A stretch of 33,815 bases of DNA, taken from positions 1 to 33,815 of the forward strand of contig JAOTVX010000040.1 of NCBI GenBank assembly GCA_029863175.1, read 5' to 3'. Below the pieces are notes generated by a model, which saw only the letters and a program-made list of their open reading frames with translations, was not told where the DNA came from and did no database searches. This stretch comes from Betaproteobacteria bacterium (GTDB lineage Bacteria > Pseudomonadota > Gammaproteobacteria > Burkholderiales > SG8-41). This document shows positions 1 to 33,815 of the stretch, piece by piece. Position numbers and translations under genes: made by a program. How positions within the stretch are numbered: the stretch's first letter is position 1; every line of letters begins with the position of its first letter.

Positions 1-183
1 AGCGCGACGCAGACAACCGGGGATCCGGTGTTCGATGATGCCCTCGTGCAGCGGGTCAAGCAGTTTCAGATCGCTCATGGATTGATACCCGACGGAATCG
101 TCGGGCCCCAGACCCTGATGCGCTTGAGTGTCCTATCCGAGCAATCAGCGCCGAAACTGTTGCACGAGCAAGGGGAACAGTAG
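1..183 (+). CDS. gspA: GspA/ExeA-type secretion ATPase, C-terminal end (partial)
   Basis: Only the last 60 codons are in the window; the reading frame is open from base 1 to a TAG at 181-183. The visible part is a peptidoglycan-binding (PG_binding_1) repeat, with KQFQ...GLIPDGIVGPQT typical of that fold. In ExeA/GspA proteins this domain follows an AAA ATPase and a membrane segment, and anchors the GspAB complex to peptidoglycan so that the type II secretin can be inserted. The ATPase part lies outside the window. The assignment therefore rests on the PG-binding tail plus the gspB gene that begins two bases later, the usual gene order. A different PG-binding protein cannot be excluded from the tail alone. 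Confidence 0.75.
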   Translation, partial: SATQTTGDPVFDDALVQRVKQFQIAHGLIPDGIVGPQTLMRLSVLSEQSAPKLLHEQGEQ

Positions 184-185
184 GC

Positions 186-941
186 ATGTCGTATATCCTC
201 GATGCCCTCAGGAAGTCGGATCAACAGCGCCAGCGCGGCGTGCCCCCGACGCTGCTCGCGCCGCAGGCAGCGGCGGTCGCGCCCAGACGCCGCGTGTCGG
301 TGTCTTATGCCCTGCTTACGGCGGTCCTGCTAGGCGCCGGCATCGTGATCGGCTCGCTGCGCCCATGGCAGACTGAGCAACCGGCACCGGCGACGGAATC
401 GGCCACAGTGACGAAGCCGCTCGAGTCAAACACGGTCCTATCCCCCGCTTCGGTCCCGGCGCGGCCGCAGGTGCCCCTGAAATCGGAGCTGGTTTTACCG
501 ACGCTGAAGTCCGCTCCAGCCGAGCGGCGGCCTCCGACGCGACCGGCTGGAACGGGGGAACGGCGGGCATCCGTGGTTGCCAAGCCGGATACCGGCGCGA
601 CGACTCACAGTACGCCACGCGAAGCGGTCACGGCGGTCCCGAAGGAGACGGCAAGGGCTGTGCCCGAGAAGCCTGCTGGTGCCGGCCCGGGCGATGCGGC
701 GCAAGAGCAAGAAGTGATGACCATCGCGGAATTGCCGGGTTCGATTCGACAGGAGATCCCGACAATCTCGATTTCGGTTCACGCCTACTCGGGCGCGCCC
801 AAAGACCGTCTGGTCGGCATCAATGATCGGGTGCTGCGGGAAGGCGAGTACCTGGCCCCGGGCCTGATGCTGGAGCAGATCACGCTGGACGGCATGATCC
901 TGCGCTACAAGGGCTATCGCTTCCGGCGTGGCGTGCGCTAA
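186..941 (+). CDS. gspB: GspB-type general secretion pathway protein
   Basis: A 251-residue protein with the classic GspB layout. It has a short cytoplasmic N-terminus starting MSYILDALRKSDQQRQRG, one membrane segment at about residues 37-60 (SYALLTAVLLGAGIVIGSL), and a long Pro/Ala/Thr-rich periplasmic linker. A C-terminal globular domain covers about residues 175-251 (ISVHAYSGAPKDRLVGIND...GYRFRRG), matching the type II secretion GspB domain. GspB partners GspA in the inner membrane and helps assemble the outer-membrane secretin. The ATG follows the gspA stop by two bases and has an AAGGGGAA ribosome site, so the two genes are translationally linked. The rest of the type II machinery is not in the window. 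Confidence 0.85.
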   Translation: MSYILDALRKSDQQRQRGVPPTLLAPQAAAVAPRRRVSVSYALLTAVLLGAGIVIGSLRPWQTEQPAPATESATVTKPLESNTVLSPASVPARPQVPLKSELVLPTLKSAPAERRPPTRPAGTGERRASVVAKPDTGATTHSTPREAVTAVPKETARAVPEKPAGAGPGDAAQEQEVMTIAELPGSIRQEIPTISISVHAYSGAPKDRLVGINDRVLREGEYLAPGLMLEQITLDGMILRYKGYRFRRGVR

Positions 942-978
942 CGCCCGCACGGCCTTAGGGAGCAAAATCAAAAAGATC

Positions 979-1107
979 AGCCGCAGATAAACGCCGATGG
1001 ATTACCGTGAACAGTGATTCGTAAACCGTAAGACCGAAGGCATGCTGATTTTCCATTCGGCGCTTACCGATTACTGTTTACCACCTTATCGGCGTCCATC
1101 GGCGGCT
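979..1107. repeat. GCAGATAAACGC-family inverted repeat, copy 1
   Basis: The left arm is AGCCGCAGATAAACGCCGAT (979-998) and the right arm is ATCGGCGTCCATCGGCGGCT (1088-1107). Between them a second, imperfect inverted pair (around 1003-1020 and 1065-1082, GTGAACAGTGATTCG against GATTACTGTTTAC) is nested, so the whole element could fold as one long hairpin. It lies between gspB and the ComEA-like gene, outside any credible gene. Five related copies occur elsewhere in the window. Confidence 0.8.
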
Positions 1108-1219
1108 TAAGAACTTTGCGGCATACTGTCACTGGCCCATAGTCTCAAGCTGTTGTTCGAACCGGAATCAAATCGTAGAGCGCCGGAAAACCCCGCAGAT
1201 TGAAGCGACGTTGTCGGCT

Positions 1220-1594
1220 TCAGCGCCCCTTTTGCATCTCCCGCAGTTTGGCCGCAGCAGCCTCATTCTGCTTGGCGATCACCCGTGATTTGAGCCCCTC
1301 GTAGATCTTGCGCGATACGATGTTGTGGGTGGTGAGATCGGCCTTGCTGAGGTAGGGACGGCCGGCGATGATGCGCTCGGCTTCCGCGTCGTCGATGCCC
1401 GGCAACGTCTTCAGCTCCGCCTTGCTCGCGCTGTTGATGTCCACCAGTTTCTTCTCGGGCACGGCCTGCTTTGCCTTGCTGCCGTTTTTGGCTTCTGCCG
1501 GCGCCACCACCTTGGTTTCCGCCGCGAGCGGCGGGCTGGCGGCAAAAAGCAATGCTGCGATGATCAATGTGGAGGTCAGGGTGCTGCGTTTCAT
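1220..1594 (-). CDS. ComEA-like helix-hairpin-helix protein, exported
   Basis: A 124-residue protein with a signal peptide (MKRSTLTSTLIIAALLFAASPPLAAE) followed by a Lys-rich linker. A helix-hairpin-helix DNA-binding domain spans about residues 49-98, with VDINSASKAELKTLPGIDDAEAERII as its core. This is the ComEA/DUF655 pattern; such proteins bind DNA in the periplasm, in some bacteria during natural transformation. The start at 1594 was chosen over an upstream in-frame ATG at 1678 because it gives a clean signal peptide and is preceded by a GAGGAG ribosome site. The tail is Ala/Lys/Glu-rich and helical. No competence genes are nearby, so a role in DNA uptake is only a family-level inference. 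Confidence 0.75.
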   Translation of the reverse strand: MKRSTLTSTLIIAALLFAASPPLAAETKVVAPAEAKNGSKAKQAVPEKKLVDINSASKAELKTLPGIDDAEAERIIAGRPYLSKADLTTHNIVSRKIYEGLKSRVIAKQNEAAAAKLREMQKGR

Positions 1595-1676
1595 GAATGA
1601 GCTCCTCAAGTTGCCAGGAATGCAATGGTAATCGGAATGCGGCCGGCAGGACCCCTGCCACGGCCTCGTACCGGGC

Positions 1677-1709
1677 AAAAAAAACCCGGAAGCGTTGCCG
1701 CCTCCGGGT
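1677..1709 (-). terminator. Rho-independent terminator of the decaheme gene
   Basis: Read on the minus strand, the stem ACCCGGA / TCCGGGT (1703-1709 and 1684-1690) with a 12-base loop is followed directly by a run of eight T. It lies about 50 bases past the stop codon of the decaheme cytochrome gene and before the ComEA-like gene, so it should end the decaheme transcript. Confidence 0.8.
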
Positions 1710-1760
1710 CAGCTGTCAGCGTTTAACAACGGGGCACGGCGTGCCGTGCCTCGCCAATGC

Positions 1761-4382
1761 CTACTTGTTGTGGACCTTAGCGATGTCCGCATCCCTGCCG
1801 ACACCGTGGCAAATTACGCATGACTCGTTGGCCACGAGGAGATTTTGGCGCTCCACCATGATCTGCGCGCCGCCGGCCGTTTGCATGTGCGCCTTGGCCG
1901 CCGTCGAATCATGGCAGGCGACGCAGGTCGCGGCAAAGGGCGTGGTCACCATGTCCTCAGGATTGGGCTGGCTCAGCGCCGCCTTGGCATTCACGGCGTT
2001 AGCCGTCGCCTTGTAGGTGGCATCGATGGACTCGTAGGTCGAGGGCAGCGCATCCGCTGGCACATTGCTATAGCTGCCGGGAAGGTGGCAGGTCTCGCAC
2101 TGGTTGATGATGCCAGGGAAGTCCAGTCTCCTGAAGTCGAGCAGCGTGATCGCGCCAGTAGTGCCGGGAGGAGTACCACCCGTGCGATCGCGCGCGTCGC
2201 GGAACGGGATGACCCGCTCCCGACCCTTGTGGATACCGTGGATCATATCCTTGAAGTTGTTGCTCGTGACCGGCAGTTGCAGCGCCCAGGTGTCGCCCGT
2301 GGTCACAGGGAAGGTCAACGGGCTAACGCCCCATTCCGCCAGAATCCCCAGGTCTTCAGCCGAAAAGTTCCCGGCGGCGGCATAGGTATTCACGACCGCA
2401 TCGATGATGCCGCGGCCGCTGGTGGCCTTGGCCGGCACGTGGCACGTCACGCACACGTTCACGTTCCCCATCGTCTCTTTGCCAATGACGCGGGAGCCGC
2501 CGTGCAATTCGAGCCACTCGTGGCAATTGCCGCACTTGGCCGGATCGATGACTTTGCGGCGCTCCGTGTCGCCGGTGACCGTTTTCACTACCGATATCGC
2601 GTGGCGTCCGCTGTCCGCTGCGATTCCGTTCGTTCCCGCATTTTGCTGGTAGTAGCTCTGGATGGCGACCGTGCGCATCTTCGCGCCGACCGGGAATCCG
2701 CGCGCGCTTGGAATAGTCGCCGTGAAATAGCCGCTTGCATCCGGACCGCTGATGTTGCCGTTGCCCAAGAGGTTGTTAGTTCCCGCGCCGATATTGATCG
2801 ACGTCGCGTCGCCCTTGGCGTTAGTCGTATTGTTGAAGTCGGCCGGGGTTGCGATCGCGTCCTGTGATACCGCCCAGGCGAGCAGGAAGCCCGCGCTGCG
2901 GTTACTGTAACCGGTTGGCGGCGCCACGGATGTCAACGGGACGCCGTCGGCGCTGATCTTGAAGACCACGGTCACATCGTTGGTCACGCCGTCGTCCACG
3001 GTTGCTGACTTGATTTCATAGGTGAAGTTCACCAGCCCGGGTTCGACCGTCGGATTGTGCTCGGTGATGTTTTCGGTCTGGTGATAGACCGGAATATTCG
3101 TCGCGTTATGGCAACCGGCGCAGCCCGAATCGTTGGCTTGCGCCCCGCCAACGTGGCCGGTAGTCGCTCCACCCAGCGTCGTTCCCGTGCCAGTCGCAAA
3201 ATCGATGCCGTCATGACAGGCACCGCAAGCAATCCGGCTTGGCACGGTTTTGTAGTTGTCGGCCTGTGCTGCCTTGGTGTTGTCGTGGCACTTGGTGCAC
3301 ATCCGCTGGCCTTCGTTCAACAGCGAAAAGTGTTTGAGGTTGAACGGGAAGTTGGCGTAGTTGTAGTTCTGCTTGAGGAGATCGTGGCCCGAGTGGATCT
3401 TGTGGACCAGCCTCGGGAAATCGCCCATCGTCTCGCCGTCGCCGACATAGGTGGTCGGAGAATACGAGTAGCGGGTAAAGCCGGTCACCGGGTCGACCGT
3501 GGGTGTTTCCGTGAGCGCCGGGAATGCGAGGTTGGTGGAGGCCACGTCGGTGCGACCGAACCTGCGCTGATCCGTATGGCAGATCACGCAGAATTGCGTA
3601 TCAATACGGTTAGAGCCGTGCAAGGCGAGCTTGTTATGGCACTCGTTGCAGTTGTCGATTGAGACCACCTGGCGCTGGAAGTCGGTCGCCGTAACCTTGT
3701 TCGCGGTCGCGGGGATGAAGTCATAGATCCCGTTCACCGGGTTGGTGATGCCGCCGCTGGAGAGCTGAATGACCAGGCGGTGGGTCAGATTTGGATCGTA
3801 AGTGAGATCGCCCAGAGCGGTGTCATCGGGCGGGGTCAGATTCAGGGCTGCGATCTGGTCCTTGACCGTGGCGACGTCGGTGGCGAAGGTATAGACATAC
3901 GTGCCGTTGCCGTTATCCACCAGCGTACCGGTGCGCTCGACGTTAGGCCGCCCTCCACTGCCACTGCCCAGCACAATGTAACTGACCCATTTGCTCGGGG
4001 TGGTTGTTGTTGTGGTAGGCGCGCCCGGCACCAGTTTCGCAAAGCCGAAGCGCAGGAATTCCAGGTCGCCCTGAGACCTCAACTTCCCAAGCCCAATGAT
4101 CGGATTGCCGCCAGGGTCCTGCACTGCGAAACTCACCTGAGGCGCACTCTCCACAACGGCGTTGCCGAACACGATCTGTGGTTCCAGCAAGGCAAGCGCA
4201 GCGGCGGGCAAGGTAGCGACGTCGATCGTCGTGTTACCCGGTGGGACGGGGGCTTGAATGAGAGCTGTGCCGCCGCCGCCACCACCACCAGGGGGAATAA
4301 AACCGTCGCCGCCGCCGCCGCAACCTGCCAGGCCACCAACCATCAGTGCCACAAGACCGAGCCGAATAAGGGTGATCTTCAT
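1761..4382 (-). CDS. OmcA/MtrC-type decaheme c-type cytochrome lipoprotein
   Basis: An 873-residue protein with a lipoprotein signal peptide (MKITLIRLGLVALMVGGLAGC, lipobox LAGC) and a Gly-rich stretch after the lipid cysteine. A heme-free N-terminal part of about 240 residues follows, then exactly ten CXXCH motifs in two groups of five: CNECH, CVICH, CTKCH, CGACH, CAGCH, then CGNCH, CVTCH, CETCH, CVACH, CVICH. Each group sits beside a beta-rich domain. Ten hemes in two pentaheme blocks plus lipidation is the OmcA/MtrC family pattern; those proteins pass electrons from the periplasm to extracellular minerals or acceptors. I chose the ATG at 4382 because GGGGAAA lies at proper spacing; an ATG at 4394 is also in frame. 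The gene is single, with its own terminator and an FNR-type box upstream. No MtrA/MtrB partners are in the window. Confidence 0.9.
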   Translation of the reverse strand: MKITLIRLGLVALMVGGLAGCGGGGDGFIPPGGGGGGGTALIQAPVPPGNTTIDVATLPAAALALLEPQIVFGNAVVESAPQVSFAVQDPGGNPIIGLGKLRSQGDLEFLRFGFAKLVPGAPTTTTTTPSKWVSYIVLGSGSGGRPNVERTGTLVDNGNGTYVYTFATDVATVKDQIAALNLTPPDDTALGDLTYDPNLTHRLVIQLSSGGITNPVNGIYDFIPATANKVTATDFQRQVVSIDNCNECHNKLALHGSNRIDTQFCVICHTDQRRFGRTDVASTNLAFPALTETPTVDPVTGFTRYSYSPTTYVGDGETMGDFPRLVHKIHSGHDLLKQNYNYANFPFNLKHFSLLNEGQRMCTKCHDNTKAAQADNYKTVPSRIACGACHDGIDFATGTGTTLGGATTGHVGGAQANDSGCAGCHNATNIPVYHQTENITEHNPTVEPGLVNFTYEIKSATVDDGVTNDVTVVFKISADGVPLTSVAPPTGYSNRSAGFLLAWAVSQDAIATPADFNNTTNAKGDATSINIGAGTNNLLGNGNISGPDASGYFTATIPSARGFPVGAKMRTVAIQSYYQQNAGTNGIAADSGRHAISVVKTVTGDTERRKVIDPAKCGNCHEWLELHGGSRVIGKETMGNVNVCVTCHVPAKATSGRGIIDAVVNTYAAAGNFSAEDLGILAEWGVSPLTFPVTTGDTWALQLPVTSNNFKDMIHGIHKGRERVIPFRDARDRTGGTPPGTTGAITLLDFRRLDFPGIINQCETCHLPGSYSNVPADALPSTYESIDATYKATANAVNAKAALSQPNPEDMVTTPFAATCVACHDSTAAKAHMQTAGGAQIMVERQNLLVANESCVICHGVGRDADIAKVHNK

Positions 4383-4628
4383 GATTTTCCCCATCGTTCA
4401 AAAATCGCCGCTACGACTCCGGAAGGAGCCGCGCCGTTAAACATTGCCGGATCGATCCGGTCTCGGTCTTCAACCAACCTCAGGTGCTGGTTCACAGTTA
4501 AGTGCATTCGTTTCCGGTCGCCTTCCATGGCGCCACGCCGTGCCTCGGACGAGCTTCGCTACTTGGAGCAGATTGGACACGGAAAGCCCCTTTGGGCGGT
4601 AGAGTATCAGCGCCATCCAGTGATATCT

Positions 4629-4642
4629 TTGATGTGCATCAA
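4629..4642. promoter_or_regulatory. FNR/DNR-type operator (perfect dyad)
   Basis: TTGATGTGCATCAA matches the consensus TTGAT-N4-ATCAA in all ten positions. It lies about 250 bases upstream of the decaheme gene start. At the usual -41.5 placement it would give a leader of roughly 200 bases. The regulator gene at 17716-18441 carries the recognition residues expected for this sequence. Confidence 0.6.
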
Positions 4643-4934
4643 ATCTTCTCCTCGCTAAAACAGAGTCGGGATCAAGCTAGCTAATGCGTGGGAGGTTTGT
4701 CCTAATCACCGCAGTAGTGTCGCCCTGTATGAGGCGGCTCAGCCCGGCGATGATCCTGAAAACACAAGAAATAAGAATGGCATATCGCCAAGCGGAAGGA
4801 AGGCAAGGGCCCAAGGGCCGCCCGGTCAGGAGTACAGCGTCCGACGCCGAACTCAATCCGCTGGCGCGGCGAGCACCACAACGCGCGTCTCGCGCCGCCG
4901 TTTCGCCCCCTCTCGACGGTCGCCGCAAAAAAGT

Positions 4935-4948
4935 TTGATCTGGGTCAA
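4935..4948. promoter_or_regulatory. FNR/DNR-type operator (one mismatch)
   Basis: TTGATCTGGGTCAA matches TTGAT-N4-ATCAA in nine of ten positions. It lies 187 bases before the hexaheme cytochrome start and 99 bases from the perfect box at 5034. It could be a second upstream site for the hexaheme operon. Confidence 0.45.
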
Positions 4949-5033
4949 TAAGAGGGTCCCTGCCCATCGTTAACGTTCGCCTAGCGTTAAACAACGGGCG
5001 GGGCCGAACTTTTCCGTGCCAAGGGGAGGAATC

Positions 5034-5047
5034 TTGATTTATATCAA
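5034..5047. promoter_or_regulatory. FNR/DNR-type operator of the hexaheme-NrfCD operon (perfect dyad)
   Basis: TTGATTTATATCAA is a perfect TTGAT-N4-ATCAA palindrome centred at 5040.5. A class II activator site at -41.5 would place the transcript start near 5082, leaving a 40-base leader before the GTG at 5122. The position is therefore well suited to activation of this operon under low oxygen or NO. Confidence 0.65.
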
Positions 5048-5052
5048 CGCGG

Positions 5053-5078
5053 AACGAGCCGATGCTTGCGGGCTCGTT
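5053..5078 (+). promoter_or_regulatory. Leader hairpin with short T run before the hexaheme operon
   Basis: AACGAGCC (5053-5060) pairs perfectly with GGCTCGTT (5071-5078) around a 10-base loop, and the 3' arm runs into TTTT. It lies between the FNR box and the start codon. It may be a weak terminator ending transcripts from upstream, an attenuator, or chance. Confidence 0.35.
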
Positions 5079-5121
5079 TTCTCGGTGAACTAGCAGCGCA
5101 TCGATCATAAGAGGGACATTC

Positions 5122-6123
5122 GTGCCCAAGCACATCGTTCGGTTGGTCGTATTGATTGTCGCTGGTCTGGCAGTCGGCTTGACTGCGAAATGGTATTTCA
5201 CCGCCGAGTCGTTTTATCAGTACGGTCACTACCGGGCCGATTCAGTCCCCGAAATCGCCGCTCAGGAACCGGTCTACAAGACGGCGCGCTACTGCCAGGG
5301 CTGCCACAGCGAACGCCACGCCCAGTGGTCGGCCAGCAATCATAAGTCGGTGACCTGCGAAACCTGTCATGGCGCGGCCCAGGGACACCCCGAGAAAGGC
5401 AAGCTGCCGATCCCCGCGGATACGGTGAAGCTTTGCACCCTGTGCCATGAGGCCATGCCGGGGCGGCCGGACACGCAGCCGCAAATCCAGGTCGCCCAGC
5501 ACTCCAGTGGCCAGCAGTGCAAGGTCTGTCACAACCCGCATGCACCCAAGCTTGCGGGCGTCGTGGCCAAGGTGGCCGGCGATGCGGCGGCAGGAAGCAA
5601 GCAGCACGCGGCCAGTTGCGCGAGCTGCCACGGCGCGGCCGGGATCAGCCCGAATGACACGTGGCCGAACCTGGCGGGGCAGAACGCGGCCTATCTCGTC
5701 CGGATACTGGGCGCGTACAAATCCGGCGATCAGACGGACGTCATGATGTCCCCGATAGCGAAAACGCTCGCTGACGCGGACGTTCAGAATCTCGCGGCCT
5801 ATTACGCGGGCCTGAGCTGCAAAGGGCCGCCCGCGGAAGCGGGCATGGGCGACGCCGCCGCCGGCAAGGTGCTGGCCGCGAAAAATTGCGCGGTCTGCCA
5901 TGGCGAAACGGGCATTGCGAGCAACCCCGCCTGGCCGCACATCGCCGGTCAAAAAGTGAGTTACCTGGTGAACGTGCTCAAAGCCTTCCGGGGCGGCCTT
6001 CGCAAAGACCCGATGATGGCAGGCGTTGTCAGGGGCTTGAGCGACACGGACATCGACAATCTTGCGGCCTTCTACGCGACGCAGAGCTGCGAGCCGGTTA
6101 CCGCGCCAGGAAAAACACCATGA
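5122..6123 (+). CDS. Membrane-anchored hexaheme c-type cytochrome (tetraheme plus two class I domains)
   Basis: A 333-residue protein with one N-terminal membrane anchor (about residues 5-22, IVRLVVLIVAGLAVGLTA) and six CXXCH motifs. The first four (CQGCH 58, CETCH 79, CTLCH 105, CKVCH 133) form a compact multiheme domain like NrfB/NrfH-type electron carriers. The last two (CASCH 166, CAVCH about 256) belong to two c4/c553-like class I domains, each with the PxLAGQ...YL and YYA/FYA signatures. The start is GTG with an AAGAGGG ribosome site. The stop overlaps the next start (ATGA), so it is co-translated with the ferredoxin and NrfD genes. The likely role is to accept electrons from the quinol-oxidising NrfCD-like pair and pass them to periplasmic carriers. 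The tetraheme-plus-c4 fusion is unusual. Confidence 0.85.
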   Translation: MPKHIVRLVVLIVAGLAVGLTAKWYFTAESFYQYGHYRADSVPEIAAQEPVYKTARYCQGCHSERHAQWSASNHKSVTCETCHGAAQGHPEKGKLPIPADTVKLCTLCHEAMPGRPDTQPQIQVAQHSSGQQCKVCHNPHAPKLAGVVAKVAGDAAAGSKQHAASCASCHGAAGISPNDTWPNLAGQNAAYLVRILGAYKSGDQTDVMMSPIAKTLADADVQNLAAYYAGLSCKGPPAEAGMGDAAAGKVLAAKNCAVCHGETGIASNPAWPHIAGQKVSYLVNVLKAFRGGLRKDPMMAGVVRGLSDTDIDNLAAFYATQSCEPVTAPGKTP

Positions 6124-6974
6124 AACGGAAAAAAGAAACCATCTCTTCGTTGGTCGCACGTCGTAGATTTCTGCGCAAGATCGGGGGCGCCGCAACGTGT
6201 GCGGGGGCCGTTGCGGCTGCCGGGACGCTGGGCGTCGCGCAGAAAGTCGCGGCCAAGAGCGAATCCACCTCCGGCGGCGGCTCGTTTCCCACGAAGGACT
6301 ATGACTGGACCCGGCACCAATGGGCTTTTGGCGTCGACGCGACGAAGTGCATCGGCTGCCTGCGCTGCGTCGAGGCGTGCAAGCGCGAGAACGACGTTCC
6401 CGGCGACGCCCACCATTTCCGCACCTGGGTGGAGCGCTACGTCTACCTCGAGGGCGACAGGCGGGCGCGCGTCGACAGCCAGCACGATCCCGTGAATATC
6501 GCGGCCTCCGGCTCCGAGCGCGAGTTTCGATTCGCCAATCGTTACCAGGGCGCGAAGGTGGAAAAGGCTTTCTTCGTGCCCAAGCTGTGCAACCAATGCA
6601 CGCATCCGGCCTGCGTCCAGGCCTGCCCGACCGGCGCAACGTTCAAGACCGTCGATGGCGTGGTGCTCATCGACCACCAGTACTGCATCGGCTGCCAGTA
6701 CTGCGTGCAGGCCTGCCCCTACGGCGCCCGTTTTTTCAGGCCGCAGGAACGGGTCACGGACAAGTGCACGTGGTGTTACCACCGCATCACGAAAGGATTG
6801 CAGCCCGCCTGCGTCGAGGTGTGCCCGGTCGGCGCGCGCGTCTTTGGCGACCGTAACGATCCGCAGAGCCCCATCAGCTTGTTCATCCGCAACAACCGCG
6901 TGCAGGTGCTCCGGCCCGAAAGCGGCAATGCGCCGAACGTGTTTTACGTGGGCATCGATAAGGAGGTGAGCTGA
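6120..6974 (+). CDS. Four-cluster ferredoxin subunit (NrfC/PsrB/DsrO-like), Tat-exported
   Basis: A 284-residue protein starting with a twin-arginine signal (RRRFLRKIGG, about residues 14-23). It has four cysteine groups typical of [4Fe-4S] clusters: CIGCLRCVEAC, CNQCTHPACVQACP, CIGCQYCVQACPYG and CTWCYH...CVEVCPVGA. This is the electron-transfer subunit of the NrfC/PsrB/DmsB/DsrO group, which sits on the periplasmic face and connects a NrfD membrane protein to a partner. The ATG overlaps the upstream cytochrome stop by four bases, and its own stop overlaps the NrfD start. No molybdopterin catalytic subunit is adjacent, so the partner is most likely the hexaheme cytochrome. Confidence 0.9.
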   Translation: MKRKKETISSLVARRRFLRKIGGAATCAGAVAAAGTLGVAQKVAAKSESTSGGGSFPTKDYDWTRHQWAFGVDATKCIGCLRCVEACKRENDVPGDAHHFRTWVERYVYLEGDRRARVDSQHDPVNIAASGSEREFRFANRYQGAKVEKAFFVPKLCNQCTHPACVQACPTGATFKTVDGVVLIDHQYCIGCQYCVQACPYGARFFRPQERVTDKCTWCYHRITKGLQPACVEVCPVGARVFGDRNDPQSPISLFIRNNRVQVLRPESGNAPNVFYVGIDKEVS

Positions 6975-8176
6975 TGGACTACCTCGTTGAACTCGCCCCG
7001 TACACGGGCTACGTCTACCCCAACGAGACCGTCATCCCCTGGACGGTGCTGATCGTGGTCTATCCCTACCTCACGGGACTGGTCGCCGGCGCCTTCACGG
7101 TTTCGAGCCTCTTTCACGCGTTCGGCATGCAGCGCTTCCAGCCTGCGGCGCGGCTTGCGCTGCTCACTGCGCTGTGTTTCATGATATTCGTCCCCATGCC
7201 CCTGCTGTTGCACCTCGGCCATCCGGAGCGCGCGTTCAATACGGTCATCACGCCCCACTGGACCTCCGCCATCGCTGTCTTTGGTTACGTGGCCGGTTTC
7301 TACGTCATTCTGCTGATCCTGGAAATCTGGTTTATGTACCGGCCCTACATGGTGCAGCAGGCGCAGCAGCAACGCGGGCTGGCGGGAAAACTCTGGCACG
7401 TACTGTGCCTCGGTTCCTGCGATCTGTCCGGGAAAGCGCTGCGTTACGACGAAAAATGGATTTTCGCGCTGGCGGTTGTCGGCATTCCCGCCGCGCACGG
7501 CTTGCATGGTTACGTGGGGTTCCTGTTCGGTTCCTTGAAGTCCCGGGAATGGTGGTCCTCCGACCTGATGCCGGTGGTCTTTCTGTTCTCCGCGGTCATT
7601 TCCGGCGTTGCCTTGCTGATCGTCCTCTACGTTCTGTCCTGCAAGGTGCGCAAAGTCGCGGTCGACCTGCAGTGCCTGAAGGGACTCGCTTACGTGCTGT
7701 GGGGATTCGCCATGTTTACCCTCGTCCTGGAGGGGTTGGAATTCGCCAACATCGTCTACAAGGGCCGTGAAGGGATCGAAATGATCCTTGAATACGTGAC
7801 GGGCCCGCTACTAATACCCTTCTTCATCCTGCAGTTCAGCATCGGGGCCGTGGTACCGATTGCGTTGCTCTCGTACCTGATCTGGCGGGGTACCACCGGC
7901 ACGGCGCTGATCGTGGGCGTGACCGTCAGCGCGTTGCTGGTGCTGTTCCAAGTCTGGATGATGCGCTGGAACGTGGTCATCGGCGGCCAGGAAATCGCCA
8001 AGACCGGCAAGGGGCTGCTGAGCTACCAGCTGGTGCTTCTCCACCGGGAGGGGCTGTTGACGGCGGTCTCGGTGACCGTTGCGCCGCTGCTCCTCTTGTG
8101 GGCGACGGTCCGGCTGTTCCCGCCCTGGACACAAGACTCAATCCCTTCACCCTCGCCTCCTGCCAGTGCGGGGTAA
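6974..8176 (+). CDS. NrfD/PsrC-type membrane quinol protein
   Basis: A 400-residue polytopic membrane protein with about ten hydrophobic segments. Conserved features of the NrfD/PsrC/DsrP family include an early acidic/Tyr-rich region (YTGYVYPNETVIPW), LHLGHPERAFN after the third helix, and HGLHGYVGFLFG. The family oxidises or reduces membrane quinones next to an FeS subunit without binding heme. It overlaps the FeS gene stop (TGATG) and has a strong AGGAGG ribosome site inside that gene. Together the three genes form a NrfBCD-like quinol:cytochrome unit. The tail after about residue 385 is Pro/Ser-rich. The substrate side (menaquinol or ubiquinol) cannot be told from sequence. Confidence 0.88.
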   Translation: MDYLVELAPYTGYVYPNETVIPWTVLIVVYPYLTGLVAGAFTVSSLFHAFGMQRFQPAARLALLTALCFMIFVPMPLLLHLGHPERAFNTVITPHWTSAIAVFGYVAGFYVILLILEIWFMYRPYMVQQAQQQRGLAGKLWHVLCLGSCDLSGKALRYDEKWIFALAVVGIPAAHGLHGYVGFLFGSLKSREWWSSDLMPVVFLFSAVISGVALLIVLYVLSCKVRKVAVDLQCLKGLAYVLWGFAMFTLVLEGLEFANIVYKGREGIEMILEYVTGPLLIPFFILQFSIGAVVPIALLSYLIWRGTTGTALIVGVTVSALLVLFQVWMMRWNVVIGGQEIAKTGKGLLSYQLVLLHREGLLTAVSVTVAPLLLLWATVRLFPPWTQDSIPSPSPPASAG

Positions 8177-8386
8177 CCGTTCGAGCAACGCTCGATTCCT
8201 GTGGTGGGCGAAGACCCCGATTGGGAACGTCAGGCCGAGACCGCGAATCGGCTTCGCCTGTTTGCGGCGTAGCGCACAAATCGATTGCGTCTTCGACGCG
8301 TCGGGGTCCATTACTTCCTAACTGCCGAAATCGACGAGCCGCTCGGTTCACGCGACGAAAGGCATTCAAACCACCCGGGCGTGGAC

Positions 8387-8392
8387 TATAAT
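8387..8392 (+). promoter_or_regulatory. Possible -10 element for the diheme cytochrome gene
   Basis: A consensus TATAAT lies 63 bases before the ATG at 8455, in the 278-base gap after the NrfD gene. The matching -35 position (about 8364) is poor (ATTCAA). The gap also holds a small hairpin right after the NrfD stop (TCGAGC/GCTCGA, 8181-8195) without a T run. Confidence 0.35.
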
Positions 8393-8454
8393 AGCGGGCA
8401 TTACTGCGGAACGAAATCGCGAGCCGCGCCGAGATACTTCTTTCTTCTTTCGAC

Positions 8455-9495
8455 ATGCCGAAACGACTTATCGTAGTCGTCACAACGACCGTGCTTTCGC
8501 TTGCCGCGTCGGTCATGCCGCCTGCGGCGAGCGCACAGATTGACGGGCGTAGCGGGAAGCAGGTCGTGGACGAGGTGTGCGCTGCCTGCCACGCAACCGG
8601 GGCGACAGGCGCGCCCAGGATCGGCAACAAGGACGCATGGGCTCCCCTGGCCTCGAGGGGGCTTACCAGCCTCACGGAAAGCGCGCTCAAGGGTATCCGC
8701 AACATGCCGTCGCATGGCGGTAATCCGGGCCTCTCCGATCTCGAGATCGAGCGCGCCATCACCTATATGGTCAACCGCTCGGGCGGCGAATGGATCGAGC
8801 CGATCGGGGGCGTCACGCCAGCGCTCGAACGCAAGGGGAAGCAAGTTGTGGAATTGCAGTGCGCGAAGTGCCATGAAACGGGGGTGTTTGGCGCCCCGAA
8901 GATCGGCGACCGTACCGCGTGGATATTGCGGCTCAGACGAGGCCTTGACTTCCTGGTGCGCTCGGCGATCAATGGACACGGCCCGATGCCGCCGCGGGGG
9001 GGCATGGCCGAGCTCACTGATCTCGAGCTGCGCGCTGCAATTCTGCACATGTTCAATCCGGCCGGCACGGCGACGGAACCCGCTCAGGCCGCGCCGATCG
9101 CGGCGCACGACCCGAATCGCAAGGTCGCGGATGGAATGGAGATCTACCTCGGGATCGTTTCGGCGGAAACGCTGGGCGAGCGCTACGCGAAAGACGATCC
9201 AGAACGCATGATTCACGGCGGCATCCCGAGGGGCAGAGGCTATTACCATCTCAACATTTCGCTGTTCGACAGCAAGACTCGCCTGGCGATCGCCAATGCG
9301 GAAGTGACGGCCAGCGTCACGGAGCCCGTGTGGGGAGGCGAAACGAAAGAACTCGAGCTCGTGAGCCTCAAAGGCGCGAAGAGCTATGGCAACTACTTTC
9401 GCATGACAGGCAAGAATTCGTACCGGATCGTCGTGCGAGTCCAGCGCCCGGGCGGGTCGAGGGAGATCCAGACCGAATTTGAGTTCAAGCCGTAG
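8455..9495 (+). CDS. Exported diheme cytochrome c with C-terminal beta-rich domain
   Basis: A 346-residue protein with a signal peptide (to about residue 28, ASA-QIDG). Two c5-like class I heme domains follow (CAACH about residue 43, CAKCH about residue 141), each ending in an 'LSDLEIERAI.YMVN' or 'LTDLELRAAILHMFN' helix. After a linker at about residue 200, a domain of about 130 residues has no heme motif (GMEIYLGIVSAETL... YYHLNISLFD... GNYFRMTGKNSYRI). It looks like an immunoglobulin-type beta sandwich, and loosely recalls periplasmic metal-binding Tp34/P19-like proteins. That similarity is by eye only. It is likely a soluble periplasmic carrier in the cytochrome cluster. It has no strong ribosome site. 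Confidence 0.75.
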   Translation: MPKRLIVVVTTTVLSLAASVMPPAASAQIDGRSGKQVVDEVCAACHATGATGAPRIGNKDAWAPLASRGLTSLTESALKGIRNMPSHGGNPGLSDLEIERAITYMVNRSGGEWIEPIGGVTPALERKGKQVVELQCAKCHETGVFGAPKIGDRTAWILRLRRGLDFLVRSAINGHGPMPPRGGMAELTDLELRAAILHMFNPAGTATEPAQAAPIAAHDPNRKVADGMEIYLGIVSAETLGERYAKDDPERMIHGGIPRGRGYYHLNISLFDSKTRLAIANAEVTASVTEPVWGGETKELELVSLKGAKSYGNYFRMTGKNSYRIVVRVQRPGGSREIQTEFEFKP

Positions 9496-9632
9496 TGAGC
9501 GCCAAATGTGCAAGGCGCGCGTCGCGACCACGGTTTTTGGATTTTCGCGGAGGGATGTTCTCGGCGACCGGCTGCCTATCCTTCATGAGGCAAGGTTGGT
9601 ACGGGTTCGCGATATCGGTTGAGGAAACGTCG

Positions 9633-10859
9633 ATGAGCCGAACTGCGCAGGTGCGTTATCCCACAGTCTTGTTTTTGGCGGTTGCGGCAGCGTTGATATG
9701 GTGCGCTGGCGCCGCAGCGCAGGGGGGCACGACGCCCACCGGCGAAGCCGTCGACCTGCGAGCAGTCTTTGCCAACGCCGCGGACATTGCCGAAGGCCGC
9801 CGGGTCGCACAAACGTGTGCCCGCTGCCATGGAGAAAATGGCATCGGCACGACCAAGGACGTGCCCCACGTCGCCGGCCAGCGTCCGGCCTATCTCTTCA
9901 ACAAGCTGCGCGCCTATCAGACGGGTGCGCGGCGCGACCCGATCATGGAACCCGCGGTCAAATTTCTGAGCGACGACGCACTGGTCAAGGTAGCGGCCTA
10001 TTACAGCAGCCTCGAGCCCGCGCAACCGCTCGCCTCGGCCCTCAAGGCCCCATCAGCCCAACGCGACCCCGTTGCCGCCGGCAAGGCCACAGCCGCCGCC
10101 TGCGGCGGTTGCCATGGTGATGACGGGGTGAGCAAGATACCCGGCATGCCGAGCCTGGCCGGACTCGATCCGAAGTACTTCGTGGTGGCGATGAAGGGGT
10201 ACGTGAACGGGCAGCGCAAGAACGACATGATGAAGTCGTTCGCCACGCCGCTTACCGATGCGGATTTGAATAACCTCGCTTTGTACTACGGCTTGCAAAA
10301 GCCCAAGCGGGCGGAAACGCCGGCAGCCGGTGACCAGGCGGCCGGCAAGAAGGCGGCAGCGAATTGTGCCGGTTGCCATGGCGAGCAGGGCGTCAGCACG
10401 AATTCCGCCAATCCGAGTCTGGCAGGCCAGGATGCCGAATATCTCGTTGCCGCGCTGCGCGCTTACAAGGACGGGTCGCGCACCGAGGGCACGATGAAAA
10501 ACGCCGTGGCGGCGCTCGGGGCCGGGACCCTGAAGGATTTGGCGGCATTTTACGCGGCCCAGCAACCGCAGGCGCCGAAGGTGGTCAAGCCGCTGAGCAC
10601 CGCCGAGTGGGTGCAGCGATGCGATCGCTGTCACGGCGTCAATGGCAACAGCACCGACCCGCGCGCGCCGGCCATGGCGGCGCAGCGCGCCGATTACCTC
10701 GCCAAGGTGCTGCACGCCTATCAGAATGGCGCGCGCAAGGAATCAGTGATGGCCGCCATGACCAGCTCACTGACGAAAGCGGATATTGCCAGCCTTGCGG
10801 CCTATTATGCGCGCCAGCGGGCGCGTGCTTTCGTCTACGTTACCCTGCCATGCAAATGA
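9633..10859 (+). CDS. Exported tetraheme cytochrome c (four c4/c553-like domains)
   Basis: A 408-residue protein with a signal peptide (PTVLFLAVAAALIWCAGAAAQ) and four tandem class I domains of about 90 residues. The heme motifs are CARCH, CGGCH, CAGCH and CDRCH. Each is followed by the P.(L/M)AGQ...YL..(L/M)(R/K)AY..G motif, a distal Met region and a closing L.(N/K)(L)A.(Y/F)Y(A/S) helix, as in cytochrome c4. The ATG at 9633 is preferred over the upstream ATG at 9495 because of a GAGG site and the signal peptide. The gene is followed after one base by the one-heme membrane protein, so the two are coupled. It is probably a periplasmic electron shuttle. Confidence 0.85.
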   Translation: MSRTAQVRYPTVLFLAVAAALIWCAGAAAQGGTTPTGEAVDLRAVFANAADIAEGRRVAQTCARCHGENGIGTTKDVPHVAGQRPAYLFNKLRAYQTGARRDPIMEPAVKFLSDDALVKVAAYYSSLEPAQPLASALKAPSAQRDPVAAGKATAAACGGCHGDDGVSKIPGMPSLAGLDPKYFVVAMKGYVNGQRKNDMMKSFATPLTDADLNNLALYYGLQKPKRAETPAAGDQAAGKKAAANCAGCHGEQGVSTNSANPSLAGQDAEYLVAALRAYKDGSRTEGTMKNAVAALGAGTLKDLAAFYAAQQPQAPKVVKPLSTAEWVQRCDRCHGVNGNSTDPRAPAMAAQRADYLAKVLHAYQNGARKESVMAAMTSSLTKADIASLAAYYARQRARAFVYVTLPCK

Positions 10860-10860
10860 T

Positions 10861-11640
10861 ATGAGCGAGACCTCACTGCACCCGATGTACAGTCATTATT
10901 CGGAGCTGCCGTACAGCTTGCGCGTGCTGTACACGGCAGCGCTCCTCGTGCTCGGACTGGGCTACCTGTTCGCCCTCACCTATTTGTTCCATGTCGACTC
11001 GGCAAAGGACGGCGATCCGTCGTCGCTCTCTTACGAAGATGTTGTCATCACCTATTCCGGCACTGGAAAAGGCACGCGCCTCGAGTCCGCGTTGCGCGGC
11101 CCGATGAGAAGCATGCTGCCAACCGATGAAATCGATACGTTGATTTCCTGGACACAGCAGGGAGCCGATCGAGCGACCTACGAGAGCCAGATCAAGCCGA
11201 TCGTGGATAAGCGCTGCCTCGCCTGTCATGACGGCAGCAACCCCCACCTGGCGAATATCAAAGGGTATGACAATATTCAGAAAGTCATCGAACGCGACAC
11301 CGGCACCGGAATTTTCACGCTCGTTCGCCTCTCCCACGTCCACCTGTTCGGCCTCACCTTCGTCTTTTTCGTCATGGGCATTATCTTCAGCCATGCCTAT
11401 GTCCGGCCCGTTTGGCTGAAGTGCACCGCCGTGGCGCTTCCGTTCGTCTGCCTCGTGCTGGACGTGAGCTCCTGGTATTTCACCAAGCTGTACCACCCCT
11501 TTGCCCTGGTGGTGATGGGAGCGGGCGCGGGCATGGGCGCGTCATTCGCCTACATGTGGGTGGTGTCGATGTATCAGTTGTGGTTCTCCGGAACACCCGC
11601 GGCAGTGGCGAGGAGAGCACGCGACGCGGACGTTGGCTGA
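10861..11640 (+). CDS. Membrane protein with a single c-type heme motif, unknown function
   Basis: A 259-residue protein with four predicted membrane segments: about residues 23-43 (VLYTAALLVLGLGYLFALTYLFH), then 163-183, 190-211 and 217-240. The loop between the first and second segments carries one CXXCH (RCLACHDG, about residue 119). I do not recognise a named family. The heme motif in the periplasmic loop plus histidines at the membrane face (LVRLSHVHLFG) suggest a membrane-bound electron carrier. It starts one base after the tetraheme cytochrome stop without a clear ribosome site, consistent with coupled translation, and it ends 22 bases before the convergent tetraheme lipoprotein. A role as membrane anchor or quinol-side partner of the tetraheme protein is inference. 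Confidence 0.7.
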   Translation: MSETSLHPMYSHYSELPYSLRVLYTAALLVLGLGYLFALTYLFHVDSAKDGDPSSLSYEDVVITYSGTGKGTRLESALRGPMRSMLPTDEIDTLISWTQQGADRATYESQIKPIVDKRCLACHDGSNPHLANIKGYDNIQKVIERDTGTGIFTLVRLSHVHLFGLTFVFFVMGIIFSHAYVRPVWLKCTAVALPFVCLVLDVSSWYFTKLYHPFALVVMGAGAGMGASFAYMWVVSMYQLWFSGTPAAVARRARDADVG

Positions 11641-11662
11641 CGGGGGCAGACGAACTCCGCGT

Positions 11663-12802
11663 TTATTTCGCGGGCTGACTAGCGTAGAAGGCCGAGACGC
11701 TTTCGATGATGGAATCGCTGTACGGCAGACTCATCCGGTGCATCATCGATACCTCGCGCCTGTCGTCGCGGTAGGCCCGCAGGGCCATGACGAGATAATC
11801 CTTGTCCTGGCCATTGATTTTCGGAACCGTGAGGTCGGACATGTCCGCATCCGGGTTGTGGCAACGATTGCATTTTTGTGCAAGCTCCTTCACGAACCCC
11901 TCTCCCTTTTCGGCCGGCTGGGATTTCTGCGTCGCATAGAACGCGGCGATGTTTCCGATATCCTTGTCACTCAGGCTGACGACGTATTCGCGCATGCGCT
12001 CGCGCTTGCGAGTGGTCCGGTAGGCCTTGATCGCCTTCACGAGGTAATCGGGATCCTGGCTCGCGAGCGTTGGCGTCGCGGTGTCCGTGCTGACACCGTT
12101 GGGTCCGTGACAGCCGCCGCACACTGCGCTGAGCGGCTGGCCAGCCGCGGGATCGCCCGCGGTCGGCGCTGCACGCGGTGCCGGCGCCTGCGACGCAAAA
12201 TAAAGCGCTATGCTTTCCAGCTCCACCCTCTCCAGGCGTGGCAACATCGCATGCATAGGAGATTTCTCGCGTTCGGCGTGCAAGTACTCCTGGACGGCAA
12301 GGATCAGATAACGGATTTGCTGGCCGGCCAGGCTCGGCACCCCGGAAGTCGTGCTGTTGCCGCCTTCGCCGTGGCATTTTTCGCACGGCGCCGCCAGCTC
12401 CTTGCCCCGTTCATAGGGAGAAATCAACTGGACTTCCTTAGACCAGGCGCTGGCCACCGGCGGCAGACTGGCGTAATAGGCCGCCACATTGCGCAGCTCC
12501 GCGTCGCTCATGTGCCCCGTCAGGTCCTTCAGGGCAGCGTGAATTCGCGTGCCCTCTTTGTAGGCCTTCAACGACGAAAGCAGGTAGCGCCCCCGTTGCG
12601 CGGCGAGTATGGGAATCGCCGGAGCGGCATTGCTGCCGTCCAAAAGATGGCAGCCGATACAGTCGCGCTGAGCGATTGCTTTTCCCGCCGCAATGTCTGC
12701 TGCAGCCAACTTTTCGGAAACGGGCTTGCCAGCGGACTTATCTTGTTCCATGCAGCCAAACAGCGCGATCGACAGGACAAAAGCCAGCACAAGCGTCTTC
12801 AT
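11663..12802 (-). CDS. Tetraheme cytochrome c lipoprotein (c4-like domains)
   Basis: A 379-residue protein with a lipoprotein signal (MKTLVLAFVLSIALFGC) and four tandem class I domains with CIGCH, CEKCH, CGGCH and CNRCH. The domain plan matches the plus-strand tetraheme protein at 9633-10859, so the two are paralogues in convergent orientation. The difference is membrane attachment: this one is lipidated, the other is soluble after signal cleavage. Both carry the P.LA(G/S)Q...YL region and the YYA/FYA closing helix. It is expected to carry electrons at a membrane surface on the periplasmic side. Its own upstream region (12803-13373) is long and shows no FNR box. Confidence 0.85.
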   Translation of the reverse strand: MKTLVLAFVLSIALFGCMEQDKSAGKPVSEKLAAADIAAGKAIAQRDCIGCHLLDGSNAAPAIPILAAQRGRYLLSSLKAYKEGTRIHAALKDLTGHMSDAELRNVAAYYASLPPVASAWSKEVQLISPYERGKELAAPCEKCHGEGGNSTTSGVPSLAGQQIRYLILAVQEYLHAEREKSPMHAMLPRLERVELESIALYFASQAPAPRAAPTAGDPAAGQPLSAVCGGCHGPNGVSTDTATPTLASQDPDYLVKAIKAYRTTRKRERMREYVVSLSDKDIGNIAAFYATQKSQPAEKGEGFVKELAQKCNRCHNPDADMSDLTVPKINGQDKDYLVMALRAYRDDRREVSMMHRMSLPYSDSIIESVSAFYASQPAK

Positions 12803-13373
12803 CTCGAACCTCGAGGATTATCTGGTTGGCCAAGGATCGGCAGATTCCCATCCACTGTCGCACCTTGGGGCCACTCGATAGCATTCTATTCCCAAAACGA
12901 ATGGAAACCTAGCATTGCTCTTCCCGCACGCGCCTGCGCTCACGTGTAGATAGGCACCACCTGGAACACTTGAATCGTTCGCTTACGCGCCCGATCACCT
13001 TTTCCCAGCCGAAGCGGGAGAGTGTCGATCTCGATACGAATTCTAGTATTTCCGATCGCTGTCCCTTCAGGGCTGGCGTAGGACCGGAGTGCGGGTCATG
13101 CACACGGTTGAGCAAATTCGTCGGGCATTATGATCTCTGATCGTGGAATATCCATGCTTCGGGCTGATATATAATTCGAAGGATCGTATTGTGCCGGCGG
13201 CGGCGCGACATTCCCGACTGGATGGACGTCACACTATTTCGTCGGGTCCCGCTCCAAGCCCATCTCCGCCTTATGACGGGGCTCCACCGGAACGATGAGC
13301 GGGATTAGAATGGATTTTTCAACTTGGCGGAAATTCAGGATTCGGACACCGCCTTTTTATTGGGAGAACAGGA
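12803..13373. other. Gap between divergent tetraheme and triheme cytochrome genes
   Basis: About 570 bases without a credible gene. A TATAAT-like sequence (13170-13175) points toward the triheme gene but is about 200 bases upstream of it and lacks a good -35. I see no FNR-type dyad and no repeat-family copy here. The short open frames are unsupported. Confidence 0.4.
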
Positions 13374-13691
13374 ATGAAAGTTACCCAGGCATTGATGGTC
13401 GTTGTCGCAGCTGTCGCGTTTATCGGAGGCGCCATGGCGGCGCCGCCCGGCAAGACGGTGGAATTTGCCGGCGGGCCCATGGGGAAAGTGACGTTTGACG
13501 GCAAGATCCACGCGGACAAGGGGCTGAAGTGCAACGACTGCCATACGAAGATCTTTCAAATGAAAAAAGGCACGGCCAAGATCACCATGGCCGCCATGAA
13601 CAAAGGCGAAAACTGCGGCACGTGCCACAACGGCACCAAGGCGTTCAAATCGAGTGATCCTGCCAACTGCACCAAGTGTCACAAGAAGTAG
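13374..13691 (+). CDS. Periplasmic triheme cytochrome c7 (PpcA-like)
   Basis: A 105-residue protein with a signal peptide (cleavage near GGAMA-APPG). A short mature domain has three CXXCH motifs (CNDCH, CGTCH, CTKCH) and many lysines. The KVTFDGKIHADKGLKCNDCH opening and NCTKCHKK ending are the pattern of c7-type triheme cytochromes such as Geobacter PpcA. In those bacteria they carry electrons across the periplasm from CbcL or ImcH to outer-membrane conduits. The start has a GGGAGAACAGG ribosome region. It lies 310 bases before the CbcL-like gene on the same strand. The combination supports a PpcA-like role, but the organism is not evidently a Geobacter relative. Confidence 0.85.
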   Translation: MKVTQALMVVVAAVAFIGGAMAAPPGKTVEFAGGPMGKVTFDGKIHADKGLKCNDCHTKIFQMKKGTAKITMAAMNKGENCGTCHNGTKAFKSSDPANCTKCHKK

Positions 13692-14001
13692 TGGCGGGAT
13701 GCTCTTACTCGACGGTGCGGCTCGCGCCTTCCAAGACCTGCAGCCGCGCCTGGGAATTTGATCTGGCGGCCCGCGCACAGACCGGCCCGTAGAACAACGC
13801 GGCGGCGGGTTGCTTCGCGAGTCAGCAAGCAGGAGGCTGGCCGTTTCGTGCCAGCCGCACCCTCGCGGATTCGGTGCTTCGCTCGGCTGTCCGGCCCCGC
13901 GCCAAGTCCGCAAGATTGGGGTTATTTCAATGCCGCGTGAGCACCCATGGCGGCTCGGGTTCGTGCGAGCACGATAAAGATCGGCGACGAAAAAGAGAAT
14001 A
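13692..14001. other. Gap between triheme and CbcL-like genes
   Basis: About 310 bases with no gene. A perfect 7-bp stem GGCTGGC/GCCAGCC (13835-13856, 8-base loop) is present without a T run, so it is at best a weak terminator. A lone half-site TTGATCTGG occurs near 13757. Nothing else stands out. Confidence 0.35.
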
Positions 14002-16005
14002 ATGCATATTCCAAGAGGTGCCGCCTGGGTAATGGCAAGCATTATTGCTCTGGCGGGAATCCGCATCGTCCTGGCGACCGGGGCGCAAGCCGCGGAGGCT
14101 GCCGCGCAAACCGCCGAAAAGCCTGGCAACGAAATCTGCCTGGGTTGCCACGGAAATGAGGGCTTTGCGATGCCCGGTCCTGACGGCCAGGTGCGCCCGC
14201 TGCACGTGGCGCCGAACAAGTTCGGGAATAGCGTGCATGGCAAGCGGCTTTGCGTCGAGTGTCACAAGGACATCACCGAGATCCCGCACCGCAAAGGCAC
14301 GGGGCACAAAGTGAGTTGCGTGCAGTGCCACCAGGATTTGTGGGCAGCCGCTCAGAAAAAGAACTCGACCGAGCAATTCGCGAAGCTGGGCGTGGTGGTA
14401 CGGCAGATCGACAGCTATATGCACTCCGTTCACGCGCGGCCCAGCAGAGCGGACCAGTCGCGCACCAACGCTACCTGCTACAACTGCCACGACGCCCATT
14501 ACGTTTATCCAGTCGGCAGCACGATTCGCGCAGAGTGGCGCATGGACATTCCAAACGTCTGCGGAAAATGCCACGTCAAACAGCGGAACGAGTACGTGAC
14601 TTCGGTGCATGGCGACGAGGTCCTCTGGAAGCGTAATGCGAAAGCGGCTATCTGCTCCGATTGCCACACCACGCACGACATCGACAACTCGAACGAGGAC
14701 TCGATGAAGCTCGTCATCACCAAGAACTGCGGAAACTGTCATCAGGAAAATCTAGCGAGCTATACGGGAACCTATCATGGCCAGGTCAACACGTTGGGCT
14801 TTGCCTATACGGCAAAGTGCTACAACTGCCACGGCAGCCACACCATCCAGCGGGCAGCGGATCCGGACTCCAAGGTGCATCCGGATAACCGCCTGAAAAC
14901 CTGTCAACAGTGTCATGCCGATGCGACTCAGGGGTTCGTGACGTTCATGCCGCACGCCAACACGCACGACCGGGAACGCTATCCCACCATGTGGATCGCG
15001 TCCAAGTTCATGATCGGACTGCTGATCGGGGTGTTCGCCTTCTTCTGGACGCATTCGCTGCTGTGGTTTTACCGGGAACACAAGGAGCGGCAGGAGTTTC
15101 TCCGGGACCACAAGGACCGGCGGGAGAGCAAGCGTGAGCCGCACGTGGCGCTCGCGGGGCTGCCGCAGCTCGAGGGCAAGCAGTTCGGGCGGTTCGGCCC
15201 CGTCTGGCGCCTCGGCCACCTGTGCTTTGCTCTGAGCGTGATGCTGCTCGTGCTGACGGGCATGGCCGTGCTCTACGGCGAAACCGGCTGGGCGAAATAC
15301 ATCGTGAGCGCGCTGGGCGGCCCGCGCGTGGCCGCGATCGTGCACCGGGCGAGCGCCGCGACCATGCTGGGCATCTTCTTCATCCACCTCGTCTACATGG
15401 CGTTCCGGGTGGTTCCGAAGTGGCGGCCGGCGGACTGGTTCGGGCCGAATTCTCTGGTGCCCAACCTCAAGGATCTGCGGGACTCCGTCGGCATGTTCAA
15501 CTGGTTCTTCGGCAAGGGGCCGCGGCCTCAGTTCGACCGCTGGACCTACTGGGAAAAGTTCGATTACTGGGCGGTGTTCTGGGGCATGGCCATCATCGGC
15601 GGCAGCGGCATGATGCTGGCGTTCAAGGGGTGGACGGCTTCGGTGCTTCCTGGCTGGGTCTTTAACGTGGCGACGCTAGTGCACGGGGAGGAGGCGATCC
15701 TCGCCGCCGTGTTCCTGTTCACGGTGCATTTCTTCAATAACCATTTCCGGCCAGACAAGTATCCGCCCCCCGATATCGTGATGTTCACGGGCGCCGTGTC
15801 GTTGGAAGAGTTCGCGCGCGAGCACACTCTGGAATACAAGGAGCTGGTCGAAACGGGACAACTCGAGAAACATCTGGTGGACGCGCCCTCGGGGGCGATG
15901 ACGCTGGGCTCCAGGATACTGGGCATCGTGCTCCTCGCTTTCGGCTTGACGCTACTTGTCATGGTGCTGATCGGGTTCGTGGGTAGCATGACCGCGGGCC
16001 TTTGA
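14002..16005 (+). CDS. CbcL-like nonaheme cytochrome c / cytochrome b fusion
   Basis: A 667-residue protein with a signal peptide (VMASIIALAGIRIVLATGAQA). Nine CXXCH motifs follow in a periplasmic domain to about residue 305 (CLGCH, CVECH, CVQCH, CYNCH, CGKCH, CSDCH, CGNCH, CYNCH, CQQCH). The C-terminal half is a membrane domain with about six helices from residue 335 onward. Histidines in IVHRASA, FFIHLVY, LVHGEEA and TVHFFNNHF fit b-heme ligation, as in HydC/FdnI-type cytochrome b. Nine c hemes fused to a diheme b domain is the architecture described for Geobacter CbcL, an inner-membrane quinol oxidase used for low-potential extracellular acceptors. Its 3' end overlaps the convergent protoporphyrinogen oxidase gene by 54 bases. 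An alternative start is ATG 14032. Confidence 0.85.
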   Translation: MHIPRGAAWVMASIIALAGIRIVLATGAQAAEAAAQTAEKPGNEICLGCHGNEGFAMPGPDGQVRPLHVAPNKFGNSVHGKRLCVECHKDITEIPHRKGTGHKVSCVQCHQDLWAAAQKKNSTEQFAKLGVVVRQIDSYMHSVHARPSRADQSRTNATCYNCHDAHYVYPVGSTIRAEWRMDIPNVCGKCHVKQRNEYVTSVHGDEVLWKRNAKAAICSDCHTTHDIDNSNEDSMKLVITKNCGNCHQENLASYTGTYHGQVNTLGFAYTAKCYNCHGSHTIQRAADPDSKVHPDNRLKTCQQCHADATQGFVTFMPHANTHDRERYPTMWIASKFMIGLLIGVFAFFWTHSLLWFYREHKERQEFLRDHKDRRESKREPHVALAGLPQLEGKQFGRFGPVWRLGHLCFALSVMLLVLTGMAVLYGETGWAKYIVSALGGPRVAAIVHRASAATMLGIFFIHLVYMAFRVVPKWRPADWFGPNSLVPNLKDLRDSVGMFNWFFGKGPRPQFDRWTYWEKFDYWAVFWGMAIIGGSGMMLAFKGWTASVLPGWVFNVATLVHGEEAILAAVFLFTVHFFNNHFRPDKYPPPDIVMFTGAVSLEEFAREHTLEYKELVETGQLEKHLVDAPSGAMTLGSRILGIVLLAFGLTLLVMVLIGFVGSMTAGL

Positions 16006-17409
16006 TGCTTTGATACCCGAAGCGGCTGCCGGATCGAGGTAAGCGGCTACCGCGGCCGCGGTTTCGTGGCCAGACTTGATGCAGTCGCCCACGGAAACCC
16101 CGCCACGGTACGACGCGGAAAGGAAGAGCCCCGGCAACGCCTGCTGCGCCTGCTCGGCGCGCCGGATGCGGTCGAGATGGCCCAGCGTGTATTGAGGAAT
16201 CGCCCGCGGCCAGCGGGTGAGTGCGCAGAACACGGGCGCGCCCTGCGCGCCAACCAGCGCGGCGAGTTCCTCGCGCACCATCGCTGCAAGCTCCTCGTCC
16301 GCGCGTGACAGCAGTTGCGGATCGCGCCGGCCGCCGATGAAAGTGGTGAACAAGACCGCGCCCTCGGGCGCGCGTCCGTCGAACATGCTGGACGAAAACA
16401 GCACACCGAGGATGCGCCTTTTCTCAACCCGCGGAGCGAGCAGTCCGAATCCATCGAGCGGGTGCAGCACGTCGGACCGTCGGTAGCCGTGCGCCACCGA
16501 TACGACCCCCGCATACGGAATCTCCTCGAGCGCGCGCGCTGCGTCACGCGCAAAGTCCCGCACCAGGGTGGCAGCACAATCCGCTGGCACCGAAAGCACC
16601 ATTGCCCGCGCGCGCTTTTGGAACGTCGTGCCGCCGTGCTCAGCGGTGACGACGATCGTGCCATCGGGTTCGCGACCCAGACTGACGGCCCGGGTGCCTG
16701 TCGAAACGCGCCCGATCCGGCGCGCCAAGGCATCGGTCAACGTTTTCAGCCCCTCCCGGAATGAAAAGCTCGGGGCGATGTTTCTCGCCTTTGCACCGCT
16801 CCTGGCGCGCTCCCGGGCGCCGAAGATCTGGCCCCTGATAAGGCTGCCGTAGCGCTGCTCGATCGCGTGCAGCCGTGGGAACGCGGCGGACACCGACAGC
16901 TGTGCCGGGTCGCCCGCATAGACGCCGGCCACGAATGGCTCGATCGCGTAATCGAGGAATTCGCGGCCAAGCCTCCGCAAGACGAACTGCGCGACCGACT
17001 CCTCAGTATTCGCGGGCGCCCGCCCGATGAACGGTTCCTGTAACAGCCGCAGCTTGGCGCCCGGCGAAAAGAGTGACGTCGTCAAAAATGCGAGAGGCGT
17101 CGTGGGAAGCGCGTCGAGACGGTCTGCACGGATCAGGAAGCGCTTCGCGGCAATCGCGCTCATGTCGACGCGCTCATTCAAGATGCCGAGCTCGCTGAGC
17201 ATTTCGTTGATGAACGGACCGGTGTCCAGAATGCTGTTGGGACCGCGCTCGTACAATATGCCGTCGCGACGCTCACTGCCAATGACGCCACCCGGACGTG
17301 TTGCGGCATCGATGACTTCGACATCCACGCCGCGCCTGGCAAGTTCGTACGCAGTGGTGAGGCCGGAGATCCCGGCGCCGACCACCAGAACATCGCGGTC
17401 AGCGCTCAT
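15952..17409 (-). CDS. hemY: Oxygen-dependent protoporphyrinogen oxidase (HemY type)
   Basis: A 485-residue FAD protein with an N-terminal dinucleotide-binding motif (VVGAGISGLTTAYELARRG, about residues 9-27). Family signatures include ERGPNSILD, FVAGVYAGDPAQLS and the C-terminal SASYRGGVSVGDCIKSG region. It oxidises protoporphyrinogen IX to protoporphyrin IX with O2, the penultimate step of heme synthesis. The last residues (after about 462) are charged and poorly conserved, and the coding end overlaps the convergent CbcL-like gene by 54 bases. Placement beside a cluster that needs much heme is logical, but the oxygen requirement contrasts with the anaerobic look of the cluster. Confidence 0.88.
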   Translation of the reverse strand: MSADRDVLVVGAGISGLTTAYELARRGVDVEVIDAATRPGGVIGSERRDGILYERGPNSILDTGPFINEMLSELGILNERVDMSAIAAKRFLIRADRLDALPTTPLAFLTTSLFSPGAKLRLLQEPFIGRAPANTEESVAQFVLRRLGREFLDYAIEPFVAGVYAGDPAQLSVSAAFPRLHAIEQRYGSLIRGQIFGARERARSGAKARNIAPSFSFREGLKTLTDALARRIGRVSTGTRAVSLGREPDGTIVVTAEHGGTTFQKRARAMVLSVPADCAATLVRDFARDAARALEEIPYAGVVSVAHGYRRSDVLHPLDGFGLLAPRVEKRRILGVLFSSSMFDGRAPEGAVLFTTFIGGRRDPQLLSRADEELAAMVREELAALVGAQGAPVFCALTRWPRAIPQYTLGHLDRIRRAEQAQQALPGLFLSASYRGGVSVGDCIKSGHETAAAVAAYLDPAAASGIKASKARGHATHEPDQHHDK

Positions 17410-17715
17410 AGCCCATCACCAGACCGGCAGGCTGCAACGGCGCCATCCAAGAACGAATGGGATGAGGTCGGCGGTCCGGCCAGCGCCGCATCGCAACCGC
17501 AATGTCGGTCGCAATAGCTTGTGGCCCGATCACAAAGGCACGTCCCGCTCAGTGGCCGCGATGGCGCCAGTCGCCAGATTGGTCTGCACCGTGCAGCGAC
17601 GATCACGTGGCTCATGATATTCAAGGCTTTGTTTATATTGACTTTACAGAGGTCACGTTGCAACGCGGCGATTCACTTGATCTGCATCAAGACGCAATGC
17701 AGATGCCCGGCAATA
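17410..17715. other. Divergent control region between hemY and the Crp/Fnr regulator
   Basis: About 305 bases without a gene. It holds the perfect FNR-type box (17677-17690) and an AT-rich stretch with TTTATATTGACTTTACAG near 17630-17650. Both divergent genes could be controlled from here. Confidence 0.45.
17677..17690. promoter_or_regulatory. FNR/DNR-type operator before the regulator gene (perfect dyad)
   Basis: TTGATCTGCATCAA matches TTGAT-N4-ATCAA in all ten positions, and its last base is 25 bases before the ATG at 17716. So close to the start it would more likely overlap the promoter (autorepression) than sit at -41.5 for activation, unless the transcript is nearly leaderless. Confidence 0.6.
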
Positions 17716-18441
17716 ATGTTTTCCATGGAAACGAACTTCGCGTCGCAGGCGGGATCCCTTCCCGAAAGTAGCATAGTACGGTTTCTCGAGACATTGCCGC
17801 TCTTTGAAGATCTGAGCGGCGAGGCAGTTAGCCGGCTCGCTCGCAGTGCGGCCCAGATTCCTCGGCGACAGGGAAGCGTCATCTTCCGGCAAGGCGACAC
17901 GCCGGCCGCTCTTCACATCATCGTCTACGGTCAGGTAACGCTGTCGCTCCAGACCGCACGGGGCGACGAAAAAGTTATCGAGTTGATCGGTCCTGGAGCG
18001 TGTTTTGGCGCGTCGCCGCTGTTCCTGGGAGAGCAGCACGCCCTGACCGCGGAAACGATCACGGACTCCATGCTCGTGCATCTGGGCAAGGCCTTCGTGC
18101 TCGAGGAAGTCGAGCGCAATCCGGGCTTCTGCTCCCGGATGCTCAAGGACGTGTGCCGTCGCCTCAATCAGCGCACCCGCTATTTCGAGAACTGCATGGT
18201 GCTCAATGGGGCGCAGCGCGTGACGGCTTTCCTGCTCAGCCAGATCCCGGATGGCGTCAACGGAGGAAGCGTTGCGGTAACATTAAACGCGAAAAAGGGC
18301 GTTATCGCCTCCGGTCTCAACCTCACGCACGAGCATTTCTCGCGCATCCTCCATGAGATCCAGGCCGCCGGGTTGATCGAGGTGCGGGGCCGCGAGATCC
18401 AGATGTTTGACGTGGGCCGGTTGCGCGCTTACGCCAGCTAG
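17716..18441 (+). CDS. Crp/Fnr-family regulator, DNR-like
   Basis: A 241-residue protein with a cyclic-nucleotide-binding-type beta roll (about residues 25-120; FEDLSGEAVSRLARSA, DTPAALHIIVYGQVTLS, GACFGASPLFLGEQHALTAETI), a dimer helix (about 121-160) and a C-terminal winged helix. The recognition helix is LTHEHFSRILHEI with E206, S209 and R210, the E-xx-SR set that makes FNR bind TTGA half-sites. The N-terminal cysteine cluster of FNR is absent, so it should not be an O2-sensing [4Fe-4S] protein; DNR-like NO/heme sensing is the nearest alternative. The start at 17716 (or 17725) is chosen because the upstream frame reads through the operator. The box just upstream suggests autoregulation. 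Confidence 0.85.
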   Translation: MFSMETNFASQAGSLPESSIVRFLETLPLFEDLSGEAVSRLARSAAQIPRRQGSVIFRQGDTPAALHIIVYGQVTLSLQTARGDEKVIELIGPGACFGASPLFLGEQHALTAETITDSMLVHLGKAFVLEEVERNPGFCSRMLKDVCRRLNQRTRYFENCMVLNGAQRVTAFLLSQIPDGVNGGSVAVTLNAKKGVIASGLNLTHEHFSRILHEIQAAGLIEVRGREIQMFDVGRLRAYAS

Positions 18442-18473
18442 TCCGCCATCAACACCCTCAAGGTTCAATGCCG

Positions 18474-18498
18474 GCCGCCTCGTACTGCGCGAGGCGGC
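18474..18498 (+). terminator. Hairpin between regulator and glnS
   Basis: GCCGCCTCG pairs perfectly with CGAGGCGGC around a 7-base loop, 33 bases after the regulator stop and 43 bases before glnS. There is no T run, so termination would not be of the classic intrinsic type. Confidence 0.4.
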
Positions 18499-18541
18499 AA
18501 CGGTGGGTGCTCGGCTAGAATAGCGCTTTCAGGAAAAGCGC

Positions 18542-20320
18542 ATGTCCGACGCCGCCAAAGCCAAGAAAAACAAGCCGCAGCCGCCCTCGGCATCGAACTT
18601 CATCCGTGGCGTCATCGAGGCCGATCTCGAAACGGACCGCTACGCCGCGCGCACCTGGGGCGGGCATCCGGGCCCGGCGGCGCTGCACGCGCGCGCGCCA
18701 CGGGATAAGGCCAGGGTGCACACACGATTTCCGCCCGAGCCGAACGGCTACCTGCACATAGGGCATGCGAAATCCGTCTACCTCAATTTCGGCCTGGCCC
18801 GCGACTATGGCGGTGCCTGCCATCTGCGATTCGACGACACGAACCCGGAGAAGGAAGAACGGGAATACGTGGAGTCGATCCTCGAGTCAGTGCGCTGGCT
18901 GGGTTTCGACTGGGGATCGCATCTGTATTATGCGTCCGACTACTTCGACTTCATGTACGAGGCCGCGGAGTATCTCATCGGCGCCGGCCATGCCTACGTG
19001 GACAGTCAAAGCGCTGACGAGATCCGCCGCGGCCGCGGCACGCTGACCGAGCCCGGCAGGAACAGCCCCAACCGCGGCCGCACCCCGGCGGAGAACCTGA
19101 GGCTCTTCCGCGAGATGCGCGACGGGAAGCACCCTGACGGTGCGCACGTGCTGCGCGCGAAGATCGACATGGGCTCGCCCAACATCAACCTGCGCGACCC
19201 TGTGATCTATCGCATCAAGAAAGCCTCGCATCACCGCACGGGCGACAAATGGTGCATCTATCCCATGTACACCTACGCGCACCCGATCGAGGACGCTCTC
19301 GAGAACATCACGCACTCGATTTGCACGCTCGAATTCGAGGACCAGCGCCCGTTCTACGACTGGCTGCTCGAGCGCCTCGCCGAAGGCGACTTGCTTGCCC
19401 GGCCGTTACCGCAGCAGATCGAGTTCGCGCGGCTCAACCTCACCTATGTCGTGCTCTCCAAGCGCAAGCTCATCCAGCTGGTCGAGGACGGGCGCGTCGA
19501 GGGCTGGGACGATCCGCGCATGCCGACGCTCGTCGGCGCGCGCCGGCGGGGCTACACACCCGAAGGCTTCCGCCTGTTTGCCGACCGAATCGGCGTGGCC
19601 AAGGCCGACTCGTGGATCGATTACGGCGTCCTCGAAGACTGCATGCGGGAGGACCTGAACGAGCGCACCGAGCGCCGCATGGCCGTGCTCGACCCGGTGA
19701 AGCTCCTGATCGACAACTACCCGGAAGACGGGGAAGAGGCGTGCCACACGCCCAATCACCCCCAGAAACCGGAGCTGGGCAAGCGCGTCGTGCCCTTCTC
19801 GAGGGAGCTCTGGATCGAGCGTGATGACGTGACGGAGCATCCACCGAAGGGTTACTTCCGACTGTATCCGGGAAACGCGGTGCGTCTGCGCTACGGGTAC
19901 ATCGTGACGTGCGACCGCCTGGAGAAAGACGCGGCGGGCAACATCGTCGCCGTTCACTGCACTTATGATCCGGACACGAAGTCCGGCACCCCTGGCGCCG
20001 AGAAAAAGAAAGTGAAGGGCAATATCCACTGGGTTTCATTGCGCCACGGCATCCGTAGCGAGGTCCGTCTCTACGACCGGCTGTTCCGGGTGCCGCAACC
20101 GGGCGGGAGGGAGCGCGATTTTCTGCTCGACCTCAACCCGGATTCGAGGCGGATCGCCACTGCCTGGCTCGAGCCTGCATTGCGCGAGGCGCAACCCGAG
20201 CAGCACTTCCAGTTCGAGCGACAGGGTTATTTCGTCGCCGACCTCAAGGACTCGCGCCCCGGTGCGCCGGTGTTCAATCGAACTGTTACGCTTCGGGATT
20301 CATGGGGCAAACCTGGCTGA
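18542..20320 (+). CDS. glnS: Glutaminyl-tRNA synthetase
   Basis: A 592-residue class I synthetase. The HIGH signature is in FPPEPNGYLHIGHAKS (about residues 62-77) and the KMSKS equivalent is VLSKRKL (about 300-306). GlnRS-specific stretches include LRFDDTNPEKE, GTLTEPGRNSP, IYPMYTYAHPIEDALE, EGWDDPRMPTL and VFNRTVTLRD. It charges tRNA-Gln with glutamine. Compared with the usual length of about 550 there is an extra segment of about 20 residues after NFIRGVIEADLETD (RTWGGHPGPAALHARAP) and a Lys-rich N-terminus. The catalytic motifs are intact. It stands alone on the plus strand, downstream of the regulator. Confidence 0.95.
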   Translation: MSDAAKAKKNKPQPPSASNFIRGVIEADLETDRYAARTWGGHPGPAALHARAPRDKARVHTRFPPEPNGYLHIGHAKSVYLNFGLARDYGGACHLRFDDTNPEKEEREYVESILESVRWLGFDWGSHLYYASDYFDFMYEAAEYLIGAGHAYVDSQSADEIRRGRGTLTEPGRNSPNRGRTPAENLRLFREMRDGKHPDGAHVLRAKIDMGSPNINLRDPVIYRIKKASHHRTGDKWCIYPMYTYAHPIEDALENITHSICTLEFEDQRPFYDWLLERLAEGDLLARPLPQQIEFARLNLTYVVLSKRKLIQLVEDGRVEGWDDPRMPTLVGARRRGYTPEGFRLFADRIGVAKADSWIDYGVLEDCMREDLNERTERRMAVLDPVKLLIDNYPEDGEEACHTPNHPQKPELGKRVVPFSRELWIERDDVTEHPPKGYFRLYPGNAVRLRYGYIVTCDRLEKDAAGNIVAVHCTYDPDTKSGTPGAEKKKVKGNIHWVSLRHGIRSEVRLYDRLFRVPQPGGRERDFLLDLNPDSRRIATAWLEPALREAQPEQHFQFERQGYFVADLKDSRPGAPVFNRTVTLRDSWGKPG

Positions 20321-20474
20321 GCAGCCCCAAGGCCCGCTCCCGAGCAGCGCCACCAGCGGCCGGTTGACGAGCCGCTCATCGCGGCGCGGCGACAGTAATT
20401 TACTGCGCTACCCGCACGCGCCCCCGTGCACTACCATAACGGGAGCCGGGTCTCGCAATCGAGGGGGAATGCAA

Positions 20475-21149
20475 ATGAAAACCGGGTCCAGGACGAAACT
20501 GCTCGTCATCGCGCTGGCGGTCGTGGTAGTGGCCATCATTGCATACTGGGGGGCGTACCAGAAGCGCGAGCTCGATACCACGATCATCGCTGCGCTCCAG
20601 GACTCGAGCCAGCGTCTGCGCTCGGCGCTCACCTTGATCGCGGGGCCGCCCGAAGCGATCACCATGCAAGCCGCGGAAAGAATCAGCACGGACGCCGACG
20701 ACGTCGACCGCGGGCTCCAGGCACTGAAGCGCGCGGACGTCGCCTCCGACATGGCGCTGGTTGACGCCGCGGATTCCTATCTACTGACCACGAGAGAGGT
20801 GTTGAAGCGGATCGCCGGCAGTCACAAGCACCGCCTGATGCTCGCGGAAAGCACGCAAGCATTGCGCGACCACATGCGCGTCGACACCCGCACGGGAGCG
20901 TGGGTGAGCGAGGCGGTCCGGGGCAAGACGCGCATGGACCGGGATTTTCGCGATTTCCGGATCGATACCGTGATGGTGGACAAACTGCTCGAATCGTTCC
21001 ATGAAGCGGAGAACAAAATCGTGCCGTACGCCGGCGCCGGGGTGCTGATCGATGAGAAGCTTGTCGCTGACGCCCGCATGCGCGCGAGCGCGGAATTGAA
21101 GCGGGCGACCGCCGAGAACGAGAGTTTCCGGCGCCGGTTGACGCCCTAG
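20475..21149 (+). CDS. Membrane-anchored protein of unknown function
   Basis: A 224-residue protein. It has a basic start (MKTGSRTK), one membrane segment (about residues 8-26, LLVIALAVVVVAIIAYWGAY), then a mostly helical, charged extracytoplasmic part with no cysteine and no motif I recognise. A start at 20475 places the GAGGGGGA ribosome site at proper distance; an ATG six bases earlier is also possible. Upstream in-frame codons back to 20262 overlap glnS and are not credible. The helical region after the anchor resembles sensory or chemoreceptor-like four-helix domains in general composition, but there is no signalling domain. Confidence 0.65.
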   Translation: MKTGSRTKLLVIALAVVVVAIIAYWGAYQKRELDTTIIAALQDSSQRLRSALTLIAGPPEAITMQAAERISTDADDVDRGLQALKRADVASDMALVDAADSYLLTTREVLKRIAGSHKHRLMLAESTQALRDHMRVDTRTGAWVSEAVRGKTRMDRDFRDFRIDTVMVDKLLESFHEAENKIVPYAGAGVLIDEKLVADARMRASAELKRATAENESFRRRLTP

Positions 21150-21179
21150 GGCGCGGCGAATACTGTTAAACACCAAACG

Positions 21180-21259
21180 AGCCGCAGATAAACGCAGTTA
21201 AAATGAACTTCTTGAAGATTATAAAGTTTGCCGATTTTCATCGGCGTTTATCTGCGGCT
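21180..21259. repeat. GCAGATAAACGC-family inverted repeat, copy 2
   Basis: The left arm AGCCGCAGATAAACGCAG (21180-21197) and right arm ATCGGCGTTTATCTGCGGCT (21240-21259) are near-perfect reverse complements around an AT-rich 42-base centre. It fills the gap between the membrane-anchored unknown and the predicted selenoprotein gene. Confidence 0.85.
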
Positions 21260-21316
21260 GATCTTCTTGATTGTTTGTTACGCGCCTAAAACAAATTTCG
21301 AGCCCAGTTCACAACC

Positions 21317-21928
21317 ATGCCGAATATCACCATGCTCGATATCGAGGCGCTGAGGAAAACCAAACTCGGGCCTTATATCGACAAATGCCTCCAGCATCGC
21401 GCGCCGGACCCGGGTTTCCACGCGATGATGGGGCACAACGTGGACCTGTGCGAAGCGATGTTCGTCGCCTGGGACACGATCTTCAATACCGGTCGCGTCA
21501 GCCATGCGCTGAAGGAGATCATCCGGGTGCAGCTCTCCCGCATGGCGTCCTGCGTGTACTGAGGGAACGTCCGGTCCGCTTCGGCGAAGCGGCAGGGTCT
21601 GAAGGAAGACGACATCGACGAGGGCATTGCCAACTACGAGGCGAGCTCTCGCTTCACCGAAGCTGAAAAGCTCGCGCTGCGCTATAGCGAGCTGATGGCG
21701 CTCGATCCGGACCGGATCGGGCGCGAGTTCTACCACGAGCTGCGCCGGCATTATTCCGAGGAGGAGATCGTCGAGCTCGGCGCCTTCATCGGCTTCAACG
21801 TCGGCTATCACACGTTCTTCGGCACGCTGAAGTTCTACCCGATGTTCTCGCCGGACGGGCGGCTCGTTACGCAGGAGGAGTCTCAACGCATTTATGGTGC
21901 CGCGCCCGTCTCGCTGGTGAAATCATGA
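21317..21928 (+). CDS. AhpD-like carboxymuconolactone decarboxylase-family protein, predicted selenoprotein (in-frame TGA)
   Basis: The same frame runs from ATG 21317 to the stop at 21926-21928, broken only by TGA at 21560-21562. Read through, it gives 203 residues of a typical CMD/AhpD-like protein, with HALKEIIRVQLSRMASCVY, then the TGA, then GNVRSASAKRQGLKEDD. The TGA falls where the family has the second cysteine of its CXXC redox motif, giving C79-V80-Y81-U82. A 7-bp hairpin (21576-21592) follows at SECIS distance. CMD/AhpD-like proteins are a known bacterial selenoprotein family using CXXU. Codon use and conservation continue after the TGA (FTEAEKLALRYSELMALDPDRIGREFYHELRRHYSEEEIVELGAFIGFNVGYHTFF). 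The expected role is a thiol/selenol oxidoreductase or peroxidase-type reaction. The alternatives are a recent nonsense mutation or a base error. Confidence 0.78.
21576..21592 (+). promoter_or_regulatory. Candidate bacterial SECIS hairpin
   Basis: CCGCTTC (21576-21582) pairs perfectly with GAAGCGG (21586-21592) around the loop GGC. Twenty bases separate the TGA from the loop, and the loop begins with G, both within the known bacterial SECIS rules (loop about 16-37 bases after UGA, G among the first two loop bases). A short lower pairing CC/GG (21571-21572 with 21596-21597) may extend it across a 3x3 internal loop. An alternative fold uses a C(UUCG)G tetraloop with only three pairs. Confidence 0.65.
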
Positions 21929-21958
21929 ACTGCCAAGAAAGCTCAAGACCTCGAATTG

Positions 21959-22196
21959 AGCCGCGGATAAACACAGATCAATATTCACAGAAGGCGGAAG
22001 AATCAAGAACAAGAGCAGAGCCATTTGGCCGCCGATGGACGCCGATGAACGCCGATAAACTCCAAAACCGACCCGCCAGGTGCGCAAGGGAGGATCAAGT
22101 GCAGGAATTACTTCGATCGGCGTTTATCGGCGGCTAATATTGTTTTTCTGATTTTCGTTATATCTGTGTTTATCTTATCTGCGTTTGTCTGCGGCT
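21959..22196. repeat. GCAGATAAACGC-family repeat, compound copy 3
   Basis: Two nested copies. The outer arms are AGCCGCGGATAAACACAGAT (21959-21978) and TATCTGCGTTTGTCTGCGGCT at the 3' end (to 22196). The inner arms are GACGCCGATGAACGCCGATAA (about 22035-22056) and GATCGGCGTTTATCGGCGGCT (22116-22136). The 3' end touches the start codon of the next gene (22200), leaving no room for a normal ribosome site. A 70-codon open frame across it is a by-product of the repeat. Confidence 0.85.
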
Positions 22197-22199
22197 GAA

Positions 22200-22748
22200 A
22201 TGCCTTACGTAGCGCCGTTAAAGCCCGAAGAGATTCGGGACCCCGAGTTGCTGGCGCTGATCGAGCGCTGCGAAGCGTTGGGGGTGCCCGATACCCTCTT
22301 TCCCAGGATTCTCGCGCGCGTTCCGGCGCATGCGAAGGCGTTGCTGCGGGCGCTGCTCGTCTCCCACGCCGAGGGCGACGTCGACCATCGCTTGAAGGAG
22401 ATCATCCGCGTGCAGCTCGCCCGGATCGCGGGCGACCCCTACTTTGCCGGCCTGCGCTCGAGGCGGGCACAGCAGGCGGGGCTTGATGAAGACACCATTG
22501 AGGCCGGTGCGAAGAAGCCCGAAGACGACCCCCGCTTCACCCCGGCAGAGAGGTGGGCGCTGCGCTACGCGCGCGAGATGTATCTCAACCCGGAGCGGGT
22601 GGATGCCGCCTTCTACGACGAAGGCAAGAAGCATTACACCGAGGCGCAGATCATGGAGCTCGGGGCGTTCATCGCGTTCCACTACGGCATGCAGGCGTTT
22701 GCGCGCACGCTCGGCGCCCTCCCGCTCAAAGAAGGAACGCCAGGATAA
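22200..22748 (+). CDS. AhpD-like carboxymuconolactone decarboxylase-family protein lacking the redox pair
   Basis: A 182-residue paralogue of the neighbouring predicted selenoprotein. The cores align without gaps (LKEIIRVQLARIAGDPYF against LKEIIRVQLSRMASCVYU). At the two redox positions it has D79 and F82 instead of Cys and Sec/Cys, so it cannot run the thiol cycle and probably binds a different substrate or acts structurally. The C-terminal half keeps the family pattern (FTPAERWALRYAREMYLNPERVDAAFYDEGKKHYTEAQIMELGAFIAFHYGMQAFARTLG). The start at 22200 avoids the repeat-derived residues MSAAE that a start at 22185 would add. No clear ribosome site; the repeat occupies that position. Confidence 0.82.
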   Translation: MPYVAPLKPEEIRDPELLALIERCEALGVPDTLFPRILARVPAHAKALLRALLVSHAEGDVDHRLKEIIRVQLARIAGDPYFAGLRSRRAQQAGLDEDTIEAGAKKPEDDPRFTPAERWALRYAREMYLNPERVDAAFYDEGKKHYTEAQIMELGAFIAFHYGMQAFARTLGALPLKEGTPG

Positions 22749-22780
22749 GGTGTTTAAAAAACATCCAGAAAAACATCATT

Positions 22781-22873
22781 AGCCGCAGATAAGCGCAGAT
22801 GAACGCCGATGTACAACATAGTGAATTACTGTTTTTCGGTCATATCGGCGTTTATCGACGTGCATCGGCGGCT
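22781..22873. repeat. GCAGATAAACGC-family inverted repeat, copy 4
   Basis: Left arm AGCCGCAGATAAGCGCAGAT followed by GAACGCCGAT (22781-22810); right arm ATCGGCGTTTATCGACGTGC then ATCGGCGGCT (22844-22873). The arms are near reverse complements around a centre containing GTGAATTACTGTTTTT, related to the centre of copy 1. It fills the gap between the second CMD gene and pcp. Confidence 0.85.
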
Positions 22874-22946
22874 GTAATTCGGTTTTGGAGATAGCTTCAA
22901 GCGACTCGTGTGCTGTGGACGGCCTTCTGACTTCATCTATTAGCGC

Positions 22947-23558
22947 ATGCGCGCCCTGGTGACCGGATTTGAGCCCTTCGGCGGTGAGGCCATCAACGCA
23001 TCGCTGGAAGCAGTGCGGCAGCTCCCGCCGCGGGTCGGACGCCTGGAAGTCATCACCGCTGAGCTCCCGACTTCGTATGCACGCGCGCTCGTCGCGCTCG
23101 AGGCGGCGATCAGCGAGACGGGGCCACAAATCGTTCTCTGCGTTGGACAGGTGGGGGAACGCGCGGCTCTCTGCGTCGAGCGCGTGGCGGTCAACGTCCA
23201 GGACGCGCGCATCCCCGACAACGACGGCGCGCAGCCCACGGACACGCCGGTCGTCGCCGGCGGGCCGGCGGCCTATCTCGCGACGCTGCCGGTGAGAGCC
23301 GTCGTCGCGGCGCTGCACGCGGCCGAATTACCGGCCGAAATCTCGATGAGCGCCGGCACCTTCGTTTGCAACCACGTTTTCTATGGCCTCATGCATCTTG
23401 CCGCGCTGCGCGCAGAGCCCTTCCGCGGCGGATTCCTGCACGTGCCGCGCCTGCCGCAGCAGGCGGGTGACGCGAGCGCCATGGCGCTCGAAGACATCGT
23501 GCGCGGAATCGCTGTCGTGCTCGAGACGGCTGCTCATTCCGCCCGATCATCGAGCTGA
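22947..23558 (+). CDS. pcp: Pyrrolidone-carboxylate peptidase (pyroglutamyl peptidase I)
   Basis: A 203-residue cytosolic cysteine peptidase of family C15 that removes N-terminal pyroglutamate from peptides. The opening MRALVTGFEPFGGEAINAS is the family hallmark. The catalytic triad is visible as E78 (in GERAALCVERVAVN), C141 (SAGTFVCNHVFYGL) and H165 (GGFLHVPRLP). The length fits the family (about 200-215). The start codon follows a short gap with no strong ribosome site. The gene is flanked by two different repeat families, one on each side, and has no functional link to its neighbours that I can see. Confidence 0.92.
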   Translation: MRALVTGFEPFGGEAINASLEAVRQLPPRVGRLEVITAELPTSYARALVALEAAISETGPQIVLCVGQVGERAALCVERVAVNVQDARIPDNDGAQPTDTPVVAGGPAAYLATLPVRAVVAALHAAELPAEISMSAGTFVCNHVFYGLMHLAALRAEPFRGGFLHVPRLPQQAGDASAMALEDIVRGIAVVLETAAHSARSSS

Positions 23559-23580
23559 CGATTCCGCTTCATGCGCGGGA

Positions 23581-23680
23581 TGATGGTGATGAGTACTGGT
23601 GATGGGTACTGGTGATGAGCAACGGATGTTACATCACTATTTTTCATCACTATTAATCGTCACCATCAGTCATCACCATT
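23581..23680. repeat. 13-bp tandem-repeat hairpin, array 1
   Basis: The left arm has about three units of the type TGGTGATGAGTAC (23584-23620). The right arm has units of the type CATCACTATTTTT and CATCACCATT (23632-23680), the approximate reverse complement. The core between the arms is GCAACGGATGTTACA. The array ends at the TAA stop of the TPP beta-subunit gene (minus strand). Arrays 2 and 3 share unit, period and layout. Confidence 0.85.
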
Positions 23681-24266
23681 ATTTACTGATACCCAGCTCC
23701 TTGTGCAGGTCCGCGAGCATCTGGTCGCGCGAGCGGGTCTGCCATTTCGAGCGCTGCTTGACCGGGCGGTTCTCGACCTCTGGCAGGATTTTGAGCCACA
23801 CGAACACCGGACCGGTTGCGGCCAATATCCGCTCGGCCTCGATCGCGAAGCCCTCCAGGTTGTCGAAGCGGTGGGTGCGCGTGTAGCCGGCGGCGCGGGC
23901 CATCGCATCGTACGCGACGTTCTGCGCATTGGGCACCGGTTGCCCGCCGGTCGTCGCATAGCAGCCGTTGTCCAGCATGAAGTGATAGAGGTTCTGCGGC
24001 TGCTGCTCCGCGATGGTCGCCAGCGACCCAAGCCCCATCAGCAGATCCCCCTCCGAGTCGAAAACGACCACCTTCCTGTCCGGCTGCGCCAGCGCGACCC
24101 CGAGCGCGAACGACGCGTGCCCGCCCATGGCGGGATCGCCGACCGGCAGGTCCAAATTCGGCCTGTCGCTCATCTGCACCCAGTGCCGTCCGCCGCGACC
24201 GGGAATGACGATGGCGTCGCCGCGGTGCTTTGCGAATATCTTCAGGACTTCCTGCGTTTCCATCAT
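23679..24266 (-). CDS. TPP-dependent decarboxylase, beta (TPP-binding) subunit
   Basis: A 195-residue protein equal to the C-terminal TPP-binding domain of thiamine-diphosphate enzymes. The metal/diphosphate motif is G73-D74 followed by N100-G101 (SEGDLLMGLGSLATIAE ... FMLDNGCYATTGGQP). Small split enzymes of this kind include sulfopyruvate decarboxylase (ComE) and phosphonopyruvate decarboxylase subunits, which remove CO2 from 2-oxo acids. It is partnered by the Pyr-domain gene just upstream on the same strand, 151 bases away, with a repeat array between them. The start at 24266 has GGGAAGGAA upstream. The substrate cannot be told; no coenzyme M or phosphonate genes are visible. Confidence 0.82.
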   Translation of the reverse strand: MMETQEVLKIFAKHRGDAIVIPGRGGRHWVQMSDRPNLDLPVGDPAMGGHASFALGVALAQPDRKVVVFDSEGDLLMGLGSLATIAEQQPQNLYHFMLDNGCYATTGGQPVPNAQNVAYDAMARAAGYTRTHRFDNLEGFAIEAERILAATGPVFVWLKILPEVENRPVKQRSKWQTRSRDQMLADLHKELGISK

Positions 24267-24300
24267 GATGCGGTTCCTTCCCTCAAGCCGTCGCTGGAAA

Positions 24301-24410
24301 TGGTGATGAGTACTGGTGATGAATACTGGTGATGGTTACTGGTGATGAACACCGTTTGGTACATCACCATCTCTGATCACCACTTCTCATCACTATTTCT
24401 CATCACCATT
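24301..24410. repeat. 13-bp tandem-repeat hairpin, array 2
   Basis: The left arm has four 13-bp units (TGGTGATGAGTAC, TGGTGATGAATAC, TGGTGATGGTTAC, TGGTGATGAACAC; 24301-24352). The right arm has units CACCATCTCTGAT, CACCACTTCTCAT, CACTATTTCTCAT and CACCATT (24365-24410). The core CGTTTGGTACA is nearly the same as in array 3. It separates the two TPP subunit genes. Confidence 0.9.
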
Positions 24411-24417
24411 ATGTTTG

Positions 24418-24936
24418 TCATCTGTTGAAGCCGTGGTACTCGTCCGCCACGAGCACGGCGACCGGCCGCTTCGTTTTCCTCGCTTCCTCGAACGCCACCG
24501 AAATGCGCGGCGCGTCGACATCGTCCTCGACCAGGTAATAGTTGATGCCGAAAGCGTGCAGGAAGCGCTCGGTATAGGTCGCGGCGGTGTCGCTCGTCAC
24601 GCCGTGGCGCGTCCAGCCGCGGTAGCCGACCATGAGCACCACCGGAATATTCAGGCCGAGCGCCCAGCCGCGCAGTGAGTCGCCCGACTCCATGAGGCCC
24701 GTGTTCTGGATGAGGATGACCGGCGTCTTGCCGCCCGTCCACACGCCGGCAGCCGTGGAGAAGGTCAGGCCTTCGCGCGTTACGCCCACGAGGCGCAGGG
24801 AGGGTTCGGACTTCATGAGCACGAACAGCCAGTTCGTCTCGCTGTCGGGTAGCCAAATCACGTGCGTGACGCCGTTCTTCTTCAACTGCTCAAGGATGAC
24901 CTCGGGGCTGAGGCTGGCCTTCTGCGTTTCACTCAC
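24418..24936 (-). CDS. TPP-dependent decarboxylase, alpha (Pyr-domain) subunit
   Basis: A 172-residue protein equal to the N-terminal Pyr domain of thiamine-diphosphate enzymes. It carries the cofactor-activating glutamate E55 (GVTREGLTFSTAAG) and the NTGL.ESGDSLRG stretch seen in sulfopyruvate/phosphonopyruvate decarboxylase alpha subunits. It would form a heteromer with the beta subunit encoded downstream. I chose GTG at 24936 over TTG at 24960 because a GGGAGG ribosome site lies six bases before it. It is bracketed by 13-bp repeat arrays on both sides. Reaction class is well supported; substrate is unknown. Confidence 0.8.
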   Translation of the reverse strand: MSETQKASLSPEVILEQLKKNGVTHVIWLPDSETNWLFVLMKSEPSLRLVGVTREGLTFSTAAGVWTGGKTPVILIQNTGLMESGDSLRGWALGLNIPVVLMVGYRGWTRHGVTSDTAATYTERFLHAFGINYYLVEDDVDAPRISVAFEEARKTKRPVAVLVADEYHGFNR

Positions 24937-24998
24937 CGCTTGCCTCCCATATTTATCCAAGTCGTCATTCTACCGGGGGACGGGGGATCGCAATCAAA

Positions 24999-25120
24999 CT
25001 GGTGATGGGTCCTGGTGATGAGAACTGGTGATGGAAACTGGCGTGAACAGCGTTTGGCACACCATGATCCCTCCTCACCATTTCTCATCATCATCTCTCA
25101 TCACCATCTTTCATAACCAT
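24999..25120. repeat. 13-bp tandem-repeat hairpin, array 3
   Basis: Left arm units CTGGTGATGGGTC, CTGGTGATGAGAA, CTGGTGATGGAAA (24999-25037) and a decayed fourth. Right arm units CACCATTTCTCAT, CATCATCTCTCAT, CACCATCTTTCAT (about 25076-25114). The core GCGTTTGGCACA resembles that of array 2. It lies between the divergent TPP alpha gene (start 63 bases away) and the RND adaptor gene. Confidence 0.88.
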
Positions 25121-25145
25121 TTTCATCCCCTAGGGCGGTGGCGAC

Positions 25146-25151
25146 TATAAT
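25146..25151 (+). promoter_or_regulatory. Possible -10 element for the RND operon
   Basis: TATAAT lies 45 bases before the ATG at 25196, just after repeat array 3. The -35 region at 17-bp spacing (about 25123-25128) is a poor match, so the promoter is only tentative. Confidence 0.35.
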
Positions 25152-25195
25152 TTCCCTTGCCGTCGACGAAGCCCTTCGGTTTGAAAGATTGATGC

Positions 25196-26431
25196 ATGGA
25201 TAGCAGCCAGCGAGACAGCCACAGCCGGTGGTTTTGGCGCTTTTTGGCGCTGGGCGTTCTGGCAGCGGGCGTCGCCGGATTCGTCGCGTTGCAGATTCTC
25301 AAGCCGCGCCCGGTGGTCAGCGCGCCGGCGAAGCAGCTGCCGCTCGTGCGCGTTGCGCCGGTCGAATTCCGCAACGGCGCACTCCCGGTCACAGGCCACG
25401 GCCTCGTCAAGCCGCGCGCCGAGATCGCCCTTGCGGCAGAGATCTCGGGCAAGGTCTCCTACGTGAGCCCCGAGTTTGTGACCGGCGGTGCCTTTTCCGG
25501 CGGAGACGTATTGATCCGTATCGATCCCGAACCGTTCCGCGCCGCGCTCGCCCAGGCGCGCGCAGACCGCCAGTCGGCGCTGGCGGCGCTCAAGCTCGCG
25601 GAGCAGCAGCTCGCGCGCACCGAGCAACTGATCGCGAAGGGCTTTCTCTCGCGCCAGACGCTCGATGAACGAATCGCAGTCCGCGACCAGGCCAAGGCGG
25701 CGCTTGCCCGCACGGATGCGCTGGAGAAGAGCCGCCGCATCGATCTCGAACGCACTACGATCCGCGCGCCATTCGAGGGCAAAGTGCTCTCCGAGAAAAT
25801 CGACCTCGGCGAGACCGTGCAGCCGGGCAAGGAGCTCGCCCGCATCTTCGCTGACGATGTGGTCGAGATTCCAGTCTCGCTCACCGACCGCGACGTTGCG
25901 CTCATCTCCGATCCTTGGCGCGGCAACGCGTCCACGGGTGGCGAAAAAGTCCCCGCGACCGTCACGGTCGAGCACGGTAGCGCGCGCTACGCCTGGCCCG
26001 GGCGCGTCGACCGGATCGAGGCGGCGGTGGACAGCGCCACGCGCACCTTCAACGTGGTCGTGCGCGTGGTTGACCCGGCCACCCGCGGCAAGCCTGTTTC
26101 GGCGGGCGCTGCGGAGGCGCCCCCGTTGCTCGTCGGCATGTACGCGACCGTCGAGATCGCGGGCCGTGATCACGGACGCTATGCGATGGTGCCGCGGCGC
26201 GCGTTGCGCGACGGCAACGTGCTCTGGCTGCTCGCTGCGGGCGACGTCGTATCGATCCAGCCCGTGCGCCTGCTCCGTGAGGCCAATGAGATGGCGGCGG
26301 TGTCGGCCGACGGCGTGCCCGAGGGCGCACGCATCATCGTGAGCGATCTCAAGGTCATCACGCAGGGCATGCCGGTGCGCGTCGTCGACGAGCCTCGCGC
26401 CCCGGGGCCGGCGGAGCGTCCGGCGTCGTGA
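25196..26431 (+). CDS. RND efflux periplasmic adaptor (membrane fusion protein)
   Basis: A 411-residue adaptor with an N-terminal membrane anchor (about residues 11-33, FWRFLALGVLAAGVAGFVALQIL). The barrel-sandwich half motif is at about 65-105 (VKPRAEIALAAEISGKVSYVSPEFVTGG). A coiled-coil hairpin spans about 110-180 (RAALAQARADRQSALAALKLAEQQLARTEQL...), followed by RTTIRAPFEGKV and beta-barrel domains. Such proteins bridge an inner-membrane RND pump to an outer-membrane channel. The stop overlaps the GTG start of the pump gene by four bases, so the two are one operon. No TolC-type gene is in the window. Confidence 0.9.
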   Translation: MDSSQRDSHSRWFWRFLALGVLAAGVAGFVALQILKPRPVVSAPAKQLPLVRVAPVEFRNGALPVTGHGLVKPRAEIALAAEISGKVSYVSPEFVTGGAFSGGDVLIRIDPEPFRAALAQARADRQSALAALKLAEQQLARTEQLIAKGFLSRQTLDERIAVRDQAKAALARTDALEKSRRIDLERTTIRAPFEGKVLSEKIDLGETVQPGKELARIFADDVVEIPVSLTDRDVALISDPWRGNASTGGEKVPATVTVEHGSARYAWPGRVDRIEAAVDSATRTFNVVVRVVDPATRGKPVSAGAAEAPPLLVGMYATVEIAGRDHGRYAMVPRRALRDGNVLWLLAAGDVVSIQPVRLLREANEMAAVSADGVPEGARIIVSDLKVITQGMPVRVVDEPRAPGPAERPAS

Positions 26432-29400
26432 ACGGCCTCATTGCCTGGATGGCCCGCCACCCGGTGGCGGCCAATCTCCTGATGACGTTCCTCGTCATCG
26501 CCGGGCTGACCAGCGCGCTCACGCTCAAGCAGGAGGTGTTCCCCGAGATCGAGATCGAGATCATCGAAGTGCGCGTCGTCTACCAGGGTGCTGCGCCGGA
26601 CGAGATCGAGGAAGCCATCATCCAGCGCATCGAGGAGCAGATCGAGGGGATCGAAGGCATCCAGCGCGTCAATTCCTACGCCGCTGAGGGCGTGGGCGTC
26701 GTGCGGGCCGAGCTGACGCGCGAGGCGCGGGTGCCGCGCAAGCTCGACGAGATAAAGTCGGCGGTGGATCGCATCACCACCTTCCCTGAAGAGGCTGAGC
26801 GCCCCGAGGTCAAGGAGCTCACCACCCGCCAGCGTGTCATCGAGCTTGCCGTCTATGGCGACGCGGGTGAGTCGGTGCTGCGCGAGTTCGCCTACCGCAT
26901 CAAGGACGAGCTTGCGGCGACGCCCGGGATCTCGCTGGTGCAGGTCGCGCGCGTGCGCAACTACGAGGTCTCCATCGAGGTGCCGAACGACGCGCTGCGC
27001 GCCTACGGTCTGACGCTGCAGGATCTCGCCGCGACGGTCAAGCGCAGCAGCCTGGATCTCCCGGGCGGCGACATCAAGGCGCAGGGCGAGTCGATCCTGC
27101 TGCGCACCAAGGGGCGCAACTACGACCGGCGCGACTTCGAGAGAATCGTGGTGGTATCGGCGCGCACAGGCGCCCGCGTGCGACTCGCGGACATCGCCCG
27201 CATCGACGACGGGTTCCGTGACGAGGACCTGATCATGCGCTATCAGGGCAAGCCCGCCGCATTCGTGCAGGTGTTCCGCGTCGGCGACGAAAAAGTGCTC
27301 GACATCGTGCGCAAGGTCGAGGAATACGTTGACACGAGGCTCACGCCAAATGTGCCGCCGGGCATCTCCGCGACGATCTGGCGCAACGACGCAGTCGAGT
27401 TCAAGAGCCGCATGCGGCTCCTCCTGAAGAATGGCTCCGTCGGCCTTCTGCTTGTTCTGTGCGCGCTCGCGCTCTTTCTCGACCTGCGGCTGGCGTTCTG
27501 GGTGTCGGCGGGGATCTTGATCGCCTTTGTCGGCACCCTCGGCGTCATGTCCCTGATGGGGCTGTCGATCAACATGATGTCGCTGTTCGGTTTCATCCTG
27601 GCGATCGGCATCGTCGTCGACGATGCGATCGTCACCGGCGAGAACATCTACGCCGAGAACGAGCGCGGACGTCCCTCGCTCGAAGCGGCCGTCGCGGGCG
27701 CACAGCGCGTCGCACTGCCGGTGGCGCTTGCAGTCTCGACCACCGTGGCGGCGTTCGTGCCGCTGCTCTTCGTGCCGGGCACCATTGGCAAGTTCCTGTT
27801 CCAGATCCCGGCGGTGGTCATCATGGTGCTCGCCATCTCGGTCATCGAGGCGATGCTGATCCTGCCACGCCATCTCATCCACCTCCGGGTGGTCGGCTAC
27901 CAGCCACGCACCCGCCCCGGCGCCTGGATTGCGGGGCTGCGGCAGCGCATCGATGGCGCGCTCAAGCGCTTCATCGCGGGCCCGCTCGAGCGCGGCCTGC
28001 GCTTCGCTACCACCCACTATGGCGTCGTAATCGCCGCGGGTCTCGCCATATTCCTGCTGACGCTCGGCGTGATCCGCGGCGGCTACATCAAGTTCTCGTT
28101 CTTCCCCCAGGTCGAGGGCCGCTACGTCACAGCGACGCTCGAGCTCGCAAAGGGGGCGACGGCGGAGACGACTTTGGCGGCGGCGGTGCAGATCGAGCGC
28201 GCCGGGCATGCGGCAGCGGCGGAATTGAAGGACCCGAGCGGCCGCGATCTCGTCAAGGCGGTCTACATCTCGGTGGGCGTACAGGACCGCACCGGTCCCG
28301 GTGCCGCAGGCGTCCTGAACATTCTGCAAGGCAACAAAGCCTCCGTCGTGTTCGAGCTGCTCGACCCCGAGATTCGCACCATCTCCTCGCGCGAGTTCGA
28401 GCTCGGCTGGCGTCGCCAGACGGGCACGTTACCGCAGGTGCGCAAGCTCACTTTCGCCTCGAACGTCATCAACCTCGGCTCGCCGGTGCAAATCGAGCTC
28501 TCAGCCCGCACGCCCGAAGGACTGGCGCAGGCAGTCTTGGCGCTGCAGGACGAGCTGCGGCGCATCGAGGGTGTCTTCGATGTGCGCGACGATCAGGATC
28601 CCGGCAAGCGCGAGCTGCAGTTCAGGCTGAAGCCCTACGCGCGCACCCTCGGCGTGACGCTGGAGAGCCTGTCGCAGCAAGTGCGCGCGGCCTTCTTCGG
28701 CGCCGAGGCGTTGCGCGTGCAACGCGGGCGCGATGAAGTGCGCGTGTATGTCCGTCTTCCGCGCGAGGAGCGCAATTCCTTGGCGGACCTCTCGCGCTAC
28801 CGTATCCGAACGCCGGCGGGCGATTTCGTGCCGCTACACGAGCTCGCCGAGGTGACCAGCGGCACGAGCCCGGCCACGATCACGCGCGTGGGCGGACGGC
28901 GCGTGACGACCGTGCTCGCCGAGGTCGACCCCGCGGTGATCACGGGCCAGTCGGTCAACACGAGGCTTGTCTCGGACGTGCTGCCCGAGCTGCAGAAGGA
29001 AATACCGGGGCTCACCTACCGCATGGGCGGCGAGCAGCGCGAGCAGGGCCTGACACTGCCGTCGCTCGCGCGCAATTTCGTTCTGGCCATGTTTGCCATG
29101 TATGCGGTGCTCGCGCTCGCCTTCCGCTCGTACGTGCAGCCGATCATCGTGCTCGCGGCGGTGCCGTTCGGGCTCGTGGGCGCCGCCGTTGGCCACCTCC
29201 TGCTCGGGCTCAGCCTCGGCCTCACGAGCCTTTTCGGCATCATCGGGTTGGCCGGGATCATCGTGAACGGCTCGCTGGTGCTGATCGATTTCACCAACGA
29301 GGAGCGCCGCAAGGGCAAGGGGCCGCAGGACGCAATCGTCGATGCAGCCAAGGGGCGCTTCCGACCGATTCTCCTGACCGCCATCACGACGTTTCTCGGC

Positions 29401-29592
29401 ATCTTCCCGCTCATCATCGAGCGCAGCATCCAGGCCCAGTTCCTGATCCCGCTTGCCGTCTCGATCGGCGTCGGCGTGCTAATGGGCACGGTGCTCTTGA
29501 TGCTCCTCACGCCCGCGCTGGCGATGGCGGTCGAAGACATGGGCGCGCGCTGGCGGGGGCGCGGTTCGGCTTCCTTGCCATCTACCCGTTGA
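26428..29592 (+). CDS. RND-family efflux pump permease (AcrB-like)
   Basis: A 1054-residue permease, the normal length for the family, with twelve expected membrane helices. The first is at the N-terminus ([22 protein letters not shown]). Two large periplasmic loops and the proton-relay helix [14 protein letters not shown] (two adjacent Asp near residue 400) are visible. The second half repeats the pattern ([27 protein letters not shown]). It exports small molecules using the proton gradient with the upstream adaptor. The GTG start overlaps the adaptor stop. The long minus-strand open frame opposite it (26179-28329) is a composition artefact. The substrate is unknown. Confidence 0.93.
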
Positions 29593-29744
29593 CCAGGAGA
29601 AGTGCCTCCGCCAGCACCGAAGGAGCTGCCTGTAGCGCTGCCGTATACTCCCGGGATCCGCGAGCGAGCCTCATGCGCGTGCCGGATCTGACCGGCAGGC
29701 AGTTGCAGCGGACGCAGAAAAGTACACGCAGAGGAGCGGCCACG

Positions 29745-30512
29745 ATGAGAGTTTTGGGCATTGACATCGGCGGAAGCGGTATCAAAGGCGCGCCCGTGGA
29801 TACGCGCCGCGGCAAATTGCTCGCCGAGCGCCATCGTATTCCCACGCCGCAACCGGCAACGTCCGGGGCCATAGCCGGCGCGGTCGGTCAGCTCGTCCGT
29901 CACTTCGACTGGAAGGGCCCCGTCGGCTGTGCGGTGCCCGCAGTCGTGCAGCAGGGTTACGTGCGCACCGCCGCCAACATCTCCAGAGGGTGGCTCGGCG
30001 TCCACGCGCCGCGGCTCTTCCGCAAGGCCACCGGGCTTCCCGTCACCGTGACCAACGACGCTGACGCGGCCGGCTACGCGGAAATGCATTTCGGCGCCGG
30101 GCGCCAGCGCGCGGGCCTTGTCATCATCGTGACGCTCGGCACCGGCATCGGCACCGCGCTTTTCATCAACGGACACCTCGTCCCCAATACCGAGCTGGGC
30201 CATATCGAGATCCGCGGGCGCGACGCCGAGAAGTGGGCCGCCGCAAGCGTGCGCGACGCGAAGAGCCTCAGTTGGAAGAAATGGGCGCGCCGCGTCGATG
30301 TCTACCTCCAGCACATGCAACGCTATTTCTGGCCCGATCTCTTCATCATCGGCGGCGGCGTGAGCCGGAAGCACGAAAAATTCCTGCCGCGCCTGACGGT
30401 CGCCGCGCGGGTCGTGCCTGCGCGTCTGGGCAACGACGCCGGCATCATTGGCGCGGCGCTGGCCTACGAGCACGAGCGGCGGCGGGCGATGCAGAAGCGC
30501 TCGCTGGGATAA
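29745..30512 (+). CDS. ppgK: Polyphosphate glucokinase (ROK family)
   Basis: A 255-residue sugar kinase of the ROK fold. The N-terminal phosphate-binding motif is [17 protein letters not shown], the sugar/Asp region is [18 protein letters not shown], and the second phosphate motif is [12 protein letters not shown]. The PPGK signature is [17 protein letters not shown]. It lacks the zinc cysteine cluster of other ROK kinases, as polyphosphate glucokinases do. It phosphorylates glucose with polyphosphate or ATP. The ATG at 29745 has a GAGGAG ribosome site; longer in-frame starts overlap unsupported sequence. It stands alone between the RND operon and the convergent sufU-like gene. Confidence 0.88.
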
Positions 30513-30531
30513 ACCCCGGCGGCCGCCCGGC

Positions 30532-30975
30532 TCAGCGCACGTAGATCGTCTCCGGGCTCCCGTCCAGTGCCGCCTCGAGCGTGAGCCAGGGCAGCACGGC
30601 GCAGCGCGAGCGAATCGGATACTGCCGCACCGTCGCCACCACGGCGCCTTGTGGGGAATACGCGTCACGGCGTCCCGTGTCGGCTTTATCGGCCACCCGC
30701 GCGACGAACGATGTCACCCGCGCTTTGGCCTCCTCCACGCACACACCGAGCACCGCCTGCGTCATGATCGAGGCCGAAGCCATGGAGACGCCGCAGCACT
30801 CGCACTGGAATGCCACGTCCTCGATGCGGCCATCCTCAACCCGGACGTAGACCGTCATTCCATCGCCGCAGAGCGCGTTCGCACCGCTCGCGCTGGCGCT
30901 CGCGCCATCGAGCACCCGGTAGTTCCGGGCGTTCTTGATGTGCTCCATCAGGAGATCGTCGTAAGGGTTCTGCAT
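30532..30975 (-). CDS. SufU/IscU-like iron-sulfur cluster scaffold
   Basis: A 147-residue protein of the NifU N-terminal/SufU family. It begins NPYDDLLMEHIKNARNYR. The cluster ligands are C36 with D38 (NALCGDG), the C58-C60-C61 group (FQCECCGVSMASASIMT) and C125 (RSRCAVLPWLTLEAAL). The SufU-type insert between the second and third ligands is present. It would hold nascent Fe-S clusters or transfer sulfur. The doubled cysteines QCECC differ from the usual single GCAIS cysteine. A long inverted repeat (30986-31009) lies 11 bases before the start codon. No sufBCDS genes are nearby. Confidence 0.82.
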   Translation of the reverse strand: MQNPYDDLLMEHIKNARNYRVLDGASASASGANALCGDGMTVYVRVEDGRIEDVAFQCECCGVSMASASIMTQAVLGVCVEEAKARVTSFVARVADKADTGRRDAYSPQGAVVATVRQYPIRSRCAVLPWLTLEAALDGSPETIYVR

Positions 30976-30985
30976 GTTTCCGCCA

Positions 30986-31009
30986 CGCTATATATCATGA
31001 AATATAGCG
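30986..31009. promoter_or_regulatory. Perfect 8+8 dyad upstream of the SufU-like gene
   Basis: CGCTATAT (30986-30993) and ATATAGCG (31002-31009) are exact reverse complements around ATCATGAA. The position, just upstream of the minus-strand ATG at 30975, fits an operator over the promoter or leader. The binding protein is not known; ArsR- or Rrf2-type repressors use dyads of this size. Confidence 0.5.
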
Positions 31010-31033
31010 CTGCAGACAGTCCGAACACAAGCC

Positions 31034-31140
31034 CGTGAATCGTCAATCGTGAACCGTGAATCGAGGCTAGGTTTGCTCATTTCAACGCCTATCCGCGGCC
31101 TGGGCTCAAGTTGTTGACGTTTCGACTCACGATTCACGGA
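31034..31140. repeat. GTGAATCG-type inverted repeat
   Basis: A left arm of tandem GTGAATCG/GTCAATCG/GTGAACCG/GTGAATCG words (31034-31063) faces CGACTCACGATTCACGGA (31123-31140), its approximate reverse complement, across about 60 bases. Similar words occur near 33309-33330 and inside repeat copy 1 (about 1007-1020). It lies between the EamA gene and the SufU-like gene. Confidence 0.6.
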
Positions 31141-31179
31141 TCTTGGCGGTGCACGTCGGCGCGTGGGTCGATCGCCGAC

Positions 31180-32028
31180 CTAGCTGCGCGCGAGGCATGC
31201 CAAGGCCGCGACGGCGAAGGCGAGACCCAGGTACATCCGCGGCGCCATGGGCTCGCGCAGGATGATGATGCCGAGGCCCGCAGTCACGACGAAACTGAGC
31301 TGCGCCACTGGCACCAGCACGCTCGCTTCTCCGCGCGCGAGACCGGCCAGCAACATCACGAGTCCGAACAGCAGCAACACTGCGGTCGTCGCCCCGTACC
31401 GCCACCCGCCGGGGGGCGGACGAAATCCGCGATCGCGCGCGACAGCGAACAGGGTCGCGAGCGGCAGGAACACGCTCGCCTGCCCGGCGAGCACCGTGGC
31501 CGGGCTGCCGCCAGCCAGCGCGGCAAGCTTGTAGACGAAGCTCACCATCCCCATCGCCACCGTCGCGACGAGCACGCGCACCACCGACGCCGTGGTCGCG
31601 CGCGGCGCCGGCGCCGCGCTGCCCGCGAGCAGCAGCCAGACCGCCGCGAGCGCGGCTGCGAGTCCCGCAAGCTTCCAGCGCGTGAGCGGCTCGTCGAGGA
31701 GCCACACGGCGAGCGCCGCGGTGATGCAAAAGCTTAGCCGAAACACCGGGGCAACGACGCTCACCGCCCCGCTCGCGAGGCTGCGCGCGAAGTTGTAGAG
31801 CGCAATGAAGACGAGCACGCCGGCGCTCATGCCCCAGGCAAAGGCGGTGCCGAAGACGAGCGTGCCGGTGGCGAGCCCATAGAGGAAGATACCGGGGGCG
31901 AAAAAGAAGGCCTGGAGCGGCAGGAAGTGATGCGCCTGCACCCCGCTCGCGGCGGCGCGCTTGTAGACCCAGTCCGCCAGCCCGTAGAAAATCGTCGCGC
32001 CGAGCGCGAGCCCGACTCCTTCAGCCAT
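31180..32028 (-). CDS. EamA/DMT-family membrane transporter
   Basis: A 282-residue membrane protein with about ten hydrophobic helices arranged as two repeats of five, the EamA (drug/metabolite transporter) plan. The first repeat starts GLALGATIFYGLADWVYKRAAA, and each half ends near an (A)PVFRLSF/VPVAQLSF...PL/EPM motif typical of the family. It likely moves a small metabolite or amino-acid-like compound across the inner membrane. The start at 32028 gives a normal first helix; the frame upstream to 32157 is not helical. The substrate cannot be inferred. Confidence 0.85.
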   Translation of the reverse strand: MAEGVGLALGATIFYGLADWVYKRAAASGVQAHHFLPLQAFFFAPGIFLYGLATGTLVFGTAFAWGMSAGVLVFIALYNFARSLASGAVSVVAPVFRLSFCITAALAVWLLDEPLTRWKLAGLAAALAAVWLLLAGSAAPAPRATTASVVRVLVATVAMGMVSFVYKLAALAGGSPATVLAGQASVFLPLATLFAVARDRGFRPPPGGWRYGATTAVLLLFGLVMLLAGLARGEASVLVPVAQLSFVVTAGLGIIILREPMAPRMYLGLAFAVAALACLARS

Positions 32029-32197
32029 GCTTGCTCCAGTGCCTGCCCAAGCGCAATTGTCTCGCGTCCGGCCCACTTGCGCGGTGAAGTCCATATGACG
32101 GCTGCGCCCCCGTCGAAGACCCCCGTCGAGGCATAATGGGCGGCAGCGGGGGCCCACCGCTGGCTACAGCGCCGACTGATTCCAGGAGAAAGCTTCA

Positions 32198-32271
32198 ATC
32201 GGCGTCTATCGGCGTTCATCGGCGGTTAATATCGATTTTTGATTCTTGTTGTATCTGTGTTTGTCTGCGGC
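32198..32271. repeat. GCAGATAAACGC-family repeat, right arm only, copy 5
   Basis: ATCGGCGTCTATCGGCGTTC followed by ATCGGCGGTTAA (32199-32230), then AT-rich sequence and TATCTGTGTTTGTCTGCGGC (32252-32271). It matches the right-hand half of compound copy 3 (including ATATTG/ATATCG-TTTTTGATT-TTGTT), with no left arm next to it. It lies directly before the gene at 32290. Confidence 0.8.
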
Positions 32272-32289
32272 AAATAGCGCTTTTTGACA

Positions 32290-33309
32290 ATGGACGAGTT
32301 CGAGTTCTTTTTTGAAAAAGAGTGGTCGGACGGCCTGCCGGTCGTTCCGCCGACGGGGGCGCGCGTGGCCGCCATGCTCGCGGGCACGCGCCGCGATCCG
32401 GCGGAGTTGATCGGGAGCGTGCCGCCGCTCTCGAGCGACGCGACGGTGCGCGCGATTGCCTTGCACGCGGTCATGGCCGGCTGCAAGCCATCGTACTTGC
32501 CGCTGCTCATCGGCGTCATGGAGGCGGTGCTGGATGAGCGCTTCAATCTCACGCTGATGCAGGCGACGACGAGCGCCGGCGCACCGTTCGTTCTGGTCAA
32601 CGGCCCACACGCCCGCGAGATCGGGCTGCATGGCGGCACGGGCTGCTTCGGGCCCGGCTTCCGCGCGAACGCGACCATCGGCCGCGCGCTGCGGCTCATG
32701 ATGATGAACCTCGGCGGCGGCCTTCCCGGCATCACGGCGCTGAGCGGCTTTGGCGGGCCGTGGCGCTACACGTTCTGTGTCGCCGAGAACGAGGCGGAAA
32801 GTCCGTGGCCCTCGTACGCGGCCGCCAGGGGTTTTGCCGCGGAGGAGAACGTCGTCACGGCCATTCCCCTCGAAGGCCCGGCACTGGTGTGGGACGACGT
32901 GAGCGAGGATCCGGAGCGCTTGGTGGTCGCGATTGCCGACATGATGTCCGCCATTGGCGGTGGCAACATCTTCCGGCAAGCGGACATGGCGGTCGTGCTA
33001 AGTCCCCAACACGCCGAACTCTTTGCCAGGGCCGGCTTCTCGCGCGCTGACGTTCACGCCCTGCTCGTGAAGCGCGCCGGCCGGCGCCTCGGCGAAATCA
33101 AGCGCGGCGGCATCTGGCGCGGCGCGTCGGGCGCTGCTCGCTGGCCATTCAAAATCGACTTGAGCGACGATAAGGCTTTCGTTCCCGTGATCGGCGATTC
33201 CGATGACCTGCACCTCATCGTCGCCGGGGGATCGGGATCGCCCAGCAGCCTCGTGATGCATGGCATCACCGTTGCCAGCCGGGCGGTGAGCCGGGTCTAC
33301 ACGCTCTGA
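32290..33309 (+). CDS. Conserved protein of unknown function
   Basis: A 339-residue protein without signal peptide or membrane helices. I recognise conserved stretches (DGLPVVPPTGARV, GCFGPGFRANATIGRALRLMMMNLGG, YTFCVAENEAESPW, FRQADMAVVLSPQHAE) of an uncharacterised family. My recollection, unchecked, is that relatives occur beside UGSC-type (seleno)protein genes; no such gene is seen here. Several conserved Cys (KPSY-preceding GC, GTGCFG, TFC) could be catalytic or metal-binding. The start is ATG 32290; a TTG six bases earlier is possible. There is no ribosome site, since repeat copy 5 ends 18 bases upstream. A single repeat left arm lies 41 bases after its stop. Confidence 0.75.
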   Translation: MDEFEFFFEKEWSDGLPVVPPTGARVAAMLAGTRRDPAELIGSVPPLSSDATVRAIALHAVMAGCKPSYLPLLIGVMEAVLDERFNLTLMQATTSAGAPFVLVNGPHAREIGLHGGTGCFGPGFRANATIGRALRLMMMNLGGGLPGITALSGFGGPWRYTFCVAENEAESPWPSYAAARGFAAEENVVTAIPLEGPALVWDDVSEDPERLVVAIADMMSAIGGGNIFRQADMAVVLSPQHAELFARAGFSRADVHALLVKRAGRRLGEIKRGGIWRGASGAARWPFKIDLSDDKAFVPVIGDSDDLHLIVAGGSGSPSSLVMHGITVASRAVSRVYTL

Positions 33310-33684
33310 ATCCGTGATTCGTGATTTGAAACGTGAAAAAACCAATATTGGCCGCAGATAAACGCAGATAAACGCCGATACAACTCAAGAATTCCTCTGC
33401 CTTCCGTTGTGTTCTTGCACGCCGTCGATCGAGACCGATGGATGGGTTGCCAAATCAGGCTTCCTTATGACGGTGAGTCGGGCGCTGATCGGCGGTGAGA
33501 CACCCGAGCCGGACTGAGCGCAACGCCTGGCCGCATCGTGGACGGCTTCTACTCTGGAATGAAAGAAAGTTGACTCAGCGCAAGGCGTTAGTTGCGTTTT
33601 CCTGTCATATATGTGACGTAACATTTAATTGCACGCGAAGTGTGGGGCGTGTCCCGGTTTCCCGACAGAAAGAGGGTGCGAGGC
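33310..33684. other. Gap before glgA
   Basis: About 375 bases with no credible gene. It begins with GTGATTCGTGATTTG-like words and repeat copy 6, and ends with an AT-rich stretch (33603-33632) that contains the imperfect dyad GTCATATATGTGAC and may be the glgA promoter region. Confidence 0.4.
33350..33379. repeat. GCAGATAAACGC-family repeat, left arm only, copy 6
   Basis: GGCCGCAGATAAACGCAGAT followed by AAACGCCGAT. This is the left-arm form with two tandem words; no right arm follows before glgA. With copy 5 it brackets the gene at 32290-33309. Confidence 0.8.
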
Positions 33685-33815
33685 ATGGACCGTACCGCAG
33701 CAAGAATCCTCTTCGTTACGCCGGAGCTTGCGCCTTGGGCCAAGATCGGCGGCCTGGGTGAAATTTCCCGCGATTTGCCCTGCGCGCTGGCGAACGCCGG
33801 GCTGGACGTGCGTAT
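33685..33815 (+). CDS. glgA: Glycogen (starch) synthase, N-terminal start (partial)
   Basis: The first 43 codons of a GT5 glycogen synthase run off the end of the window. The opening ILFVTPELAPWAKIGGLGEISRDLP holds the ADP-glucose-binding K-x-GGL motif (KIGGLGEI; the usual form is KTGGLGDV). The enzyme adds glucose from ADP-glucose to glycogen. The ATG has GCGAGG just before it. The identity rests on the N-terminus alone. Confidence 0.85.
   Translation, partial: MDRTAARILFVTPELAPWAKIGGLGEISRDLPCALANAGLDVR

Follow-up and report, generated by a model that had tools for sequence, protein, structure and literature searches.

An AhpD-like gene with an in-frame TGA, very probably encoding a selenoprotein, and its constant Cys-less partner

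The window, the whole stretch of 33,815 nucleotides that was analysed, encodes two AhpD-like proteins one after the other on the forward strand. The frame of the upstream gene, read from the ATG at 21317, has as its single internal stop a TGA at 21560–21562, giving the motif C79-V-Y-U82 if this codon is read as selenocysteine (Sec); our re-reading agrees with the first-pass annotation, which had described a frame of 203 codons broken only by this TGA, with Cys79 three residues ahead of it. Both proteins score above the Pfam gathering cut-off of 23 bits for PF02627 (carboxymuconolactone decarboxylase, CMD), the Sec protein with 29.9 bits and the downstream partner with 27.2 bits, and the two share 40% identity. 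The features are as follows.

21317..21928, + strand: predicted AhpD-like selenoprotein gene of 203 codons with Sec at codon 82, ending in TGA at 21926–21928
21551..21553, + strand: TGC, Cys79 of the C-x-Y-U motif
21560..21562, + strand: in-frame TGA, read as selenocysteine, residue 82
21576..21592, + strand: SECIS-like hairpin of 7 bp (CCGCTTC at 21576–21582, loop GGC at 21583–21585, GAAGCGG at 21586–21592)
21578..21589, + strand: codons 88–91, GCT TCG GCG AAG, within the hairpin
22200..22748, + strand: AhpD-like partner gene, apparently redox-dead, 182 codons, D-P-Y-F where the Sec protein has C-V-Y-U
22434..22436, + strand: partner codon for Asp where the Sec protein has Cys79

Elsewhere in the window, positions 1761–16005 hold a cluster encoding an MtrC-like multihaem cytochrome, an NrfD-like protein and c-type cytochromes, possibly for extracellular electron transfer. 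A repeat around GGCGTTTATCNGCGGC occurs in both orientations between 980 and 33496 (23 matches with at most 3 mismatches versus 2.4 expected), and copies such as those at 21181–21258, 22028–22195 and 22782–22872 flank both genes and occupy the 271-nt gap between them. No Rfam family reached its gathering score in the window, and no tRNA gene was found there.

A genome scan recovered 65 related loci, 62–91% identical to the window protein, one of which (L063) stops short of codon 82, leaving 64 that span it. Their record titles name uncultured Betaproteobacteria, Alphaproteobacteria, Nitrospinota, Tectomicrobia, SAR324, Acidimicrobiia and others. Three loci (L013, L014, L016) come from metagenome-assembled genomes titled Bordetella parapertussis and Klebsiella pneumoniae; these names look wrong, given the nature of the assemblies and the grouping of the L014 and L016 copies with uncultured Proteobacteria. 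Among plasmid records, 15 gave distant protein matches (26.1–34.5% identity), and none gave a DNA match. Codon 82 is TGA in 64 of the 64 spanning loci and TGG in none, and Cys79 is encoded by TGC or TGT in every one of them; the first-pass annotation had named the residue carried by homologues, Cys or TGA, as a check on its reading, and no unrelated residue occurs at the site. That all spanning loci keep the TGA suggests a reaction that Cys would perform poorly.

A protein database search found 433 sequences, and the site was read from the 120 matches listed. The residue is readable in nine of these: eight carry W (P0002–P0006, P0008, P0042, P0115), which we read as the product of pipelines taking TGA for Trp, and one, P0017, a close relative encoded on a 518-base contig, has Cys (C-V-F-C). 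In 61 of the matches listed the annotated start lies just downstream of the TGA, and a simple motif test gave no reading for 50. Gene callers split the frame, as anticipated in the first pass, or begin after the UGA; P0011 (SAR324), labelled a hypothetical protein, is an example, and the selenoprotein call restores as one gene what pipelines divide or annotate from too late a start. Two further proteins, P0023 and P0088, appear by eye to be hybrids of Sec-protein and partner sequence, perhaps through recombination between tandem copies or as assembly chimeras.

These data bear on two simple readings of the TGA. A pseudogene, derived from a Cys gene by a nonsense mutation or made to look so by a sequencing error, would fit both the splitting of the frame by gene callers and the Cys of P0017, but it is hardly credible for a codon kept in all 64 spanning loci across several phyla, in frames whose aligned parts contain no second stop and whose dN/dS against 12 relatives lies well below 1 on both sides (0.06–0.16 before the TGA, 0.08–0.30 after it). 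We likewise give next to no credence to these organisms reading TGA as Trp, even with W at the site in the eight proteins above. TGA terminates 38 of the 63 complete genes (TAG 15, TAA 10; two of the 65 sequences formed by the 64 loci and the window run off their records), and because many Sec-type genes themselves end in TGA it is not a general sense codon. Within the window, 7 of 16 Pfam-supported genes terminate in TGA and 15 of the 16 lack an internal stop, the Sec gene being the exception; moreover, the carriers possess Sec machinery, and TGG is absent from the site.

The hairpin following the TGA is a further line of evidence. The 7-bp stem and the loop beginning with G, both noted in the first pass, stand; the distance given there, 20 bases after the TGA, is that from the TGA to the loop, whereas the stem itself begins 13 nt after it. 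Across 95 tested codon columns, defined as those whose amino acid has synonymous codons and is kept in at least 85% of the 65 sequences, codon entropy is zero in only four, and these are the adjacent codons 88–91, identical in 65 of 65 sequences, which form the hairpin tip. The stem is paired in 99.3% of cells (59 distinct rows): one of its seven pairs is altered on both sides (CG 32, UA 20, UG 7), a second on a single side, four are invariant and the last deviates only through unpaired cells. The covariation score exceeds that of all 500 shuffles, the count of doubly changed pairs was reached by 401 of the 500, and RNAalifold recovers the inner six pairs.

Criteria for bacterial SECIS elements are given in the accessible text of PMC13188914 as a loop of 3–9 nt, an upper stem of 4–16 bp, a G in the first two loop positions, a spacing of 16–37 nt and an energy of at most −7.5 kcal/mol; we coded these in a script of our own in place of bSECISearch, the program first suggested. 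The window hairpin, with its 3-nt loop GGC, 7 bp, spacing of 20 nt and energy of −9.1 kcal/mol alone (−13.6 for 43 nt), lies within all of these limits. So do all 65 sequences, versus 239 of 1686 other codon positions (14%; sampled at every fifth codon, leaving out those within 20 codons of the TGA) and 119 of 1300 synonymous redraws (9%). By folding energy the single sequence is no more stable than its dinucleotide-shuffled versions (z +0.34), and this measure was dropped as proof of a SECIS element.

To relate the codon to its decoding apparatus, 50 carrier genomes drawn from the 65 loci, some of them draft, were compared with 14 control genomes. A tRNA-Sec was found in 43 of the 50 at 59–78 bits, all other matches listed reaching at most 51.8 bits, and was not clearly found in the other seven; SelB exceeded its cut-off in 42 carriers and SelA in 43, whereas 5, 2 and 1 of the controls passed for tRNA-Sec, SelB and SelA, respectively. 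Taken together, 47 of the 50 carriers have a tRNA-Sec of at least 59 bits or a SelA or SelB over cut-off. None of the three was found over cut-off in the draft genomes G027, G029 and G043; G029 encodes a cut-short SelB with 207.8 bits, under the cut-off, and among the 12 genomes searched for SelD, it exceeded the cut-off in G027 and G043 and not in G029. Of the nine genomes whose SelD exceeded the cut-off, six (G016, G021, G027, G032, G041, G043) have an in-frame TGA in selD itself, so that SelD is probably a selenoprotein there. In the bacterial family of G002, a tRNA-Sec is present in 14 of 14 carriers (one a fragment) and in 53 of the 60 genomes that showed no copy of the gene; it is thus common in that family, the co-occurrence of gene and tRNA-Sec is unspecific, and we rejected it as proof.

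Further AhpD-like subfamilies with an in-frame TGA occur in the family of G002. Among 20 sister-subfamily stretches, 15 have C-x-Y-TGA (five of them found with only one of two queries) and the other five C-E-F-C, in two kinds (four and one), so that the site is TGA or Cys in every case; no Asp-bearing partner was seen in these 20 stretches. The C-E-F-C family of L086–L089 comprises Cys-type relatives within the same bacterial family at 30–35% identity, differing by Cys for Sec and a shorter C-terminus, and no Asp partner lies within 1.5–2.5 kb on either side of these four. Uncultured Betaproteobacteria show a radiation of AhpD-like genes with an in-frame TGA (L076–L085, L090–L092, L094, L095), with six such matches among those listed in G009 alone and two in tandem in L095 (478–849 and 2018–2329, with C-A-Y-TGA and C-E-F-TGA). 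In three loci (L031:8280-8684, L034:12666-13064, L037:8256-8654), of which two are titled Nitrospinota, a further frame of distant AhpD-like type with C-P-H-TGA is found close to the pair. The Cys versions (P0017, L086–L089, L093) read C-x-F-C and the Sec versions nearly all C-x-Y-U, with one exception in L095; judged from these sequences, the residue preceding the site is possibly linked with the choice between Sec and Cys.

A third reading takes the TGA as a true stop, separating two proteins or serving merely regulatory readthrough. The 61 database proteins beginning just past the TGA would agree with it, although these are gene-caller output. Against it, the codon sits at the conserved redox position of the fold, the hairpin with its frozen synonymous sites has the properties of a SECIS element, and the site is TGA or Cys in all 20 sister-subfamily stretches and Cys in P0017; a true stop is therefore very improbable. 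The claim of the first pass that the TGA encodes Sec is supported by its constancy in 64 of 64 loci, by the SECIS-like hairpin and by the Sec machinery of the carrier genomes, and what looks like a broken gene is very probably an intact selenium-containing redox protein.

Such a protein has precedents. AhpD-like or CMD-like selenoproteins with C-x-x-U were described from the Sargasso Sea in 2005 (PMC1088965), AhpD-like 1 and 2 from the GOS data in 2008 (PMC2398784), and both types are tabulated in PMC9312934 and PMC13188914, in agreement with the first-pass statement that these are known bacterial selenoprotein families using C-x-x-U. The published forms share with the window protein, as far as the accessible text of these sources goes, the CMD/AhpD family, the C-x-x-U motif and a SECIS element right after the UGA. 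The same text of the four papers differs in making no mention of a constant, Cys-less, Asp-bearing partner gene; the 2005 study required two or more Cys homologues for a candidate to be retained (PMC1088965), and the operon passage of PMC13188914 names AhpD-like together with Prx-like genes and no inactive AhpD twin. No report of a Sec gene paired with an inactive AhpD twin was found in the open-access literature, with subscription journals covered to a small extent. The best NCBIfam match of the Sec protein, over residues 49–167, is NF053654, "YciW-related (seleno)protein" (GroundWater_YciW), whose cut-off it misses (64.8 bits versus 310), indicating a related but different subfamily; the cut-off of TIGR01926 (peroxidase-related enzyme) is missed as well (44.4 bits versus 81.8).

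The partner was present in the first pass only as a paralogue aligning across the TGA codon. The alignment holds, but the partner has D-P-Y-F at the site and hence no Cys/Sec pair, a point on which that annotation was silent; it did not recognize in the paralogue a partner that is constant and redox-dead. The partner lies downstream on the same strand in all 63 sequences with room for it (the window and 62 loci, L003 and L061 being left out because they end before it). The two genes lie −4 to +13 nt apart in 47 of the 63 and 60–136 nt apart in several close relatives of the window, whose own gap of 271 nt is the largest of the set. The motif is D-x-Y-F in 60 of 63 partners, Phe thus replacing Sec82, D-x-Y-S in two and D-S-H-S in one; among 120 database partners listed of 1313 found, 118 have D-x-Y-F, one D-x-Y-V and one N-x-Y-F. 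Asp79 is invariant in the 63 partners and Tyr81 nearly so (0.98); Lys66, Glu67, Arg70, Arg86 and Ser87 show no variation either in these partners or in 62 Sec proteins. L033 has both genes fused into a single frame, and 18 of the 120 database proteins listed carry a partner domain attached to the sequence that follows the UGA, with D-x-Y-F in 15 of these fusions and D-x-C-F or D-x-H-F in three.

When 33 Sec proteins were placed in a tree with 33 partners and 10 outsiders, each of the two sets fell on one side of a branch (support 97/82 and 100/100), a topology that would fit one old split kept as a pair. It should be noted that the tree was rooted for drawing only and that long branches meet between partners and outsiders, so that the sister relation of Sec protein and partner leans mainly on their higher identity, 37–40% in most pairs shown versus 29–36% to the outsiders. 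In a clustering of 835 neighbouring ORFs, two clusters reached 42 loci each, the partner and one that overlaps and is mostly antisense, and all others at most 14; a conserved wider operon is unsupported by this clustering, which is crude, ORF choice being poor in GC-rich DNA. Ten of the 12 listed neighbour-cluster representatives were scanned, and in several lineages they are largely catabolic enzymes.

We consider it probable that the locus encodes an AhpD-like selenoprotein acting with its partner as an active/inactive heterodimer, a confidence that applies chiefly to the selenoprotein, the heteromer being less sure. The product would be a 203-residue oxidoreductase of the CMD fold whose second active-site residue is Sec (C79-x-Y81-U82), and we infer that in the window organism SelB and tRNA-Sec would insert Sec at the UGA, guided by the downstream hairpin, which also codes for S87-A-S-A-K-R. 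By analogy with AhpD chemistry, the selenol/thiol pair would most likely reduce a hydroperoxide or another electrophile, a selenenyl-sulfide would then form, and some reductant would reopen the bond. Decarboxylase activity was set aside, the conserved feature being the Cys/Sec pair. The partner keeps the fold family together with E67, R70, R86, S87 and nearly always Y81, and carries Asp for Cys79; gene order, fusion and modelling suggest that the pair most likely forms a heterodimer, fused in some lineages into a single polypeptide; the subunit with Asp may shape the site, bind a ligand or regulate. The open frame, the invariable TGA, the hairpin with its fixed codons, the ever-present partner and the fusions can be read directly from the sequences, whereas Sec insertion in the window organism, heteromer formation, chemistry and substrate are deduced.

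The heteromeric half of this reading has a competitor, which we hold possible though doubtful: the partner may be a separate co-transcribed enzyme beside a homo-oligomeric Sec protein, its own invariant Asp, Glu and Arg reflecting a chemistry of its own. AhpD-like proteins of such size are known as homo-oligomers. The constancy of the pair in 63 of 63 sequences and the fusions in L033 and the 18 database proteins instead argue for the heterodimer.

The nearest solved structure to the Sec protein is the debrominase Bmp8, whether compared by profile (6ohi, E 2.5e-12) or fold (6ohj, E 1e-5); it has C-x-Y-C at the site, with Cys for Sec, and is 22–23% identical. A literature search turned up no paper on this debrominase. 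Selenium has a role in thyroid deiodinase, and the Sec protein could by the same principle be a reductive dehalogenase resembling Bmp8, in keeping with its largely catabolic scanned neighbours. We regard this as unlikely: another AhpD-like protein, 2ijc, follows closely by profile (E 1.1e-11) and fold (3.4e-5), leaving Bmp8 a small margin, the Cys mutated in 6ohj aligns with Cys79 and not with Sec82, and no halogen-related gene is found among the scanned neighbours.

The Sec gene and its sister with the replaced residues look much like the two halves of human sestrin, with tandem AhpD-like domains, one active and one inactive, in a pseudo-twofold arrangement. A dimer arrangement is common to AhpD-like proteins and may explain this likeness. 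Human Sestrin2 shows 12% identity in the superposition and has Leu where the bacterial proteins have Sec, and the bacterial form mostly consists of two genes. Homology to sestrin was not found by sequence: a Pfam scan of the fusion gave only CMD among matches up to E 10, where filters drop most weak matches, and the profile search gave no sestrin chain up to E 1; nor was relevant literature on bacterial sestrin-like fusions found. It is a tentative idea that the pair is a bacterial, selenium-based counterpart of sestrin, in which a peroxide- or halide-reactive Sec domain, bound or fused to a redox-dead domain with a near-invariant Asp that reads a ligand or the redox state, arose separately from, or before, the eukaryotic sestrins. 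With an active and an inactive protein constantly paired, these bacteria offer a system in which to test why a redox enzyme retains a dead twin, something that sestrin also leads one to ask.
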